Assembly (NCBI GenBank): GCA_019638845.1
Contig: JAHBSZ010000002.1
Coordinates: forward strand, 620,001-684,000
Origin: Salinibacterium sp.
GTDB taxonomy: Bacteria; Actinomycetota; Actinomycetes; Actinomycetales; Microbacteriaceae
Length of the DNA: 64,000 bases
Direction of reading: 5' to 3'
The notes beneath the pieces were generated by a model. That model ran no database searches. It had not been told where the DNA came from and saw nothing but the letters and a program-made list of their open reading frames with translations. The translations under genes were made by a program, and so were the position numbers. This document shows, piece after piece, positions 1-64,000 of the stretch (its first letter is position 1; each line of letters begins with the position of its first letter).

Positions 1-735
1 GCACCCGAGGTGAAGGTGGCCGAAGCCATCATCGAGACCCTGCATTCGACGAACCAGAATGTGCTGATTCAGCACTTCGTGCGAGAAAGTCGCGGGCGCG
101 ACATCCGGGCGCTCGTCGTTGGCGACCGAGTCATCGCCGCCATGCGTCGCACAGCGAACGGCGACGAGTTCCGGTCGAACGTGCACCGGGGTGGATCTGT
201 CGAAGCCGTCGACATCACCCCCGAGTACGAGCAGGCGGCCGTGCGATCCGCGCAAATCATGGGGCTCAAGGTCGCGGGAGTCGACATGCTTGAGGGAGAA
301 GACGGACCACTCGTCATGGAGGTCAATTCCTCCCCAGGGCTCGAGGGCATCGAGGCAGCGACCCGTCTCGATATAGCGGGTGCAATCATCGACCACATCG
401 CCGACCGGGTCGCGTTCCCCGACATCGACGTTCGTCAACGATTGAGCGTCTCCAGCGGCTACGGCGTCGCTGAGATCGTCGTCTATGCCAACGCCGACCT
501 CGTGGGCACTTCGCTCGGCGACTCCGGCCTGCCCGATCGCGACATCGTCGTGTTGACGCTGCACCGCGGCACCACTGTGATCCCGAATCCGCGTCGCACG
601 ACGGTGCTCGAGGCCGGCGACCGGTTGCTGTGCTTCGGCAAGCTCGAAGAGATGCGGTCGATGGTCGAGCGTCGACCCCGCCGCCGAAAAGTACGCAAGC
701 TTCCGACCGGGGCACTGCCCACTGAGGACGCCTAG
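1..735 (+). CDS. RimK-like ATP-grasp ligase with C-terminal TrkA-C domain (5' end outside the window)
   Basis: Only the C-terminal 244 or so codons are present; the reading frame is open to the left edge, so the true start lies upstream. The first ~135 residues match the second half of the RimK alpha-L-glutamate ligase ATP-grasp fold, including DIRALVVGD, the FRSNVHRGG loop and the metal-binding EVNSSPGLEGIE motif. From about residue 150 a second module (GYGVAEIVV...DRDIVVLTLHRG...EAGDRLLCFG) matches the TrkA-C/RCK-C ligand-binding fold normally found on potassium-channel gating subunits. RimK enzymes add glutamate to protein or peptide C-termini; what this one modifies cannot be seen. The TrkA-C tail suggests allosteric control by a small molecule, which is inference. 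A GntR regulator follows 37 bp downstream on the same strand. Confidence 0.85.
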   Translation, partial: APEVKVAEAIIETLHSTNQNVLIQHFVRESRGRDIRALVVGDRVIAAMRRTANGDEFRSNVHRGGSVEAVDITPEYEQAAVRSAQIMGLKVAGVDMLEGEDGPLVMEVNSSPGLEGIEAATRLDIAGAIIDHIADRVAFPDIDVRQRLSVSSGYGVAEIVVYANADLVGTSLGDSGLPDRDIVVLTLHRGTTVIPNPRRTTVLEAGDRLLCFGKLEEMRSMVERRPRRRKVRKLPTGALPTEDA

Positions 736-772
736 CCCACCGAGGGAGCGGCAGCACAACTATGCTCGGCAC

Positions 773-1561
773 ATGACCACGACGGACGCCAGCCGGTACC
801 TCGGCGAACCGCTCCTGACCTCCCCCGGCCAGCCACTAAGGGTCGCGGTCTATTCGCGCATCTCCCAAGGAATCCGGTCAGGGACGCTGATCGCGGGGGA
901 GCTATTGCCTCGTGAAACTGAACTCGGTCTCGCCCTAGGGGTCAGTCGGACCGTTGTGCGCGAAGCGCTCATGCTCCTCGAAGAAGACGGCCTTATTCTC
1001 ACCAAGCGCGGCGTGGGGCGATTCGTGTCTGACGCACCACCCCACGCGGGGCCGGAAGGGTTCCAGCCGCTCGAGTCGTTGCTCGCGGAACCGGGATCGT
1101 TGCTCTCTGTCGAAGTGCTCGAGTTCACGCTCCAAGCGACAACAGATTTCGTCTCCGACTACCTCGGTGATGGGGTGGGTGACACCTTCTGGTTCCGGGA
1201 ATGTGTGGTCTATCGCGACGGTGAACCCGTCGCTCTCGTGCAGGAATACGTGCCAGACGAGCAGCGTCTAGAAGCGCTACGCGCCGACGTGAGCTCGGGT
1301 CTCCATGATGCGGCAGCCCAAGCCTCCACCCTGCTCCAGGCCTTCGCGCGCGGGGAGCAGCCCTTCACGGCGGGCGTGTGCCGCGTCGCCGCTACCGTCG
1401 CGGGCCCGACCCGCGCCGCCCATCTGAATATCAAGGCGAGCGATCCGATCCTCGTCCTCACCCAAGCCGCAGCGTTGGGCGGGACGCCCGCCTACGTGTC
1501 GAAGTGCGCCTTGGCACCCGCTTTCGGACACCTTGCCGTCACTCTCGGATCACGCGCGTAG
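773..1561 (+). CDS. GntR-family transcriptional regulator with UTRA-type ligand domain
   Basis: This 262-residue protein has a winged helix-turn-helix at about residues 14-82 (IRSGTLIAGELLPRETELG followed by VSRTVVREALMLLEEDGLI), the classic GntR N-terminal domain. Residues ~95-255 look like a UTRA small-molecule domain (FRECVVYRDGEPVALVQEYV). HutC/UTRA regulators are usually repressors that release DNA on binding a sugar phosphate, amino acid or other metabolite. It lies between a RimK-like gene (same strand, 37 bp upstream) and a convergent glycoside hydrolase whose stop is only 24 bp away, so no target is obvious. The ATG start is the first in frame after the upstream stop. The family is clear; the ligand is unknown. 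Confidence 0.88.
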   Translation: MTTTDASRYLGEPLLTSPGQPLRVAVYSRISQGIRSGTLIAGELLPRETELGLALGVSRTVVREALMLLEEDGLILTKRGVGRFVSDAPPHAGPEGFQPLESLLAEPGSLLSVEVLEFTLQATTDFVSDYLGDGVGDTFWFRECVVYRDGEPVALVQEYVPDEQRLEALRADVSSGLHDAAAQASTLLQAFARGEQPFTAGVCRVAATVAGPTRAAHLNIKASDPILVLTQAAALGGTPAYVSKCALAPAFGHLAVTLGSRA

Positions 1562-1584
1562 CGGGCGTCCGCGCGAACTCCACA

Positions 1585-4074
1585 TCAGCTGGTCTGAACC
1601 CCCGTGCCGTACCAGCGCAGCGCGGTCGCCATGATGCTGAAACTCTCAGAGAGCTGACCTTCGTACCCACTCGGGGTGCCGTCCCACATGCGCCAATCGA
1701 CGCCCGAGCCGACACCACCTAGGGAGGAGTCATCCGCAATCGTTTCGGCGAGACTCTCGAGAACTGAGCGGCTCTGTTCGTGCAACCCCGTGCGCTCGAG
1801 CGCATCGACGACGACTCGCGCAGTGTGGTGGGTCATCGCGCCCTGCATGTAGACGCCCATGGGGCTGCCAAAGGTTCCAGCACCAATGTCCGAATCGGGA
1901 ATTCGCCATGCATTGATGGGGAGGCCGTTTCGAAGGTCGGGGATCCCGACCTCGTTCCACACGTCGAGCAATCGGGCCATGATGGCGCGCGCCTTCTCTT
2001 GGGGAATCAGGTCGGTCTTGCAGGCTAGGCCCTGGACCAGGCTGAAGGCATAGTCGTGCAACACGCCGTCCTTCGACCGCCACCCGCCAATCAGCCCACT
2101 CTCCTCGTTGAAGAAGGTGGGAAGGTAAGACGCTTGGAGCGCGGAACGTGCCTCAGCGATCTTGTGGGCCAACTCCGTTTCACCCCGCGCTTGCAGCGCC
2201 GGCCCGAGCACCGTCCATGCATCGTAGAGCGCAGCGTTTGACCATGCGCATTTCCAGCCGAACGAGATGGCATCGCAGAAGGTGGTGCTCCACTGATGCT
2301 CTCCAGAGATCCCCAGCCGTAGCGGGGATTCGACCAGACCGTCGCCATCAATGTCGCGGGCGAGCATCTCCTCGGTTGTCGTCACCACTCGTTCGCGATG
2401 GCGTTCGAACCAGTCGCCGGACGGATCCCAATCCAAATACCGTCCCAGGCCCAACATCGTGTTAGCACCGACAATGAGGTAAGAATCCTCAAGGAGAACG
2501 TTGCCATGGGACGTAGGTCCACTCCCATACCCGGGGCCCAAGTCGAGCCACCGAGACAATGAGTGCCCCAAGAGGGTCATCGGGTGAACCCCCGGGAGAA
2601 GTTCCGGGCTGAAGCTGGCGGTCGCCGAAATGTCATCGAGGCTTACCGTGCAGTGGGTCGAGGCCCCATTGTTCGAGTAGGTTGCCGTATCCGCACGGAA
2701 CGCGAACGAGCTCACCCAGTGGCGATCAATCATTTTCGCCACAATCGGCGGGGTTTCCGGCTTCACCTGAGGTTTGGCCACGTCACCCACGGCAAACGTC
2801 ACGGTGCTAGTGAACTCACCTGCCAGGAGAACATAGTCGCCGAAGCCCGTCGCTCGCTCGCCTAGCTTCAACTCGAGTGTGTTTGTGTCGAGATCCCTTA
2901 CCGAGTCACTTCTCCACAGTGCATCATTCGTCGCGGAGAGGCGCACAGAACCGTAGCGCGGGAAATGCCAGATCGCTTCCGGCCCCATGAGCCCGGTTTC
3001 GCCAGAGAACGTGAGCGATCCGAGAGTGCAGGAAGGAGTCTTGCGATTGTCGGCAGCAACATGCCAAGCCGAACTCGTCCATGCTCGAAGCTCCCGCTCC
3101 CCAACCCGCTTGGCGTCGAGCACAACGCGATCCTTCTCGACCGTGAAGGTCAAAATATAGCGCTGTCCCGATTCGGCGAGGGCGACGTCGTAGGTAATCG
3201 AATTGCCCTTGACCTTCACGCTCCCGCGGAAGTTGGTAGCCATCAACCCCAGGGGGCGAAACCCCGTGTGGTGCGCCAGTCGGGGGCCCTGACCGAGGTA
3301 CTCCGCATGCTGATCCTGGAGGATTGGATACGCAGCCCCGATGGCACTGCCTGGGCGGACCATGTCAAAGAGTCGCGGAATTTGCAGGAGATTCTCGTGC
3401 GTTCTGCCGTTGCCATCCTCATCCACGGAGAAATAGCTCCACCCCGGCGTGTATAGACGAAAACCCACCTCAAGGTAGGGCGTAGCAAAGCGCACCTCTG
3501 CGTTGCGCTGGGTGGCGGTCACGCCTTCCGGCAGGCCAGCAAGATCCAGCGATTCCACTTCCAAGAGCGACTCGCGCTCAGGTGCCCACGGCTCTGTGGG
3601 TTCTCCCTCCAAAACGAGCCCCGTCATTGCAAGGCTCCAACCTGGCCACCACCGATCGACAGCAGCCTGCCTGACTTGCGCGACCAGCCCCTTCAGAAGC
3701 TGACCGCCAAGGTCTATTTCGACCCCGCTGCCGAAAACCTCATCCGCGGAAGTGTGGATGTCCTTTAGTACGTCCCAGCCCGAAGAGTTTGGGGTGCAGA
3801 GGCGAACATGAAGCGCCGCCTCACTTTCCAGTTTTTCGCCGTCCTTGAAATACCCGGCCGCGGAAACCAAGCGAAGTGAATCAACTCGCAAGGGCGCGTC
3901 TGCAAACATGGCTCGCGAGTGGATTATTCGACGTTCAGGCGCCCCAGCTTCTCGCTCTGCGGCATCATTCTCCGCCCAGTGCGCTCGCGTCGATAGCCGC
4001 GCCGGTGCGGCCGAAGTCTTCTCTAACGTTGAGGATGCGTAGTTTCGAGGGTGGGAAAAGAGGTTGCGTTTCAC
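1585..4074 (-). CDS. Six-hairpin glycoside hydrolase, family not recognised
   Basis: The 829-residue protein has a beta-rich first half and an alpha-helical second half from about residue 430. The segment RDIDGDGLVESPLRLG, followed at about residues 595-611 by WSTTFCDAISFGWKCAW, is the pattern of (alpha/alpha)6-barrel glycosidases such as GH63, GH78 and GH116, where the Asp/Glu residues near DGDGLVE and the later Asp serve in catalysis. There is no signal peptide at the chosen start, so it probably acts inside the cell on imported oligosaccharide. The GTG start at 4074 follows a weak AG-rich stretch; the ATG at 3909 would remove 55 poorly structured residues. It ends a leftward mannoside import operon, so an alpha- or beta-mannoside or mixed glycan substrate is inferred, not shown. 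Confidence 0.7.
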   Translation of the reverse strand: MKRNLFSHPRNYASSTLEKTSAAPARLSTRAHWAENDAAEREAGAPERRIIHSRAMFADAPLRVDSLRLVSAAGYFKDGEKLESEAALHVRLCTPNSSGWDVLKDIHTSADEVFGSGVEIDLGGQLLKGLVAQVRQAAVDRWWPGWSLAMTGLVLEGEPTEPWAPERESLLEVESLDLAGLPEGVTATQRNAEVRFATPYLEVGFRLYTPGWSYFSVDEDGNGRTHENLLQIPRLFDMVRPGSAIGAAYPILQDQHAEYLGQGPRLAHHTGFRPLGLMATNFRGSVKVKGNSITYDVALAESGQRYILTFTVEKDRVVLDAKRVGERELRAWTSSAWHVAADNRKTPSCTLGSLTFSGETGLMGPEAIWHFPRYGSVRLSATNDALWRSDSVRDLDTNTLELKLGERATGFGDYVLLAGEFTSTVTFAVGDVAKPQVKPETPPIVAKMIDRHWVSSFAFRADTATYSNNGASTHCTVSLDDISATASFSPELLPGVHPMTLLGHSLSRWLDLGPGYGSGPTSHGNVLLEDSYLIVGANTMLGLGRYLDWDPSGDWFERHRERVVTTTEEMLARDIDGDGLVESPLRLGISGEHQWSTTFCDAISFGWKCAWSNAALYDAWTVLGPALQARGETELAHKIAEARSALQASYLPTFFNEESGLIGGWRSKDGVLHDYAFSLVQGLACKTDLIPQEKARAIMARLLDVWNEVGIPDLRNGLPINAWRIPDSDIGAGTFGSPMGVYMQGAMTHHTARVVVDALERTGLHEQSRSVLESLAETIADDSSLGGVGSGVDWRMWDGTPSGYEGQLSESFSIMATALRWYGTGVQTS

Positions 4075-4129
4075 TGTTCGGAATCTTTCGGGAGAGGTTT
4101 GACGGGATACTGCTGTTGCACTTCTGGCG

Positions 4130-4210
4130 CTAGCGGAACTGTGGCTCGGCCCGCCTCGTGCGACACCACTCGCGAGGAACTGGGGCCGGTGGGTTGTACT
4201 GATCGGCCAT
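4130..4210 (-). CDS. Possible 26-codon small ORF between permease and hydrolase
   Basis: An ATG lies five bases after the stop of the MalG-like permease, with a short AGGA-like sequence just before it that overlaps that stop. It opens a 26-codon frame (MADQYNPPAPVPREWCRTRR, then AEPQFR) ending 55 bp before the hydrolase start. The peptide is proline- and arginine-rich and matches no family I know. The spacing would suit translational coupling within the operon, but a frame this short can arise by chance. It may simply be the leader region of the hydrolase gene. Confidence 0.2.
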   Translation of the reverse strand: MADQYNPPAPVPREWCRTRRAEPQFR

Positions 4211-4215
4211 GATTC

Positions 4216-5040
4216 CTAGTCCTTGACTGACCCGGCTAGCGACCCAACTCGAAGCCATCGCTGTCCCACGAGGAAGATCAGGAGAATCGGAAGTACTCCG
4301 ACAATCATCGCCGCCGCTGTTTGAGGGCCGCCGCTTCGATACTGCGTGGAGAACTGCGCAATTCCAAGGGCGACAGTTGGTGTATCCCCGTTGGGCAGGA
4401 GGAGCAAAGCGATAAGCAGCTCGCTCCATTGGATGAAGCAACTCAATACGAACGCGGTAGCGAGCGCAGGCTTCGCCATCGGCAGGGCGACTGAGACGAA
4501 TGTTCGGATTGAGCCGGCACCGTCGACTTGGGCAGCTTCAAAAACCTCTGTTGGCAACTGAAGAAAATACGATCGAAGGAAGAGAGCCACCCAAGACGAG
4601 AAGATGATCCCGTAGATGACCGCGAGCCAGATCAGTGAATTCACCATTCGTAGACTCAACGCGAGATTGAACAATGGGATCACTATCGCCGCCACCGGCA
4701 GGAAGATCGCGGTACTGATGAGACCCGCAGCGATGCCCCTGCCCAAAAACTTGAAGCGAGCCAAGGCGAAACCGCTCATGCTGCCCAAAAGCACAGCAAG
4801 CGGCGCTCCAACCGAGATGACTATCAGCGAGTTGAGAATCGCGAAGCCCATCTCCCCGACAGTGACTGCCTCAATGATGTTTTCGAATGTCCACGTTCCC
4901 CCAAGGCTCGTCGGAGCGAGGATGAATTCGTCTACCGGCCGGAGGGACACTCTTACTACCCAGAGGAGTGGCCCAACCACCACTGCAAGTGCCAGAAGAA
5001 CTATCCCTCCAGACAGGATGCGCGACCACTTGCTATCCAT
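4216..5040 (-). CDS. Carbohydrate ABC transporter permease, MalG type
   Basis: This inner-membrane subunit of a sugar importer has about six hydrophobic segments and the EAA loop (EVFEAAQVDGAGSIRTFVSV) that docks on the ATPase. The chosen ATG at 5040 follows the stop of the upstream permease by 16 bp and gives a typical MalG length of 274 residues. An in-frame ATG at 5097 inside the upstream gene would add 19 polar residues. It works with the MalF-like permease and the lipoprotein encoded just upstream. No sugar ATPase gene is present in the locus, so a shared MsiK-type ATPase encoded elsewhere is likely (known for actinobacterial sugar importers; inferred here). Its substrate is probably a mannoside oligosaccharide, judged from the neighbours. 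Confidence 0.9.
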   Translation of the reverse strand: MDSKWSRILSGGIVLLALAVVVGPLLWVVRVSLRPVDEFILAPTSLGGTWTFENIIEAVTVGEMGFAILNSLIVISVGAPLAVLLGSMSGFALARFKFLGRGIAAGLISTAIFLPVAAIVIPLFNLALSLRMVNSLIWLAVIYGIIFSSWVALFLRSYFLQLPTEVFEAAQVDGAGSIRTFVSVALPMAKPALATAFVLSCFIQWSELLIALLLLPNGDTPTVALGIAQFSTQYRSGGPQTAAAMIVGVLPILLIFLVGQRWLRVGSLAGSVKD

Positions 5041-5056
5041 TCTCGAGAGCACGGCC

Positions 5057-5983
5057 CTAGCTCCAATCTTCCGCTTGTCGGATCCGCCGCATGACAACCT
5101 GAATCAGGATGACGAAAGCCATAAGTATGAGAGCGATCACGGCGATCGCCGCTCCGCGACCTAGCTGAGTTCCGCCGACCAACGTTTGATAGATCGCGTA
5201 GTCGAGAGTCACTGAAGACACGCCGGGGCCGCCGCGCGTGAGCGCATAAATCCATGGGAAGAATCCGGTGAGGGTGGTGATGGTGAGCATGAGTGTGAAG
5301 AAGCGAGTAACCGAGCTCAGCCCTGGCCGGTAGATGTGCCAAATAATTTGCCACTTGTTCGCACCGTCAAGAAGCGCGGCCTCCACGTACGACGGGGAGA
5401 TCGCAGCGAGCCCTGCAGAGAAGAGAAGAATCCCGGTGCCCATTGTTGCCCAGGAAATGACCATAATCACGCTGAACAGCACAAGGTTGCTGTCCGTCAG
5501 CCAGTTCGGGGACAGAACCCCGAAGGTAAGCGTCTTCAGTATTTGGTTGATGGGGCCGTCGTTCGCGAGCACAATGCGAAACACGACGCCCACCGTGATG
5601 GGGGGGAGCATTGCGGGGATAAACAGCAAGGTTCGGATGAGCGTTGCATGCTTCATCGGGAATATCAGAATTGACAAGATGAAGGGCACGGCAACCCAGA
5701 CGGCAACTCCCAGCAGCAACAGGACGTTGTTCAGGATAATCCGTTGAAAGTCCTGCCATGCGAAGAGGAACTCGAAGTTGGCGAAGCCGACGAATTCCGG
5801 ACTCGAGAGCACGTCGTATCTCGTGAAGGCCAAACCAATAACTTGGGTGAGCGGCCAGAACGTAAACACCAGCAACAAGGCCAGCTGAGGCAATACAAAG
5901 CCAGCCCCTTCGAGCCGTCGCTTCGGCCGGCTGGGCTGGCTTGCCCCGCCCCTGCCACGGCCTATCGCACTAGTTGAGGTCAC
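5057..5983 (-). CDS. Carbohydrate ABC transporter permease, MalF type
   Basis: This 308-residue permease starts at the GTG at 5983, preceded by AAAGGGA at a good distance; the longer open frame upstream is low-complexity and overlaps the intergenic hairpin. A basic N-terminus (SRPKRRLEG) leads into the first membrane helix (FVLPQLALLLVFTFWPL), followed by five more. The EAA loop reads YVEAALLDGANKWQIIWHIY. Together with the MalG-type partner 16 bp downstream it forms the membrane pore. It is separated from the binding-protein gene by 137 bp holding a strong hairpin, a layout that often lowers permease expression relative to the binding protein. Confidence 0.92.
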   Translation of the reverse strand: MTSTSAIGRGRGGASQPSRPKRRLEGAGFVLPQLALLLVFTFWPLTQVIGLAFTRYDVLSSPEFVGFANFEFLFAWQDFQRIILNNVLLLLGVAVWVAVPFILSILIFPMKHATLIRTLLFIPAMLPPITVGVVFRIVLANDGPINQILKTLTFGVLSPNWLTDSNLVLFSVIMVISWATMGTGILLFSAGLAAISPSYVEAALLDGANKWQIIWHIYRPGLSSVTRFFTLMLTITTLTGFFPWIYALTRGGPGVSSVTLDYAIYQTLVGGTQLGRGAAIAVIALILMAFVILIQVVMRRIRQAEDWS

Positions 5984-6042
5984 GTTGCGTCCCTTTCTGG
6001 GTGGCTCTCGCCGCGGTCGACGTTCGCGTTGATGAGTCTGAT

Positions 6043-6073
6043 CGTGTGGCGAGGCGGGTTGCCTCGCCACACG
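6043..6073 (-). other. Intercistronic stem-loop between binding protein and permease genes
   Basis: A perfect 13-bp inverted repeat (CGTGTGGCGAGGC / GCCTCGCCACACG) with a five-base loop sits 48 bp after the binding-protein stop. No run of T follows on the transcribed strand, so it is less likely to be a full terminator than an mRNA-stabilising or attenuating hairpin. In other sugar importers, such as malE-malF, hairpins of this kind keep binding-protein mRNA in excess over permease mRNA. Confidence 0.7.
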
Positions 6074-6120
6074 ATTCTTTGACTTATCCGGGGCTTGTGA
6101 ATCCCCAGAGTCGGCCTCGG

Positions 6121-7380
6121 CTAGCCGCGCTGCTGCTGCTCGAGGTTCTCCAAGAATCCCATCACGTCGCCCGACACCAAGGCCTGTGTGATGTTCGCCC
6201 ACGCAGCATTCGTGGCGGAGTTGTTCATGAAGCTAGCAAACGGCTCCACCGCGCCACGAGCATCGACGATTTCAAGGATGGCCTGAGCCCCCTTGCTGCC
6301 GGTGATCCCGAGGACATCAACGTCAGCACGGTTCGGGAAGGTACCCTCGTTCTTCAGCGTAAGGGCTTGGCCCTCAGGTGAGAGCATCGCCGCGATGACC
6401 TTCTTCGCTCCTTCAGGATTGGTCGAAGACGCGCTCACACCCCACACGCGTGCGGGCGAGAAGAACTGGCCAGAGAGTGGGGCCCCGTCAATCTGCGGGC
6501 TAGCGAACACTCCATAGCCGTCGACTCCGAGGCCCGCGTCCCACACCTTCCAGTTCATGACCGCCGAGATAATGCCGGGAACCATCGCGACTTCTCCAGC
6601 AGCGAACGCCGCCTCCATGTCGCTATATGACTTGCCGGCGTGATCCTCGTTCACGAGCCCTTCGGTGTAGAGACCGCTAAGCGCCGTCAGCATCTCGACG
6701 AATCGCGGGTCGGTGAACTTGAGCTCACCGGTAAGCAATCCTCGGGCCTCTTCGGTGGTGAAGTACTCTCCTGACAAGGACGACCACGCCCACCACATGA
6801 GGTAGCCGTCCGTGCCCGAGGCGCCAATCGGCGTGATGCCCGCCGCTTTCAGCGCCTTCGCCGCGTCAGTGAACTCTTCCCACGTCTCGGGTGCCTTCTC
6901 AGGATCGAGGCCCGCCTTCGCGAACAGCGCTTTGTTGTAGTACCAAAGAGAACCTTGACCGCCAGACGGTGCTCCAGCGAAAGTGTCGTCGAGGTTGGTC
7001 GAATCGTAGGGAGTCGCACCCCAGCCACCGAGAGCGTCGCCACCCTCGATGTCGCTGATGCTCATCGGCGCGATCGACGGAAAGAGGCTTTCATATGTCG
7101 ACCCTGGAAGCATCTCAACGACGTCACCGAGGTCTCCGGAGAGAGACTTCGTGGTCGCCGAGGCGAGATAGGTGTCGAACGGAAGCAGGTCAATTTCAGA
7201 CTCGATCCCAGAAACGTCAGCGGCCTCCTGGAATATGACTTCTACTCCGGGGTCTCCCCACCCGAGCACCTTGACGGGAGCGTCCTCGGCAGGATCCGCC
7301 GTAGCGGTGCAGCCTGCGAGCGCTATGAATACTGCGCTGATCGTGGTGATCGCAGCAAACGACTTTGTTCGAGTTTTCAC
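6121..7380 (-). CDS. Extracellular sugar-binding lipoprotein of the ABC importer
   Basis: A 419-residue family-1 solute-binding protein. The N-terminus KTRTKSFAAITTISAVFIA ends in the lipobox LAGC, so Cys23 would be lipid-anchored to the outer face of the membrane. The mature protein has the alternating two-lobe pattern of sugar-binding proteins, with aromatic stretches (GYLMWWAWSSLSGEY) that could stack on sugar rings. The GTG start is set by a strong GGAGGT seven bases upstream. It is the first gene of the leftward operon with the two permeases and the hydrolase. A near-palindromic operator lies about 75 bp upstream of the start, matching one beside the LacI-family gene at 11625. The mannoside ligand is inferred from manA and the beta-mannosidase nearby. 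Confidence 0.93.
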   Translation of the reverse strand: MKTRTKSFAAITTISAVFIALAGCTATADPAEDAPVKVLGWGDPGVEVIFQEAADVSGIESEIDLLPFDTYLASATTKSLSGDLGDVVEMLPGSTYESLFPSIAPMSISDIEGGDALGGWGATPYDSTNLDDTFAGAPSGGQGSLWYYNKALFAKAGLDPEKAPETWEEFTDAAKALKAAGITPIGASGTDGYLMWWAWSSLSGEYFTTEEARGLLTGELKFTDPRFVEMLTALSGLYTEGLVNEDHAGKSYSDMEAAFAAGEVAMVPGIISAVMNWKVWDAGLGVDGYGVFASPQIDGAPLSGQFFSPARVWGVSASSTNPEGAKKVIAAMLSPEGQALTLKNEGTFPNRADVDVLGITGSKGAQAILEIVDARGAVEPFASFMNNSATNAAWANITQALVSGDVMGFLENLEQQQRG

Positions 7381-7452
7381 TTTCGTTACCTCCGGTTGTT
7401 TTGGTGTTTCGGTTGATTGGTGCTTCGGCTTTGTGCGATAGTAGCTCGCACG

Positions 7453-7466
7453 AGATAACGTTGTCT
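7453..7466. promoter_or_regulatory. LacI-family operator upstream of the sugar-binding protein gene
   Basis: The sequence AGATAACGTTGTCT is a 14-bp palindrome around a central CG, broken only at one symmetrical pair (T/G). LacI-family operators characteristically have a central CG. The same design with the same T/G mismatch occurs at 11510-11523 beside the LacI-family gene. It lies about 75 bp upstream of the binding-protein start, and also just upstream of the kinase remnant. Repressor binding is inferred from the match and has not been shown. Confidence 0.7.
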
Positions 7467-7484
7467 AGCCGACAGGAAAAATAA

Positions 7485-7748
7485 TTGGAATCGATTGCGG
7501 TCGCTGGACACCTGTGTCTCGACATCGCACCGCACCCGCCTGCATGGGTCGATTTCTTGTTTGAAACCGGGTATCCATTGGAAGTTGAACCACTCTCGAT
7601 CTCGCCCGGCGAGACGGTGGAGAACAAACCTGGGGCGGACGCGAGGGCCTCGAATCCGAGAAGCCGAATTGCGCCACAACGTCACTCGACCTCGCCATGG
7701 TCAACCCGGATTCGCCCGTTGGATAACTCGACTGGTCTGCGATCTTGA
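7485..7748 (+). pseudogene. Remnant of a PfkB-family sugar kinase (N-terminus only)
   Basis: A TTG-started frame preceded by AGGAAAA reads ESIAVAGHLCLDIAP and later PLEVEPLSISPGETVEN. This resembles the start of ribokinase-like PfkB sugar kinases, whose N-terminus typically reads VAGHxCLDIxP and then GGAVSNTG. Similarity fades after about 56 codons (position 7652) and the frame stops at 7748; the substrate and ATP-binding parts of a ~300-residue kinase are absent from all three frames. The GG...NTG motif is already altered. It sits divergent from the importer and just upstream of manA, where a sugar kinase would make sense. I read it as a decayed kinase gene; the assignment rests on motif recall alone. 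Confidence 0.5.
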
Positions 7749-7881
7749 CCCGCGCTCGTGCATGCTCCGCAGCAGTCATCAGCGGAAGACGCACCACTCC
7801 CGCCGTCGTTACCGCGGTCAGTCCGACGCTCGCCCCGCTATTCCCGTAAGCACCCCCATCACCATCACGAGAGGACACGCA

Positions 7882-8871
7882 ATGGAGCCGATTCTGCTCC
7901 CGTCCAACCAACCACCCGCGCGGTTCTTCCAAGGCGGCCAACGCATCTCGACTTTTCGCAACGACCCGCCGGCCGAACCCAATACCCCCGAGGATTGGAT
8001 CGCCTCGACGACGTGTGTGCGCGGCCACGCACCGGTCGGGATGACTCAGCTCCCCGGCGGGGAATTGTTCGCAGATGCCGTGCTCAGGGATCCAATCTCG
8101 TGGCTGGGTGCAACTCACGTGCAGCGCTACGGCGTCGACACGATGCTTCTCGTGAAGCTGCTCGACGCTGGCCAACGACTGCCGGTGCACGCGCATCCGG
8201 ATGGCAGCTTTGCCGCGCAGCACCTCTCGGCAGCGCACGGCAAAGCTGAGGCGTGGTACGTCCTCGCGCCTGGAGTTGTTCATCTTGGCCTCACGCGTGA
8301 GGTAGCCCAAGACGAACTGCGGGCCCTCGTTTCCGCCCAGGATTCCCAGGAGCTCCTGTCACTCACGCACGAAGTCACTGTGCGCGTCGGCGACAGCGTC
8401 TTTGTGCCGCCCGGGCTGCTCCACGCCATCGGTGCTGGCGTGCTTGTCGCCGAGGTGCAGGAACCTGAAGACCTATCGATCTTGCTTGAGTGGACCGGGT
8501 TCGACGGCCTGGACGGCGAGAAGGACGGCCACTTGGGCCTAGGTTTCGACCTAGCTCTCACCGCCGTCGAGATGCGGGCCCGATCCGCTGCCGAGGTTGA
8601 GGCGCTCGTGAAGCGCGAGGCGCCCGAAGGCCCTTTGCTCCCTGAAGCGGCCGACCAGTACTTCCGATTTGATCGGGTTGTCGGACGGCGTGACTTTCCC
8701 GCGGGCCTGTCCATCGTCATCGCACTAACTGAGCCGGCCCGCCTGACACTCGTTTCAGGAGTCTCCCGAATGCTCGCGCCGGGATCGACAGTCCTCATCG
8801 CGCACGCAATGGGCACCTACCGCATTGACGGTAGCGCTCTCGTGGCACGACCGCCCCTGGCAAAGTCCTAG
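7882..8871 (+). CDS. manA: Mannose-6-phosphate isomerase, class I
   Basis: Interconverts mannose 6-phosphate and fructose 6-phosphate, feeding mannose into glycolysis and supplying precursors for GDP-mannose. The 329-residue cupin-type protein shows the zinc site as VHAHP (His103, His105) and KAEAW (Glu123), with the later active-site segment PPGLLHAIG. The length is like the short bacterial ManA forms. The ATG at 7882 has GAGAGGA six bases upstream; the open frame extends further left but that part has no coding character. It is convergent with the beta-mannosidase gene, which releases mannose, and divergent from the sugar importer. Confidence 0.92.
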   Translation: MEPILLPSNQPPARFFQGGQRISTFRNDPPAEPNTPEDWIASTTCVRGHAPVGMTQLPGGELFADAVLRDPISWLGATHVQRYGVDTMLLVKLLDAGQRLPVHAHPDGSFAAQHLSAAHGKAEAWYVLAPGVVHLGLTREVAQDELRALVSAQDSQELLSLTHEVTVRVGDSVFVPPGLLHAIGAGVLVAEVQEPEDLSILLEWTGFDGLDGEKDGHLGLGFDLALTAVEMRARSAAEVEALVKREAPEGPLLPEAADQYFRFDRVVGRRDFPAGLSIVIALTEPARLTLVSGVSRMLAPGSTVLIAHAMGTYRIDGSALVARPPLAKS

Positions 8872-8901
8872 CTGGAACCGACCGTCGAAGCGGCGCGGCA
8901 T

Positions 8902-8943
8902 CTTCGCGGCAGCGTCGAAGAGAGGCTCGACGCTGCCGCGAAG
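8902..8943. terminator. Convergent hairpin between manA and the beta-mannosidase gene
   Basis: A perfect 17-bp inverted repeat (arms 8902-8918 and 8927-8943) surrounds an eight-base loop in the 86-bp gap between two convergent stops. There is no clear T tract on either strand, which is common for high-GC actinobacterial terminators. It would serve both genes. Confidence 0.75.
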
Positions 8944-8957
8944 CGCGGTCAGCCCAT

Positions 8958-11438
8958 CTAGGCGGGCGCCGACACGTTGCCCGTAAAGAGCACAGTGGGT
9001 GGCTCAGAACCATCCCAGCTCACCGAGTAGGGCACGCCGGGATAGAGGTCAAAGAAGTTATCGCTGAGCATGCGTTCACCGTCGAGGTCAAGGCATACTC
9101 CGAGTACGAAGACGTCGCTGACAAACGTGCTGACGCCGACGCCATGTTCAGCGCGAACATTCGCCGGCAACCACGGCAGCGCCGCGAACGGCCCTCCCAA
9201 GAGCCGGTCCCGAGACAGGATCGCGTCGCCCTCTCGCAGCGTTGCTATGTACGCGGTTCCTAGCGGATCAGCGAGCGCTGGCATCTGCTCGACTTCGACG
9301 GTGGAGAGCGCTGGCACCTCGACGACGCGGCGCTGCGTGGAGACAGACCCATCGAGGGTTGCGCTTCCCCATTCCAGTTCAAGGCTCAGCACGTCCGGGC
9401 GGTCATTGGTCACGTGGACAGACGCGCCATCCGGACGCTCCACGATCGCGACCCGCACCGGGGCGAAAGCACGACCTACTGCCGCAAATGCGGGACTACG
9501 ACGCCCCTCCCAGTCGACGATCGACCAGCTGCGCACGGTTGGCCAGCAGTCGTTGAACATCCAGAAGACCGCAGCTCCGGTCGCCGGACGGCGTCGGAAG
9601 TTGTCGATGTACTCCATCAACGCTTCTGACTGGATCAGCCCACCCCAGTACGCATATTCAGGAAGGCTCACTTCCGCGAGACGCACCCCAGTCCACTTCT
9701 CTACGAGCGCATGGAGCGGGCGGTGTGCGTGAACCGCCATGACCTCGTTCTCGTGGACTTTCCACGCGAACGATTCAAATTCGCGCTGCCCCTCCGGCAA
9801 AGACGCGAGCAGCGAGGGCAAGGAGGAGGGTCCGAGCATGCCGCCTTCGTTGGGAAAGCGGGCATCCATCTTCCGGTAAAGGAGGAAATTGACCTCGTCG
9901 AAACCAACCTCCCACGGGTGCTGGTCACCCTGATGGAAGTCGTTGTGGTCCGCACTGTTGTCGGACCACGGCGAACTTGGTTGGTAGAAGCGGGTGCCAT
10001 CGTTAGCCTCCACGATTTCGCGCAACTCGTTCTCAAAGAACCCATGGTCTGCGCGAACCTGCTCGAGCGTTACCCCGTCTTCTGCGGGAACCAGTGGCCC
10101 GGGCCACACCGCGAAGCTCCCCAGCCAGCCGATCTCGTTGTTGCCAGCCCAGATCGCCAAGCTCGCATGAGACGAGAGGCGTCGCACCTGGTGCACTGCT
10201 TCACTGCTTACCTCCTCCGCAAACTCCGGCACCGAGAACGGATAGCGACTGACCGCAAAGATGAAGTCTTGCCACACGAGGATGCCGCGCCTGTCGCACC
10301 CCGAATAGAACTCTTCGGTCTCGTAGTCGCCCCCACCCCAAACCCGGAGGAAGTTGAAATTGGCTTCCAACGCACGGTCTAGTTGCCGATCGAGCAACTG
10401 CTGATCCACGGGATTGGGAGCGAGCGAGATGGGAACCCAGTTCGCCCCCTTCGCAAAGAACGGCAGCCCGTTGACGAAGATGCGAAAGAGCGTGCCATCG
10501 TCTGGCGCGGGCGACTGGTCGACAACAATCGAACGCAGACCGATCTGCCTAGTGCGAGAGTCCCTCATGCGACCGGAGACGTCGAGCGTCGCGGTCAAGT
10601 CAAACAGGGGCTGTTCCCCCATTCCGACGGGCCACCACAACTCGGGGTCCGCGATGTTCAGCACAAGTTCGACAACCTCGGCACCGGACTCCACTTCCGC
10701 CGCTGCGGAAACCGCCAACTCGGGGATGCCGACGCTGACCGTGCCGGAGCGGATCCCGGACAAGTGCACTCGGCAGGTCACCGTCGCGCTCGATCGATCT
10801 TCAGCAATAGCAATGAGCGGCACGACCTCATCGATCCGGGCCACGTCATCATGAAGCTCAAGAGCCACGTCGCCGGTGATCCCGATAGTGACCAGTCGTG
10901 GCGACCAGTCCCACATGAATTGCGACTGCCCAGTGCGCAGCCAGTGGCGCTTGGTAAGTCGTTGCGCTTTGTCGAAACTGTAGCCTTTTGCAGGGAGGTC
11001 GCTCACCGCTTGGAGGCCACCGTCGAGTTCGACACGAACAACGTTGCGGCCAGCCACGAGATGCTCCCGTACCTGCACCCTTAGCGGACGGAAGGCCGTG
11101 CGATGGCGAGCGACCAGCGTGTCGTTGACGAAGACTGCGGCATCCAGCTCAAGGCGGCCGAACACGAGTTCGGCGCTGTCGGTGAGCGCAGCGGCATCCA
11201 GGTCGAAATCGCGCTCGAAATACCAGACGCTGTCTTCGATCCAGCGCGCGGCAAGTGCACCGAGTCCCGGTGCGATCGGCTGGATAACCCCCTGCCGCTC
11301 TAGATCAGCGTGTATCTCGCCCGGAACCGTGGCCTCAAGCCAGTTGTTCTGCTCGTGGAGGCCACGAAAAGCCCGGTCTCCCCGTCGTCCGTCGTACCAA
11401 CCCAGGCGCCACAGGCCGTTGAGGGAAACGTCAGTCAT
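8958..11438 (-). CDS. Beta-mannosidase, glycoside hydrolase family 2
   Basis: Releases mannose from the non-reducing end of beta-mannosides. The 826-residue protein has the GH2 order: sugar-binding domain (from residue 4, LNGLWRLGWYDG), immunoglobulin-like domain, then the TIM barrel. The barrel carries the beta-mannosidase hallmark LRVWGGGDYETEEFY at ~364-378 and the acid/base WAGNNE (Glu435). Glu531 in FPNEGG is the likely nucleophile, replacing the more usual SEFG context. No signal peptide is present, so it acts in the cytoplasm on imported oligosaccharide. The ATG at 11438 lies about 70 bp from the shared operator, divergent from the LacI regulator. Confidence 0.93.
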   Translation of the reverse strand: MTDVSLNGLWRLGWYDGRRGDRAFRGLHEQNNWLEATVPGEIHADLERQGVIQPIAPGLGALAARWIEDSVWYFERDFDLDAAALTDSAELVFGRLELDAAVFVNDTLVARHRTAFRPLRVQVREHLVAGRNVVRVELDGGLQAVSDLPAKGYSFDKAQRLTKRHWLRTGQSQFMWDWSPRLVTIGITGDVALELHDDVARIDEVVPLIAIAEDRSSATVTCRVHLSGIRSGTVSVGIPELAVSAAAEVESGAEVVELVLNIADPELWWPVGMGEQPLFDLTATLDVSGRMRDSRTRQIGLRSIVVDQSPAPDDGTLFRIFVNGLPFFAKGANWVPISLAPNPVDQQLLDRQLDRALEANFNFLRVWGGGDYETEEFYSGCDRRGILVWQDFIFAVSRYPFSVPEFAEEVSSEAVHQVRRLSSHASLAIWAGNNEIGWLGSFAVWPGPLVPAEDGVTLEQVRADHGFFENELREIVEANDGTRFYQPSSPWSDNSADHNDFHQGDQHPWEVGFDEVNFLLYRKMDARFPNEGGMLGPSSLPSLLASLPEGQREFESFAWKVHENEVMAVHAHRPLHALVEKWTGVRLAEVSLPEYAYWGGLIQSEALMEYIDNFRRRPATGAAVFWMFNDCWPTVRSWSIVDWEGRRSPAFAAVGRAFAPVRVAIVERPDGASVHVTNDRPDVLSLELEWGSATLDGSVSTQRRVVEVPALSTVEVEQMPALADPLGTAYIATLREGDAILSRDRLLGGPFAALPWLPANVRAEHGVGVSTFVSDVFVLGVCLDLDGERMLSDNFFDLYPGVPYSVSWDGSEPPTVLFTGNVSAPA

Positions 11439-11509
11439 CGCTTGCTCTCCTTGGGCGAGGGAGATACTAGTGTCGAACTCTGGGGCATAGCAGCTTGGCT
11501 CCTTGGGGA

Positions 11510-11523
11510 AAATAACGTTGTTT
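11510..11523. promoter_or_regulatory. LacI-family operator between beta-mannosidase and its regulator gene
   Basis: AAATAACGTTGTTT is a near-perfect palindrome around a central CG with the same T/G break as the site at 7453-7466; the shared core is TAACGTTG. It lies between the divergent beta-mannosidase and LacI-family genes, where it could control both. The LacI protein encoded at 11625 is the likely binder. Confidence 0.72.
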
Positions 11524-11624
11524 CGGCTAGACTAAGCCACCTCGACCTTCGTGCGCTACCTTGGAGCATCACTGGGGGATTCTCACTATCACCCGACCTG
11601 GAGACTGGTTAGGAGGGAGCAACA

Positions 11625-12614
11625 ATGGGGCTCAACCCGACCATGAACGACGTCGCACGCGAGGCGAATGTCGCTCTCAAAACCGTCTCTCGCTTTGTGA
11701 ATGGCGAGACAAACATCAACCCGATCCTCGCTGCCCGCATCGCTGACGCGATTTCGACTTTGGGGTATCGACGCAACCTTGCCGCGGCGAGCATCCGGCC
11801 CGGCTGGACGAGTAAGACCCTAGGCCTGGTGATCGGCGATCTCGCCAACCCGTACTATTCAGTGCTGACCCGTGCGATCGAGAGTTACGCACGCTCGCGC
11901 GGCTACCTCGTGATCAGTGCCAGTTCGGACGAGAACGGCGTCCAGCACGATTTGCTCGTTGACCGTCTCTTGGAGCAGCGGATCGATGGGCTCATCGTTG
12001 TCCCACCAACAGAGGCCGGGCGCGACTGGTCGACTATTCCGCCTCCGATTCCTCCGCTCGTTCTCCTCGACCGCCCCCTCGATGTCCCCGCCGCTGACGT
12101 GGTTATTGCTGACAACACCGGCGGTGCCCGTGAGGGCGTGGCAGAACTCGTGCGCAATGGTTGTCGTCGAGTCGCCTGGATCAGCGACTCGCCTTCCATC
12201 TATACGGTCCGGGAGCGCTACGCCGGCTACCGGCAGGCGCTCGAGGAATCGGGCATCCCGTTTGACGAATCCCTGGTGACCACCACGGCGCACACGAGCG
12301 AGGACGCTGCTGCCGCGGTAGCGAATGCGATGCGGTCGTCTGGCGCCGACGCAATCTTTGCAGGGAACAACCGCGCCTCGGTTGGAGCTTTGCTGGCATT
12401 CCGCGACAACGGTCGTCTTCCACTAATCGGCTTCGACGACTTCGAGGCTGCCCAGCTAAGCACCCCGGCGGTCTCGGTGGTCAGCCCCGATATTCCCGAG
12501 ATGGGGCGCCTCTCCGCCGAACTCGTGCTCGACCGGGTGGCTGGCTCAACGAGGCCCCCGGTCACTCACATGCTGCCCACAAAGCTCACGCTCCGTGGCT
12601 CAGAACGCGTCTGA
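11625..12614 (+). CDS. LacI-family repressor of the mannoside locus
   Basis: The 329-residue protein has an N-terminal LacI helix-turn-helix (MNDVAREANVALKTVSRFVN) and a hinge at about residues 50-65. A periplasmic-binding-protein-like sugar domain follows (LGLVIGDLANPYYSVLTRAI, then GFDDFEAAQLSTPAVSVV). The start is fixed by AGGAGGGA seven bases before the ATG. It is divergent from the beta-mannosidase gene with a matching operator between them, and the same operator occurs at the importer promoter. It therefore probably represses both arms until a mannoside or its breakdown product binds. Autoregulation is likely. Confidence 0.92.
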   Translation: MGLNPTMNDVAREANVALKTVSRFVNGETNINPILAARIADAISTLGYRRNLAAASIRPGWTSKTLGLVIGDLANPYYSVLTRAIESYARSRGYLVISASSDENGVQHDLLVDRLLEQRIDGLIVVPPTEAGRDWSTIPPPIPPLVLLDRPLDVPAADVVIADNTGGAREGVAELVRNGCRRVAWISDSPSIYTVRERYAGYRQALEESGIPFDESLVTTTAHTSEDAAAAVANAMRSSGADAIFAGNNRASVGALLAFRDNGRLPLIGFDDFEAAQLSTPAVSVVSPDIPEMGRLSAELVLDRVAGSTRPPVTHMLPTKLTLRGSERV

Positions 12615-12648
12615 GGCCAGAAGCATCTCGGCGGCTTCGCCGCAGCGA

Positions 12649-12677
12649 GGAGCGCCGGTGGTGGTCACCGGCGCTCC
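12649..12677. terminator. Bidirectional hairpin terminator
   Basis: A perfect 12-bp stem (GGAGCGCCGGTG / CACCGGCGCTCC) with a five-base loop lies between the convergent LacI-family and nucleoside-lipoprotein genes. CCCTTTGGG follows on the plus strand. A smaller hairpin precedes it at about 12630-12643. Confidence 0.75.
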
Positions 12678-12690
12678 CCTTTGGGTATAG

Positions 12691-13791
12691 CTAGTTCTTC
12701 GGCGACGACGGCGAGTCGACGACGAAGGCGCCCGAGATGATGTCGGCCTTGAGCTGGTCGACCTCACTCAGCAGCGCGGGGTCGAGCTTCGACTCCCAGT
12801 CGTGGGTCGGAGCGATTCCCACACCGTTGTTCTCCAAGGTGCCAATGTAGGAACTGTTGTCGAACTTGCCGTTGCCGGCCGCGATGGTGACCTCTTCCGC
12901 AGCGGTGGTGAGGTTCTTCAGCACTGACGTGAGGTAGTACTCCTTGTACTCCGGCGCACTGACGAAGGCATCCGAGTTGACACCGATGATGGCGCCCTCG
13001 CTGCCGCGGTCTTTCATGGCCTCGATGGATGCCTTGAACAGCGTTCCTGCCACGGGCATGATGACGTCGACGTTCTGGTCAAGCAGACCAGAGGTGATCG
13101 TCTTCGCCTGGTTCTGGTCGTCGAAGCTGCCGACGAACAGGCCGTTCTGCGCAGCCTTGTCCCAGCCGACAAGCTTCACGGCTGTGCTGTGCACCTCGTT
13201 GTAGTGCGCAATGCCGTCTGCGAAACCGTCCATGAAGACGGTGACCGACGGGAAGGGCATCCCGCCGTAGGTCCCGACGACGCCGGTCTTGGATGCTCCG
13301 GCCGCAAGGTAGCCCGCGAGCACGGCTGCCTGTGCCGTGTCAAACAACACAGGCTTCACGTTGTCCAGAACAAGCGGGCTGAAGTCATCGTTGTTGACGG
13401 TGCTGTCGATGAGCGCGAAGTTGACGTCGGGGTTGAGCTTGGCCGCGTCACGGGTCGCCGTGGCAAGCGCGAAACCTACGGTCACGATGAGATCGCAGCC
13501 TTCACCGATGAGCGCATCGATGTTTCCCGCGTACTGATCTTCCGAGGCGGACTCCGTCGCCTTGGTTTCGACCCCAAGGGTCTTCGCCGCAGCCTTGACA
13601 CCGTCGTAGGTGAGCTCGTTGAAGTCGTGGTCGTCGAATCCGGTGAGGTCGGATACGGCACACGGGAGGAAAGTACTCGCGCTATCGGCCGTCGACTCGA
13701 CCGCGTCGGGTGCTGCCGCGCAGCCGCTCAGGACGAGCGCTGCGAAGGCGCTCGCCGCGACCAGGGAGGTGACTCGTTTGCTTCGTTGCAT
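12691..13791 (-). CDS. BMP-family (PnrA-like) nucleoside-binding lipoprotein
   Basis: A 366-residue lipoprotein with signal peptide and lipobox LSGC (Cys24). The mature part matches the BMP/PnrA family: FDDHDFNELTYDGVKAAAK, then the GCDLIVTVGFALATATRDAA core and GTYGGMPFPSVTVFMDGF. Members of this family bind purine and pyrimidine nucleosides for ABC import. No matching ATPase or permease gene lies nearby, so its transporter is elsewhere. It is followed downstream by only the hairpin at 12649-12677. Upstream on the same strand are adenosine deaminase and a nucleoside phosphorylase, which supports a role in nucleoside scavenging. Confidence 0.9.
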   Translation of the reverse strand: MQRSKRVTSLVAASAFAALVLSGCAAAPDAVESTADSASTFLPCAVSDLTGFDDHDFNELTYDGVKAAAKTLGVETKATESASEDQYAGNIDALIGEGCDLIVTVGFALATATRDAAKLNPDVNFALIDSTVNNDDFSPLVLDNVKPVLFDTAQAAVLAGYLAAGASKTGVVGTYGGMPFPSVTVFMDGFADGIAHYNEVHSTAVKLVGWDKAAQNGLFVGSFDDQNQAKTITSGLLDQNVDVIMPVAGTLFKASIEAMKDRGSEGAIIGVNSDAFVSAPEYKEYYLTSVLKNLTTAAEEVTIAAGNGKFDNSSYIGTLENNGVGIAPTHDWESKLDPALLSEVDQLKADIISGAFVVDSPSSPKN

Positions 13792-13840
13792 TTGCTGTCT
13801 CCGTATCTATAGGTGCATCTGTGGGTGCTGGGGTGGAGCG

Positions 13841-14809
13841 TCAGGGGAGTCGAGCAGCAAGTGCCCGACGGGTTGAGGGTTCGAGGAACGCAGCATCGAC
13901 ACTGGCTCGATCGAGCGCTGCGAGATCGTCGGGGCCGAATCCGAGAGTGGAAACCAGCGTCTCGCGTTCTTCGCGCATGCCGGACCCGGTCTGGAGTGGG
14001 TTGTCATCGCCGAGGACGAGTCTCACACCAGCGTCCCGGAAGCGGGGAGCCGGGTGCTGCGCGATGGACGGGATCGCGCCCGTGTACCAGTTCGAGGTCG
14101 GGCAGATCTCGACCACGATGCCGGAGTCCGCTGCCCACCGCAGGGTCTCAGGATCATCAACGATGTGGGCACCATGCCCGATACGGGTTGCACCGAGAAT
14201 TTCGGCGGCTTCACGCGCTGCCGGACCCGGAGCGGCTTCCGCAGCGTGACACGTAATGCCGAGGCCAGCGGCTCGGGCAATGGCGAAGGCACCCCGGTGG
14301 GGTTCAAGCTCCGGATAGAGCAACTCGTCACCGGCGAGATCGAAGCCCACGACTCCCTCGCCCGCAAATCGCGCAGCGGCGCGCGCAACCGCGAGATTGG
14401 TCTCCACGTCGTGATGGCGGAGCGCGGCGACGACGGCGCCACTGGGCATCCCGGTTGCGGCCGATGCTTCACGCATGCCTTCGGCGATCGCCGCAATCAC
14501 CGCATCGATCCCCGACTCATCAGACGCGTGAGTTGCCGGTCCGAGTCGCAATTCCAAGTAGTCGAGCCCTGCGGTCGACGCATCTTCTACGGCTTCGCGA
14601 GCGATGCGGCGAGCTGCCTCCAGCGAGCGGAAGAGCGGATAGGTCACCGCAACCTTGGCGAGGTAAACCGTAAGGTCGGCGGGCCCGTCGAGTTGGATCG
14701 CCCGCTCCCAGCCACCGTCGGGTGCGGGAACGCCGAGTCCCGCAGCGAGTTCCGCCGCGGTGTCGGGGCGCACTCGTCCCTCGAGGTGGCTGTGCAGGTC
14801 GATGAGCAC
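13841..14809 (-). CDS. add: Adenosine deaminase family protein
   Basis: Probably deaminates adenosine or deoxyadenosine to inosine in purine salvage. Metal and catalytic motifs of the family are visible: HSHLEG near the N-terminus, HAAEAAPG (usually HAGE), RIGHGAHI, ICPTSNWYTG and GDDNP. The last is DDN where classic enzymes have DDP, marking a subfamily. The GTG at 14809, one base after the stop of the upstream phosphorylase, leaves LIDLHSHLEG at the start as in relatives; an ATG at 14839 overlapping the upstream gene is the alternative. Translational coupling to the phosphorylase is likely. Function as another aminohydrolase of the same superfamily is possible. Confidence 0.85.
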   Translation of the reverse strand: MLIDLHSHLEGRVRPDTAAELAAGLGVPAPDGGWERAIQLDGPADLTVYLAKVAVTYPLFRSLEAARRIAREAVEDASTAGLDYLELRLGPATHASDESGIDAVIAAIAEGMREASAATGMPSGAVVAALRHHDVETNLAVARAAARFAGEGVVGFDLAGDELLYPELEPHRGAFAIARAAGLGITCHAAEAAPGPAAREAAEILGATRIGHGAHIVDDPETLRWAADSGIVVEICPTSNWYTGAIPSIAQHPAPRFRDAGVRLVLGDDNPLQTGSGMREERETLVSTLGFGPDDLAALDRASVDAAFLEPSTRRALAARLP

Positions 14810-14810
14810 G

Positions 14811-15578
14811 TCACAGTTCCAGACGAACCGCAACTTCAAGCGCAGCCTCGATGCTGCGCATCCAACCGTCCTTGAGCGCTTTTTCTACGCCAGAGTAGAG
14901 GCTGGTTCCGTCGAACAGGTTGCTCGACGTCGAGCAGATCATGCCCGACCGCACCCCACGCAAGCGAGCGACGACGTACAGGGCCGCACTTTCCATCTCG
15001 ACGTTGAGCACGCCAAGGCGGTTCAGTTCTGCGATCCACTCCGGGGTCTCGGCATAGAACGCGTCATCGCTCGCGTTGATCCCTGAATGCACGGATGTCT
15101 CGGTGCCAGCGGTCAGCTCGCGAGCGACCTTCCCCAGCTCAAGGGCGATCTCAAGGTCGGGCACAGCGGGGAATCCGTGGTGCGCGTAGGCCGCGGTCGT
15201 GCCGTCATTGCGCAGCGCTCCTTCGCTCACGAGGAGATCGCCGGGCTTAACCCCAGCCTGTAGTCCCGCCGACGAACCGACCCGGATGAACGAGGTGACC
15301 CCGACCCGAATGAGTTCTTCGACGGCAATTGCGGTGGATGGGCACCCCATGCCGGTGGACGTTGCTGTGATCATGCGGCCCTTGTACATGCCGGTCATCG
15401 TCATGTGTTCGCGCTTGTGGGCAACGGTCTTCACATCGGTGAGGAACTCTGCCACCAACGGGACTCGGAAGGGGTCGCCCGGAAGAAGCGCGACAGTGGA
15501 GACCTCCCCCGGCGCGATTCCGATGTGGTACTGCCGCTCACCGACACCTGCGGAACTCTTGTCTACAGCCTGACTCAT
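14811..15578 (-). CDS. Nucleoside phosphorylase, uridine phosphorylase-like
   Basis: Cleaves nucleosides with phosphate to give base and (deoxy)ribose 1-phosphate. The 255-residue protein carries the PNP/UDP family motifs: LLPGDPFRV, the phosphate site near HKREHMTMTG, STGMGCPSTAIAVEEL, RVGSSAGLQ and the sugar/base motif NVEMESAAL. These are closest to uridine phosphorylase, though purine use is possible given the adenosine deaminase gene that follows one base after its stop. The start ATG follows GGAGAC. It shares a 109-bp divergent promoter region with the FetB-like gene. Confidence 0.88.
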   Translation of the reverse strand: MSQAVDKSSAGVGERQYHIGIAPGEVSTVALLPGDPFRVPLVAEFLTDVKTVAHKREHMTMTGMYKGRMITATSTGMGCPSTAIAVEELIRVGVTSFIRVGSSAGLQAGVKPGDLLVSEGALRNDGTTAAYAHHGFPAVPDLEIALELGKVARELTAGTETSVHSGINASDDAFYAETPEWIAELNRLGVLNVEMESAALYVVARLRGVRSGMICSTSSNLFDGTSLYSGVEKALKDGWMRSIEAALEVAVRLEL

Positions 15579-15687
15579 GGGGTCTCCGCAACTCTGGGGA
15601 ACAACTCGGTACGATGTTATACCTCTCCCCGCCTCTTCCGCACCTGCGGCAGTCGTCAGACGCTCCTCGTGGGCCTAGGGTCGACAC

Positions 15688-16461
15688 ATGTCCCTGTGGA
15701 TCGCGACCGCGGTGGCAGTACTGCTGCTCGCCGCTATCGCCACAGCCGGCCTTTCGGGATTCCGCATCTCTCACCCGCTGGCCGTGCTGTTCGCCCTTGC
15801 CCGTGCGACCCTGCAACTCGCAGCGCTGAGTCTCGTTCTGACCGGCATCCTCGCGAATCCGCTCTGGGTCGGTATCGGTCTCGGCGTGATGTACGTTGCG
15901 GCCGTGGGGACTGCTGCCGCTCGCGCGCGCCCGACGCCCGTCTTACCTCTCGCCGTCGCGATGCTGGTGGGACCGGTCACGGTGTTGTCCATCGTCTTCG
16001 CGACCGGAGCAATCGAATTTTCACCCCGCTACGTGCTCGCGATCGGAGGAATCGTGATCGGCAACACGATGACGATCGCCATCCTCACGCAACGACTCTT
16101 CCGCAGTTCCGTTGTCGATCATTGGGACGAGGTTGAGGGATGGCTCGCACTCGGAGCCACTCCCCGACAGTCGACTCTCGAACTCGGGCGTGGGGCAGTG
16201 CGCACCGCCCTCCTGCCGTCGATCGACCAGACTCGCACGACGGGAATCGTTGTGCTGCCCGGCGCTTTCGTGGGAGCGATCTTCGCGGGAGCATCACCAC
16301 TGGAGGCCGGGCGCTTCCAACTCGTCGTGCTCGCGGGCATCCTCGCCGCTGGAGTGCTCACGGCGGTGCTCCTCACCCGCTGGACGGGTGCCCGCGGGCA
16401 TACCCTTATAGGACGTGCACGACGATCACAAGGAGTGAAACATGGCGAACAACGGTTTTGA
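15688..16461 (+). CDS. FetB-like (UPF0014) membrane protein
   Basis: A 257-residue polytopic membrane protein matching the UPF0014/FetB family, with about six hydrophobic segments and the family motif AIGGIVIGNTMTIAILTQRL, then WLALGATPRQSTLEL and GIVVLPGAFVGAIFAGASPL. In E. coli FetB pairs with the FetA ATPase to export iron; no ATPase gene lies beside this one. The last ~20 bases overlap the start of the next gene. The start is an ATG without a strong ribosome-binding site. Transported substrate is unknown here; metal export is the family guess. Confidence 0.8.
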   Translation: MSLWIATAVAVLLLAAIATAGLSGFRISHPLAVLFALARATLQLAALSLVLTGILANPLWVGIGLGVMYVAAVGTAAARARPTPVLPLAVAMLVGPVTVLSIVFATGAIEFSPRYVLAIGGIVIGNTMTIAILTQRLFRSSVVDHWDEVEGWLALGATPRQSTLELGRGAVRTALLPSIDQTRTTGIVVLPGAFVGAIFAGASPLEAGRFQLVVLAGILAAGVLTAVLLTRWTGARGHTLIGRARRSQGVKHGEQRF

Positions 16462-16711
16462 CCTCGGGGACATCGGCGACGCCGTCGGCGGACTCATCCA
16501 GGGCAAAGGCCTCGACGCGAAGGCTCTCGAGCCGATCTGGGAGGGCATCCGCCCCACTCTCGCCGGCCTGCCCGTGAACGACATCGTCGACAACATCAGC
16601 AAGTGGGCCGCTGACCTCGATCTTCCCCTGGTCAACAACATTCCGGACAGCGTCATCACGCAGCTCGCGGACGGCGTGAAGGTTCCGTTGAGCAAGTTGC
16701 TCAAGGACTAG
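16442..16711 (+). CDS. Small acidic protein of unknown function
   Basis: I do not recognise this 89-residue protein. It starts at an ATG preceded by AAGGAGTG, overlapping the 3' end of the FetB-like gene by 20 bases in another frame, which implies coupled expression. It has no membrane segment or signal. It is glycine-rich at the start (NGFDLGDIGDAVGGLIQGKG), predicted mostly helical afterwards, and ends SKLLKD. The strong ribosome-binding site and consistent codon use support it as real. Confidence 0.7.
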   Translation: MANNGFDLGDIGDAVGGLIQGKGLDAKALEPIWEGIRPTLAGLPVNDIVDNISKWAADLDLPLVNNIPDSVITQLADGVKVPLSKLLKD

Positions 16712-16727
16712 CGCACAGGGTCCTTGG

Positions 16728-16765
16728 CCGCGGCCGGCTCCGCCGAGAGGTGAAGCCGGCCGCGG
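16728..16765 (+). terminator. Hairpin after the FetB-like/small-protein pair
   Basis: A perfect 12-bp stem (CCGCGGCCGGCT / AGCCGGCCGCGG) with a 14-base loop begins 16 bp after the stop of the small protein gene. There is no T tract; it is probably an intrinsic terminator of the high-GC type. Confidence 0.65.
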
Positions 16766-16836
16766 TGCGTTGCGCCTCGAGTTGTGCGTGCCAGCGCCCG
16801 TTGCGAGTCGCAGTTCCTGCGGTGTGGCCGAATTTC

Positions 16837-16856
16837 GTATACCCTAGGGGGTATAG
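16837..16856. promoter_or_regulatory. CsoR-like operator upstream of the DUF2202 gene
   Basis: GTATACCCTAGGGGGTATAG is a near-palindrome of the form TATACCC-N-GGGTATA. This is the pattern bound by CsoR/RcnR/CstR-family repressors that sense copper, other metals or reactive sulfur. It lies 25 bp upstream of the next start codon, where it would overlap the promoter. No CsoR-family gene is in this window, so the repressor would act from elsewhere. Confidence 0.6.
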
Positions 16857-16881
16857 CACAACCACGAGGTAAGGAGCACGA

Positions 16882-17475
16882 ATGAACAAGCGAACTGCTG
16901 TTGTTGCAGGCGTTCTCACCGCAGGGATCCTCATCGGTGGAGTCGCAGTCGCCGTCACAGGGCTCAACCGATCATCGTCAGACACGACACCACCGATCGC
17001 TTCGACGCCGACTTCCGCGAGCGAGGCCCCTGCGAGCTCAAGCACCGTGGAGCCGCACGACACGACAGCGAGCCTGCTCTACATCATCGAGGAGGAGAAG
17101 CTCGCCCACGATGTTTACGTCACTCTGAATGCGACGTGGGGATCGAGCATCTTCGCCAACATTCTCGAGAGCGAGACCACCCACCAAGACTTGATGCTTC
17201 CTTTGCTTGAAGCCAGGGGCATTGCCGATCCACGGTCATCGGAGATCGGCGTCTTCACCGACCCCGAGTTGCAGACGCTGTACAACGAGCTCGTGACTCG
17301 CGGCAACATTAGCCTCGACGAGGCCATCCAGGTGGGCATCCTCATCGAAGAGAAGGACATCGTCGACCTCAACGAATCCATCGCTGCCGAAGACGAAGCC
17401 GACGTGATCAGTGTCTACCAGCGGCTTCTCGCTGGTTCCGAGAACCACTTGGCCTCGTTCCGCAACAAGGCCTGA
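16882..17475 (+). CDS. Secreted or membrane-anchored DUF2202 ferritin-like protein
   Basis: The 197-residue protein has an N-terminal hydrophobic segment (VVAGVLTAGILIGGVAVAV) that is a signal or anchor, a Ser/Thr/Pro-rich linker to about residue 60, and a DUF2202 domain. The domain has ferritin-like four-helix features with possible metal ligands: EEEKLAHDVY, ESETTHQD, EEKDIVDL and GSENHLASF. Its function is not known for the family; a metal-binding or redox role outside the membrane is suggested. AAGGAG six bases before the ATG fixes the start. A CsoR-like operator directly upstream hints at control by copper or sulfur stress, which is inference. Confidence 0.85.
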   Translation: MNKRTAVVAGVLTAGILIGGVAVAVTGLNRSSSDTTPPIASTPTSASEAPASSSTVEPHDTTASLLYIIEEEKLAHDVYVTLNATWGSSIFANILESETTHQDLMLPLLEARGIADPRSSEIGVFTDPELQTLYNELVTRGNISLDEAIQVGILIEEKDIVDLNESIAAEDEADVISVYQRLLAGSENHLASFRNKA

Positions 17476-17480
17476 GTCCG

Positions 17481-17978
17481 CTACTGGAACGGGCCGGCCA
17501 CACCGTTGCGGTAGTAATCGAAGATGTGGCTCGTCCGTGTGGACGCCACACTGGGTTGCGCCGAGAGGTGTTCCACGACGAACTCCCGCAGCGCCGACGA
17601 GTCTTTGACGGCGATGTGAACCATGAAGTCGTCGGTGCCTCCCAGGAAGAAGAGTTGCAGCACCTGGGGCAGGCTACGGACCTGTTCCGTGAACCGCGTG
17701 ATGCTCTCCTTTCGGGTGACCGGACGGAGTGTCACCCCGATCATCGCTTGCAGCCCCAAGCCCAGACTGGCTTGGTCGATACTCGCCATGAATCCGGTAA
17801 TGACGCCCCGGTCGATGAGCGACCGCAACCGCACGTGAGCGGTCGACGGCGCGACTCCGACGGCATCAGCTAGACCGTTGTTGGAAATCCGACCATCGCT
17901 TTGGAGCACGGCGAGAATGCGTCGATCGAGGTCATCGAGTGCCTCTTGGCCCCGAAAACTATTCGGAATAGCGACCAT
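17481..17978 (-). CDS. Lrp/AsnC-family regulator, probably of alanine dehydrogenase
   Basis: The 165-residue protein has an N-terminal AsnC helix-turn-helix (LDDLDRRILAVLQSDGRISN, then VAPSTAHVRLRSLIDRGVI) and a C-terminal RAM effector domain (LQLFFLGGTDDFMVHIAVKD). The ATG at 17978 has GAGGGA nearby; an upstream frame extension starting at 18038 is basic and unlike the family. It is divergent from the alanine dehydrogenase gene 142 bp away, the arrangement of aldR-ald in mycobacteria, where the regulator senses alanine and activates ald. The same role is inferred here. Confidence 0.9.
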   Translation of the reverse strand: MVAIPNSFRGQEALDDLDRRILAVLQSDGRISNNGLADAVGVAPSTAHVRLRSLIDRGVITGFMASIDQASLGLGLQAMIGVTLRPVTRKESITRFTEQVRSLPQVLQLFFLGGTDDFMVHIAVKDSSALREFVVEHLSAQPSVASTRTSHIFDYYRNGVAGPFQ

Positions 17979-18120
17979 ATTCGTCCCTCTTTTGCGCCTC
18001 GACCACGAATTTTCCCTCACCGTCCGAAATGTTTTCAATCTTCACACTCTTTAGACGAAGTTTCTCCATCCTAGAAGCAGAACCAAGTCAATTGTCGAGC
18101 TGATCCTGGGAGAGGGACCG

Positions 18121-19218
18121 ATGCGCGTAGGAATTCCAGCAGAGATAAAGAACAACGAGAACCGGGTCGCCATCACGCCCGCTGGCGTTGACACCCTCGT
18201 ACGCCGCGGGCACGACGTGCTCGTGCAAGCCGGTGCTGGCATCAGTTCCCGGATCACCGATGCCGACTACACCGCCGCGGGCGCCACCATCGTGGCAACG
18301 GCGGCCGAGGTCTGGGGTGCCGCCGACCTGCTCCTCAAAGTCAAGGAACCGATCGCTAGCGAATACGGCTACCTGCGCGCGGATCAGACAGTGTTCACCT
18401 ACCTCCACCTTGCCGCGAATGCACCGCTCACCGAAGCACTGGTCGCCTCAGGTACGACCGCTATCGCCTATGAGACTGTCCAGCTTCCGGATCGGAGCCT
18501 TCCGCTGCTCTCGCCGATGAGTGAGGTCGCGGGTCGACTCTCGATCACGGTCGGCGCCTACCACCTCATGCGTTCTGCAGGTGGTGGGGGCGTGCTGATG
18601 GGCGGCGTTCCCGGCACCCCGAAGGCCAAGGTCGTCGTCATCGGCGGAGGTGTCGCTGGTGAGCATGCTGCGGCAAACGCGCTCGGTCTCGGTGCGGATG
18701 TCACGGTGATCGACATCTCTATCCCCCGACTGCGTGCTCTCGAGAACCTCTTTAGCGGGCGAATCCAAACCCGGCTCTCTACCCCGTTCGCGATCGCGGA
18801 GGAACTGCGCGATGCCGATCTCGTGATCGGCTCCGTGCTGATCCCGGGTGCGGCGGCCCCCAAGCTCGTCTCCGACGAGATGGTCTCCACCATGAAGCCG
18901 GGTTCGGTTCTCGTCGACATCGCCATCGACCAAGGCGGCTGTTTCGAAGGCTCCCGCGCGACGACACACGACGACCCGACATTCGCCGTTCATGATGCTG
19001 TCTACTACTGCGTTGCCAACATGCCCGGGGCTGTCCCAGGAACCTCAACGCAGGCGCTCAACAATGCGACGCTCCCCTACGTCATCTCGCTCGCCGACCG
19101 AGGCTGGGAGGCGGCAACCGCTCAAGATGCGGCTCTCGCCAAGGGCGTCAACGTGCAGGCCGGTCGAGTTGTCAACGAGGGCGTCGCTCGCGCCTTGGGT
19201 TACGAGTTCAGCGCCTAG
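18121..19218 (+). CDS. ald: Alanine dehydrogenase
   Basis: Catalyses reversible NAD-dependent oxidation of L-alanine to pyruvate and ammonia. The 365-residue protein shows the family motifs: start RVGIPAEIKNNENRVAITPA, substrate-binding LLKVKEP and FTYLHLAAN, the NAD site VVIGGGVAGEHAAANA and the DIAIDQGGCFE segment. Length is typical. Its divergent AsnC-type regulator supports alanine control. The neighbouring island encodes an aminotransferase of a family that commonly uses pyruvate and forms alanine, so Ald could recycle that alanine to pyruvate; this link is inferred from proximity. Confidence 0.96.
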   Translation: MRVGIPAEIKNNENRVAITPAGVDTLVRRGHDVLVQAGAGISSRITDADYTAAGATIVATAAEVWGAADLLLKVKEPIASEYGYLRADQTVFTYLHLAANAPLTEALVASGTTAIAYETVQLPDRSLPLLSPMSEVAGRLSITVGAYHLMRSAGGGGVLMGGVPGTPKAKVVVIGGGVAGEHAAANALGLGADVTVIDISIPRLRALENLFSGRIQTRLSTPFAIAEELRDADLVIGSVLIPGAAAPKLVSDEMVSTMKPGSVLVDIAIDQGGCFEGSRATTHDDPTFAVHDAVYYCVANMPGAVPGTSTQALNNATLPYVISLADRGWEAATAQDAALAKGVNVQAGRVVNEGVARALGYEFSA

Positions 19219-19224
19219 CGCACG

Positions 19225-20268
19225 TCAGGCATCCTGAGGGAACCGTGGCGGCGCCACGGGACCCCAGGTGTCTGACAGCGTGTACCCCTCGGGGAACGGG
19301 TCGGTAGGATCGATACCCAGTTGGGCGATGTCGGTGATCCACGCCTGTCCCGAGATCGTCGGCGATACGGCGGGAACGCCTCCCACCTCGGTGGTTCCGA
19401 CAATCGTGCCGACGTACTGTGAGCCCAACACGGATTCGTGAACCAGCGGCTCACCGACGGCAATCTCGCCCCGCGCATGAAGAACGGCGAGTCTCGCGGA
19501 GGTACCCGTTCCACACGCCGATCGGTCTAGCCGACCCGGGCGCACGATCACGGCATTGCGAGCGTGCAGCACTCCCTCACGCCTCGCGAGCGGTCCCATG
19601 ATCTCCGTCTGGGTAATGCCCGCGTACGTCGGATGCACGGGGTGCACAGCGCTCAACTGCTCGACGGCCGCCGCCTTGATGATCTCGCCCACCCGTGAGA
19701 GGTCTGCCGCTTCATCCGGTGTCATCGCGAATCCCAGCTCAGTCGACTCGGCGAGCACATACGCCATGCCGCCCCAGGCGACATCAACCGAAAGCGTGCC
19801 GATGCCCGGCACCTCGAGCGGAGCCTTCTGGTGGTACACAAAGGCCGGCTGGTTGAGCAGTTCCACGCTCACCACCTTGCCGTCAGCGCACGCGCATTTC
19901 AGCCGGATGAGCCCCGCCGGGGACTCGAGCACGAGCTCGGTGATCGGTTCCACCATCTCGACCATGCCCGTTTCGAGAATGACCGTCGCCACACTGATGG
20001 TGTTGCTCCCGGACATCACCGCGTACTCGGTGGACTCGAGGATGACGTACCCGAACTGCGCCTCGGGATGCCGCGACGGGAAGATGATGTCCGCAGCATG
20101 CAGTACCCCACCCACGGGCTCGAAAAGCAGCCGGCGACGGTAGTGGTCGGCGTGATCGCGCAGGTAGTCGCGCTTGTCGAGCATGGTCTCTCCGGGCACA
20201 TCGGTGATGCCACCCGTGACGACGCGGGCATATTCACCACCGGAGTGGGTGCCCACGACGGTCAGCAT
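19225..20268 (-). CDS. Proline racemase-family enzyme (hydroxyproline epimerase or dehydratase) with Ser/Cys active site
   Basis: The 347-residue protein belongs to the proline racemase superfamily, whose members epimerise 4-hydroxyproline or proline or dehydrate trans-3-hydroxy-L-proline. Classic enzymes have two catalytic Cys. Here the first position is Ser86 in YAVMSGSNTI (normally MCGH) and the second is Cys252 in DRSACGTGTSA. Ser/Cys variants exist in the family, so activity is plausible, but which reaction cannot be decided. It is the last gene of the leftward operon with the P-protein-like pair, 16 bp after the previous stop. The nearby D-hydroxyproline-dehydrogenase-like and DapA-like genes favour hydroxyproline 2-epimerase. 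Confidence 0.88.
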   Translation of the reverse strand: MLTVVGTHSGGEYARVVTGGITDVPGETMLDKRDYLRDHADHYRRRLLFEPVGGVLHAADIIFPSRHPEAQFGYVILESTEYAVMSGSNTISVATVILETGMVEMVEPITELVLESPAGLIRLKCACADGKVVSVELLNQPAFVYHQKAPLEVPGIGTLSVDVAWGGMAYVLAESTELGFAMTPDEAADLSRVGEIIKAAAVEQLSAVHPVHPTYAGITQTEIMGPLARREGVLHARNAVIVRPGRLDRSACGTGTSARLAVLHARGEIAVGEPLVHESVLGSQYVGTIVGTTEVGGVPAVSPTISGQAWITDIAQLGIDPTDPFPEGYTLSDTWGPVAPPRFPQDA

Positions 20269-20284
20269 GCGCTTCCAGCGCGTC

Positions 20285-21811
20285 TCAGACCTGTGCGTGC
20301 TTGCGGCGGTACGCGGCCCAGGTCACAGCCCAGGTCTCCGGATCGTTGAGACCCGAGCCGTCGATCTGGGCGACGGCCTGGTTGTGGGGCGAAGTACGTA
20401 CCAACTCCGGATCGCGCCGACCCTCCTCGAGCACGTGCTCGAGGACATCGATCCATTCGTCCAAGTCCTCCTTTGACCACATCTCGCCCGCCTCGGGCGT
20501 GAAGGGCTCGGGCACGATCCAGGGCTCGTGCGACATCCAGAAGGCGTCGATGCCGAAGTCGGTCATCCGGTTCTGCACGTCGCCTCCCGTCAGCCCGGTC
20601 TCGACGCGGTACTCCTCGAGCGAGTAGCGGGTCATCTCCAGCCGTGGCAACGCCTTGCCGGGAAGCGACATCGAGACTCCTCTGATGGCCATCAGTCGTT
20701 TCTCCATGTAGTTGTTCGCGAGCACCGAAATGTCGGCGGCCGTGCGCAAGCCTTCCGTGCCCATGGCACGCGTCCACGAGTAGGCCTTGATGACCTGCGG
20801 CACGTTGCCGAGGAACTCACGTACCCGTCCGACGCTGCCGTCGGGTTCGACCAGCTCGTACGCTTCGCCGTTCTTGACTACGCGCGGGCCGGGCAAGAAC
20901 CGCGCAAGCTCCTCGGAGCAGCCGTATGCGCCAACCGACGGCCCGTTGCCGCCCTTGGGTGCGCCAAATGTCTTGTGCAGCATGAACATGCACGCGTCGA
21001 ACCCCAGTTCTCTGGCGCGCAAGCGGGTCATCACGCCGTTGAAGTTGGCGTTGTCGTAGAAGGCGAGTCCGCCTACGTCATGCACCGCATCGATGAACTC
21101 GGTGATGTGGGGGTTGTAGATGCCCATATCGTCGGGGTTGTTGAGCATGAGCGCCGCGGTCTTCGGCCCGATGACTGCTTTCAACGCGGCGACACTCGGA
21201 TAGCCGCCCTCCTCGATGGGCAGAGTAATCACCTCGAACCCGGCGGAGACTGCGGCGGCCGGGTTGCAAGGGTGGGCCTGCGCTGTCGTCACGACCTGAG
21301 TCCGCTGCGCGAGTTCACCGCGAGAGGCGTGGTACGCCCGCGTGATGACGGCGTGCAGGTAGGCGGCGTCCGCGCCGCCACCAGGCTGGAAGCTGAAGGC
21401 TGACATCCCCGAAAGATTGCACAGCTCGGCTTCGAACGAGTGGACGATGCCGAGGACGCCCTGGTACGTGGACGGATCCTGCCGTGGATGCACCTCGGCG
21501 ATCTCGTGGCGAGCGCCGACCTGCTCGTTCACTGTGGGGTTGTGCTTCATCGTGCAGGTTCCGAACAGGCTTACCCCCATCATCCCGAGGGTCTGCTGCG
21601 CGAGGTGGGTGTAGTGCCTGCGCACCTCGTACTCGGCAAGCTCCGGCAAGGCGGGAGGCGATTCCCGTCGAAGCCCAGGCGCGAAGGACGGCTCGGTGGA
21701 TGGCGGCGCCCACGATGCGGGGGGCACAACACCACGGCGACCAGGGGCACCGAGCTCAAAGACGATCGCTTCGTCCCAGGCAGCCGCGTGATATCGACGA
21801 ATCGTGCTCAT
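20285..21811 (-). CDS. Divergent P-protein-like PLP decarboxylase, GcvPB-type subunit
   Basis: A 508-residue homologue of the PLP-bearing subunit of glycine dehydrogenase (GcvPB). The fold signature GTCTMKHNPTVNE at ~85-96 and the PLP lysine Lys280 in MLHKTFGAPKGG are clear. Several positions differ from true GcvPB: canonical LGSCTMKYNP is changed, the HGTNPASA loop reads AHPCNPAAA, and TPHGGGGPG after the lysine reads APKGGNGPS. The N-terminal ~45 residues are extra. Its ATG overlaps the stop of the GcvPA-like gene by four bases (ATGA), as expected for equal expression of a heterodimer. No T-, H- or L-protein gene is nearby. It may decarboxylate another amino acid; this is inference. Confidence 0.82.
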   Translation of the reverse strand: MSTIRRYHAAAWDEAIVFELGAPGRRGVVPPASWAPPSTEPSFAPGLRRESPPALPELAEYEVRRHYTHLAQQTLGMMGVSLFGTCTMKHNPTVNEQVGARHEIAEVHPRQDPSTYQGVLGIVHSFEAELCNLSGMSAFSFQPGGGADAAYLHAVITRAYHASRGELAQRTQVVTTAQAHPCNPAAAVSAGFEVITLPIEEGGYPSVAALKAVIGPKTAALMLNNPDDMGIYNPHITEFIDAVHDVGGLAFYDNANFNGVMTRLRARELGFDACMFMLHKTFGAPKGGNGPSVGAYGCSEELARFLPGPRVVKNGEAYELVEPDGSVGRVREFLGNVPQVIKAYSWTRAMGTEGLRTAADISVLANNYMEKRLMAIRGVSMSLPGKALPRLEMTRYSLEEYRVETGLTGGDVQNRMTDFGIDAFWMSHEPWIVPEPFTPEAGEMWSKEDLDEWIDVLEHVLEEGRRDPELVRTSPHNQAVAQIDGSGLNDPETWAVTWAAYRRKHAQV

Positions 21812-23211
21812 GCTGCGATGACCTCCGCTAGTGCGCCGAGTAAGTGGTGAACGTCGTCCTCGGAGATGACCTCCGTGACGCAGTAGAGCGCGCAGCCGTC
21901 TAGGCCATCATGACTGCCGGTCAGGTCGTGGCCACCGAGCACGCCCCGTGCGAGGAGGCCCGCATTGATCTGCTCTACGGACTTTCCGGTGGCGCTGAAG
22001 TCAACGATGAACTCCTTGAAAATCGAATCGCGGTAGCGCACCGAAACCCCATCTAGCTCGTCGATGAGTTCCGCGGTGCGGCGGGCATTGGCCACGACGG
22101 TATCGGCGAGCTCGTGCATCCCCTGCGGGCCGAGCAGCGCGAGATACACGGCCGCGCGCACCGCCCACAGGTAGACCGAGTTGCCTGTCCAGTCGTTGCC
22201 GAGTTCGCGTGAACCGTACGAACTCTGCGCAAACAGGGTGAGGCCGAACGCGTGTTCGCCTTCCCTGGTTGTGGGCGCGATACTGACCTGAAGTGTGGGG
22301 AATTGGCGTGCGTAGACTTCCTCATCGCGCGTCGCGATGAACCCCCCGACGCCGCCGCCGGCGTTGAGGTGAATGCCCAGCGGCTGGATCGAGCCGACCA
22401 GGATGTCCGCCCCGAAATCGGCTGGCGAGGCGAGGCTCCCGAGCGCGATCGGGTCGACCCCGACGATCGCCTGTGCACCGGAGTCATGGGTGAGCTCGAT
22501 CATCCGCGCAATGTCGGCCTCGACGACCCCCCAGGAGTTCGGGGTCTCGATGTACACCGCCGCGACCTCGTCAGTGACGGCCGCAGCGAGTGCGTCCAAT
22601 GAGATCATTCCGGTCGCGGCATCCACCGCTACTTCGCGCACGGTCACGGCGCCGTTGAGCTCCGAGTAGCCGCAGTAGGTGTCGACGACCAGCCGACGCT
22701 CTCGATCGAGATTCGACGGCACCACGACGACGGATCGGCCGTTCATCCGCGCGGCCATACGCACTGCGTGGCCGACTGCGCAGCCCCAGCTGTACACGGG
22801 CAAGCCGACGAACTCGAGGTCGAGCAGGGCCCCGAGCTGCGAGGCGAACTCGAACCAGGCCTGATTGCGGCCGTGATCGGAACTCGGTGTTCCCCACACC
22901 GACGTGGAGATCTCCGGCCTGCTCGCGATCTCGTCGCACAGGGCCGGCACGTAGTGCTTCCAGTAGCCGCCGCCGAGGAAGGAGACGTGGCTCTCGGTCG
23001 AGATCCCGCCGCGCAACCGATCTTCGAGCATCCTCCGAAGCTGCTGTTCGGAGCGGATTCCGGCCGAAGGCACGATGTTGGAATCTCCGCGATGCGCCGC
23101 GGGGATCTGGGCAAAAAGCTCCTCAGCGCTCGACACTCCGACCACATCGAGCAGCGCCTGCATACTTCCCGCTGCCGAGTTGGCCATGTACGGATGCGCG
23201 GAACCTGTCAT
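21808..23211 (-). CDS. Divergent P-protein-like subunit, GcvPA type
   Basis: A 467-residue homologue of the GcvPA half of split glycine dehydrogenase. The family segment SFLGGGYWKHYVPA is at ~77-90. The highly conserved TPYQPEISQG that follows in true GcvPA is replaced by VWGTPSSDHG at ~105-114, and the DGATAAAEA segment by VYSWGCAVGHA at ~139-149. These lie where the glycine enzyme forms its active-site entrance, suggesting another substrate. The ATG at 23211 has GGTAGGAGAGA in front, 10 bp after the previous stop; a longer frame from 23256 overlaps the upstream gene. It overlaps the GcvPB-like gene by four bases and the two proteins probably form one complex. Confidence 0.8.
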   Translation of the reverse strand: MTGSAHPYMANSAAGSMQALLDVVGVSSAEELFAQIPAAHRGDSNIVPSAGIRSEQQLRRMLEDRLRGGISTESHVSFLGGGYWKHYVPALCDEIASRPEISTSVWGTPSSDHGRNQAWFEFASQLGALLDLEFVGLPVYSWGCAVGHAVRMAARMNGRSVVVVPSNLDRERRLVVDTYCGYSELNGAVTVREVAVDAATGMISLDALAAAVTDEVAAVYIETPNSWGVVEADIARMIELTHDSGAQAIVGVDPIALGSLASPADFGADILVGSIQPLGIHLNAGGGVGGFIATRDEEVYARQFPTLQVSIAPTTREGEHAFGLTLFAQSSYGSRELGNDWTGNSVYLWAVRAAVYLALLGPQGMHELADTVVANARRTAELIDELDGVSVRYRDSIFKEFIVDFSATGKSVEQINAGLLARGVLGGHDLTGSHDGLDGCALYCVTEVISEDDVHHLLGALAEVIAA

Positions 23212-23221
23212 CGTCTCTCTC

Positions 23222-24343
23222 CTACCTCTGTGCTGACTCGAACTGTGCCGCCGCATCGACGACCCTCATGACTGTGCTATTGCGCGACCCTGTCCGCACC
23301 TTGCGATAGCCGACGAGCGAACTAGGTGTGTCGACATCGAGCAGGAGTACGGGCGGGAAGAGCGCGCTGACCTTCTCTGCGGTCGCGACAATGTGAATTC
23401 GGTCGACGCCAATCGAATCGATGACGCGCGTGCTGAGTTGTTGATTTCCCCGGCCGAGCAGAAACCCCTGCCCCCCGACGACGCCAAGAACCAGTTGTGG
23501 ATGCCCGGCGGCAGAGACCACGTCGAACAGATGGTTCTCGTCGACATCGAGTTCCACGAGACCCGACGGGTGCACCACATCGACCCCGAGCAGCGTCGGC
23601 TCGAAGCCGAGCTCCTCGCCAACCGCCCCCGCTGTGGTACCCGGGCCGATCACCCAGGTGACTGCGTTGTCGGAGTGAGCGACGAGCTCGCGTGCGATCC
23701 CGCGAGCTGCCGACGAACCACTCCCCACGGTGGTGGTCTTCGCACCCTGTAGCGCCTCGTGCGACCGCGGAGCGAGAAGCATCCCAACCACCCCGGAGAA
23801 GCCCCCCTCACCCACGTCGAGCACTTCAGCCAACTCCGACGACGCGCGACCAAGAATGACGTCAGCGAGCAGTCGTCCCGCGCCGACGGGCGAGCGCGAG
23901 AACACTTCGGAGTGCATCTTCACCCCCGAGGGGACTCCGATCACGGGCATCCGGGTGCCGATCGCTTCGGCGATGTCAGTAGCAGTGCCGTCCCCGCCCG
24001 CGAAGAGCAGAACCTCAACGCCCTCGGCAAGCAGCCGTCGGGCCGCATCGATGGTGTCGGCCCGGGTCGTCCGCCTGATCGCAGGCGGTGATCCGAGCGT
24101 GCGGTGGTGGATCCCGGCTGCTGCGAGTTGTGTCGCCCCCAGCAGTCCCTGCACCGCTACGAACTCAGCCTCTCCGCCGGTACGCAGAAAGCTGTCGAGC
24201 GCCAGTGTCATCCGATGCCCGGCCCAGTTCGCCTCGACGGCCTCGTCAAAGCGTGCTGCTGGCAGCTCGTCGGTGCCGTGCATCGCGAGCGTGCCGCCGA
24301 AACCCGCAATCGGGTTCACCAGCACGCCCACGCTCACAGTCAC
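23222..24343 (-). CDS. ATP-NAD kinase-like protein (AcoX/NAD kinase fold)
   Basis: The 373-residue protein has the start VGVLVNPIAGFGG and the nucleotide motif AGGDGTATDIAE (GGDGT at ~116-120) of the NAD kinase/diacylglycerol-kinase superfamily, and resembles the ATP-NAD/AcoX group. Members phosphorylate NAD or have lost that activity; AcoX is found in acetoin operons without a proven role. The GTG at 24343 lies just after the stop of the aminotransferase gene. It is embedded between the aminotransferase and the P-protein-like pair, so it serves that pathway rather than general NADP supply (inferred). It could supply NADP or phosphorylate a pathway metabolite. Confidence 0.78.
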   Translation of the reverse strand: MTVSVGVLVNPIAGFGGTLAMHGTDELPAARFDEAVEANWAGHRMTLALDSFLRTGGEAEFVAVQGLLGATQLAAAGIHHRTLGSPPAIRRTTRADTIDAARRLLAEGVEVLLFAGGDGTATDIAEAIGTRMPVIGVPSGVKMHSEVFSRSPVGAGRLLADVILGRASSELAEVLDVGEGGFSGVVGMLLAPRSHEALQGAKTTTVGSGSSAARGIARELVAHSDNAVTWVIGPGTTAGAVGEELGFEPTLLGVDVVHPSGLVELDVDENHLFDVVSAAGHPQLVLGVVGGQGFLLGRGNQQLSTRVIDSIGVDRIHIVATAEKVSALFPPVLLLDVDTPSSLVGYRKVRTGSRNSTVMRVVDAAAQFESAQR

Positions 24344-24347
24344 GAGA

Positions 24348-25727
24348 TTATGCCCCCGAGCGCTGCTCGGCGACAGCGCGGTCAAGAGCGGAACGCACGC
24401 CGGTCACCATCTGCTCGAGCTCGTCTTCAGTGGTCACGAATGGCGGTGCAAAGGACACGGTGTCGGCGTCAGGAAGCGCACGCGTGATGACGCCGAACTC
24501 GCGGGCGGCCTTCGTGACCGCCGCCGCGAAAGCGCCTTGCGGGGCAAACGGACGCAACGGCTCGCGCGATTCGACGAACTCGACGCTCGCCATGAGGCCC
24601 ATACCGCGGGTCTCCGCGACGTTGGGGTGGTCGGCAAACCTGTCCCGCAGAACCTCGTGCAGGAACTTTCCCTTCGACGCGACTTGGGCGATGAGCCCTT
24701 CCCGTTCGATGATGTCGAGATTCGCCATCGCGGCGGCCGCAGCGAGTGGATGTGCGGAGTAGGTATATCCATGACCAAAGCTGCCGTACTTCGCTGAGCC
24801 ATCCAGCAGCACCTTCCACACCTTTTCACTCACCAGAACGGCCGACAGCGGAACGTAAGCCGAGGTGATGCCCTTCGCCACGGTCATCAGATCGGGTCGC
24901 ATACCCACCGCGGTGCTGCCGAAAGGAACGCCGAGCCGGCCGAAGCCGTTGACGACCTCGTCGGCGATGAGGAGCACGTCGTAGCGGTCGAGAACCTCCT
25001 GGACCTTCGCAAAGTAGGTCTCGGGCGGCACGATGACGCCGCCAGCGGCCATCACGGGTTCCGCGATCATCGCAGCCACCGTGTCGGGGCCCTCATTGAT
25101 GATGAGACGCTCGATCTCGGTGACGAGCGACGCGACGAACTGCTCGTCAGTCTGCCCCGCCTCACGCTCCCAGAGGCGGTGTGGCGGGCGGACGTGCCGG
25201 ATCATGGGCAACGGCAAATCGAATCCATCGTGCAGATTCTTCATGCCGGTAAGGCCACCCGACATCACCGTCACGCCGTGGTAGCCGCGGCGACGCGAGA
25301 TGATCTTCTTCTTCATGGGCCGCCCGAGCACATTGTTGTAATACCAGACGAGCTTCACCTGGGTGTCATTGGCGTCGGAACCGGAGTTCCCGAAGAAGAC
25401 CTTGCTCATCGGCACCGGCGCCATTGCGATCAGGCGCTCTGAGAGTTGGGCGGGCAGGTCAGTACCCATCGAGGAGAACGCGTGAAAATAGGGCAGCGTG
25501 AGCGCCTGCTTGCGGATGGCCTCCGCCATGTCCGGATGCGAGTAGCCGACATTCACGCACCAAAGACCGGCCATTGCATCGAGGTACTCCCGCCCGGTGC
25601 TGTCCGTAACAGTGGCCCCGTGTCCTTCGACGATCGTGACGCTCGGCCCACTCTTATCGTGGGCAGCGAGGTTCGTCATCGGGTGGAACAGGAAGTTGCG
25701 GTCTTTTTCCTCGATTTGCATGCTCAT
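24348..25727 (-). CDS. Class III omega-aminotransferase (putrescine/beta-alanine:pyruvate type)
   Basis: A PLP enzyme of 459 residues, close in pattern to putrescine- and beta-alanine-pyruvate transaminases: LDAMAGLWCVNVGYSHP, FFGNSGSDANDT, YHGVTVMSGG, PLP-phosphate-binding Asp256 in ADEVVNGFGR and Schiff-base Lys285 in AKGITSAYVP. Such enzymes move a terminal amino group to pyruvate, giving an aldehyde and alanine. The ATG at 25727 is preferred over a longer frame from 25820 that crosses the divergent promoter. It is the first gene of the leftward operon with the kinase-like, P-protein-like and racemase genes. It is divergent from the aldehyde dehydrogenase that could oxidise its product. 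Confidence 0.88.
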   Translation of the reverse strand: MSMQIEEKDRNFLFHPMTNLAAHDKSGPSVTIVEGHGATVTDSTGREYLDAMAGLWCVNVGYSHPDMAEAIRKQALTLPYFHAFSSMGTDLPAQLSERLIAMAPVPMSKVFFGNSGSDANDTQVKLVWYYNNVLGRPMKKKIISRRRGYHGVTVMSGGLTGMKNLHDGFDLPLPMIRHVRPPHRLWEREAGQTDEQFVASLVTEIERLIINEGPDTVAAMIAEPVMAAGGVIVPPETYFAKVQEVLDRYDVLLIADEVVNGFGRLGVPFGSTAVGMRPDLMTVAKGITSAYVPLSAVLVSEKVWKVLLDGSAKYGSFGHGYTYSAHPLAAAAAMANLDIIEREGLIAQVASKGKFLHEVLRDRFADHPNVAETRGMGLMASVEFVESREPLRPFAPQGAFAAAVTKAAREFGVITRALPDADTVSFAPPFVTTEDELEQMVTGVRSALDRAVAEQRSGA

Positions 25728-25740
25728 CACTTTCAGATCT

Positions 25741-25755
25741 GTGCGCATTACGCAC
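25741..25755. promoter_or_regulatory. Candidate IclR-type operator in the aminotransferase/aldehyde dehydrogenase promoter
   Basis: GTGCGCATTACGCAC is a palindrome with perfect five-base arms (GTGCG/CGCAC). It lies in the 113-bp divergent region. A 12-of-15 match occurs at 36896-36910 in the other divergent promoter of the island. The words CGCACAATA (25770-25778) and CGTATGC (25782-25788) also recur there. The IclR protein encoded at 27380 is the likely binder; this is inferred. Confidence 0.5.
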
Positions 25756-25840
25756 CTGCGGTCGCAAATCGCACAATACCTCGTATGCTGGGAGTATCCA
25801 AACCATTTCCGCCGTCCCAACCAGAGAGGTGTGGCAAACG

Positions 25841-27310
25841 ATGCCCTTCACTCGTCACGAACTCCTCAAGAGCCCACTGTTGCGTACCCAGTTGCACTAT
25901 GGCGGACAGTGGCGAGACGGGTCTGACGGCACCACAAAGGCTGTCACCGATCCTTCGACGGGCGAGGAGATCGTGCAGGTGGCGATCGCGACCGCGCAGG
26001 ATGTCACGGCCGCAATTGAGGCTGCACAGATCGCCTTCATGAGCTGGTCGAAGACCCCGGCACCCGAACGATCGAAGATCCTTCGCCGGTGGTACAACCT
26101 GGTCGTGGAGAACGCCGACGAGCTCGCCGAAATCCTCACCTGGGAGCAGGGCAAGCCGCTCGCGGAGGCGAAGGCAGAAGTTCTGTACGGCGCAGGCTTC
26201 ATCGAATGGTTCGCCGAGGAGGCCAAGCGCCTCTATGGCGAGGTCATCCCCACCAACAATCCCAACCGCCGGATGTACACGACCCGCAACGCGGTTGGTG
26301 TGACCGCAGCGATCACACCATGGAACTTCCCGGCCGCCATGATCCTGCGGAAGGCCTCCCCCGCACTCGCGGCCGGATGCTCGATGATCATCAAGCCCGC
26401 CAGCGAAACGCCGCTCTCGGCGTTCGCCCTCGTCGCTCTCGCGGAGCAGGCGGGAATCCCGGCCGGAGTTCTCAGCGTCGTCAACGGCTCCGGCGCCACG
26501 ATTGGCGCAGTGCTCACGAGCCACGAGCTGGTGCGCACGATCAGCTTTACCGGCTCGACCGAGGTCGGGCGCACGCTCATGGCCCAGTCGTCCGGAACCA
26601 TCAAGCGCCTCGCCCTCGAACTCGGCGGCAACGCGCCTCTCATCGTGTTCGACGACGCGGACATCGCGACGGCCGTGCGCGGAACAATCGACTCGAAGTT
26701 CCGCAACGCGGGGCAGACGTGCGTGTGCGCCAACCGGATACTCGTGCAGGAGGGCATCCATGATGCCTACGTCGCCGCGCTCTCGGCCGAAGTGGCAAAG
26801 CTCAAACTCGGGGACGGTCGTGACCCGGGGACAACCCAAGGGCCGCTCATCTCGCAGTCAGCGGTCGACAAGGTGGAATCGCACATCGCTGATGCGGTCT
26901 CCAAGGGCGCGACGGTTGTCCACGGTGGCAGCCTGAGCGAGCTTGGCGGAACCTTCTTCCAGCCGACACTCATCGTCGGCGCCACCTCCGACATGCTGGT
27001 CTCCACCGAAGAGACGTTTGGCCCGCTTGCCCCGGTTTTCAAGTTCTCTACGGAGGCCGAGGCGATCGAGATGGCCAATGACACCGAGTTCGGTCTCGCC
27101 GCGTACTTCTTCAGCCGCGACTTCGGCCGGATTACCCGCGTCTCGGAGGGGCTCGAGGCGGGTGTGGTCGGCGTGAATACCGGCCTGATCTCGTATGAGG
27201 GCGCGCCGTTCGGCGGTGTCAAGCAGTCCGGTATCGGCCGTGAGGGCTCCCTGCACGGCATCGAGGAGTACACCGAGTTGAAGTACGTGTGCATCGAAGG
27301 CGTCCTGTGA
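25841..27310 (+). CDS. NAD(P)-dependent semialdehyde dehydrogenase (succinate or 2-oxoglutarate semialdehyde type)
   Basis: A 489-residue aldehyde dehydrogenase with the succinate-semialdehyde pattern: coenzyme motif ITPWNFPAAMILRK, GFTGSTEVGR-type loop, catalytic Glu260 in LELGGNAP and nucleophile Cys294 in GQTCVCANR. It ends with the KQSGIGREG motif typical of GabD and of 2-oxoglutarate semialdehyde dehydrogenases. The ATG at 25841 has GAGAGGTG about ten bases upstream; a GTG at 25829 is less well placed. In hydroxyproline catabolism such an enzyme oxidises 2-oxoglutarate semialdehyde, and divergence from an omega-aminotransferase suits it equally to an amine-derived aldehyde. An IclR gene follows 69 bp downstream. 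Confidence 0.9.
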   Translation: MPFTRHELLKSPLLRTQLHYGGQWRDGSDGTTKAVTDPSTGEEIVQVAIATAQDVTAAIEAAQIAFMSWSKTPAPERSKILRRWYNLVVENADELAEILTWEQGKPLAEAKAEVLYGAGFIEWFAEEAKRLYGEVIPTNNPNRRMYTTRNAVGVTAAITPWNFPAAMILRKASPALAAGCSMIIKPASETPLSAFALVALAEQAGIPAGVLSVVNGSGATIGAVLTSHELVRTISFTGSTEVGRTLMAQSSGTIKRLALELGGNAPLIVFDDADIATAVRGTIDSKFRNAGQTCVCANRILVQEGIHDAYVAALSAEVAKLKLGDGRDPGTTQGPLISQSAVDKVESHIADAVSKGATVVHGGSLSELGGTFFQPTLIVGATSDMLVSTEETFGPLAPVFKFSTEAEAIEMANDTEFGLAAYFFSRDFGRITRVSEGLEAGVVGVNTGLISYEGAPFGGVKQSGIGREGSLHGIEEYTELKYVCIEGVL

Positions 27311-27379
27311 CGCGGGGGCAATCCCGGGAAGACGCGGATTGGTACTATGCGAATTCCACGACAATGAGGGACTATCGCG

Positions 27380-28183
27380 ATGGCTAATGTTGAGGACACC
27401 CGCAAGTCGGGCGAGTTCATCCAATCCCTCGACCGAGGTCTTTCGGTAATCCGGGCCTTCTCGAATGACCGCGACATGCTGTCGCTCGCCGATGTCGCGC
27501 GCATCACCAACCTCAGCCGAGCAGCAGTTCGCCGTTCCCTTCTCACGCTCGAGGTGCTCGGTTACGTGGGTAGCCGACGTAACCGGTTCTACCTCCGGCC
27601 GCGTGTGCTCGACCTTGGTTACGCCTTCCTCTCGTCATCGTCGGCGATCGACGTGACTCAGGACCACCTGCGTCGCCTCTCTGCGCGCATCGGCGAGTCC
27701 GTCTCCGCGTGCGAGTACGACGACGGTGATGTTGTCTACGTCGCCCGTGCCGCTGCGGAAACCATTCTCCCCATCCGACTCGGGATCGGCCGCCGCCTGC
27801 CTGCGTTCTGCACGTCCACGGGGCGCGTTTTGATTTCCGAGTTCAGCGCCGACCAACTCGACGAGTTCTTCGAGAAGTACCCACGAGAAAAGCTCTCCCC
27901 CGCGACCATCATCGACGAGAAAGAGCTGCGCGACCGCATCGCTCAGGTGCGCGAACAAGGCTGGTCGCTGAACAACCAGGAAGTCGACATGGGTGCACGT
28001 TCGGTCGCTGCTCCCGTGATCGGCGCCGACGGTCAATACCTCAGCGCGGTGAACATCTCGGTGTCAACGTCGCGCGTTTCGGTCGACCAGCTATGCGACG
28101 AATTCGTCCCCATCCTCCTCGACGCGACGGCAAAGATCAGCGCCGACCTCGCGCTCATCAACCGCCGCAAGACCTACGAATGA
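27380..28183 (+). CDS. IclR-family transcriptional regulator
   Basis: The 267-residue protein has an N-terminal winged helix (IQSLDRGLSVIRAFSNDRDM, then LSRAAVRRSLLTLEVLGYV) and an IclR effector domain (CEYDDGDVVYVARA, LPAFCTSTGRVLISE, NNQEVDMGARSVAAPV), most like the PcaR/PobR group. Such proteins activate or repress catabolic operons on binding a pathway intermediate. It is the only regulator within the 19-42 kb island. The two divergent promoters of the island share candidate sites, so it may control both. The following Old Yellow Enzyme gene starts 12 bp after its stop. Confidence 0.92.
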   Translation: MANVEDTRKSGEFIQSLDRGLSVIRAFSNDRDMLSLADVARITNLSRAAVRRSLLTLEVLGYVGSRRNRFYLRPRVLDLGYAFLSSSSAIDVTQDHLRRLSARIGESVSACEYDDGDVVYVARAAAETILPIRLGIGRRLPAFCTSTGRVLISEFSADQLDEFFEKYPREKLSPATIIDEKELRDRIAQVREQGWSLNNQEVDMGARSVAAPVIGADGQYLSAVNISVSTSRVSVDQLCDEFVPILLDATAKISADLALINRRKTYE

Positions 28184-28195
28184 AGTGGACCCTGA

Positions 28196-29278
28196 GTGTC
28201 GCTCCCTGAACCACAGCTTTTCCAGCCCATCACCATCAACGGCTTGACCCTGCCGCATCGCTTATGGGTAGCCCCCATGTGCCAGTACTCGTCGGTCGAC
28301 GGGATGCCCAACGACTGGCACCTCGTACACCTCGGCTCGTTCGCGATCGGCCGCGCCGGCCTCATCATGACCGAAGCGACCGCAGTCTCGCCCGAGGGTC
28401 GCATCACGCCCGAAGACGTTGGTATCTGGAACGACGAGCACACCGTCGGCTGGCGTCGGGTCGTGGACTTCGTGCACGGCATGAACACCGCAATCGGCGT
28501 TCAGCTCGCGCACGCCGGCCGCAAAGCGTCCGCCTATGCGCCGACGCGCGGACGCGGTTCGGTTCCCGCAGAGGAATCGGGCTGGACCACCGTCGGCCCG
28601 TCTGACGTCGCCTATGGAAGGTTCACTCCCCCCGAAGCTCTCGACGCAGACGGTATTGCCAAGGTGATCGCAGACTTCACCGCGGGTGCACGGCGAGCGG
28701 TCGAGGCCGGATTCGATCTCGTCGAGGTACACGCAGCCCATGGCTATCTTCTCGGGCAGTTCCTCTCGCCCACGTCAAACCTGCGCACCGACGAATACGG
28801 CGGCGACGTGCACCGGCGAGCGCGCCTCACGCGCGAGGTGGTTGCTGCCGTACGCGCGGTCATCCCCGCCACCATGCCACTAGTGCTTCGTATCTCCGCA
28901 ACCGAATGGGTGCCCGACGGCGTGACCGTCGCTGACACCATCGAGGCACTGCACGATATCGACGGCGTGGACCTCGTGAGCGTCTCGTCTGGCGGCAACG
29001 ATCCGCGACAAGAGATCCCGTCGCATCCCGGCTACCAGCAGCCACTCTCTCGTGAGATCCGCGCGGCCATCTCGATCCCCGTCGGAGTGGCGGGCCTGAT
29101 CACCACACCAGCGCAGGCCGAGGCCGCGATCGCCGCTGGCGACACCGACGTCGTCTACGTGGCCCGACAGTTCTTGCGTGACCCCATGCTCGCCTTGCAC
29201 GCGTCGGCGGAGCTCGGCGGCTCGCTCGAGTGGCCCTGGCAGTACGAACGCGCGCAGTACCTCAAGGGACTGTCGTAG
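28196..29278 (+). CDS. Old Yellow Enzyme-family flavin oxidoreductase (YqjM type)
   Basis: A 360-residue FMN TIM-barrel protein of the thermophilic-like OYE class. Visible motifs are VAPMCQYSSVDG with the redox-tuning Cys29, GVQLAHAGRKAS, the substrate-anion pair in EVHAAHGYLLGQFLSP, and SNLRTDEYGG. These enzymes reduce alpha,beta-unsaturated carbonyls with NADPH. The start is a GTG 12 bp after the IclR stop, so the two are co-transcribed. Its substrate in this island is unknown. It could reduce an unsaturated intermediate, or be a degradative dienoyl-type or demethylating relative, since the wider family includes amine demethylases. Confidence 0.88.
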   Translation: MSLPEPQLFQPITINGLTLPHRLWVAPMCQYSSVDGMPNDWHLVHLGSFAIGRAGLIMTEATAVSPEGRITPEDVGIWNDEHTVGWRRVVDFVHGMNTAIGVQLAHAGRKASAYAPTRGRGSVPAEESGWTTVGPSDVAYGRFTPPEALDADGIAKVIADFTAGARRAVEAGFDLVEVHAAHGYLLGQFLSPTSNLRTDEYGGDVHRRARLTREVVAAVRAVIPATMPLVLRISATEWVPDGVTVADTIEALHDIDGVDLVSVSSGGNDPRQEIPSHPGYQQPLSREIRAAISIPVGVAGLITTPAQAEAAIAAGDTDVVYVARQFLRDPMLALHASAELGGSLEWPWQYERAQYLKGLS

Positions 29279-29285
29279 CAGAACC

Positions 29286-29612
29286 TCAGTGGCCGGCGGA
29301 GCCCGTCGGAGCGTCGGCACTCGACGCGCCGATCTGGTGCTCCACGGTCATGCCGTCGCGCACGAATGTGACACAGGTGCGCGTATTGGGAACCCCGTCA
29401 ACGATCATGACGCAGTCGAAGCACACGCCCATTCCGCAGAAGTATCCGCGGGGGTCGTGGTGGTCGGTCTCGCGCAACTCCAGCCCACCGGCAGCCATCA
29501 CCGCCGCTGCGATGCTCTCTCCTTCGTAGGCGTCGACATCCTGCCCGTCGATGCGCATCCGAAGGCCAGCACCCCGTTCGAGGCCGTGGCCGGGCACGCG
29601 CCCGCTGCTCAC
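29286..29612 (-). CDS. Small [2Fe-2S] subunit of a D-amino-acid/hydroxyproline dehydrogenase
   Basis: The 108-residue protein has four cysteines in the plant-type ferredoxin pattern, CGMGVCFDC then RTC (Cys59, Cys64, Cys67, Cys80). Fer2_4-type subunits like this accompany the FAD subunits of hydrogen-cyanide synthase, opine oxidase and D-hydroxyproline dehydrogenase, passing electrons from substrate flavin to the membrane chain. Its ATG overlaps the stop of the DapA-like gene by four bases and it is the last gene of the leftward operon. The partner is almost certainly the large fused flavoprotein two genes upstream. Confidence 0.87.
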   Translation of the reverse strand: MSSGRVPGHGLERGAGLRMRIDGQDVDAYEGESIAAAVMAAGGLELRETDHHDPRGYFCGMGVCFDCVMIVDGVPNTRTCVTFVRDGMTVEHQIGASSADAPTGSAGH

Positions 29613-30544
29613 GGTTGCACCCCCAGCAAGCCCTCCTCCACGAGGACAGCGCGCATCGTCGATAGTGCCTCAGGGTCGGTGATCGGCAAGCGCGGACGAC
29701 GCACGTGACCCGCGGGCTGTCCGAGCATGCGCATGAGCTCCTTGAGTTGCGACTGATAGCCCCCGTAGATGCCCGCCCAGCCACCAGGCAGCCACAGCTT
29801 GGGAAAGAGACGATCCGTGATCACGGCATACTCGGCCATCGCGTCGAAATCGCCGGCCCAGTAGTTCTCCCAGAATGTCGGATCAGGGCGACCCGCGAGC
29901 GAACCCCCGCCGATGGTGCCGTCCCCGCCCTCGGTTCGAAGCACTTCGACACCGGTGGCCGACATGTATGGCCCAAACACGCGGACTCGATCACGCACAC
30001 GGCGAGAGGTCTCGAAGAACTGGTCGACGTTCGGGGTGCTGTCCTTCATCGCGACTACCGAGTCGATGTCGGCGAGCCGATCTGCAAGATCGCTGTCGAT
30101 GTCAACGCCAGTTCCGTGCGGCCAGTTGTAGATGACCAGGGGTGCGCGCACGAGGTCGCTGATCTCCTCGTACCATGCCACGACCTCGTTGGGGAAGAGC
30201 TTGATGTACGGGGGTGGAGAGGCGAGCACCCCATCCGCGCCCGCGCCGATGGCGTGAGCGGCGAGCCGCTGCACGTTCTCGGCTCGATTGGAGGTGCAAC
30301 CCACGAGCACGCGGAGCCGTCCCGCTGCCGCGCCAACTGCAGCCTCGGCAACTTCCATGCGTTCAGATTCACTTTGCGAGAACCACTCACCGCACGTGCC
30401 GTTGACGGCCACGCCATGCATGCCCTCATCCACGTAGTGCTCGATGAGTGCACCCAGAGTCTCGGTGTCGAGCTCCCCGCTCTCGGTGAACGGGGTGACA
30501 ACGGCGGGGAAGTACCCGGCCCAATCGACGTCGTTGCGGTTCAT
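29609..30544 (-). CDS. DapA-family lyase/deaminase, possibly 1-pyrroline-4-hydroxy-2-carboxylate deaminase
   Basis: A 311-residue class I aldolase-fold protein of the dihydrodipicolinate synthase family. Schiff-base Lys167 (VVAMKDST) and the catalytic Tyr139 (LVIYNWP) are present; the first motif GTCGEWF replaces the usual GTTGE. In D-hydroxyproline pathways a DapA-family deaminase converts 1-pyrroline-4-hydroxy-2-carboxylate to 2-oxoglutarate semialdehyde. Its place between the flavin dehydrogenase and the [2Fe-2S] subunit fits that step exactly. Alternative sugar-acid lyase activity is possible since DapA-family members are diverse. Confidence 0.85.
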   Translation of the reverse strand: MNRNDVDWAGYFPAVVTPFTESGELDTETLGALIEHYVDEGMHGVAVNGTCGEWFSQSESERMEVAEAAVGAAAGRLRVLVGCTSNRAENVQRLAAHAIGAGADGVLASPPPYIKLFPNEVVAWYEEISDLVRAPLVIYNWPHGTGVDIDSDLADRLADIDSVVAMKDSTPNVDQFFETSRRVRDRVRVFGPYMSATGVEVLRTEGGDGTIGGGSLAGRPDPTFWENYWAGDFDAMAEYAVITDRLFPKLWLPGGWAGIYGGYQSQLKELMRMLGQPAGHVRRPRLPITDPEALSTMRAVLVEEGLLGVQP

Positions 30545-30577
30545 TCCTGAATGTATCTCTTCCTCGTGGCGTGCTGG

Positions 30578-33274
30578 TTAGATGTTGACGGATCGGGTGG
30601 TGCGGTCGAGCGCGAACCGTTCGGGGAACGGCGACGCATGACTACCCTCCAGTATCTGCTCGGCAACTTGCTTGGCATAGATCGGGGAGAAGGTGAACCC
30701 GGTCGTAGCGACGCACGCGAAATAGCCGGGCACGAGCGCTGACTCCCCCACTATCGGCGAGAAGTCGTCGGTGAACGCGATGACACCAGACCACGTGCGG
30801 AGAACGCGCACCGTCTCAAGTTCAGGAACCACGTCTAGCGCGACACGCAGATTGCCCGCCGCGCTTTGCCACGTGGTCGGGTACCGGCGCGGGTAGCCCG
30901 ACACCGCAGACGGCCAGCCGCCACCGATGATGAACGAACCGTGCGATGTCTGCTTGAGGGTCAACCGGCGGCCGATATGTTGCACCATCGAGGGGAGCAT
31001 TTGCGGTCGGGCTTCGGTGACATTCACGTGCAGGCCTTCGCGACGAATCGGGAAGTGCAGCCCCACCATCTCCGCGAGATCCTTCCCCCAGGCGCCAGCG
31101 GCGTTCACGACCCGGCGGGCGCGGATGGTGCCACTATTCGTTCGGACGCTGAAGCGATGGGCAGTGGACATCTCGTCGATATCGATGCCGAACACCTCGG
31201 TGTGCGTCCGAATATGGGCACCATGCTCCTCAGCGCGCTGCGCGAAGAGGATGGCGACGACGAGGGGGTTGGCGTGACCCTCAAGGTCGCAGTAGGTGGC
31301 CCCGAGCACGCGATCGGAGAAGTAGGGCGCGCGGTCCCGCAGAGCGCGCCCGGTAAGAACCTCCGTGTGGATACCCGCTTCCTCCTCGAGGACATGCTTT
31401 TCGCGCAGGATCGCGAGCTGCTGCTCCGTTTCGGCGACCATCCAGCCGCCTGTTTGGTGCAGGCCCAGATCGGCCTTGAGTTCGGCCCCAAGACCCTGCC
31501 AGAGGGCGTAGGCCTCGACGCTCGATCGGGCATCACTGAGCAAACGATCTTTGTCGGCCTCGGTGCCATTTCCTGTGAGCTGGTGGATAGCGAGTTGGAA
31601 GTGAAAGCTGCCTGCGTTGGTTCCGGATGCTTCGCGGTTGAGCTCACCGCGCTCGAGCAGCTCAACCTCCACACCCTCCTTGGCCAAGTAGTAGGCGATG
31701 GCTGCACCCGCGATGCCTCCACCGATGATGACCACATCCCGATCGATGACCTCGGGGCCGACTCGGCGCACCATCTCCTCAGGGTCGATGTCGACTCTCG
31801 GGGGTTCCACTGGGTCGTTCTCGGTCGGGGTGAAGAGTCCTGGGTCGTTCACGACCTGATCGGCGATGGTTCCGATGGCAATGGGGCGGGCCGGCATCCG
31901 GGGGGTTGCGGGACTCACGTCCCCCCTCGGTACGCCTCGCTGAGTGGCGATCATCGCCGCGATGTGTCGTCCGCACATCCGGCCCTGACACGGCCCCATG
32001 CCTGCTCGCGTCAGTGCCTTGACGGCGCTCACGTCGGGGGCGGTCCGGACCGCGTCGACAACATCGCTGGCGACGACACCCTCGCAGCGGCACACGATGG
32101 TGTCGTCCTTCGCGAGCGCGAAGACTCCCTCGCCAACTCCGTACATCCGCTCCGTGGAGTGAGTGAGCGCGCGGCGGCGGCGCAGTCGACGCTGGAGTGG
32201 CAAAGCCGACTTCGTTGCGACGGCGACGGAAACCACGTCGGCATCGCTCGCGACGGCTAGCGCCGCGATGCGACCCTCGTCTGCTGCCACTGCGGAGCCT
32301 TCGACTCCGGCCCCATCACCGGCCGCGTACACGCCGGCGGTGTCAGTGCGGCACCATTCGTCCTTGCGAACCACGGGTCCGCCCAAATCTTCATCGTCGT
32401 CGAAGCGACAACCCACAAGCCTCAGAAGTTCCGTTGACGGGGTGAATCCATACCCGACGCACAGGACATCGGCATCAATGACCTCTTCCGTGCCGGGAAG
32501 AACCTGCCAGTCGGAATCGACTTTGGCACTGACGACCCGCTCGACCCGTCCGTCGCCCTCGGCTCGAACGACGATCCGTCGATAGCGCAACGGGATGCGG
32601 TGCTTCAGCAGATCGGCTTGGTACCGCGCGGCATCCATGAGCAAGCCCACGTTGCCGGGTGCGGCCGTCGCGATCTTCGCGAGATCGCCGACCGAAGGGG
32701 CGGGGCCCGCTTCCCATGCCGCGACGATATGTGCGCCGTAACCTGCAAGCTGCGCGGGGAAGGCGAGAGCCACCGGTCCGGAGCCTGCGAAGACAATGCG
32801 CTTGCCAGGGATAAAGGACTGAGTCTTGGCCAGGGTCTGAAGACCACCTGCGGTGATCACCCCGGGGAGGGTCCAGCCGGGGAAGACAACAGGGCGATCG
32901 TGCGCGCCCGCGGCAATGATCACCCGGCGAGCGCGGATCGGAATCACGTGGTCGTGCTTGGCCTGCACCATGGCGACCCAGCCATCGGCATCGGGCTCTA
33001 GATCGATCACGCTCGTGTCGAGCATGATCGTGGTTGCACTGGCCTCGACCTCGTCGATGAGGACGCGACCGGCTGCGTACTGTTTGCCGAGCTGGCGGGA
33101 GTCGGTGACGACCATGCCGGGCCCGGGCTGCTTGTAAACCTGCCCACCAAGGGTGGGCCGTTCGTCGATGAGCACGGTACTCAGTCCCGAGTGGGAAGCC
33201 GTACTGGCCGCAGCCATTCCGGCTGGACCTCCTCCAACAATCAGGACGTCGTACACGTGCTCATCGACAATCAA
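30578..33274 (-). CDS. Fused D-hydroxyproline dehydrogenase-like flavoprotein (alpha and beta subunits in one chain)
   Basis: An ~898-residue two-part flavoenzyme. Residues ~8-380 form a pyridine-nucleotide-disulfide-type FAD domain (DVLIVGGGPAGMAAA). A BFD-like [2Fe-2S] domain follows with CRC and CQGRMC (Cys395, Cys397, Cys429, Cys434). Residues ~510-890 form a DAO-type FAD domain (DVVIIGGGIAGAAIAYYLAK) like sarcosine-oxidase beta subunits. In known D-hydroxyproline dehydrogenase and opine oxidase these halves are separate alpha and beta proteins. The start is unclear: a TTG at 33274 four bases after the upstream stop, or a GTG at 33256; neither has a strong ribosome-binding site, and translation may be coupled. 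It oxidises a D-imino or secondary amino acid (inferred). Confidence 0.85.
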   Translation of the reverse strand: MIVDEHVYDVLIVGGGPAGMAAASTASHSGLSTVLIDERPTLGGQVYKQPGPGMVVTDSRQLGKQYAAGRVLIDEVEASATTIMLDTSVIDLEPDADGWVAMVQAKHDHVIPIRARRVIIAAGAHDRPVVFPGWTLPGVITAGGLQTLAKTQSFIPGKRIVFAGSGPVALAFPAQLAGYGAHIVAAWEAGPAPSVGDLAKIATAAPGNVGLLMDAARYQADLLKHRIPLRYRRIVVRAEGDGRVERVVSAKVDSDWQVLPGTEEVIDADVLCVGYGFTPSTELLRLVGCRFDDDEDLGGPVVRKDEWCRTDTAGVYAAGDGAGVEGSAVAADEGRIAALAVASDADVVSVAVATKSALPLQRRLRRRRALTHSTERMYGVGEGVFALAKDDTIVCRCEGVVASDVVDAVRTAPDVSAVKALTRAGMGPCQGRMCGRHIAAMIATQRGVPRGDVSPATPRMPARPIAIGTIADQVVNDPGLFTPTENDPVEPPRVDIDPEEMVRRVGPEVIDRDVVIIGGGIAGAAIAYYLAKEGVEVELLERGELNREASGTNAGSFHFQLAIHQLTGNGTEADKDRLLSDARSSVEAYALWQGLGAELKADLGLHQTGGWMVAETEQQLAILREKHVLEEEAGIHTEVLTGRALRDRAPYFSDRVLGATYCDLEGHANPLVVAILFAQRAEEHGAHIRTHTEVFGIDIDEMSTAHRFSVRTNSGTIRARRVVNAAGAWGKDLAEMVGLHFPIRREGLHVNVTEARPQMLPSMVQHIGRRLTLKQTSHGSFIIGGGWPSAVSGYPRRYPTTWQSAAGNLRVALDVVPELETVRVLRTWSGVIAFTDDFSPIVGESALVPGYFACVATTGFTFSPIYAKQVAEQILEGSHASPFPERFALDRTTRSVNI

Positions 33275-33278
33275 CGGA

Positions 33279-34127
33279 TTAGCAGGCTGGCATCGCGGGC
33301 ATGGTCGGAGCCATCCACTTGCTGTAGACCTGAGCGAGCGTGCCATCCTTCTGGATCTTGCAGAGGAAGGTGTTGAGCGTGTCGACCAGAGCGGTGTTGT
33401 CCTTCTGGACGCCCCACGTTCCGTAGTACAGGCTCAGCGGGGTGTCGAGCGCGAGGGGCTTCAGCTGGTTGGGGTTCGTCCGGTCATACTCGGCCAGGAT
33501 GTAGTCCTCGATGACAACTGCGTCTGCACGTCCGCTGGCAACCTCGAGAAGCGCCGCGTTCTGGTCGGGGAACGACGTAACAGTGGCGTTCGGGAAGGTG
33601 TCCTTCACGAGCTGCTCCGACGTTGATCCCTGAAGGGCGGTGATGACGATGCCCGGCTGGTTGTAGGCGTCGACGGTAGCGTCGAGCGTCGCGCCCTCCG
33701 GAACAGCGAGGATCGTGGCGTACGGCACGTACCCGTTGCTGAAGCTGATGACCTTCTTGCGCTCATCCGTAGCACCGAGGCCAACCGAGACCATGTCGAA
33801 CTGCTTGGCCTGGAGGCCGGGGATCAGTCCGTTGAAGTCAAGGTTCTGGATGTCGAGCTTGACACCCATGTCGTCAGCGAGCAGGTTGAGCAGATCGACG
33901 TCGTAGCCGCTGGGGTTGCCAGCGTCGTCGAGGAACATCTGCGGCTTGTACTGCAGGTTCATGCCAACTACGAGGGTGCCGGGGGTCATGAGGCCGGTGT
34001 CAGCCGCCGCAGTCTCCTCGGGGGCCGTAGCGGTGCCGCCGGCACAGGCCGAGAGCACGAGGGCGGTCGCAGCGGTCGCTGCTACCAGCGCCATCCTCAG
34101 CGCCTTCTTGTTGAAACGTGTTTTCAC
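33279..34127 (-). CDS. Amino-acid ABC transporter substrate-binding lipoprotein (family 3)
   Basis: The 282-residue lipoprotein starts at a GTG preceded by GGAGTAACACA; a longer frame from 34184 lacks support. A basic signal and hydrophobic core end in the lipobox LSAC (Cys28). The mature protein has the polar amino-acid-binding signature GYDVDLLNLLADDMGVKLDI, then FDMVSVGLGATDERKKVISF and GSTSEQLVKDTFP. It binds an amino acid or related cation outside the cell. It is encoded in the same operon as the flavin dehydrogenase and DapA-like genes, so the ligand is probably their substrate, perhaps a hydroxyproline or related cyclic compound. Confidence 0.93.
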   Translation of the reverse strand: MKTRFNKKALRMALVAATAATALVLSACAGGTATAPEETAAADTGLMTPGTLVVGMNLQYKPQMFLDDAGNPSGYDVDLLNLLADDMGVKLDIQNLDFNGLIPGLQAKQFDMVSVGLGATDERKKVISFSNGYVPYATILAVPEGATLDATVDAYNQPGIVITALQGSTSEQLVKDTFPNATVTSFPDQNAALLEVASGRADAVVIEDYILAEYDRTNPNQLKPLALDTPLSLYYGTWGVQKDNTALVDTLNTFLCKIQKDGTLAQVYSKWMAPTMPAMPAC

Positions 34128-34194
34128 TGTGTTACTCCATTCGTTGTGTGTTACTTCGGGATGGGTCAGGTGCAGGAATCGCACTGGTGCGGTG

Positions 34195-34971
34195 TTAGTT
34201 CGGGAGTCGTACTGATTCGGTTGTCAGGGAACCGGCCTTGGTACGGTCGATGATCCGGTGGATCAGCTGGCGCTGTCGGGCACGGAGCAGGCGGCCGACG
34301 ATGCCGAGGGGCGGTCGCACGTATGCGCCCTCGATCAGCCGGAAGATGAGGTCGATAGCGAATGCCGCGATCACGTAGATGATGGCTGCCGCCGTATAGA
34401 GCACGAACGGTTGGAATGTGGTCGCCACCAAGTTCTGCGTGACGCGCACAACCTCGAGAAGACCAATTACCGTGAACGTCGAGGTGTCCTTCACCATGCC
34501 GATGAACATGCTGCCGATGTTGGGAAGGGCGATCTTCACCGCCTGCGGCAGGTTCACGGACAGGAAGATCTGGGGCGACCGCATGCCCAAGGCCCATCCC
34601 GCCTCGGTGTGCCCGAAGGGTACCGCCGCGAGCGCCGACCTAAAGATCTCGGCGAAGAACGCGCTATAGAGCAGCGACAGCGCGATGACGCCAGCCTGGA
34701 AGACAGTGAACCGGATGCCCAGGAGCAGAGCAACACCGAAGTACACCCAGATCACGCTCACCAATGCCGGGACACCACGGAAGATGTTGGTGTACACCAG
34801 AGCGATCCAGCTAAAGGGCTTCGGCGCTGTGCGGAGCACCGCAAGGCCGAGACCACCCACGACGGAGATCACCAGCGCCACGATCGCGACCGAAAGGGCC
34901 GTCCACAGCCCGTTGATCAGGGCCTCGCGGTTGTCCCAGATCAGAGACCAGTCATAGTCGAAAAACGCCAT
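34195..34971 (-). CDS. Amino-acid ABC transporter permease (HisM/GlnP type)
   Basis: A 258-residue inner-membrane protein with about five hydrophobic helices (LWTALSVAIVALVISVVGGL onward) and the permease motif EAGWALGMRSPQIFLSVNLPQA that contacts the ATPase. TNIFRGVPALVSVIWVY is the family's conserved segment. The ATG overlaps the stop of the ATPase gene by one base (TAATG), so the two are translationally coupled. One permease alone implies a homodimer. A tail of ~40 basic residues follows the last helix. Confidence 0.94.
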   Translation of the reverse strand: MAFFDYDWSLIWDNREALINGLWTALSVAIVALVISVVGGLGLAVLRTAPKPFSWIALVYTNIFRGVPALVSVIWVYFGVALLLGIRFTVFQAGVIALSLLYSAFFAEIFRSALAAVPFGHTEAGWALGMRSPQIFLSVNLPQAVKIALPNIGSMFIGMVKDTSTFTVIGLLEVVRVTQNLVATTFQPFVLYTAAAIIYVIAAFAIDLIFRLIEGAYVRPPLGIVGRLLRARQRQLIHRIIDRTKAGSLTTESVRLPN

Positions 34972-35774
34972 TACATTACCGCCTTGAGGAACTCTTTGGC
35001 ACGATCACTCGTGCAGTTCTCATAGAAGCCGCGAGGACCGGATTCGACTATGCGGCCGTCCTCCATGAACACATTCAGGTCGCCGACCTCTTTCGCGAAT
35101 CCAAGTTCGTGGGTAACCACAACCATGGTCATTCCCGTCTCGGCAACTTCGCGGATGGTCTTGAGTACCTCGCCTACCAGCTCGGGATCGAGCGCCGAAG
35201 TCGGCTCGTCGAACAGCATCACTTCGGGGTCGAGTGCGAGTGCGCGCGCGATGGCGACCCGCTGCTGCTGGCCACCGGAGAGTTCCGCAGGGTAGTGTGC
35301 CGCCCGGTCGATGAGGCCAACTCGTCGGAGCGCGATTGCTGCCTTCTCGCGTGCCTGTTGCTTGCTGAGGTGGTGCACCTTGCGTAGCGGGAGTGCCACG
35401 TTGTCAAGTGCACACAGGTGGGGGAACAGGTTGAACTGCTGAAACACCATTCCCACTTTTCGACGCAGTGCCAATCCCGCACCTCGTGTCACGCCCACCT
35501 CGGATGGCAGCCCAGGACCGTATTCGATGCCGCCCACCTTGAGCGACCCGGAGTCCGGCTTCGCCAGCAGGTTGATGCTTCGGAGGACGGTGGACTTACC
35601 CGAACCGGACGGACCGAAGATCACGACATGCTGGCCGCGCTGAACGTCAAGGTCGATGTCAAACAGCACCTGGTTCTTGTCAAAAGACTTGTTGATGCCA
35701 CGCAATTGGACAATCGGCGCCTGCCCACCGCCTGATGACCCTTGGGCTTCTTCCATAATTTGATTCATCCTCAT
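34971..35774 (-). CDS. Amino-acid ABC transporter ATP-binding protein (GlnQ/HisP type)
   Basis: A 267-residue ATPase with Walker A GPSGSGKST, Q-loop VFQQFNLFPH, signature LSGGQQQRVAIARAL, Walker B VMLFDEP and switch His in VVVTHEL. It powers the permease encoded next. The ATG overlaps the stop of the upstream VOC gene by four bases, tying importer expression to that enzyme. The first 20 residues are a Gly-rich extension not needed for the fold; later in-frame starts are possible. Confidence 0.96.
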   Translation of the reverse strand: MRMNQIMEEAQGSSGGGQAPIVQLRGINKSFDKNQVLFDIDLDVQRGQHVVIFGPSGSGKSTVLRSINLLAKPDSGSLKVGGIEYGPGLPSEVGVTRGAGLALRRKVGMVFQQFNLFPHLCALDNVALPLRKVHHLSKQQAREKAAIALRRVGLIDRAAHYPAELSGGQQQRVAIARALALDPEVMLFDEPTSALDPELVGEVLKTIREVAETGMTMVVVTHELGFAKEVGDLNVFMEDGRIVESGPRGFYENCTSDRAKEFLKAVM

Positions 35775-36733
35775 GCTCGGACCTCGGTAACACTCACGTA
35801 CAGGTCATCGGGGTCGCGGAAGTAGGCGTATCGCCAGGTGCGACCACCCGGCAACGGGATCTCGGTCAGCTCGCCAACCAGCGCCACGCCAATCGTGCCG
35901 AGGTAGTCAACAGCAAGGTCGAGGTTGCGCGCACCGAGAGCGAACTCGAAGGTGCCGAGGTGGCCCCACTCGCCGCGCATGTCTGGCCCGGCGGGAGTCT
36001 GCTCTACTGGCTCGAGCGATCCACCGTGGGGGCTCATGAGCAGCATCATGCGCTGGCTGGGCGGCTGCCGGCCGACCTTCTCGAACCACGGGTTCATGGG
36101 CTCGTTGATTCCGGCCATGTCGAAGAGCTTGCTGGTGAAGCCAAGTTGGCGGTAGAACGCTTCCGTCCGCTCCGCATCGCGGATACCGAACGCGACGTGG
36201 TTCACCCCTTGAGGCCCGGCGGGGTGTGGCCAGCCCGACTCCAGTGATCGCCACTCGATGAACTCGATCTTCGCGCCGTCGGGATCCTCTACATACGAGA
36301 GTCCACAATGCGTGTCGTACGGCTCAAGAATCTGGTCGTTGGGCTCCATCAGACTGGTGTGGCCCGCAGCCATCAGTTGCTCGTGAAAGTGCTCGTACTC
36401 CTTGACGTGTACGCACACTTCGCAGATGCCGGGTTCCCCGTACGCAAAACCGTCAGGCAGCGGGGGTTGCGGCCGGTTTGTCAGCTGGACGAGCTTGATA
36501 CCCGACCGCCCCAGAACTGTCGGGTTCGCACTACGTAGGTAGACGACGCGTGCCTCGGTGACGGAATGGCCCGTGACTGCGGATAACCCGCCGAGCTCAC
36601 CCGAGTGATCGAAAACGACATCGATAAACCCGAGTTCGGCGTAGAACGTGAGTGAGGCATCCATATCGGACACCCCAATCCCGATGTGATCGAGGCCGAG
36701 AAGCGTGCCACGGGAAATGTCTGACTCGCTCAC
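35771..36733 (-). CDS. Two-domain VOC-family (glyoxalase/dioxygenase-like) protein
   Basis: A 320-residue protein made of two vicinal-oxygen-chelate modules: LDHIGIGVSDMDASLTFYAE at ~14-33, closing with AKIEFIEW, and VNHVAFGIRDAERTEAFYRQ in the second half. Metal-ligand His and Glu positions are present in module one. The family includes glyoxalases, extradiol dioxygenases and 4-hydroxyphenylpyruvate dioxygenase. The GTG at 36733 has a very strong GAGGAGG at ideal distance, so the ATGs at 36769 and 36757 and the long frame from 36853 are rejected. It is the first gene of the operon with the amino-acid importer and flavin dehydrogenase. The reaction is unknown. Confidence 0.8.
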   Translation of the reverse strand: MSESDISRGTLLGLDHIGIGVSDMDASLTFYAELGFIDVVFDHSGELGGLSAVTGHSVTEARVVYLRSANPTVLGRSGIKLVQLTNRPQPPLPDGFAYGEPGICEVCVHVKEYEHFHEQLMAAGHTSLMEPNDQILEPYDTHCGLSYVEDPDGAKIEFIEWRSLESGWPHPAGPQGVNHVAFGIRDAERTEAFYRQLGFTSKLFDMAGINEPMNPWFEKVGRQPPSQRMMLLMSPHGGSLEPVEQTPAGPDMRGEWGHLGTFEFALGARNLDLAVDYLGTIGVALVGELTEIPLPGGRTWRYAYFRDPDDLYVSVTEVRA

Positions 36734-36840
36734 GTTGACCTCCTCATTGGATTCCATTGGCTGTTTCATACCGACATCATCGTCGCGATCAGACTTCCTG
36801 TGCCCAGAGTTGCGGGCCAAGTTCTTGTTAGCGATCGTAT

Positions 36841-36887
36841 GCAATACGAACACTTAACCACAATACGCACAATAACGTTCGTATTGC
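36841..36887. promoter_or_regulatory. Perfect 11-bp inverted repeat in the VOC/SDR divergent promoter
   Basis: GCAATACGAAC (36841-36851) and GTTCGTATTGC (36877-36887) are exact reverse complements, 36 bp apart. They lie in the 210-bp region between the VOC gene and the first SDR gene. A second, overlapping small palindrome CGTAT-GCA-ATACG is at 36836-36848. The layout suits a regulator dimer or tetramer binding both promoters. CGTATGC and CGCACAATA also occur in the aminotransferase promoter. Confidence 0.6.
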
Positions 36888-36895
36888 GATTGTCG

Positions 36896-36910
36896 GTGCG
36901 CATACCGTAC
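36896..36910. promoter_or_regulatory. Second candidate IclR-type operator
   Basis: GTGCGCATACCGTAC matches the palindromic GTGCGCATTACGCAC at 25741-25755 in 12 of 15 positions. It is 34 bp upstream of the first SDR start codon, where it would overlap the rightward promoter. Binding by the IclR protein is inferred only. Confidence 0.42.
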
Positions 36911-36943
36911 AGTTTTAGCCACTAGCCCGAGGAGATCGAGGAC

Positions 36944-37735
36944 GTGGACGTGACATTCGAGCGCATCGACAGCGATGGCGACCTTTCGGCTGGGGGCCTT
37001 CTTTCCTCCCGCCGATTCCTCGTCACCGGTGGTGCACGCGGAATCGGCGCCGCCATCGTTGCGAATCTCGCCGCACACGGTGCGGATGGCGCCGTGATCG
37101 ATATGCACCTCGAGGGTGCAGAGCCATCACCATGGCCCGCTATCGCAGCGGACGTCACCGATGAGGCCCGCATGCTGGCCGCCACCCGTTCCCTCATCGA
37201 CGAAGCCGGACCCTTTGACGGACTCGTCGCAGCGGCGGGAATAGTGCCGACCTGGCACTCACCGTCCGATATCGACCTTGAGGATTTCGATCGAACGATG
37301 TCCGTGAACGTTCGCGGATTCGTCGTCGCCCTGAAATCCCTCGTTCCGTCCATGCCGGCCGGGTCAACAGTCGTCGCGATTGGCTCGCTCAACTCTTGGC
37401 GAGGCGATCCTCACCTGCTCTCCTACGCTGCGAGTAAGCACGCTGTGGTCGGTGTCGTTCGCTCCGCTGCACTAGCTCTTGGGCCTAAGGGCATCCGCGT
37501 AAACGCTGTCGCGCCCGGTCCCATTGCGACAGCAGCCCTTCTCGGTCGCATCGATGCCCGCACCGCAGCGACGGGGCGTGCCCGGGACGAGGCACTGCAG
37601 GCGTCAGCCGACCTGACAGCACTCGGAACACTCGCCTCGACGACCGATGTGGCGAATGCTGTTCTCTTTCTCTCCTCCCACCTGTCGTCATCCACCACCG
37701 GTCACCTATTGCCGGTCGACAGCGGACTGCTATAA
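36944..37735 (+). CDS. Short-chain dehydrogenase/reductase (first of a pair)
   Basis: A 263-residue classical SDR: coenzyme motif FLVTGGARGIGAAIV, VNVRG, catalytic Ser in AIGSLNS, and YAASK with the active Tyr and Lys, then RVNAVAPGPIATAAL. NAD or NADP use is uncertain; an acidic residue after the second strand (VIDMH) favours NAD. The GTG start is preceded by GAGGAGATCGAGG. About 20 residues precede the Rossmann fold, as in many bacterial SDRs. It is the first gene rightward from the shared promoter and is followed 12 bp later by a second SDR. The substrate is an alcohol or ketone not identifiable from sequence. Confidence 0.88.
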   Translation: MDVTFERIDSDGDLSAGGLLSSRRFLVTGGARGIGAAIVANLAAHGADGAVIDMHLEGAEPSPWPAIAADVTDEARMLAATRSLIDEAGPFDGLVAAAGIVPTWHSPSDIDLEDFDRTMSVNVRGFVVALKSLVPSMPAGSTVVAIGSLNSWRGDPHLLSYAASKHAVVGVVRSAALALGPKGIRVNAVAPGPIATAALLGRIDARTAATGRARDEALQASADLTALGTLASTTDVANAVLFLSSHLSSSTTGHLLPVDSGLL

Positions 37736-37747
37736 GGGGGGATGACA

Positions 37748-38509
37748 ATGCTCGAGCTATCCCAACGAACCGCGCTCATCACTGGTGTATCCGGGGCAAT
37801 CGGCTCTCGACTAGCTGCGACTTTCGGTGGCTATGGCGCGCGCGTGATCGGTACGTATCGCACCGGGGCAGCGGCGGCCGAACGAGCGGTCGCAGCGCTG
37901 CCACCTGACCGTCGGTCTTTGATCCAGGCAGACTTGGGCGACGCGGCGGCCTCACGATTGCTGTGGCAGCAGGCGGCGGCGATCGCCGACATCGACACGC
38001 TTGTCATTAATGCTGCCGCGTTGCTCCGCACCCCACTCTCCGGGGAAGACTCCGAAGCCTGGGATTCAGGGTGGGAGCAATCACTCAACGTCAACGTCGT
38101 CGGCGCGGCGACACTTATGCGCGAAGCGGCAGCCGCCTTCTCTGGTCGCGGGTTCGGATCGATCATCACGATCTCCAGTTGGGCTGGGCAGCAAGGATCG
38201 CGCATACCCGACCTCGGTGCGTATGCGGCCTCCAAAGCGGCACTCCGCAACTTCGGCCAAACCCTCGCCCGTGCGTACGCCAAGGAAGGGGTGCGCGTGT
38301 ACACGATCGCGCCCGGCGTCGTCGACACCGGAATGGGCACGGCCGATCTCAGCACCAGCGACATTCAGGCGGTCGCCGATGGGCTCGCGATGGGGCACCA
38401 CGTCGACGCACAGGAGATCGCTGAACTTGCCGCATTCCTGGCAACTGATCGCGCCCCGAGCCTGACCGGCTCAACCCTCGACCTCAATGGGGCGTCATAT
38501 CTCCGCTGA
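37748..38509 (+). CDS. Short-chain dehydrogenase/reductase (second of a pair)
   Basis: A 253-residue SDR with ALITGVSGAIGSRLA, VNVVG, ITISSWAGQQG (catalytic Ser), YAASK and VYTIAPGVVDTGMG. GTYR after the second strand, with a basic residue, suggests NADP. The second of two close ATGs (37748) is better spaced from AAGGGGGG; the first is at 37742. It is only distantly similar to the SDR just upstream, so the pair is probably two different steps rather than a recent duplication. It is followed 50 bp later by a 3-hydroxyacyl-CoA-dehydrogenase-like gene. Confidence 0.87.
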   Translation: MLELSQRTALITGVSGAIGSRLAATFGGYGARVIGTYRTGAAAAERAVAALPPDRRSLIQADLGDAAASRLLWQQAAAIADIDTLVINAAALLRTPLSGEDSEAWDSGWEQSLNVNVVGAATLMREAAAAFSGRGFGSIITISSWAGQQGSRIPDLGAYAASKAALRNFGQTLARAYAKEGVRVYTIAPGVVDTGMGTADLSTSDIQAVADGLAMGHHVDAQEIAELAAFLATDRAPSLTGSTLDLNGASYLR

Positions 38510-38559
38510 CTCCCCTCTCCGCTCTTGAGACCAACACGAAACACGAATCGGATCGCTTT

Positions 38560-39591
38560 ATGAATAGCTCGCCCCCGCTCGAGACGCCGACCACCGTCGA
38601 CTCCATCGACACGATTGCCGTCATTGGCGCGGGGAGCATCGGCCTCGCGTGGTCCATCGTGTTCGCCAGCGCTGGCCTACGGGTGCGTCTCTACGAAACC
38701 GACGAGCTGAAACGGCGATCGGCGCTGGATGAGACCGCCATGAAGCTTGCCGACATGGCGAATGCCGGCCTGTTGGACGAACCGATCGCAACAATCCTTG
38801 ACCGCATCAGCGTTTGCGACTCGCTCGAGGAAACGCTGGTCGGCGCTGGCTTCGTGCAGGAGTGCGTTGTCGAGGATCTGGCGGTCAAGCGTGCATTGTT
38901 CGCAGAACTGGACCGGTTGACCAGCACCCATGTGGTTCTCGCGAGCTCGACTTCGACGATTATGGCGTCGCGCTTCGCCGAAGACCTCCCGGGGCGCGAG
39001 CGGTGCCTCGTGGTGCATCCCGCCAACCCCCCGCACTTCCTTCGTGTCGCCGAGATCGTGCCCGCGAGTTTCACGTCTCCCGAGGCGATCGAGATCTCGC
39101 GCAACCTCCTGGTTCGGGTCGACATCGCTCCGATCCTCCTCGACCGTGAAATCGAGGGCTTTGCATTCAATCGGCTACAGGGCGCCCTCCTTCGTGAGGC
39201 TTACTGTCTCGTGCGAGACGGGGTGATCTCCGCCGCAGATATCGACACCCTCGTTCGAGAGGGTCTTGGCCGACGATGGTCACTGATTGGCCCGTTCACC
39301 ACGAGTGAGCTCAACACCCGTGGTGGATTGCGCCGACATGGTGAGCTCATGGGGCCGGTCTACGCTCGCCTCGGAATCGAGCGGGCACACGAAAACCCGT
39401 GGACCAGCGAGACTATCGAACGGGTCGCCCGTGATGTCGAGGGGCGGCTTCCGCACGACTCTTGGGAAGAGAACGTGCGTGAACGCGATCGGGCAATGAT
39501 GCAGCTGTCGTCACTCCTCAAACACTTCGACAACCCACTTCACGACGGCGCAACTACGCCCACCGACGGATACGTCACGTCGACCGGCTAG
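38560..39591 (+). CDS. 3-hydroxyacyl-CoA dehydrogenase-like protein (lambda-crystallin/carnitine dehydrogenase type)
   Basis: The 343-residue protein has an NAD motif IAVIGAGSIGLAW at 19-31 and the segment VVHPANPPHFLRVAEIVPA, characteristic of the lambda-crystallin/L-gulonate 3-dehydrogenase and L-carnitine dehydrogenase branch, not of fatty-acid beta-oxidation enzymes. A helical C-terminal domain begins near FAFNRLQGALLREAY. It oxidises a 3-hydroxy acid to the 3-oxo acid with NAD (known for the family). It ends the rightward SDR-SDR operon; its stop is four bases from that of the convergent MoaF-like gene. Confidence 0.86.
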   Translation: MNSSPPLETPTTVDSIDTIAVIGAGSIGLAWSIVFASAGLRVRLYETDELKRRSALDETAMKLADMANAGLLDEPIATILDRISVCDSLEETLVGAGFVQECVVEDLAVKRALFAELDRLTSTHVVLASSTSTIMASRFAEDLPGRERCLVVHPANPPHFLRVAEIVPASFTSPEAIEISRNLLVRVDIAPILLDREIEGFAFNRLQGALLREAYCLVRDGVISAADIDTLVREGLGRRWSLIGPFTTSELNTRGGLRRHGELMGPVYARLGIERAHENPWTSETIERVARDVEGRLPHDSWEENVRERDRAMMQLSSLLKHFDNPLHDGATTPTDGYVTSTG

Positions 39592-39595
39592 CTCG

Positions 39596-40465
39596 TTACT
39601 GAGCCGATTCCAGCGTGCCGGAAGCCGGCATCGTGTAGTCGGTCTGGTTGAGGATGCGACCGCGCGCGCCGAACGTATTGTGCGACGGAACGTTCGGCTT
39701 CGGGTCCCAGCCAAAGAACCTCCCGATATTCGTCGAAGCACCCGGCGTGAAGTCGAGCACGAACACACCGTCCCACGGCATCGCCGTCTCAGTGACGAAG
39801 AAGACGTAGCCGGTGTCGCTGAGCTTGTAGGTTTCGGTTCGGTCCACATCCGCGATCGACTTCTCGGGGCCAGCGAGACAGTGCCAGGCATACGTTCCGG
39901 AGTTGAGATAGATGTGCTCGTAGGCGTGGTCGTCGCTGTACACCCACATGGCACGGCGCCCGACGAGCTCGGAGGTGCGACTGATCGGATCCGCAGTCGG
40001 CCCATTCACTCCTACGCTCGTGATTCTCGACTTGGTTCGGCGCGCGTCCCCCCGATCAAACGTCCAGCTGTAGACCACCAAGGCCCGAGCGTTGTCCTGG
40101 TCCACCACTACTGTCGCGCCGGTTGCGGCCTCCGGGGATCCCCCCTCGATCACCATGTCGATGAAGTAGATGTTCCCGGCGAGCGGAAGCACCTCGACCG
40201 GCGCACTCCCGCTCCCGATCGCGAACCAGTCGTTGGCCTCGATCGTTGACGGAGGGGTGGTCACCCGCCAAGAAGCGACTCGACCGTCAATAGTCAGAGC
40301 CAGAATTGCGCCATCTTCGCGGTGAAGCTCCATCGTTCCGTCGAGGGCGGTGGTGTGCTCAGGGCGGTTGGCCTCCATTCCGGCTGTCCACTCGAGGAAG
40401 GCAGGGCCGTTCTCGACATCGTGAAAGTCGTCGTGATCAACGTAGTTGCGAGCTGAGTCAGTCAT
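39596..40465 (-). CDS. MoaF-family protein
   Basis: The 289-residue protein resembles MoaF: an N-terminal half with SWRVTTPPSTIEANDWFAIG-type lipocalin-like strands and a C-terminal half with AYEHIYLNSGTYAWHCLAG, TYKLSDTGYVFFVTE and IGRFFGWDPKPNVPSHNTFGA. MoaF was named from an enterobacterial molybdenum-cofactor/amine-oxidase locus, but its biochemical role is not established. No molybdenum-cofactor gene lies nearby. Here it is encoded alone, convergent with the dehydrogenase and divergent from a DAO-type oxidase. A binding or enzyme role for a small amine- or phenol-like compound is a guess. AAAAGGA precedes the ATG. Confidence 0.75.
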   Translation of the reverse strand: MTDSARNYVDHDDFHDVENGPAFLEWTAGMEANRPEHTTALDGTMELHREDGAILALTIDGRVASWRVTTPPSTIEANDWFAIGSGSAPVEVLPLAGNIYFIDMVIEGGSPEAATGATVVVDQDNARALVVYSWTFDRGDARRTKSRITSVGVNGPTADPISRTSELVGRRAMWVYSDDHAYEHIYLNSGTYAWHCLAGPEKSIADVDRTETYKLSDTGYVFFVTETAMPWDGVFVLDFTPGASTNIGRFFGWDPKPNVPSHNTFGARGRILNQTDYTMPASGTLESAQ

Positions 40466-40654
40466 AGGAGGTCCTTTTCACCGCGAAGTATTCGCGAATG
40501 TCTCGACGTTGTCACACGCCGTCCGCGTCGCCGAAAGCCCAATACCAATCGTGCGTTGTCGACCTTGCACCGTGCAGTAGCAGTCAAGCGCAGAATGCCT
40601 CCGGACCACCCGGATCGACAACCCGCACGTATACGCTCGTCGAAAGGAGTCAGC

Positions 40655-42040
40655 ATGCACCGCACGGTATTTGAACGGTCCGCACCAGCAGCGAGCGTCG
40701 TCACAGAGTCACTTCGCACAAGTCGCGCCGAGGTCTTCTGGACCGAAGACGCCGCCGGCGAGCGGTACCCTGCCCTCGACAGCGACCGCGACGTCGACCT
40801 TGCCATCGTCGGCGGCGGGTACGCCGGACTCTGGACTGCTATCCGCGCCAAGGAGCGGAACCCGGATGCCCGCGTCCTAGTCCTCGAAGCGCTCAAGGTC
40901 GGGTGGGCAGCGTCGGGGCGCAACGGCGGATTCGTCGAAGCCTCACTCACCCACGGTGAATCGAACGGGGAACGCCGCTGGCCCGAGGAGCTGGAGCAGC
41001 TCGACCGACTCGGCCATGCCAATCTCGACGCCATCGAGCAGACGGTGGCGCGCTACCAGATGAAGGCGGACTTCGAGCGCACGGGCAGCTTGAGCGTGGC
41101 GATCGAGCCGCATCAGGTGGAGTGGCTCGAGGGGCCGGACGCGCTCAGCGAAGAGCACATCAGGGCCGAAGTGAACTCCCCCACCTACCTCGCCGGAAGT
41201 TGGGACCGGCGCTCGACCGCGCTCGTGCATCCGGGAAAGCTCGCAGCGGAACTCGCACGAGTCGCCACCGACCTCGGCGTCGAGATCGTCGAGAACTCGC
41301 CCGTACGATCGCTCGACGGGGCTACTTTGCGCCTCGATCGCGGAACCGTCCGCGCGCAGAAGGTCGCGCTGGCGACGAATGTCTTCCCATCCCTGCTCGC
41401 CCGCAACCGACTGATGACCGTGCCGGTCTACGACTACGTACTCATGACCGAGCCGCTCACGGATGCCCAGCTCGCGTCCATCGGCTGGCAGAACCGTCAG
41501 GGCATCGCCGATCTCGCGAACCAGTTCCACTACTACCGGCTCTCAGCTGACAACCGCATCCTGTTCGGCGGATACGACGCGATCTACCACTACGGCGGGC
41601 GCATCCGCACCGAGTACGAAGACCGTCCGCAGACGTTCGAGAAGCTCGCGAGCCACTTCTTCACGACCTTCCCGCAACTCGAAGGGCTGCGCTTCAGCCA
41701 TCGCTGGGCCGGCATCATCGACACGAGTACGCGGTTCTGCGCCTTCTTCGGCACCGCCCACGGTGGCCGGGTCGCCTATGCGGCCGGATTCACGGGTCTC
41801 GGCGTTGCGGCAACCCGGTTCGCGGCCGACGTCATGCTCGACAAGCTCGACGGCCTCAGCACTGAGCTCACCGAGCTTCGGATGGTGCGAGAGAGGCCCC
41901 TTCCGTTCCCGCCCGAGCCCGCGGCATCCGTGGGCATCAACCTCACCCGCGCATCCCTCGACCGTGCCGACCACAATGAAGGGCGCCGCAACGTGCTGCT
42001 GAAGACTCTGGATGCTGTTGGCCTCGGGTTCGACTCGTGA
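40655..42040 (+). CDS. DAO-family FAD oxidoreductase (gamma-glutamylputrescine-oxidase-like)
   Basis: A 461-residue flavoprotein with FAD motif DLAIVGGGYAGLWTAIRAKE at ~48-67, GWAASGRNGGF, and the C-terminal FAD-binding HGGRVAYAAGFTGLGVAATR. This pattern is that of PuuB-like amine oxidases and related N-alkyl amino acid oxidases. The ATG at 40655 has GAAAGGAG seven bases upstream; an open frame to 40556 is not coding-like. A cupin gene overlaps its stop by four bases. It probably oxidises a primary or secondary amine to an aldehyde plus ammonia or amine, which fits the semialdehyde dehydrogenase in the same island. Confidence 0.88.
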   Translation: MHRTVFERSAPAASVVTESLRTSRAEVFWTEDAAGERYPALDSDRDVDLAIVGGGYAGLWTAIRAKERNPDARVLVLEALKVGWAASGRNGGFVEASLTHGESNGERRWPEELEQLDRLGHANLDAIEQTVARYQMKADFERTGSLSVAIEPHQVEWLEGPDALSEEHIRAEVNSPTYLAGSWDRRSTALVHPGKLAAELARVATDLGVEIVENSPVRSLDGATLRLDRGTVRAQKVALATNVFPSLLARNRLMTVPVYDYVLMTEPLTDAQLASIGWQNRQGIADLANQFHYYRLSADNRILFGGYDAIYHYGGRIRTEYEDRPQTFEKLASHFFTTFPQLEGLRFSHRWAGIIDTSTRFCAFFGTAHGGRVAYAAGFTGLGVAATRFAADVMLDKLDGLSTELTELRMVRERPLPFPPEPAASVGINLTRASLDRADHNEGRRNVLLKTLDAVGLGFDS

Positions 42041-42372
42041 CGCTCGAACCCGGTGTGCTGCTGCAGGCCACGACCATCATTCTCGAGCACACGTCTATCC
42101 CACCCGAACAGGTCGTCGAAGGATCGCCGACCACGGGCCTCGCAGTCCTCGTCGAGGGAACGCCCGAGATCGGCGTCTGGGAGCACACTCCCGGGGTCTC
42201 GACGGACATCGAAGTAGATGAACTCCACGTCGTGCTCGCCGGCGACGCGACCCTCGAGATCGAGGGACACGAGACGCTCTACCTCGTCCCGGGCGCCATT
42301 GTTCGACTCACCACAGGCATGCGGACGACATGGACCGTGCGCGAAACTCTGCGCAAGCTCTACGTCGCGTAG
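42037..42372 (+). CDS. Small cupin-domain protein
   Basis: The 111-residue protein is one cupin barrel (LHVVLAGDATLEIEGHETLY, then PGAIVRLTTGMRTTWTVRET), of the type often annotated as a cupin_3/DUF861 protein. Such small cupins commonly accompany PuuB-like oxidases. The GTG start overlaps the oxidase stop by four bases (GTGA), so the two are translated together. Few His metal ligands are visible, so a catalytic metal site is doubtful. Its role is unknown. Confidence 0.82.
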   Translation: MTLEPGVLLQATTIILEHTSIPPEQVVEGSPTTGLAVLVEGTPEIGVWEHTPGVSTDIEVDELHVVLAGDATLEIEGHETLYLVPGAIVRLTTGMRTTWTVRETLRKLYVA

Positions 42373-42384
42373 CCCCGCTTCAAC

Positions 42385-43758
42385 TCACAGCGCCCTAACC
42401 GAGCTCAGCACCTTTGACAACGACTCTTTGGCGTCACCAAAAAGCACGGTCGTCTGCGGCTCGAACAGGAGTTCGTTCTCGATCCCCGCGAAACCCGGTC
42501 GCATGGATCGCTTGAGGAAGACGACCTGGCGTGCGGCCGCGGCGTCGAGGATGGGCATCCCGTAGATCGGGGACCCGACACTCGTCTTCGCGGCAGGGTT
42601 CACGACATCGTTCGCCCCCACCACGAGTGCGACATCCGCCGTCTTGAACTGCGGGTTCACTTCATCCATTTCCAGAAGATCTTCGTAGGGGACGTTCGCT
42701 TCTGCCATGAGCACGTTCATGTGGCCGGGCATTCTTCCGGCCACCGAATGGATACCGTAAACGACCTCGATATCCCTGTCTTTGAGAGCCTGCGCGAGTT
42801 CGGCCATGACATGCTGTGCCTGCGCAACGGCCAAGCCGTAGCCGGGCACGACGATGACCTTCTGGGCATAACCGAGGAGGATCGCCACGTCCTCAGCGCT
42901 CGATGAGCGCACGGGCCGGTCGGACACGGTCGCGGACCCGGCTGTCGAACCGCCCTTGAACGCGCCGAAGATGATCCCGGCGACGCTCCGACCCATCGCC
43001 GAGGCCATGGCCCGGGTCAGGATAGTTCCGCTTGCGCCGACGAGGGTTCCGGCGACGAGCAACAGCACGTTGCCGAGCACGACGCCCGAGGCGGCCACTG
43101 TCAGACCGGTGAACGCGTTGAGGAGCGAAATCACGATGGGGACGTCAGCCCCGCCGACCGGCAGCACGAGGAGCACACCGGCAGCGAGCCCAAGGCCGAG
43201 AAGAGCCAGCACCGCCAGCAGGGATCCGGACATGACAACGACGACCGCAGACGCCAAAGCGCCCGCGAGCACGAGTGCCATGACCACGGGTTGGCCGCGG
43301 AAGGTCAGCGGACGGGTGGGGATGAGTTCTTGGAGCTTTGCGAAAGTGATGCAGGATCCACTGAACGAGACCGACCCGACAAGAATGGTGAACGCGGTCG
43401 CGATCCCCGACCACACCGTGGTGTTGTGGGGAACTTCGAGCAGCGCCACGAGCGCCGCCGCGCCACCGCCGACACCGTTGAAGAGCGCCACGAGCTGAGG
43501 CATCTGGGTCATCTTGACTTTGCGCGAGACGGGCGCCGCGATGAGCGATCCCACGGCAATCGTCCCGAGAATCCACGGGAGGTTGTCGATCTTCATCGAC
43601 AGGAACACCGTGATCACGGCGATGACGGCACCGGTCGCGCCGATGAGGTTGCCACGTCGGGCCGACTTCGGGGAACTCAGTCCACGCAGCGCCAAGATGA
43701 AGCACGAGGCGGCGACCAGGTAGAGGGCCGCGGCCCATTCGGGTGCGAGCACGTTCAC
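42385..43758 (-). CDS. pntB: NAD(P) transhydrogenase subunit beta
   Basis: Membrane subunit with the NADP-binding domain III of proton-translocating transhydrogenase, which uses the proton gradient to make NADPH from NADH. The 457-residue protein has about eight or nine hydrophobic helices, then the NADP domain with VIVVPGYGLAVAQAQHVMAE, MPGHMNVLMAEANVPYEDL and GANDVVNPAAK. Its ATG overlaps the stop of the small alpha-2 gene by four bases. It is the last gene of the leftward pnt operon and convergent with the cupin gene. Confidence 0.96.
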   Translation of the reverse strand: MNVLAPEWAAALYLVAASCFILALRGLSSPKSARRGNLIGATGAVIAVITVFLSMKIDNLPWILGTIAVGSLIAAPVSRKVKMTQMPQLVALFNGVGGGAAALVALLEVPHNTTVWSGIATAFTILVGSVSFSGSCITFAKLQELIPTRPLTFRGQPVVMALVLAGALASAVVVVMSGSLLAVLALLGLGLAAGVLLVLPVGGADVPIVISLLNAFTGLTVAASGVVLGNVLLLVAGTLVGASGTILTRAMASAMGRSVAGIIFGAFKGGSTAGSATVSDRPVRSSSAEDVAILLGYAQKVIVVPGYGLAVAQAQHVMAELAQALKDRDIEVVYGIHSVAGRMPGHMNVLMAEANVPYEDLLEMDEVNPQFKTADVALVVGANDVVNPAAKTSVGSPIYGMPILDAAAARQVVFLKRSMRPGFAGIENELLFEPQTTVLFGDAKESLSKVLSSVRAL

Positions 43759-44072
43759 AGCTGCTCCCCTTTCTTCTCGGGAGCCTTACGGCCGGATGCA
43801 CGTCCGGAGAACATGTCGAGCATCCGGTCCGTGACCACGAATCCACCGACGAGGTTGATGGTCGCCAGGAGGGTTGCGATCAGCGCCACCACGAGCACCC
43901 CGATACTCTCGGCCTGTCCCGCGACGATAATCGCCCCAACGAGGATGATGCCGTGGATCGCATTGGCACCCGACATGAGCGGGGTATGGAGGGTACTCGA
44001 GACCTTGGATACGACCTCGAACCCGATGAAGACCGCCAAGACGAAGATCGTGAGGGTCGTTACGGCATCCAC
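43755..44072 (-). CDS. pntAB: NAD(P) transhydrogenase subunit alpha 2 (membrane part)
   Basis: A 105-residue protein with three hydrophobic helices (LTIFVLAVFIGFEVVSKV; GIILVGAIIVAGQ; IGVLVVALIATLLATINLVG) and the conserved STLHTPLMSGANAIHG segment of transhydrogenase alpha. In bacteria with split genes it supplies part of the proton channel. It overlaps pntAA by one base upstream and pntB by four bases downstream, so the three are co-translated. Confidence 0.95.
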   Translation of the reverse strand: MDAVTTLTIFVLAVFIGFEVVSKVSSTLHTPLMSGANAIHGIILVGAIIVAGQAESIGVLVVALIATLLATINLVGGFVVTDRMLDMFSGRASGRKAPEKKGEQL

Positions 44073-45229
44073 TATTTGTCTCCAGACTTGGTGTCGAGGT
44101 CGGCGAGGGCTGTCGCGCTGGGTTCGTGACGAATCTCACCGTCGTGGGTCAGGCACGCTCCCGCGACCACCTCGTCATCGAAGTCGGGCACGAACGAGCC
44201 GTCGACTGAGATCAAGGCAACGAGATTCGCGACGTTCTTCGCGAACAGCCGCGACGCATCGTACGGTGCACCCGAGGCCGCGTCCTTCATTCCGACCAAC
44301 GTCACCGATCCGCCATCCACGTCGATGATGCGGTGTTCGCCGGGCGAACTACCTTCGACGTTTCCGCCAGACTCTGCCGCGAGGTCGATGATCACCGACC
44401 CCGGCTTCATCGCCGCCACCATCGCTGCGGTAACCAGCCGCGGCGCCGGCCGACCGGGAATCGCTGCGGTGGTGATCAGAATGTCTGAGTCTGCAACATG
44501 CGGGCTGAGCAGCCTCCGCTGTGTCTCCGCGCGGTCCTCACCCAATTCCTTGGCATACCCGCCGCCGCCGTCGGCAGCATCAAGGTCGAGGTTGATGAAG
44601 GTGCCTCCCATGGACGCCACTTCTTCGGCGGATGCCGCGCGCACGTCGTTCGCGTAGACCTTGGCCCCGAGGCGCTTGGCCGTCGCAATGGCCTGCAGCC
44701 CGGCAACGCCAGCGCCGAGCACGAGCACCTTCGCGGGAGGGATCGTTCCCGCAGCCGTCATCAGCAACGGAAAGAATCTCGGGAACAGGGACGCGGCCTC
44801 GAGCACGCATCGGTAGCCAGCCACCAACGCCTGCGAGGTCAGGGCATCCATTGATTGCGCCCGTGAAATTCGAGGGACCAATTCGAGGGCGAATGCGGTC
44901 ACCTTTCGATCACGCGAAGCTCGCGTGGCGGAGAGCTCGGATGCGGGCGACGCGAGACCCACGGTCACTGCACCGGGGCTGAGTGCCTTGATCACCTCGA
45001 CCGACAGTGGACGCACATGAGCGAGGAGCGCGACGCTGGCCAATCCAACCGACGGAACGACCTTGGCGCCTGCCGCCGCGAAGGCGGAATCTGCAAAGCC
45101 TGCCGCCGTCCCGGCGTTCGACTGCACCTCGACCTCAAACCCGGAGGAGACGAACTGTTTCACCGTCTCGGGAGTAGCGGCCACTCGCCGCTCGCCGACA
45201 GCCGGCTCTCGCAACACTGCGATCTTCAT
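44072..45229 (-). CDS. pntAA: NAD(P) transhydrogenase subunit alpha 1 (NAD-binding part)
   Basis: A 385-residue soluble domain I protein: start KIAVLREPAVGERRVAATPE, NAD-binding VLVLGAGVAGLQAIATAKRL, and DLDAADGGGGYAKELGEDR, resembling alanine dehydrogenase in fold but with transhydrogenase motifs. It binds NADH and exchanges hydride with pntB. It heads the leftward operon with its ATG at 45229, with GGAGGGC just upstream. The operon stands beside the accessory catabolic island, which includes an NAD-kinase-like gene, so it may help balance NADP there; this is proximity-based inference. Confidence 0.95.
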   Translation of the reverse strand: MKIAVLREPAVGERRVAATPETVKQFVSSGFEVEVQSNAGTAAGFADSAFAAAGAKVVPSVGLASVALLAHVRPLSVEVIKALSPGAVTVGLASPASELSATRASRDRKVTAFALELVPRISRAQSMDALTSQALVAGYRCVLEAASLFPRFFPLLMTAAGTIPPAKVLVLGAGVAGLQAIATAKRLGAKVYANDVRAASAEEVASMGGTFINLDLDAADGGGGYAKELGEDRAETQRRLLSPHVADSDILITTAAIPGRPAPRLVTAAMVAAMKPGSVIIDLAAESGGNVEGSSPGEHRIIDVDGGSVTLVGMKDAASGAPYDASRLFAKNVANLVALISVDGSFVPDFDDEVVAGACLTHDGEIRHEPSATALADLDTKSGDK

Positions 45230-45427
45230 ATGCCCTCCTTGGCAATCCGGGAAAAACTACCACCCCACCGTGCCAGCACACAGTCAAGTCGGCAGTGGAC
45301 TGCGGTAAGTTTCTGCATTCTTTCGAGAATCACGGGACCTCGTCGAACTTGCGGATCATTGTCCTGGGGATCTCCACGCGGTTCTCGCGAGCAGAGCGTG
45401 AGCCACGTGTCGAGGTTGTTGTGGAGT

Positions 45428-46540
45428 TCACTCCGCCGAGTGCGGATCCCAGATCGCCCAAAGTCGGTCGGAAATGCCATTCCGGTTCGACAGGTGGCCG
45501 TTGCACATGACGGCAATAACGGTCTCGCGGTCTGCCGACACAGTGAACGCCGAAATGAATCCGCCCATTCGCCCCTTGTGGGCGAGGTCGCCGTCCTCTT
45601 GGATGTTCATCCCTGCCGCGTACAGTTCGCCGTCGTCTTGAAGAACCGCCCCGCTGTCGAAGTCGTCCTGAATGATGTCACCAGTGCGGTACTGGTCACC
45701 CCAGCGCACCAACTCGGACGGCGTCGTGATGATGCCGGTGTGACCGTACGACGTCCATCCCGCCTCCTGAAGACTGAGGTCGTCGTCATACGACAGGGCG
45801 ATGTCTGGGGCGTGCAAAGTGGGTGCAAGCACCATGTCGAGACCGAGCGGCGCGAAGATGCGCTCGGCGAGAAACTCCGGCAGCGGTAGGCCGCTCACTC
45901 GGCCGACCACCTCGGCCAACAGAACGTAGTTCGAGTTGGAGTAGTCAAAACCGGTGCCGGGAACGAGCGCCTGTTCGCGCCGGATCGCATCCACAGTGAC
46001 CTGTTGATCCGCCGGCTCAGTGAATCCGATACCGATGTCGTCGAGTTCCACCCAGTAGTCGGGGATGCGACTGGTGTGATGCATGAGCTGGTCGAGAGTG
46101 ACCTCGGCCCCCCACCACGGCAGGTCGTCGACGTAGTCGCTGATCGGATCGGAGAGTGAGATCAACCCATCGCGTTGAAGCATCAGGATCGCGGTGGCGG
46201 TGAACTGTTTGGAGACCGAGGCGATGTCGAAACGGGTCTCGGTCGTGACGGGGATGCCTGCGGCGTGGTCGGCGAGCCCGGCGGCGGCGGCCCAGACCAC
46301 GATGCCCACCTTGCCCACTGCGGCGGAGCATCCGGGCTGGGTACTGGGCACGAGGTCGGCGATCGCTTCGCCGCTGAGACGGGACTGCTCGGCAAACATC
46401 CTGAGATTGGTCGGCCCACTCACCACGGCGCGCGTCGGCGCAGCCACCGCTTGTGGCGGAGCGGTCGCGCACCCGGCGAGCAGGGCACTCAGGGCGGCGC
46501 CCACGAGCAGACACTGGGTTATGCGCCGCGACGGTCTCAC
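45428..46540 (-). CDS. Serine beta-lactamase/PBP-like lipoprotein (class C-like fold)
   Basis: The 370-residue protein begins at a GTG (46540), giving a short basic N-terminus, a hydrophobic core and lipobox LAGC (Cys24). The beta-lactamase/DD-peptidase active-site motifs are SVSK (Ser108, Lys111), YSN (Tyr200-Asn202) and HKGR in place of KTG. Such AmpC-fold proteins include esterases and peptidases that do not touch antibiotics; the HKG form is common among them. A longer frame from 46666 has no support and runs into the tRNA terminator region. It acts outside the membrane, attached by lipid. Substrate unknown. Confidence 0.85.
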   Translation of the reverse strand: MRPSRRITQCLLVGAALSALLAGCATAPPQAVAAPTRAVVSGPTNLRMFAEQSRLSGEAIADLVPSTQPGCSAAVGKVGIVVWAAAAGLADHAAGIPVTTETRFDIASVSKQFTATAILMLQRDGLISLSDPISDYVDDLPWWGAEVTLDQLMHHTSRIPDYWVELDDIGIGFTEPADQQVTVDAIRREQALVPGTGFDYSNSNYVLLAEVVGRVSGLPLPEFLAERIFAPLGLDMVLAPTLHAPDIALSYDDDLSLQEAGWTSYGHTGIITTPSELVRWGDQYRTGDIIQDDFDSGAVLQDDGELYAAGMNIQEDGDLAHKGRMGGFISAFTVSADRETVIAVMCNGHLSNRNGISDRLWAIWDPHSAE

Positions 46541-46674
46541 GAGGCCAAGGGTAGCCGCCGGCCCATTGCGCCGTTGCCCGAAAGCTCTAGACCCCGCAGA
46601 GTGCACTGCCCCGGACTGCGCGGGTCGGGGCCCACAAGTGGCTCCTCGTCCTCCACGCGCTACCAAATGCGAAA

Positions 46675-46701
46675 GACCCCCGCGAATAGCCTGCGGGGGC
46701 C
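46675..46701 (-). terminator. Terminator of tRNA-Tyr
   Basis: Arms GACCCCCGC (46675-46683) and GCGGGGGCC (46693-46701) pair, with the stem extended by flanking GAAA/TTTC. It lies 13 bp after the 3' end of the tRNA and is followed by TTTC on the transcribed strand. Confidence 0.8.
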
Positions 46702-46713
46702 TTTCTCATTTCG

Positions 46714-46795
46714 TGGCAAGTGAGGGATTCGAACCCCCGAAGTTGAAAACGGCTGATTTACAGTCAGCTCCCTTTGGCCGCTTGGGTAACTTGCC
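46714..46795 (-). tRNA. tRNA-Tyr (anticodon GTA)
   Basis: Read on the minus strand, the 82-nt sequence has acceptor arms GGCAAGT/ACTTGCC and the anticodon stem-loop CTGACTGTAAATCAG with GTA. It has a long variable arm as expected of tyrosine tRNA, and the T-loop sequence GGTTCGAATCC. The discriminator base is A and CCA is not encoded. A hairpin terminator follows at 46675-46701. The gene is single, with no other tRNA beside it. Confidence 0.97.
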
Positions 46796-46916
46796 AGGGC
46801 GCTTCCGATCACGTGTATTCACCTGATCGAACGCGCTGGACAAGAATACAAGGTTCGAGCCGCATTCGTGACCAGAGCCTGCGGATAGAGTTGTAATTTG
46901 GCCGAAGGAGGTTCGC

Positions 46917-47945
46917 ATGCCCGGCATCAACGAGGTCGCCCAACTTGCTGGAGTTTCGACAGCCACCGTGTCCCGCGCGCTCAGCGGAAACGGTCACGTC
47001 TCCGAAGCCACCCGCGAGCGGGTCCACGCGGCAGCCCTCGAGCTCGAATATGTCGTCTCGTCGTACGCCTCGAGTCTTGCCACCGGCCGTACGAAAAACG
47101 TCGGCGTCGTCATCCCCTTCCTCAACCGTTGGTACTACGGCGCCGTTCTCGAGGGAGCCGAGAGTGCTCTGCTCGGCCACGGATACGACCTCACGCTGTA
47201 CAACCTCGGTGGCGGGGGTGACGAACGCCGCAGCGTGTTCGAGCACTTCCTGTTGCGCAAGCGGGTCGATGCCGTCATCGCCATTGCGCTGGAGCTCACC
47301 GAGGCAGAGGTGGGTCGGCTCCACGACATGCGTAAGCCGATCGTCGGGGTCGGCGGCACCATCGACGGAGTCCGCACCCTCAGCATCGACGATCCGGCCG
47401 TTGCCCGCCTCGCGACCGAGCACTTGCTGTCGCTCGGCCACACTGTGATCGCGCACATCGGCGGCGACGCTGATTCGGAGATGGACTTTCACGTTCCCAC
47501 CCGGCGTCGCTCGGGCTACGAGGCCGCACTCATCGATGCCGGAATCACGCCTGACCCCGAACTCTTTCATGCGGCGGATTTCACGATCCAGGGTGGCTAC
47601 GCCGCTGCGAAACAGCTGCTCGGCAACCCGCGGAAGCGTCCCACCGCGGTGTTCGCGGCATCCGACGAGATGGCCATCGGCACGATCCTCGCCGCGCGCG
47701 ATCTCGGTCTGCATGTGCCCGACGACGTGTCGGTGATCGGTGTCGACGATCACGAACTCTCTGACTTCTTTGGGCTCTCCACCATCGCCCAGTTCCCCGC
47801 CCTTCAGGGGCGCATGGCGGTCGACCTCATCATGGATCAGCTCAACCCGGGCCACCGCGAGCAGACGTCGGCGAACACGCCGCTGCCGTTCGAGTTGATC
47901 GTGCGCGGCAGCACGTCCCGGCCCACTCGGTCTCAGCCCGCCTGA
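46917..47945 (+). CDS. LacI-family transcriptional regulator
   Basis: A 342-residue repressor with helix-turn-helix INEVAQLAGVSTATVSRALS, hinge near VSSYASSLATGRTKNVGVVI and a sugar-binding core (RRSGYEAALIDAGITPDPEL, then AASDEMAIGTILAARDLGL). GAAGGAGG seven bases before the ATG fixes the start. No sugar-use genes adjoin it: tRNA-Tyr is upstream and a convergent lipoprotein gene overlaps its end by 13 bp. Targets are therefore unlinked or global. It differs clearly from the mannoside repressor at 11625. Confidence 0.92.
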   Translation: MPGINEVAQLAGVSTATVSRALSGNGHVSEATRERVHAAALELEYVVSSYASSLATGRTKNVGVVIPFLNRWYYGAVLEGAESALLGHGYDLTLYNLGGGGDERRSVFEHFLLRKRVDAVIAIALELTEAEVGRLHDMRKPIVGVGGTIDGVRTLSIDDPAVARLATEHLLSLGHTVIAHIGGDADSEMDFHVPTRRRSGYEAALIDAGITPDPELFHAADFTIQGGYAAAKQLLGNPRKRPTAVFAASDEMAIGTILAARDLGLHVPDDVSVIGVDDHELSDFFGLSTIAQFPALQGRMAVDLIMDQLNPGHREQTSANTPLPFELIVRGSTSRPTRSQPA

Positions 47946-48625
47946 TCCACATACTGCTGTGCCGCGGTCGCGACTTTGCGGAGGTAGTCCACGCCCGAGT
48001 TGTACGCGGCAATGCCGCGGCGCCACCCGTCGTCGGTCGACATCCCGCCACTGGCCCGGCACATGTGGTTGGCTGCGGCGATCGCGGCATCCGCGATGTT
48101 CTGCGGATCGCCCACCCCGTCACCGTTGCCGTCTGAGGGCCAACTGGCCCACGTCTGCGGGATCAACTGCATCGGGCCGACCGCACGGTCGAAGTCTTTG
48201 ATGCCGTCGACGAGACCGCCATCGCTGTCCGGAATGTGCTCGGTGTCACCGCCGTCGAGCACCGCGCCGAAGATCGGTGGCGAAACGGTGAAGTCAGCAC
48301 CGATCGACGACCCGCCGAACGAACCGTGGTCGCTTTCCACAAGCGCGATCGCGGCGAGCGTGTTCCACCCAATTCCGCAGTCGGGATAGACCTCGGCAGC
48401 GCGAATCGCGGCCCCCGCATAGGCGAGAACGGCGAGCACCGGGATGCCCGTGGCCTCAGCCGTGCGCTGCGCCCAGTCGTGGTCGACCATGTCGGTATAC
48501 CCGGGACCGGCGGGAGAGGCCGCGAGCGGCGGCGGACCAGCCTGCGTCGCGGCAGGCAGCGCGGGCGATGCTGCACACCCGGCGAGCACCAACACGATGG
48601 CACCGACGATCGGGAGGCGATTCAC
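47933..48625 (-). CDS. Lytic transglycosylase-like lipoprotein
   Basis: The 230-residue protein starts at a GTG (48625), with a hydrophobic signal and lipobox LAGC (Cys17). The domain has [20 protein letters not shown], in which Glu97 is the likely catalytic residue of the SLT/MltB-type fold, then [34 protein letters not shown] and IAAYNSG. These motifs match membrane-bound transglycosylases that cleave peptidoglycan glycan strands. It is divergent from yajQ with 43 bp between starts. Confidence 0.9.
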
Positions 48626-48668
48626 GAGACCATCCCACCACGCGCAACCTGCCAAGTACCATGAGCGC

Positions 48669-49157
48669 ATGGCAGATTCCACTTTCGACATCGTCAGCAA
48701 GGTCGACCACATGGAGGCGGAGAACGCCGTCAATCAAGCTCAGAAGGAGATTCTGACCCGGTACGACTTCAAGGGCGTCGGGGCATCCGTGGAATGGAGC
48801 GGCGAAAAGCTGCTGCTCAAGGCGAGCGCCGAAGAGCGAGTGAAGGCGGTGCTCGAGGTCGTCGAGGCCAAGTTCATCAAACGCGGCATCTCCCTTCGCA
48901 GCCTCGACGCGGGCGACCCGTACCCCAGCGGCAAGGAGTACCGCATCGAGATCAATCTGAAGAACGGCATCTCGTCCGAAGACGCAAAGAAGGTCTCGAA
49001 GATCATCCGCGACGAGGGACCCAAGACTGTCAAGAGCCAGATCCAGGGCGACGAGCTGCGGGTCTCCTCCAAGAGCCGGGATGACCTGCAGGCGACGATG
49101 GCCCTGCTCAAGGGCAAGGATCTCGACTTTGCTCTGCAGTTCGTGAACTTCCGGTAG
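48669..49157 (+). CDS. yajQ: YajQ-family nucleotide-binding protein
   Basis: A 162-residue cytosolic protein with the whole YajQ pattern: [20 protein letters not shown] at the start, [29 protein letters not shown] and a C-terminal [12 protein letters not shown]. Members bind nucleotides and, in some bacteria, cyclic di-GMP; the cellular role in actinobacteria is unclear. Length is normal for the family (about 160 residues). A second ATG eight bases upstream is out of frame. Confidence 0.95.
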
Positions 49158-49197
49158 TCCACCGGTCAAGCGGTGCACCGTCGATAGACTGCGGATC

Positions 49198-50670
49198 ATG
49201 ACGGCGACGACCGAAACCGGCTGGTTGAGCGTCGCCATCGCGATCTTCCTCTTCGCGCTCGATGCCACGATCCGAGTGCTCGCGATCATCTACGTGCCAC
49301 GAAATCGACGTCCACAGACTGCCCTCGCTTGGTTGCTCGCGATCTTCTTCATTCCTTACCTCGGGGTGCTGCTCTTCCTGCTGGTCGGAAATGCTCGACT
49401 GCCCCGCAGGCGGCGGCGACGACAGAGCCAGATCGACGAGTACATCCGCGACACGACAGAGGGGATCGACCAGGTCGAACGCGACCCCGAGTGGCCGTCC
49501 TGGCTCGATCCGGTGGTGGAACTGAATCGCAAGCTCGGCTCGATGCCGCTCGTGGGCGGCAACTCGGCCCATCTGTACTCCGACAACCAACTGGCTCTCG
49601 ACGCCATGACGCAGTCGATTCGCGAGGCCAAGCGCACTGTGCACGTCGAGTTCTACATCCTGCTGCTCGACGAGGTAACGGCTCCGTTCTTCGACGCGCT
49701 CGAGGATGCCCACCGGCGCGGGGTCGTCGTGCGAGTGTTGCTCGATCACCTCGGCAACTTCCAGTACCCCGGCTATCGACGCACGAAGAAACGCCTCGAC
49801 CGCATGGGAGTGCAATGGCACCTCATGCTGCCGTTCCAGCCGTTGCGCGGGAGCATCCGCCGCCCTGACCTCCGCAACCATCGCAAGCTTCTCGTGATCG
49901 ACGGGACCATCGCCTATACGGGGTCACAAAACATCGTCGAAACCGGCTATCAGCGTCGAAAGAATCACAAACGCGGCCTGCACTGGAAAGACTTCATGGC
50001 ACGGTTCGAGGGCCCAGTCGTGGCCGGCATCGATGCCCTGTTCGTGACTGACTGGTTCTCGGAAACCGATGAGCTACTCGAACGCGAGGCCGCCCCTGTC
50101 CGTGAGAATGGCGCCGGGATGCTCGACTGTCAGGTGGTACCTAGCGGGCCCGGGTTCGAGGGCGAGAACAACCTCAGGATGTTCAACTCGCTCGTGTACG
50201 CAGCACAGGAGAAGATCATCCTGGTCAGCCCGTATTTCGTTCCGGATGACTCGATGCTCTACGCCATCACGACGGCCGCGCAAAGCGGCATCCGTGTGGA
50301 ACTCTTCGTGTCGGAGATCGGGGACCAGTTCTTCGTGTACCACGCCCAGCGCAGCTACTATGAGGCGCTACTCGAGGCGGGTGTAGTCATCTACCGCTAC
50401 ACGGCGCCGACAATCCTGCACGCCAAGCACATGACCATCGACGACGAACTCTCGGTAATTGGCTCAAGCAACATGGACATGCGCTCGTTCAGCCTCGACC
50501 ACGAGGTGTCGGTGATGGTGCGCGGTGACTCGTTCCTGCAGTCATTGCGCGCGATCGAGGATTCCTACCGCGTCGACAGCCGCGAGCTCACGCTGGAGGA
50601 ATGGAACAAACGCAGTTCGTGGTCGGCCACTCTCGACAACATTGCCCGTCTCACTGCGGCGGTGCAGTGA
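49198..50670 (+). CDS. cls: Cardiolipin synthase (phospholipase D type)
   Basis: The 490-residue protein has two N-terminal membrane helices (~11-33 and ~41-63) and two HKD motifs: HRKLLVID with His228, Lys230 and Asp235, and HAKHMTIDD with His408, Lys410 and Asp415, each followed by GSQN or GSSNMDMRS. It joins two phosphatidylglycerols, or a related pair of phospholipids, into cardiolipin at the membrane. Length and layout are standard. The 3' end overlaps a convergent small gene by 20 bp. Confidence 0.94.
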   Translation: MTATTETGWLSVAIAIFLFALDATIRVLAIIYVPRNRRPQTALAWLLAIFFIPYLGVLLFLLVGNARLPRRRRRRQSQIDEYIRDTTEGIDQVERDPEWPSWLDPVVELNRKLGSMPLVGGNSAHLYSDNQLALDAMTQSIREAKRTVHVEFYILLLDEVTAPFFDALEDAHRRGVVVRVLLDHLGNFQYPGYRRTKKRLDRMGVQWHLMLPFQPLRGSIRRPDLRNHRKLLVIDGTIAYTGSQNIVETGYQRRKNHKRGLHWKDFMARFEGPVVAGIDALFVTDWFSETDELLEREAAPVRENGAGMLDCQVVPSGPGFEGENNLRMFNSLVYAAQEKIILVSPYFVPDDSMLYAITTAAQSGIRVELFVSEIGDQFFVYHAQRSYYEALLEAGVVIYRYTAPTILHAKHMTIDDELSVIGSSNMDMRSFSLDHEVSVMVRGDSFLQSLRAIEDSYRVDSRELTLEEWNKRSSWSATLDNIARLTAAVQ

Positions 50671-51280
50671 GCGCCTGACGCGCTTCGTCGATCGCTTCCT
50701 GCGCCCAGACCTTCTGCTGCGCGGTGCCGTGATCGCGGGCGTTGACTGCCGCGAGTTCGAACTCCGCGAGGGCCTCCGCAAACAGGCCAGAGTCGAAAAG
50801 CCGCCAACCCCGGTTGTTGTGCAGCGCTATCCCCCAGCGCTGAGTGCGGGCATCCATGCTGCCCTCGATAACCCGGATGCCCCGCGCCATCCATTCGTCG
50901 GAGTGCTCCTCATCAGCGATCGCGAGCATGTGCAGCGCGTCCACCGTAAGGAAGTCGTCTGCCGCGAGCTGTGCGCAGCGGAGTGCTTCGGCGAACAGCG
51001 GAACAGCCTCGTCCGCTCGCCCCGCGGAGTTCAGCAATCGGCCTCGTTCCAACGCGACGCGGGTTGCCACGAGAGGGTCGGTCACAACAATGCCGTCGAG
51101 GAGCGCGTGGGCCTCGCTCCCCCTGCCGTCGAGGCCGAGAGCGCGAGCCCGTTGGGTAGCGAGTTCGGCACCGGCCTTCGCCGATGTCGCTGGCTCCCGC
51201 GCGAACCGCTCCGCCGACGCCGCGGGATCGCCGAAATCCCACAGGGCATCAATCCGCTCGGGGCTCAGTCGTTCCTGCAT
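50651..51280 (-). CDS. TPR-like helical repeat protein
   Basis: The 209-residue protein is almost all helix with TPR-like repeats, for example ALERGRLLNSAGRADEAVPL, then WGIALHNNRGWRLFDSGLFA. No signal or membrane segment is present. The N-terminal ~30 residues (RIDALWDFGDPAASAERFAR) resemble helical proteins found commonly in actinobacteria with no assigned role. Its stop overlaps the convergent cls gene by 20 bp. It may bind a partner protein. The function is unknown. Confidence 0.8.
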   Translation of the reverse strand: MQERLSPERIDALWDFGDPAASAERFAREPATSAKAGAELATQRARALGLDGRGSEAHALLDGIVVTDPLVATRVALERGRLLNSAGRADEAVPLFAEALRCAQLAADDFLTVDALHMLAIADEEHSDEWMARGIRVIEGSMDARTQRWGIALHNNRGWRLFDSGLFAEALAEFELAAVNARDHGTAQQKVWAQEAIDEARQALTAPPQ

Positions 51281-51458
51281 GGAGCGAGTGTAGAGGGCGG
51301 GAGGACGGGTCGCCTTGCATTCGACCCGCCCTCACCGGGGCGGAGGAGTCCGAACTCGACTCCGCGTATCGACGCAACCGCTAGGTCGGTGTGCGTTGAG
51401 TACACAATGCGCCCCGAGGCTGTGGCCCGGCACAGGACGGGCTGGGAAGTAGCTGGAG

Positions 51459-52799
51459 CTATTTCCGGTTGGAAATGGTGACCATCTCGTCGCGGTCGAC
51501 AACCTTCACACGAGTTCGACCCTCCGGCGCTCCCAGAGCTAGCTCGTGCTCGTCGAGGTTGTGCCAACCCGAGAGGTCGGTGAACTCCAGTCCGCGGCTC
51601 GCGAGCAGGGCGACGATCGCCTCCTCCTCGGGATGCTCGGGGCTCCACCAGTTCGCTTGACCATTCAAGACGTGCTTGACCGTCTCCATGGCGTCGCTCT
51701 TCGTGTGCCCGATGAGCCCCACCGGGCCCCGCTTGATCCATCCGGTCGCGTAGACGCCGTGTACGGGCTCGTCGTTGTCGTCGAGCACCTGCCCCTCGCG
51801 GTTCGGGATGACCCCGCGCTTGTCGTCGAACGGGATTCCGTCGAGCGGGGATCCGAAATAGCCGACAGCACGGTACAGCGCCTGCGCCGGGATCTCGCGC
51901 ATCTCGCCGGTGCCGCGCACGCCACCCTCGCCATCGGGCGCCGTGCGTTCGTAGCGGAACACCGAACCGTCGTACGAAACAGGGTTTGCGTAGAAGTGCA
52001 GATGAAGTCGCCGCGAGGCAGTGCCCACCTCGCGCGCGCGCCAAGTGCTCAGCACCCGATCGATAACCATGACTTGCTTGTTGGTCGCGATCGCGCTCTT
52101 GGACGCCTCGTCGTAGTCGAAGTCCTCGTCGTAGACGATCATGTCGACGTCGCGCAGCTCGCCCATCTCGCGCAGTTCGAGGGGGGAAAACTTGACCTGG
52201 GCCGGTCCTCGTCGCCCGAAGACGTGTACGTCAGTGACCGACGACGACGCAAGCCCGGAGTACACGTTGGCCGGAATCTCGGTCGGGAGCAGGTCCTCGG
52301 CATGTTTCGCGAGCATCCGCGCCACATCGAGGGCGACGTTTCCATTTCCGATGACCGCGACCGACTCGGCGTCGAGCGGCCACTCGCGCGGAAAGTCGGG
52401 ATGACCGTCGTACCAGCTGACAAAGTCGGCCGCGCCGTAGCTCGTGGGCAGGTCGATTCCGGGGATGGTGAGCGGGGCATCCCTGATCGCGCCAGTGGAG
52501 AAGATGACGGCGTTGTAGTGCTTCTTGAGGTCAGCGAGGGTGATGTCACGACCGAAATAGACATTGCCGAACAAGCGGATGTGGCCGGAATCGAGCACAT
52601 CGCGCAGCGCCGTGATGATGCCCTTGATGCGGGGATGATCGGGAGCGACGCCGTAGCGGACCAGCCCGTAGGGGGCGGGAAGCTGTTCGAAGAGATCGAT
52701 GGAGACATCGAAATGCTTTTCCGCTTTGAGCAGGATGTCGGCAGCATAGATACCAGCGGGGCCCGCACCGACGATGGCCAGGCGCAATTTCTCGGTCAC
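51459..52799 (-). CDS. fprA: FprA-type ferredoxin/adrenodoxin NADP reductase
   Basis: A 446-residue flavoprotein with FAD motif LRLAIVGAGPAGIYAADILL at 5-24, GLVRYGVAPDHP, NADP motif VAVIGNGNVALDVARMLAKH and GVYATGWIKRGPVGLIGHTK, matching mycobacterial FprA and mitochondrial adrenodoxin reductase. It passes electrons between NADPH and ferredoxin. It follows polyprenyl synthetase with the stop/start sharing one base, so the three genes from menG to fprA form one leftward operon. The partner ferredoxin is not in the window. Confidence 0.95.
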   Translation of the reverse strand: MTEKLRLAIVGAGPAGIYAADILLKAEKHFDVSIDLFEQLPAPYGLVRYGVAPDHPRIKGIITALRDVLDSGHIRLFGNVYFGRDITLADLKKHYNAVIFSTGAIRDAPLTIPGIDLPTSYGAADFVSWYDGHPDFPREWPLDAESVAVIGNGNVALDVARMLAKHAEDLLPTEIPANVYSGLASSSVTDVHVFGRRGPAQVKFSPLELREMGELRDVDMIVYDEDFDYDEASKSAIATNKQVMVIDRVLSTWRAREVGTASRRLHLHFYANPVSYDGSVFRYERTAPDGEGGVRGTGEMREIPAQALYRAVGYFGSPLDGIPFDDKRGVIPNREGQVLDDNDEPVHGVYATGWIKRGPVGLIGHTKSDAMETVKHVLNGQANWWSPEHPEEEAIVALLASRGLEFTDLSGWHNLDEHELALGAPEGRTRVKVVDRDEMVTISNRK

Positions 52800-53875
52800 T
52801 AGTTAGAACGCTCCACAATTGAGTCGGCGAAACGGGTGAGGGCCTTCTTGACGGGTCCGTCGGGCAGGGGCGCGAGGGCCTCGACTGCTTCGCTCGACCA
52901 GCGGTGGGCCTCAGCGAGCGTGCGGGCCGTCACCGCGTGATCACGAAGCTCCGCGATCGCGGCGCTCAGATCTGCCTCGTCGGCCTCGCCGTAGAACGCC
53001 GTCGTCACGTCGCGCTCGATGCGGCGCAGCAGGTCATCGGCGTCGGAGTCTGTCTTGGCGAGCTCGCGCAGGTAGAGGAGGGGAAGCGTCGAGACTCCCG
53101 CGCGCAAGTCGGTGCCCGCGGTCTTGCCGGTGACCTCCGTCTTGTCGGAGAGGTCGATGATGTCGTCGACGAGTTGGAAGGCGACACCGATCTTCTCGCC
53201 GAACGTCCGGACTGGAATGACGTAGTCCTCGGAGGCATTCGCGAAGATCACGCCAACCTCGGCAGCGGTGGCGATGAGCGAACCGGTCTTGTCCGCGAGC
53301 ACCTGAAGGTAGTGCGCCACCGGGTCTTCCCCGGCGCGCGGGCCGATGGTCTCGTGCAATTGGCCTAGGCACAGACGCTCGAACGTGTTGGCCTGCAAAC
53401 TTATGGCGCGCTCTCCCAGGCTCGCGACGAGCTTGCTGGCCCTGGCGAAGAGAAGGTCGCCCGTGAGAATGGCCACCGAGTTGCCCCATACCGACTGAGC
53501 ACTGGGAACGCCGCGTCGCATCTGAGCTTCGTCCATGACGTCGTCGTGATACAGCGAGGCGAGGTGAGTGATCTCCACCGCTTGCGCGGCGGTGATGACC
53601 TGTGGGTTGTTGCCGTCCCCCAGTTGCGCTGCGAGCAGGGTGAGCACCGGGCGAACCCGCTTGCCACCAGCGTCGAGCAGGTATCGGCTGGTGGCATCCG
53701 CGATCTCGTCGGCGTAGTGCATCTGGCTGAGCAGACCCGCCTCGACGGCCTCAAGGCCGTCTTCGATGGCTGTCGCGAATCGGCGCTCGTCACTCGAGGC
53801 GAACAGCTTCTCACCCAGTCCCAGTGACGAACTCAGGGTGTTGCTGCGACGGGCCAAGGGCACGGCGGGCTTCAT
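52799..53875 (-). CDS. Polyprenyl diphosphate synthase
   Basis: A 358-residue trans-isoprenyl diphosphate synthase. The first Asp-rich motif is DDVMD (Asp111, Asp112, Asp115), the second DDIID (Asp237, Asp238, Asp241), with GGKRVRPVL at 70-78. It makes the long isoprenoid side chain. Its place with the menaquinone methylase gene (four-base overlap) points to the menaquinone tail, probably eight to eleven isoprene units; chain length cannot be read from sequence. Confidence 0.95.
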   Translation of the reverse strand: MKPAVPLARRSNTLSSSLGLGEKLFASSDERRFATAIEDGLEAVEAGLLSQMHYADEIADATSRYLLDAGGKRVRPVLTLLAAQLGDGNNPQVITAAQAVEITHLASLYHDDVMDEAQMRRGVPSAQSVWGNSVAILTGDLLFARASKLVASLGERAISLQANTFERLCLGQLHETIGPRAGEDPVAHYLQVLADKTGSLIATAAEVGVIFANASEDYVIPVRTFGEKIGVAFQLVDDIIDLSDKTEVTGKTAGTDLRAGVSTLPLLYLRELAKTDSDADDLLRRIERDVTTAFYGEADEADLSAAIAELRDHAVTARTLAEAHRWSSEAVEALAPLPDGPVKKALTRFADSIVERSN

Positions 53876-54645
53876 GGGTCCTGCCGGATCGTGGTTATCG
53901 GCCGTGTTGCGTTTCCCTTTCGCTTCGCGACCGCGGCAAGAACTGTCGCGTCGACCGGCTTGTGGCCTCGGTGGAGGGCGACGATGCCTCCGGTGAGGTT
54001 GCGATAGGCCACGCGGGTGAATCCGACGCCGCGGATCCAGTGACTCAGCTCACCTTGGTCTGGCCATTCGCGAATCGACTCGGCGAGATAGGTATATGCG
54101 GCGGGGTTGGAACTCGTGCGGTCGACGATGACCGGCATCACGTACTTGAGGTAGGCGTGGTAGCCGGCCCGATAGATCGCGACGGGAGGCTTGGAAAACT
54201 CGCACACGACCGCACGACCACCCGGCTTGAGCACCCGAAACATCTCCGACAGCGCGACCTTGGGATGCGCAACATTCCGCAAGCCGAAACTGATGGAGAC
54301 AGCGTCGAAGTGGTTATCGGGGAAGGGCAGCTTCTCGGCGTCCCCCTCGACGAACTCGATCTTCTTGTGCTTGCGACGACCCTCGGCAACCATTCCGGCC
54401 GAGAAGTCGAGCGCGATGACTTCGGCTCCCGAGCGGGCGAGGGCTGCCGAACTGGTGCCCGTGCCCGCGGCAACGTCGAGAATGCGCTCGCCCGCCACTG
54501 GCGCCACCGCACGCACCATCGCAGCGCGCCACAGCACCGCATTTCCCGCAGACAGCACGTTGTTTGTGCGGTCGTAATGCTTTGCAACGTCGTCGAACAT
54601 GCCGGCGACCTCACCCGGTTGCTTGTTCATATCCGCCTTGCTCAC
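53872..54645 (-). CDS. menG: Demethylmenaquinone methyltransferase
   Basis: A 257-residue SAM methyltransferase of the UbiE/MenG family: N-terminal MFDDVAKHYDRTNNVLS, SAM motif ILDVAAGTGTSSAAL at 55-69, LPFPDNHFDAVSISFGLRNV and VLKPGGRAVVCEFSKPP. It performs the last step of menaquinone synthesis. The gene is first in the leftward operon with the polyprenyl synthase and fprA, and divergent from menF with about 60 bp between. Confidence 0.96.
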   Translation of the reverse strand: MSKADMNKQPGEVAGMFDDVAKHYDRTNNVLSAGNAVLWRAAMVRAVAPVAGERILDVAAGTGTSSAALARSGAEVIALDFSAGMVAEGRRKHKKIEFVEGDAEKLPFPDNHFDAVSISFGLRNVAHPKVALSEMFRVLKPGGRAVVCEFSKPPVAIYRAGYHAYLKYVMPVIVDRTSSNPAAYTYLAESIREWPDQGELSHWIRGVGFTRVAYRNLTGGIVALHRGHKPVDATVLAAVAKRKGNATRPITTIRQDP

Positions 54646-54705
54646 AGGTCAAGTCTAGGGTTCTCATCCATAAGGAGGGTTCGGAGCCGACGGTAGGCTA
54701 GGAGG

Positions 54706-55923
54706 GTGTACGGCGCGGCAAGTTCCCTACCCGCGCTGAAGGTGAGCACGGAGGCCTCCACCGACCACGGATCGCTCGTCGAGCGGCTTGGGTCGCGGCA
54801 TCCGTTGGCGTTCCTCCGCGACGGTGACGGCATCGTCGGTCTGGGCGAAACCCTTCGTCTCGAGTTCGCCGGCCCCACTCGCATCACGGATGCAGCAACC
54901 ATGTGGCGCGCACTCGTAGAACGGGCCACCGTTGTCGACGCCGTCGGGCTCCCGGGTACGGGGCTCGTTGCCTTCGGAAGCTTCGCCTTCGCGGATTCGT
55001 CGGCGGCCACGAGTGTGCTCATCGTTCCGTCGGTGATCCTCGGTCGCCGCGAAGGCGTCAGTTGGGTCACGCGGATCGGTGCCGCTCCGAGCGACGAACC
55101 GCAGGGCGATCCGTTCACCGCATCGTTCGGGGTGGGGGCGTTGTCCGCCGAGGGATACCAGGCAGCGGTCGAGGTTGCCGTAGGTCGAATCCGGTCAGGC
55201 GAACCCCGCAAAGTCGTGCTCGCGCGCGACATCGTGGCAAGCATCCCTGCCGATGCCGACCTCCGTCTGCCGTTCGGCACACTCGCAGCGGCCTACCCCG
55301 ACACGTTCACGTTCGCGGTCGCCGGGCTCATGGGTTCGAGCCCGGAGACGCTCGTGCGTTGCAGCGCCGGCACAGTGAACGCCCGTGTGCTCGCGGGCAG
55401 CGCCGCCCGCGGTGCGGATGCGGAAAGCGACGCATCCGCCGCTGCAACGCTCACCGCCTCACTCAAAGACGTGGAGGAGCACGCGCTTGCTCTTCGAAGC
55501 GTGATCACAGCGCTTGAGCCGCTCAGTACCGCGCTGTCGAGCACCCCTCCCTTCCCGCTGAGACTCCCGAATCTCTGGCATCTCGCGAGCGATGTCTCGG
55601 GGTTCTTGACGCGCGGGTCAAGTGCTCTCGATCTGATCGCAGCGCTGCACCCGACGGCGGCGGTGGCGGGGACGCCGACCGAACTCGCACTCGCGATCAT
55701 TGCTGAACTCGAGCCTTTCGATCGTGGGCGGTACGCGGGTCCGGTCGGTTGGGTGGACGGCAACGGTGACGGGGAGTGGGCGGTGGCGCTGCGCTGCGCC
55801 CAGGTGGACGGCACACAGGTAACCGCCTATGCCGGTGCCGGGATTGTCGCGGGTTCAGACCCTGCACGGGAACTCGCGGAGACCACACTCAAGCTGCGGC
55901 CGATCGTCGAGGCCTTCGGCTGA
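54706..55923 (+). CDS. menF: Isochorismate synthase
   Basis: Converts chorismate to isochorismate, the first step to menaquinone. The 405-residue protein has the chorismate-binding enzyme motifs KVVLARDIVASIPADA, SSPETLVRCSAGTVNARVLA, GSAARGAD, and the C-terminal HPTAAVAGTP and GRYAGPVGWVDGNGDGEWA. The start is not certain: GTG at 54706 overlaps its likely ribosome-binding site (AGGAG), so an in-frame downstream start is possible. It is divergent from menG and convergent, with three bases between, with the PPK2 gene. Confidence 0.94.
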   Translation: MYGAASSLPALKVSTEASTDHGSLVERLGSRHPLAFLRDGDGIVGLGETLRLEFAGPTRITDAATMWRALVERATVVDAVGLPGTGLVAFGSFAFADSSAATSVLIVPSVILGRREGVSWVTRIGAAPSDEPQGDPFTASFGVGALSAEGYQAAVEVAVGRIRSGEPRKVVLARDIVASIPADADLRLPFGTLAAAYPDTFTFAVAGLMGSSPETLVRCSAGTVNARVLAGSAARGADAESDASAAATLTASLKDVEEHALALRSVITALEPLSTALSSTPPFPLRLPNLWHLASDVSGFLTRGSSALDLIAALHPTAAVAGTPTELALAIIAELEPFDRGRYAGPVGWVDGNGDGEWAVALRCAQVDGTQVTAYAGAGIVAGSDPARELAETTLKLRPIVEAFG

Positions 55924-55926
55924 CTC

Positions 55927-56748
55927 TCAGGTGGCGGCGAGCCGCTTCTTCTGCGCCGCGACGTCGTAGTCCACAGCCGGGTACGCGGGGTCGAGACCAC
56001 GCAGGGCATGCAATAGCAGCCCTTGCACCGCCCACCGGGCGTACCACTTGTGATTCCCCGGGACCACATACCACGGCGAATCCGGGGTCGACGTTCGCGT
56101 GAGCGCAATCTGGTATGCCTCCTGATACGCCGCCCAGTGCTGGCGTTCGTCGATATCCCCCGGGTTGAACTTCCAGTTCTTCTCCGGCTTCTCGAGCCGC
56201 GCCTGCAAGCGGGACTTCTGCTCGTCCGACGAGATGTGCAGCATCACCTTGATGATCGTCGTGCCTGTGGCGACGAGCTCTTTCTCGAAGTCGGCGATGA
56301 TGCCGTAGCGCTCCTCGATCACCTCGGGTGTCGAGAACCCGCGAACGCGATGGATGAGCACGTCCTCATAATGCGAGCGGTCGAAGACCCCGATGATGCC
56401 GGGTTGCGGGAGTTCCTTGCGTACTCGCCACAGAAAATCGTGCGCTTTCTCCTCGTCCGTCGGCGCCTTGAACGCATGCAGGTGAATGCCTTGTGGATCG
56501 ACTCCGCCCACGACGTGTCGGACGATCCCACCCTTGCCCGCCGTGTCCATGGCCTGCAACACCAGGAGCACACTGCGCTGACCACCGAACTTGCTCTCGG
56601 CATACAGCTTCTCCTGGAGCGAGCCCAGCTCGTCGAAGTTCTTCGCGAGCTCGCTCTCGGCACGCTTGCGGTTGTCGACACCGGGTGTCGCTGACGGGTC
56701 GACCTTCGACAGCTCGAACGACGCGTCGACGGGAGTAAGTGCAGTCAT
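55927..56748 (-). CDS. Polyphosphate kinase 2 family phosphotransferase
   Basis: The 273-residue protein matches PPK2: Walker A QAMDTAGKGGIVRHV, IIGVFDRSHYEDVLIHRV, and the lid helix EKNWKFNPGDIDERQHW. These enzymes transfer phosphate between polyphosphate and nucleoside mono- or diphosphates. Length is typical of single-domain forms; AMP versus ADP preference is not judged. It lies nine bases after the menD stop on the same strand, so it is likely transcribed with menD, though no shared function is known. Confidence 0.93.
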   Translation of the reverse strand: MTALTPVDASFELSKVDPSATPGVDNRKRAESELAKNFDELGSLQEKLYAESKFGGQRSVLLVLQAMDTAGKGGIVRHVVGGVDPQGIHLHAFKAPTDEEKAHDFLWRVRKELPQPGIIGVFDRSHYEDVLIHRVRGFSTPEVIEERYGIIADFEKELVATGTTIIKVMLHISSDEQKSRLQARLEKPEKNWKFNPGDIDERQHWAAYQEAYQIALTRTSTPDSPWYVVPGNHKWYARWAVQGLLLHALRGLDPAYPAVDYDVAAQKKRLAAT

Positions 56749-56757
56749 TCCACCACG

Positions 56758-58413
56758 CTAGCGATCGAGCGGCACTTCCACGATTGTCGAACCCACGGAT
56801 GCCGTAAGCGCCTGGTCGAGTTGGCCCCGAGTGTCGACGCGGATGTACGACCAGCCATAGGCCGCAGCGAGCTGCTCTACTGACACCTCCTGTGCGGTCA
56901 GCATCACACGATCAAAGGTGTCACCCGCCGTTGCCGCGACTTCCAACCCGTCGAAAATCGTGCCGCCGTGATCATTGCCCACGATGACCTGAATGCGTGG
57001 TCGGGCCTCCCCTGCGCCGAAGAGCAACGCACCCACGTCGTGCAGAAGGGCTAGGTCGCCGAGCAGCACGCGCGTGGTACCTGTGGAGTCGCCGGCCTGA
57101 GACGCAAGAGCGATTCCGATGGCCGTAGAGATGGTGCCATCGATTCCGGCGAGACCGCGGTTTGCGTGCACCCGGATCTTCTTCCCCGTGACGGTACGGT
57201 CAAGTTCGCGAATGAGCCGGGATGCCCCCAGCACGAGCCGATCATGCGGCCACGTCGCCCGCCACACCGCCTCAGCCAATGCCTTTCGAGTCACGGGAGC
57301 CCGAACAGCCGCCAGCTCTGCCTTCGCGTGCTCCCCCGCTGGGGCATCAGGATCGGGTGCGACGTCGTCGGACTGCAGCAGTGCGCGAGACGCGGCGACC
57401 CAGCGACCCGGCCACTCGCGCGGTCCCGGTTCACCGGTGACCACTACGTCGTCTACGAAAGTGACGACCCGGTGGCCAGGGTTGTAATCCTCGGCGGTGG
57501 CGCCGCGCACGACGATTGTCTCAACTCCGGCGCGCTGAATCAGCGCAGGAATCTCGCGACTCAGGGTCGGATGACCGAAGACGATCACCCGCTCGACAGC
57601 ACCGCCGAATTCGGGATCGTTCACCAGCTCGCGGTAGGCAACGACGAGTTGGGGGCCGAAGCGCGCGCCGCTCGCGACCTCCGCGATGAGCGGCACGCCG
57701 AGCTCGCGCGCGACCTCCTCGGCACGTTCGCCGGCTCCGGTGCCCGCCACGACGATGGTGTGCGGTGCCGCAGAAATCGTGACACCGCTAGGCCGCCCGA
57801 GCCCATCGAGGTCTTGGGGCTCCTCAGGCTCGATTCGCTCGACCGACTCGATCCGCGTGACCGCCGCAGAAAGGGGCTCTCGGAATGCAAGGTTCAGGTG
57901 CACCGGCCCGCCAGAGGTGCCGGCGAATGCATCTCGCGCGAGCTCGGCAGCGGACTCCCGCTCGCCGTCTTCCCCCGTGGGTGCGCCGACATCCCACGTG
58001 CGCTGCACGGCCACGCCGAAGATCCCGGGTTGTTCGGTCGTCTGGTTCGAGCCGATGCGGCGCAACTCGTCCGGTCGATCAGCGCTGAGCACGATGAGCG
58101 GAACGCGGGAATGGTAGGCCTCAAGCACTGCCGGATGAAGGTTGGCAACGGCGGTGCCCGAGGTGGTGATCAGCAGGACGGGCCGGTCGGTCTCGACGGC
58201 GAGGCCGAGCGCGAGGAATCCGGACACCCGTTCGTCGATGCGCACATGGAGCCTGAGCGATCCGAGACGCTCGAATTCGGCGGCAGCGAGGGCAAGTGCC
58301 TGCGAGCGTGATCCGGGGCTCAGTACCGCGTCGCGTACGCCAAGCCGAATGAACTCCTCCAACAGTGCCACCGAGAAGTCGGTGGCTGGAGAATCAGTCT
58401 TTGGTCGGGTCAT
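56758..58413 (-). CDS. menD: 2-succinyl-5-enolpyruvyl-6-hydroxy-3-cyclohexene-1-carboxylate synthase
   Basis: A thiamine-diphosphate enzyme of 551 residues that joins isochorismate and 2-oxoglutarate. MenD motifs: [37 protein letters not shown] with the ThDP Glu, [20 protein letters not shown], and near the end [13 protein letters not shown]. The ATG at 58413, overlapping the upstream small membrane gene by 20 bp, begins [20 protein letters not shown]; the longer frame to 58515 is low-complexity and lies within the upstream gene. Length matches the family. Confidence 0.95.
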
Positions 58414-58723
58414 CGTCGAGGTCGGCGAGCTCCTGCTCGAGACGCCGGATGCGCTCGTCTTGCTCTTCGTCCCGGCGGAGGTTGGCCAGGAAGGTCGGGT
58501 CGTCGTCGGGTGCAACGGCTCGGCGCACGCCCCCGCCGTCGAAACGCGCTTTTCCGAAGATGAACCACAGCAGCGCGCCGACTATCGGAAGCACGATCAC
58601 GAACGCCCAGGCAAGTTTTGGGAAGGCCCTTACTCGCGCACGGTTAGTGAGGGCGAGGTCCACGAACGCGAAGACGTAGAGCCCCACTACGACGAGGGGA
58701 ACGATCACGAACAGGCGGGTCAT
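58394..58723 (-). CDS. PLDc_N-type small membrane protein
   Basis: The 109-residue protein has two hydrophobic helices ([20 protein letters not shown] and [20 protein letters not shown]), the pattern of the PLD N-terminal membrane module, then an acidic coiled-coil-like tail ([20 protein letters not shown]). It lacks any HKD catalytic domain. Its stop overlaps the start of menD by 20 bp, so the two are coupled. Function is unknown. Confidence 0.82.
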
Positions 58724-58777
58724 GGCCTAATTGTAGGCACCCATCCTGCGCACAGCCCGCGTGCCTACACTGGACCC

Positions 58778-59011
58778 GTGAAACCTTGGGTCACCTACAG
58801 CCTCGTGCGCATCGGAATCTTTGCCGCAGTATTCGCGATTCTCATGCTCGCGAATGTCACCTGGTGGCTCTCCGCTATCATCGCCGCCACCATCGGTCTG
58901 TGCGTCGGCTACATATTCTTCGGCAAGCTGCGCAATGCGGTCGCCCTCGATATCGTGCAACGTCGAGCCCGGCCCGCAGGCGACGTCGATACTGCCGCCG
59001 AAGACGTCTAG
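58778..59011 (+). CDS. DUF4229 small membrane protein
   Basis: The 77-residue protein starts at a GTG and reads KPWVTYSLVRIGIFAAVFAI with a second helix WWLSAIIAATIGLCVGYIFF, the pattern of DUF4229, a family known from actinobacteria. The C-terminal tail (AVALDIVQRRARPAGDVDTA) is charged. It is located between menD and menA genes in many actinobacteria, from memory, but no role is known. Divergent from the small PLDc_N-type gene and convergent with menA. Confidence 0.8.
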   Translation: MKPWVTYSLVRIGIFAAVFAILMLANVTWWLSAIIAATIGLCVGYIFFGKLRNAVALDIVQRRARPAGDVDTAAEDV

Positions 59012-59024
59012 CTCGTCACGCCAC

Positions 59025-60029
59025 CTAGAACGCGATAGCCCAGCCGAGCCCGAGGCCGAAGAGAAGCGCCGTGAGCGTGGTGAGTCGGAGCGCGACAATG
59101 AGTTCACCGGGGGTCTTGGCGCTCAACACAATCCCGACGGCAGGAACTGCCGCGAGCAGTGCGAAGTACACCAGGTAGGCATTCTCGAAGAGAAGCGTGA
59201 AGAAGACGAGGATGCCGAAGGGTGCTAACAACAGCACCCCGTAAGCGATGCGCGACGGGAGGTCTCCGATGAGCACCGTGAGGGTGCGCTTGCCGGCGAG
59301 CTTGTCTTGTGCACGATCGCGGATGTTGTTCACGACGAGAACCGCGCAGGCGATGAGCCCGATCGCAACCCCCGCGAGCCACGACTCGGTGGGGATGTCG
59401 CCCGAAAGCGCGAACGTCGTCCCAACCGTCGCGACAAGGCCGAAGAACAGAAAAACAAAGACTTCGCCGAGTCCGTAGTAACCGTACGGTTTCTTGCCCC
59501 CGGTGTAGAAGTAGGCCGCCGCGATGGCGACTGCCCCCACAGCGATGAGCCACCAATACTCGGTGCGGTACACGATGACGAGACCGGCAACCGCGGCGAG
59601 CGCGAAGAATACGAACGCGACGATAAGCACTGTGCGCGGTCGAACTGCACCAGACGCGGTCAGGCGAGCGGGACCAACGCGGTGCTTGTCGGTTCCCCGC
59701 ACTCCGTCGGAATAGTCGTTGGCAAAGTTCACGCCGACCTGCAGGAAAAGCGCAACGGCCAGGCACAGCAGGGCCCGCAGCCAGTGCCAGCCGATGTCTT
59801 CGGGCACGTGGGTGTGCAGGTACGCGACGCTCGTGCCGAGCGCGACAGGGGCAATGGCCAGCGGGAGGGTCTGCAGGCGGGCCGCGCCGATCCAACCCCC
59901 GAGCGTCGCTGTCGGTAGTGGGGCCGCGCCGGGCGGACGACCACCCGGCCTGCCGCTCTTCTTCGCCGGCGCTTTCTTGGGGGCCGGTACGGTTTTCGGG
60001 TCGATGCGCTGCTGCCTCGGAGTTGCCAC
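59025..60029 (-). CDS. menA: 1,4-dihydroxy-2-naphthoate polyprenyltransferase
   Basis: A 334-residue membrane prenyltransferase that joins the polyprenyl chain to dihydroxynaphthoate. After a basic, Pro/Lys-rich N-terminus (~35 residues) come WIGAARLQTLPLAIAPVALG and the first Asp motif NFANDYSDGVRGTD; the second motif reads NNIRDRAQDKLAGKRT. About eight hydrophobic helices follow. The GTG start is at 60029. It is nine bases after the menE stop, so menE and menA form one leftward unit. Confidence 0.95.
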   Translation of the reverse strand: MATPRQQRIDPKTVPAPKKAPAKKSGRPGGRPPGAAPLPTATLGGWIGAARLQTLPLAIAPVALGTSVAYLHTHVPEDIGWHWLRALLCLAVALFLQVGVNFANDYSDGVRGTDKHRVGPARLTASGAVRPRTVLIVAFVFFALAAVAGLVIVYRTEYWWLIAVGAVAIAAAYFYTGGKKPYGYYGLGEVFVFLFFGLVATVGTTFALSGDIPTESWLAGVAIGLIACAVLVVNNIRDRAQDKLAGKRTLTVLIGDLPSRIAYGVLLLAPFGILVFFTLLFENAYLVYFALLAAVPAVGIVLSAKTPGELIVALRLTTLTALLFGLGLGWAIAF

Positions 60030-60038
60030 GGCGAGAGT

Positions 60039-61136
60039 CTACTGGCGCACCATCGCGGCAATGCTGAGCCGGTCGGGTTTCCCCGAAGCCAGCATCGGGA
60101 TGCTCGCCACGACGACAACCCGTGAGGGCACCGCCGCGCGGCCCACGACGGAGCTAACAGCCGCCCTGACGTCGTCGAGCCCCACGGCCACCTCGGTCAC
60201 GACGACGGGAGTCTCCCCCCATTCCGGATGAGACGTCGCGACCACCACGGCTCCGGAGAGTCCGGGCATCCCGCGCACCACGGCCTCAACCTCGGCGAGT
60301 GAGACCTTCACGCCGCCGGAGACGATCACGTCGTCAACACGGCCCGTGACCTTCAGGATTCCGTCGACGAGTTGGCCCGTGTCATCCGTTCGGTACCACC
60401 GCTTGCCATCGTGCTCGACGAAAGCTTCCGCCGTCCGTTCGGGGTCATCGAGGTATCCGACCGCGAGCATGCTGCCCGCAAGCTCGACCCGGCCATCCAC
60501 GAGCTGTGCTTCGCAGTTGCCGATGGGAACGCCATCCCAGACGCATCCCCCAGAGGTTTCGCTCGACCCGTAGGTGCGAGTGATGGTGAGGCCGAGTTCG
60601 AGTGCCCGAGCGGCGAGGGCTACGGGCATGGCCTGCCCGCCGACGAGTATTCGGTCGAGGCGCAGGAGCGGGTCGAGCTCATCCAACTCGAGTAGCCGGG
60701 AGAGTTGTGCGGGAACGAGAGACGTGTAGCGCACGGGGTGACGACGCAACGATTCGATGAAACGGCTCGCGTCGAACCCGTGCTCGTCGACAATGGCGTC
60801 GGATTCACTCGCCATCGCACGGACGACGACGTTGATCCCCGCGATGTAGTGCAGGGGCAGTGCGAGGGCCCAATCCCCCGGTCCTCCGAGCGCAGATTCG
60901 GCAGCCGCAGCGCTCGACAGCAGCGCATCGGCACTCAAGGCCACCCGCTTCGGGTGGGAGGTCGAACCGCTGGTCTCGATGACGACCGCCACCCGCTGTT
61001 CGACGGAATCAGGGAGGTTCGTGGGTGTTCCCTCGTACGGAAACACTGCGGGCCCGTCGCCGGTGAGCGCCGCTCGAAGTGCGTGCGTCACCGCAACCGG
61101 GTCGCGCGAGTCGACGACGCGCAGTTCCCGGCTCAT
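60039..61136 (-). CDS. menE: o-succinylbenzoate-CoA ligase
   Basis: An adenylate-forming enzyme of 365 residues that activates o-succinylbenzoate with ATP and CoA. ANL motifs seen: VIETSGSTSHPKRVALSADA (P-loop), TRTYGSSETSGGCVWDG, WYRTDDTGQL, GRVDDVIVSGG and the C-terminal catalytic Lys in LASGKPDRL. It is shorter than typical MenE (~450-490 residues), with a reduced N-terminal part; the same compact form is common in actinobacteria. It lies between menB and menA, in the same direction. Confidence 0.93.
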   Translation of the reverse strand: MSRELRVVDSRDPVAVTHALRAALTGDGPAVFPYEGTPTNLPDSVEQRVAVVIETSGSTSHPKRVALSADALLSSAAAAESALGGPGDWALALPLHYIAGINVVVRAMASESDAIVDEHGFDASRFIESLRRHPVRYTSLVPAQLSRLLELDELDPLLRLDRILVGGQAMPVALAARALELGLTITRTYGSSETSGGCVWDGVPIGNCEAQLVDGRVELAGSMLAVGYLDDPERTAEAFVEHDGKRWYRTDDTGQLVDGILKVTGRVDDVIVSGGVKVSLAEVEAVVRGMPGLSGAVVVATSHPEWGETPVVVTEVAVGLDDVRAAVSSVVGRAAVPSRVVVVASIPMLASGKPDRLSIAAMVRQ

Positions 61137-61159
61137 GGTCGCCGCATGGGGTGAGGCAC

Positions 61160-62053
61160 TTAGTACTGCCAGGGGTACGGTCCCCAGTCGGGAGCGCGTT
61201 TCTCGAGGAAGGCGTCGCGACCCTCGACCGCTTCATCGGTGCCGTACGCGAGCCGCGTCGCCTCGCCCGCGAAAACCTGCTGGCCGACCAACCCGTCGTC
61301 GACGGCATTGAACGCGAATTTGAGCATGCGAATCGCGGTGGGCGACTTTCCGAGGATCTCCTCGGCCCATTCATAAGCGACCTTCTCGAGGTCGGCATGG
61401 GGAACCGCGGCGTTGATCGCTCCCGTATCGAGAGCGCGTTGCGCGTCGTACTCTCGGGCGAGGAAGAACACCTCACGAGCGAACTTCTGGCCGACCTGGC
61501 GCGCGAAGTAGGCGCTGCCGTAGCCAGCGTCGAAGGAGCCCACGTCGGCATCCGTCTGCTTGAACTTGCCGTGCTCGAGCGAGGCGATGGAGAGATCGCA
61601 CACGACATGCAGCGAATGGCCGCCGCCTGCCGCCCAGCCGGGGATCACCGCAATGACCACCTTGGGCATAAAGCGAATGAGCCGCTGCACCTCGAGAATG
61701 TGCAGACGGCCGACCCCCGCGCTCGACGAGCGCTCGTCGTACTGGTACCCGTCTCGTCCGCGAATTCGCTGGTCACCGCCCGAGCAGAATGCCCAGCCGC
61801 CGTCCTTCTCGCTCGGGCCATTGCCCGTCAGCAGTACGACGCCGACCTTGGGGTTCTGGCGCGCGTGGTCGAGAGCGCGGTACAGCTCATCAACGGTGTG
61901 CGGGCGGAACGCGTTGCGTACCTCTGGGCGGTCGAACGCGATTCGGGCGACCCGCCCCGACGTATCGAGGTGATAGGTGATATCGGTTAGCCCAGTGAAA
62001 CCCTCGACCTCACGCCAGAGATCCGCGTCGAACAGTTCCGAGACATGAGCCAT
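61160..62053 (-). CDS. menB: 1,4-dihydroxy-2-naphthoyl-CoA synthase
   Basis: A crotonase-fold enzyme of 297 residues: ITYHLDTSGRVARIAFDRPE, RNAFRPHTVDELYRAL, GGWAFCSGGDQRIRGRDGYQ (oxyanion hole and MenB loop), GWAAGGGHSLHVVCDLSIAS and the C-terminal RAPDWGPYPWQY that ends in Tyr as in other MenB. It closes the second ring of the naphthoquinone. It starts the menB-menE-menA leftward set; 23 bp separate it from menE. Confidence 0.96.
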   Translation of the reverse strand: MAHVSELFDADLWREVEGFTGLTDITYHLDTSGRVARIAFDRPEVRNAFRPHTVDELYRALDHARQNPKVGVVLLTGNGPSEKDGGWAFCSGGDQRIRGRDGYQYDERSSSAGVGRLHILEVQRLIRFMPKVVIAVIPGWAAGGGHSLHVVCDLSIASLEHGKFKQTDADVGSFDAGYGSAYFARQVGQKFAREVFFLAREYDAQRALDTGAINAAVPHADLEKVAYEWAEEILGKSPTAIRMLKFAFNAVDDGLVGQQVFAGEATRLAYGTDEAVEGRDAFLEKRAPDWGPYPWQY

Positions 62054-62066
62054 ACCGCAAGCCTAG

Positions 62067-62504
62067 CTAGCCGGTCTGGAAGCCGGAGAGGAACCGCAGC
62101 ACGACGAGCAGCAGGAACGGGTTAGCAAGCACGGCCACGCTCGCGGCGAGGATCGCCCACAGCCGACCTCTGCCCACAACCGCCGCGATGACACCCACCG
62201 TCACCGCGAGAACCGAGAGCCCGATAGCGACGTAGCCGAGCACTGTACCCGTCGGGTAGTCACCGGCGGTAGCGATCACAATCGCCGAAATGTGCACGCC
62301 AACCGTCGCGAGTGCGAGCAGCACGGAGGTGGTGAGCAGCGCCAGAGTGGGGCGTCTCGGTTCCGGCTCGTCCACGACGAGATCGTCCGCGTCCTCGGGC
62401 GGCTCGGACTCGGGTTCAGGTTCGATTGGTGTGACGAAAATGGGTACCACTTTGAGTGGTACTCGTTCAACCTCACCCATCGTGGTGTCGTCGGGACTGG
62501 TCAC
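62067..62504 (-). CDS. Small membrane protein of unknown function
   Basis: I do not recognise this 145-residue protein. Its first ~50 residues are acidic and proline-rich (PIEPEPESEPPEDADDLVVD), followed by three hydrophobic segments at ~54-78, ~88-108 and ~115-140. Start is a GTG with GGGTGA just upstream. It lies 13 bp before the menB start on the same strand and is divergent from menC, so it could be the first gene of the menB transcript. It resembles DUF4190-type membrane proteins in layout only. Confidence 0.72.
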   Translation of the reverse strand: MTSPDDTTMGEVERVPLKVVPIFVTPIEPEPESEPPEDADDLVVDEPEPRRPTLALLTTSVLLALATVGVHISAIVIATAGDYPTGTVLGYVAIGLSVLAVTVGVIAAVVGRGRLWAILAASVAVLANPFLLLVVLRFLSGFQTG

Positions 62505-62532
62505 CGAATCACCCTAACGCCACACTGGTCAC

Positions 62533-63507
62533 ATGCTCCCTCCGCTCACGGACGTCCTCGGCTCGGCCCGTGTCGTGGCGCTCCCGCTCGTGTCACGGTT
62601 CCGTGGGGTGTACGTGCGTGAAGCGGTCCTGCTGAAGGGACCGTCGGGGTGGACCGAGTTCTCCCCGTTCGCCGAGTACGACGACATCGAGGCAAGCGCT
62701 TGGCTCGCTGGGGCGATCGACTTCGGCTGGGGCATCCTGCCGCCGTTGTTGCGCAGCGAGGTTGCCGTCAACGCAACCTTGCCCGCGGTCGGGCCGTCGG
62801 ACGTCGCGGACATCCTCGACAGGTTCCCTGGATGCCGCACCGTGAAGGTCAAGGTCGCCGACCCCGGCCACACCTTGGCCGACGACGTGGCACGCGTCAC
62901 CGCAGCGCGCGCGTACCTCGGAGCGTCGGGCCGCATCCGCGTCGACGCGAACGGCGCCTGGACACTCGACGAGGCGGAACGAGCAATTCACGCCCTCGCG
63001 CCATATGACCTCGAGTACGTGGAACAGCCCTGCGCGAGCGTCCACGAGCTCGCTGAGCTGCGTGAACGCGTTGCATACATGGGAATTCCGATCGCCGCCG
63101 ACGAGAGCGTGCGCAAGGCGAGTGACCCGCTGGCTGTCGTCAGGGCCGGTGCCGCCGACCTCTTGGTGATCAAGGCACAACCGCTCGGCGGCATCACCGC
63201 AGCGCTCGCGATCGTTGCGGAAGCAGGCCTGCCGGTGGTGGTGTCAAGCGCTCTGGATACCTCCGTCGGAATCTCCATGGGGCTGCATCTCGCCGCGGCG
63301 ATCGCAGAACTTGATTACGACTGCGGGCTGGCGACCGCGTCGCTGTTCGCTCACGACGTGACGACCGAGCCGCTCGTGCCGATCGACGGGCGCCTTCCCG
63401 TTCGGCGGGTCACCCCAGACTCGAACTTGCTCGGCGAGCACGCGGCATCCCCCGAGCGCGCCGCGTGGTGGCTTGATCGCCTAGCCCGGTGCTATGAGCT
63501 CCTCTAA
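62533..63507 (+). CDS. menC: o-succinylbenzoate synthase
   Basis: A 324-residue enolase-superfamily enzyme that dehydrates SHCHC to o-succinylbenzoate. The Lys pair KVKVADPG, metal ligand Asp in RIRVDANGAWTL, Glu in YVEQPCASV, Asp in AADESV and catalytic Lys in LLVIKAQPLGG are all present. Start at ATG 62533, 28 bp from the divergent membrane-protein gene. The MenH and MenI genes needed to complete the pathway are not in the window. Confidence 0.95.
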   Translation: MLPPLTDVLGSARVVALPLVSRFRGVYVREAVLLKGPSGWTEFSPFAEYDDIEASAWLAGAIDFGWGILPPLLRSEVAVNATLPAVGPSDVADILDRFPGCRTVKVKVADPGHTLADDVARVTAARAYLGASGRIRVDANGAWTLDEAERAIHALAPYDLEYVEQPCASVHELAELRERVAYMGIPIAADESVRKASDPLAVVRAGAADLLVIKAQPLGGITAALAIVAEAGLPVVVSSALDTSVGISMGLHLAAAIAELDYDCGLATASLFAHDVTTEPLVPIDGRLPVRRVTPDSNLLGEHAASPERAAWWLDRLARCYELL

Positions 63508-63514
63508 GCCGGAC

Positions 63515-64000
63515 TTACAGTCCCGAGTACGCGTGTAGCCCCTTGAAGAAGAGATTCACGATCGTGAAGTTGAAGACCACCGCGCTGAAGCCAATAATCG
63601 CCAGCCACGCGGAGCGTGATCCGCGCCAGCCGCGCGTCGCGCGTGCGTGGATATAGCCGGCGAACAGGGTCCAGATGATGAAGGTCCAGACCTCCTTGGT
63701 GTCCCAACCCCAGTAGCGGCCCCACGCGCGCTCGGCCCACACCGCGCCAGCGATGAGGGTGAACGTCCACAGCACGAAACCCACCACGAGCATGCGGTAG
63801 GCCATGTTCTCGAGCTTGTCTGCCCCGGGAAGCGTGTCGAGGAATCGCAGGCCAGCCGCCTTGCCTGCCGCACGGCGGGCCTGCAAGAGCTGAACTATCG
63901 AGAGCGCGGCGCCAAGCGCGAAGAAGCCGGTGCCGAGAGAGGCGACGAAGACATGGATGACGAGCCACGCCGACTGCAGTGCGGGCGGCAGCGGCACGAC
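63515..64000 (-). CDS. ccsB: CcsB/ResC-type cytochrome c assembly protein (5' end outside the window)
   Basis: Only the C-terminal ~161 residues are present and the frame is open to the right edge. The haem-handling WWD-like motif WGRYWGWDTKEVWTFIIW is present, with GYIHARATRGWRG after it and a final helix ending NFTIVNLFFKGLHAYSGL, as in CcsB proteins of system II cytochrome c biogenesis. About four hydrophobic helices are visible. It works with a CcsA/ResB-type partner, which should lie upstream, outside the window. Its stop is seven bases from that of the convergent menC. Confidence 0.94.
   Translation of the reverse strand, partial: VVPLPPALQSAWLVIHVFVASLGTGFFALGAALSIVQLLQARRAAGKAAGLRFLDTLPGADKLENMAYRMLVVGFVLWTFTLIAGAVWAERAWGRYWGWDTKEVWTFIIWTLFAGYIHARATRGWRGSRSAWLAIIGFSAVVFNFTIVNLFFKGLHAYSGL

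What the first reader, a model, noticed from the sequence alone, without database searches (positions are those of the whole stretch)
20285..25727. Split P-protein-like decarboxylase with omega-aminotransferase, NAD-kinase-like protein and racemase: a candidate undescribed pathway
Two adjoining genes encode homologues of GcvPA and GcvPB, yet no T-, H- or L-protein gene is near, and signature residues of the glycine enzyme are replaced (TPYQPEISQG by VWGTPSSDHG; TPHGGGGPG by APKGGNGPS). They sit in one operon after an omega-aminotransferase and an ATP-NAD-kinase-like gene, and divergent from an aldehyde dehydrogenase. Seen: the residues and gene order. Known: P-proteins are PLP decarboxylases; omega-aminotransferases turn amines to aldehydes. 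Inferred: an amino acid is decarboxylated by the P-protein-like pair, the amine is transaminated to an aldehyde, and the aldehyde is oxidised to an acid, with alanine returned to pyruvate by the nearby alanine dehydrogenase.
Basis: partly seen in the sequence, partly recalled or inferred. Interest (0 to 1): 0.8.

Follow-up and report, generated by a model that had tools for sequence, protein, structure and literature searches.

The report
Repurposed glycine-decarboxylase pair in catabolic island
A bacterium carries, next to its normal glycine-breakdown enzyme, a distantly related two-part copy that has lost the glycine enzyme's signature and sits in a gene island that looks built to break down some other nitrogen compound, so automatic annotation is probably mislabelling an enzyme family whose reaction is unknown.

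Summary
Window 20285-25820 encodes GcvPB-like and GcvPA-like proteins, an NAD-kinase-family protein and a class III aminotransferase in one operon. Both P-like proteins pass NCBIfam's GcvPA/GcvPB cut-offs, yet form a clade (74 P-like against 54 canonical rows) apart from glycine dehydrogenases. All 74 lack one active-site tyrosine and keep 2-5 of 15 residues of the predicted H-protein interface; the PLP lysine is kept in all. gcvT and gcvH lie in 0 of 84 P-like loci. The host has gcvT, gcvH and gcvP elsewhere. Paenibacillus tuaregi has the pair with no detectable canonical P-, H- or T-protein. So the pair is probably an H-protein-independent PLP enzyme, not glycine dehydrogenase. The NAD-kinase-like gene accompanies it in 36 of 36 clade I loci. 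In clade II the pair travels with a dehydrogenase and often alpha-glucosidase-family and beta-galactosidase genes, hinting at a glycosylated hydroxy-amino acid, perhaps hydroxylysine. The substrate is unproven.

The parts
20285..21811 (-). GcvPB-like subunit (carries the PLP lysine)
   Evidence: NF003346 477.4 bits; closest solved sequence 1wyt_B; AlphaFold model matches 9a73_B and 1wyt_B
21808..23256 (-). GcvPA-like subunit; likely start near 23211
   Evidence: NF001696 379.6 bits, PF02347 140.7 bits; closest solved sequence 1wyt_A
23222..24385 (-). NAD-kinase-family (PF01513) protein of unknown substrate; constant partner in clade I
   Evidence: PF01513 57.4 bits; in 36 of 36 clade I loci, within 300 bp of the PA match in 32; GGDGT and GGQG..GRGNQ motifs
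24348..25820 (-). class III omega-aminotransferase
   Evidence: NF004767 582.5 bits over 517; nearest solved sequence 5kr6
19225..20268 (-). proline-racemase-family protein, last gene of the operon
   Evidence: PF05544 388.4 bits; six NCBIfam equivalogs hit, all below cut-off; 16 bp from PB
25829..27310 (+). SSADH-type aldehyde dehydrogenase, divergent
   Evidence: TIGR01780 681.4 bits over 646.35
27380..28183 (+). IclR-family regulator
   Evidence: PF01614 and PF09339; TIGR02431 274.1 bits, below 284.75
28196..29278 (+). old-yellow-enzyme-type oxidoreductase
   Evidence: PF00724 232.5 bits
29286..29612 (-). 2Fe-2S domain protein
   Evidence: PF13510 90.7 bits; 42.5% to the N-terminal part of FADox60
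29609..30544 (-). DHDPS-family lyase
   Evidence: TIGR00674 133.2 bits, below 206.15
30578..33346 (-). fused FAD oxidoreductase (soxA-like then soxB/DAO-like half)
   Evidence: TIGR01372 and TIGR01373, both below cut-off
33279..35774 (-). amino-acid-type ABC transporter: solute-binding protein, permease, ATPase
   Evidence: PF00497, PF00528, PF00005; SBP 130.2 bits to the Lys/Arg/Orn SBP subfamily, below 256.35
35771..36853 (-). glyoxalase-family protein
   Evidence: PF00903 57.2 bits
36944..39591 (+). two SDR dehydrogenases (36944-37735, 37742-38509) and a 3HCDH-family dehydrogenase (38560-39591)
   Evidence: Pfam; 3HCDH 47.7% to that of L060
39596..42372 (.). MoaF-family protein (39596-40465, -), DAO-family FAD oxidoreductase (40556-42040, +), small cupin (42037-42372, +)
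   Evidence: Pfam
17481..19218 (.). Lrp-type regulator (17481-18038, -) and alanine dehydrogenase (18121-19218, +)
   Evidence: Pfam; TIGR00518 556.9 bits over 391.85

Best explanation
The PA/PB-like pair is a PLP-dependent heterodimer derived from the glycine-cleavage P-protein that works without H-protein and does not act on glycine. Most likely it keeps the parent's chemistry (breaking a carbon-carbon bond next to a PLP-bound amine, leaving a carbanion) but puts a proton on the carbanion instead of passing it to lipoate. It does this within a catabolic island for a nitrogen compound that carries a hydroxyl group; alcohol dehydrogenases, FAD oxidases and, in this genome, an aminotransferase and an aldehyde dehydrogenase would act before or after it. 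Shown: ancestry, loss of glycine/H-protein signatures, kept PLP lysine, gene company, coexistence with a complete glycine cleavage gene set. Inferred: C-C cleavage, proton as acceptor, substrate class.
For: P-like rows are monophyletic against canonical ones in the PA tree (0.99), the PB tree (0.971) and a reduced IQ-TREE of the concatenation (58 rows, UFBoot 100). The second Tyr of TPY is Y in 54 of 54 canonical rows and a gap in 36 of 36 and 38 of 38 P-like rows. Human Y161 and Y164 are listed as active site in PMC7259800 (passages); that they sit on this motif is my placement from recalled human sequence. Of the 15 residues of REQHIRREKATSNIC, where I place that paper's H-interface residues I372, R373 and K376, canonical rows match 13-15, clade I 2-4, clade II 3-5. 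PLP lysine in all 128 rows. gcvT 0 and gcvH 0 of 84 P-like loci; at 20 canonical loci of 13-20 kb gcvT 16 and gcvH 12. P. tuaregi: pair present, no canonical P, no H, no T found. Own genome: separate GcvP in a 990-aa frame with H and T. Clade I: NAD-kinase-like 36/36, HCDH 21/36, AT3 19/36, ALDH 15/36; each 0/20 at canonical loci. A plasmid relative has a primary-amine oxidase in the same run of genes.
Against: No activity is measured. Both proteins exceed NCBI's GcvPA/GcvPB cut-offs. In the full concatenated FastTree the P-like node has only 0.592 support. One Asgard bin (G233) has H and T hits but no P hit other than the P-like one, so there the pair could still serve glycine cleavage. 32 of 38 genomes also have a P hit of 330 bits or more and 35 of 39 an H-protein hit, so H-protein is usually available. 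Gene company differs widely between lineages, so no single substrate fits all.
Confidence: 0.55

Rival explanations
1. One reading: the pair decarboxylates a larger amino acid to an amine, the omega-aminotransferase turns it into an aldehyde with pyruvate as acceptor, the SSADH-type enzyme oxidises it, and alanine dehydrogenase recycles alanine.
For: Gene company and enzyme families; SSADH subfamily score above cut-off; a second, unrelated amine-removing enzyme (primary-amine oxidase) follows the pair in Gemmobacter fulvus p3; APC-family permeases beside the pair in two of seven plasmid loci.
Against: Aminotransferase in 19 of 36 clade I and 0 of 37 clade II loci, ALDH 15 of 36 and 0 of 37; alanine dehydrogenase in 3 of 36 clade I loci; leaves the constant NAD-kinase-like gene of clade I unexplained.
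Confidence: 0.3
2. Amino-ketone lyase: an SDR- or 3HCDH-type dehydrogenase oxidises an amino alcohol R-CH(OH)-CH2-NH2 to R-CO-CH2-NH2, and the pair cleaves it hydrolytically, through the same PLP-CH2 carbanion as glycine decarboxylation, to R-COOH and methylamine. For hydroxylysine the acid would be glutamate.
For: SDR68-type gene in 33 of 37 clade II loci, HCDH in 21 of 36 clade I loci; SDRs and HCDH in this window too. In clade II an MGH1-like glycosidase in 16 of 37, GH2 in 13, GH42 in 2, MGH1-like plus a beta-galactosidase in 11; each 0 of 20 at canonical loci. Collagen hydroxylysine bears alpha-Glc-(1-2)-beta-Gal (PMC11012932 passages).
Against: The chemistry is argued from analogy only. 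The four MGH1-like proteins scanned score far below named-enzyme cut-offs. Glycosidases in 0 of 36 clade I loci. Many clade II loci are close Bacillaceae relatives; 17 of 37 clade II loci have neither glycosidase.
Confidence: 0.2
3. A glycine dehydrogenase isozyme that borrows the host's H-protein.
For: NCBIfam equivalog cut-offs passed; H-protein in the host and in 35 of 39 genomes searched; G233 has H and T but no other P hit.
Against: Active-site Tyr lost and predicted H-interface largely lost in all 74 rows; gcvT/gcvH in 0 of 84 loci; present in P. tuaregi without detectable canonical P, H or T.
Confidence: 0.07
4. Another PLP reaction: aldol cleavage, racemisation, transamination, or phosphate elimination after phosphorylation by the NAD-kinase-like protein.
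For: The NAD-kinase-like protein is a constant clade I partner; racemase-family genes recur. Its model's nearest kinase folds are diacylglycerol and sphingosine kinases, though only at E about 2e-3 to 2e-2 and TM under 0.35, and the top hit is an epimerase.
Against: 22 clade II genomes gave no NAD-kinase-like match while 6 of 6 control genomes did, so phosphorylation by it cannot be obligatory for the family.
Confidence: 0.18

Closest known systems
Split glycine dehydrogenase GcvPA/GcvPB (P-protein; Thermus 1wyt/1wyu/1wyv)
   Same: Two subunits, fold of the B subunit, PLP lysine, much of the conserved core
   Different: Separate clade; TPYQPEISQG, the HGT region, PHGGGGPG (in clade I) and REQHIRREKATSNIC changed; no gcvT/gcvH in the loci; found in genomes without detectable H-protein
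NAD kinase (PF01513)
   Same: Family match and GGDGT motif
   Different: Host has another PF01513 gene that scores higher; no solved relative found by sequence; weak fold matches include diacylglycerol and sphingosine kinases
Omega-amino acid:pyruvate aminotransferase plus succinate-semialdehyde dehydrogenase
   Same: Aminotransferase nearest 5kr6; ALDH over the SSADH subfamily cut-off
   Different: Linked here to a P-like pair and a kinase-like gene; substrate unknown
Hydroxyproline catabolism (epimerase, FAD oxidase, DHDPS-family deaminase, semialdehyde dehydrogenase; pathway recalled, from no call)
   Same: The window has a family member for each step
   Different: No hydroxyproline-pathway model was reached above its cut-off; role not tested

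Membership tests
Glycine dehydrogenase (decarboxylating), P-protein | Sequence homology of both subunits | tested here: met
   NF001696 and NF003346 above cut-off
Glycine dehydrogenase (decarboxylating), P-protein | PLP lysine of the B subunit | tested here: met
   Lys in 36 of 36, 38 of 38 and 54 of 54 rows
Glycine dehydrogenase (decarboxylating), P-protein | TPYQPEISQG active-site motif of the A subunit | tested here: not met
   Matches of 10: canonical 7-10, clade I 1-3, clade II 1-2; Tyr a gap in all 74 P-like rows, Y in all 54 canonical
Glycine dehydrogenase (decarboxylating), P-protein | Predicted H-protein interface REQHIRREKATSNIC | tested here: not met
   Matches of 15: canonical 13-15, clade I 2-4, clade II 3-5; interface assignment from passages of PMC7259800 and my placement
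Glycine dehydrogenase (decarboxylating), P-protein | Works with T- and H-protein; genes together or at least in the same genome | tested here: not met
   0 of 84 loci with gcvT or gcvH; G227 (P. tuaregi), G218 and G220 gave neither H nor T. Against: G233 has both and no other P hit; the host itself has both
Glycine dehydrogenase (decarboxylating), P-protein | Glycine decarboxylation / carboxyl exchange | not testable with these tools
   Needs enzyme assay
NAD kinase | PF01513 domain with GGDGT | tested here: met
NAD kinase | Phosphorylates NAD | not testable with these tools
   Another PF01513 gene in the genome scores higher, 66.3 against 59.6 bits
Succinate-semialdehyde dehydrogenase | Curated cut-offs | tested here: inconclusive
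   Subfamily TIGR01780 681.4 over 646.35; equivalog NF008415 681.9 below 828
Hydroxylysine (collagen) catabolism | alpha-glucosidase and beta-galactosidase genes with the pair | tested here: inconclusive
   11 of 37 clade II loci have an MGH1-like gene and a beta-galactosidase, 0 of 36 clade I, 0 of 20 canonical; specificity unknown
Hydroxyproline epimerase / 3-hydroxyproline dehydratase | Equivalog cut-offs | tested here: not met
   Best NF047722 376.9 against 550; Ser and Cys in the MSGSN and CGTG motifs (their catalytic meaning is recalled)

The most novel reading that the evidence does not exclude
A bacterial and archaeal enzyme family, annotated as GcvPA/GcvPB, is an H-protein-free lyase that cuts oxidised hydroxylysine-type amino-ketones. 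With an SDR, a GH63-like alpha-glucosidase and a beta-galactosidase it would form a bacterial route for the Glc-Gal-hydroxylysine of collagen; the window's island would be the actinobacterial form, joined to hydroxyproline-type genes.
Probability: 0.15. Interest if true: 0.85.

Novelty: new variant of a known kind. Interest (0 to 1): 0.6.

Why it matters
If right, many genes named glycine dehydrogenase are something else, glycine-cleavage predictions from gcvPA/gcvPB alone go wrong in some genomes (P. tuaregi), and a PLP enzyme tied to a lipoyl carrier has been freed from it and reused. The unit of pair plus NAD-kinase-like protein (clade I) or pair plus SDR (clade II) gives a clear target for assay, and its company points to testable substrates such as hydroxylysine. 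Among the papers listed by searches of the open-access library, judged by title and opening of the abstract, I saw none that describes it; two searches matched 76 and 333 papers of which 12 and 40 were listed, and subscription journals are mostly not covered.

Tried and rejected
Canonical isozyme: judged unlikely on tree, motifs and genomes. Ephedrine-type degradation as the meaning of the Rhodococcus cluster: one paper search, nothing useful. Selenocysteine or recoded TGA in L009/L010, suggested by '2 TGA': the stops lie outside the gene. Sugar-acid reading from DHDPS/KdgD scores: all far below cut-off. NAD-kinase-like protein as an obligatory partner of the whole family: no match in 22 clade II genomes (L077 not held), with 6 of 6 matches in control genomes run afterwards. 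The structure model of the NAD-kinase-like protein (mean pLDDT 87.9) gave no match below E 0.001. The PB model (mean pLDDT 76.2, weak N-terminus) only confirmed the P-protein fold. The active site lies between the subunits and no heterodimer was modelled.

Limits of the counts: the 71 loci come from one scan seeded by the window's PA; many Bacillaceae are close kin; loci differ in length; score thresholds were mine. The 54 canonical rows include single-chain proteins cut into two halves, 24 of them from genomes of the same order. The tree set left out L020, L101 and L103 as too short and L002-L005 as copies of the own genome. In one search five 4.3-kb clade II loci (L006-L010) were left out and four longer stretches (L151-L154) used in their place; L101, L103 and L105 were left out. 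FADox60 counts differ (21 of 36, 20 of 36) because the window slice differed; the window's own HCDH lies outside both slices and is not counted. The NAD-kinase-like match is within 300 bp of the PA match in 32 of 36 clade I loci; in L045, L053, L057 and L071 it is 0.4-2.8 kb away. IQ-TREE gave clade I only 39 support in the reduced set (1.0 in FastTree), and clade II was not monophyletic in the PA tree alone. The H-protein hit in G234 is weak (24.4 bits).
Full report
WHAT IS THERE. The operon is real. On the minus strand lie, in transcription order, a class III aminotransferase (24348-25820), an NAD-kinase-family protein (23222-24385), a GcvPA-like protein (21808-23256), a GcvPB-like protein (20285-21811) and a proline-racemase-family protein (19225-20268), with gaps of -38, -35, -4 and 16 bp on ORF-caller starts. 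An SSADH-type aldehyde dehydrogenase runs divergently (25829-27310), followed by an IclR regulator and an old-yellow-enzyme-type gene. The six closest PA relatives (75-77% identity) are four Microbacterium, one Leucobacter and one record labelled Planococcus, so the host is probably a member of Microbacteriaceae.

THE HOST'S OWN GLYCINE SYSTEM. On another contig (C1) the genome has a GcvP match in a 990-aa frame, a GcvH match beside it and a GcvT match of 301 bits next to that. The P-like pair is therefore an extra copy.

ANCESTRY. I gathered 71 loci from one scan of genome contigs, five close matches from 198 genomes of the same order and P-protein genes from 38 genomes behind those loci. In trees of 74 P-like and 54 canonical rows (split pairs, or single chains cut in two) the P-like set is monophyletic: FastTree support 0.99 for PA and 0.971 for PB, and UFBoot 100 in IQ-TREE on a reduced concatenated set of 58 rows, 40 of them P-like. 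In the full concatenated FastTree that node had 0.592 support, with one Bathyarchaeal canonical pair as its neighbour. The P-like set splits into clade I (36, with the window) and clade II (38); clade II was not monophyletic in the PA tree alone, and clade I had only 39 in IQ-TREE. Both P-like proteins nevertheless pass NCBIfam's equivalog cut-offs, which explains names such as gcvPA/gcvPB on plasmid relatives.

RESIDUES. By the listing, 31 columns of PA and 38 of PB are fixed (90% or more) in canonical rows and fixed otherwise in one or both P-like clades. The second tyrosine of TPY is Y in 54 of 54 canonical rows and a gap in 74 of 74 P-like rows. PMC7259800 (passages seen) lists human Y161 and Y164 as active site and I372, R373 and K376 as H-interface; placing these on the TQYTPYQ and QHIRRDK motifs is mine, from recalled human sequence. 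Of 15 residues in the latter block canonical rows match 13-15, clade I 2-4 and clade II 3-5. The PLP lysine is kept in all 128 rows.

INDEPENDENCE FROM H-PROTEIN. gcvT and gcvH were found in 0 of 84 P-like loci; the same queries found gcvT in 34 and gcvH in 29 of 58 control records, most of them about 4.3 kb long, and gcvT in 16 and gcvH in 12 of 20 longer canonical loci. Of 38 genomes holding the pair, 32 also have a P hit of at least 330 bits. Six do not: G210, G218, G220, G227, G233, G234. No H-protein hit was found in four of 39 genomes (G210, G218, G220, G227), and no T-protein hit in three of nine (G218, G220, G227; G210 has a partial one of 34.7 bits). G227 is the genome of Paenibacillus tuaregi, whose locus lies on a 5.63-Mb contig of a genome of about 5.7 Mb, so absence is believable there; the other three are metagenome bins. 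Against this, G233 (an Asgard bin) has H and T hits but no P hit other than the P-like one.

COMPANY. Clade I (n=36): NAD-kinase-like 36, HCDH 21, DHDPS 21, FADox60 20, AT3 19, IclR 19, ALDH 15, OYE 7. Clade II (n=37): SDR68-type 33, CUT1 solute-binding protein 17, MGH1-like glycosidase 16, GH2 13, NAD-kinase-like 13, GH42 2; AT3 and ALDH 0. Canonical loci (n=20): all of these 0 except one OYE. Eleven clade II loci have both an MGH1-like gene and a beta-galactosidase: eight from Bacillota and three (L151, L152, L154) from genomes of the host's order; a Bacteroidetes bin (L095) has the MGH1-like gene alone; 17 of 37 have neither. Seven plasmid loci show more variety: Roseicitreum antarcticum pRA01 repeats most of the window's cast (SSADH, NAD-kinase-like, PA, PB, DHDPS, SDR, OYE, 3HCDH, 2Fe-2S and FAD proteins, IclR); Gemmobacter fulvus p3 has an APC permease, an SDR, an acyl-CoA synthetase and a primary-amine oxidase; Rhodococcus qingshengii RQCS_2 has SDRs, an APC permease, an AMP-binding enzyme and an ArgE/DapE deacylase. 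In the window the island continues through a 2Fe-2S protein, a DHDPS-family lyase, a fused FAD oxidoreductase and an amino-acid ABC transporter (33279-35774) to a glyoxalase-family gene, two SDRs, an HCDH (47.7% to that of L060), a MoaF-family protein, a DAO-family enzyme and a small cupin.

HOW IT PROBABLY WORKS. The common ground is a PLP carbanion enzyme freed of its lipoyl partner, in what look like catabolic operons with alcohol dehydrogenases, amine-removing enzymes and amino-acid or sugar-type importers. I put 0.55 on 'H-free C-C cleaving PLP enzyme acting on a compound other than glycine'. Two concrete versions compete: decarboxylation to an amine followed by transamination and oxidation (0.3), and cleavage of an amino-ketone formed by the dehydrogenase (0.2). 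The second is attractive because R-CO-CH2-NH2 would give the same PLP-bound carbanion as glycine, and because collagen's hydroxylysine carries alpha-Glc-(1-2)-beta-Gal (PMC11012932 passages), the two linkages that the clade II glycosidases could open. GH63 YgjK has been crystallised with glucose and lactose (PMC7263609 passage). The MGH1-like proteins here score far below any named enzyme, so this is a lead only.

THE NAD-KINASE-LIKE PROTEIN. It has GGDGT and a distinctive GGQG..GRGNQ motif, no solved relative found by sequence and only weak fold matches, among them diacylglycerol and sphingosine kinases. The host has another PF01513 gene. Its fixed presence with the pair in clade I suggests a kinase for a pathway intermediate rather than a general NAD kinase. 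Yet 22 clade II genomes gave no match, where the same query matched 6 of 6 control genomes, so the family can work without it.

VERDICT. Interest 0.6.

Noticed in passing
window 4216-12614: CUT1-type sugar ABC transporter genes (4216-7380), a GH2-family protein (8958-11438) and a LacI-family regulator (11625-12614) lie upstream of the island.
   Followed up: partly
L105 (Rhizobium sp. WYCCWR10014): NAD-kinase-like gene followed by only a short PA match (residues 5-88); the pair may be truncated there.
   Followed up: no
G203 (genome of L043) C1:12056-13372 and C1:436556-437914; also G226 and G230: Some genomes have two P hits in the P-like score range besides a higher-scoring P-protein.
   Followed up: no
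G233 (genome of L100, Heimdallarchaeota bin): GcvH and GcvT hits but no P hit other than the P-like one: a possible case where the pair serves glycine cleavage.
   Followed up: partly
window 30578-33346: A 922-aa fusion of a soxA-like and a soxB/DAO-like half; in plasmid relatives such as pRA01 FAD proteins are separate genes.
   Followed up: partly
window 39596-40465: MoaF-family protein between the HCDH gene and a DAO-family gene.
   Followed up: no
L143 (Natronosalvus halobius plasmid): P-like pair beside an M20-family hydrolase and within 10 kb of kynureninase and indoleamine dioxygenase genes, without the NAD-kinase-like gene.
   Followed up: no
G221 (genome of L078) and G226 (genome of L093): These genomes hold further NAD-kinase-like copies away from the pair, one interrupted by a stop.
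   Followed up: no
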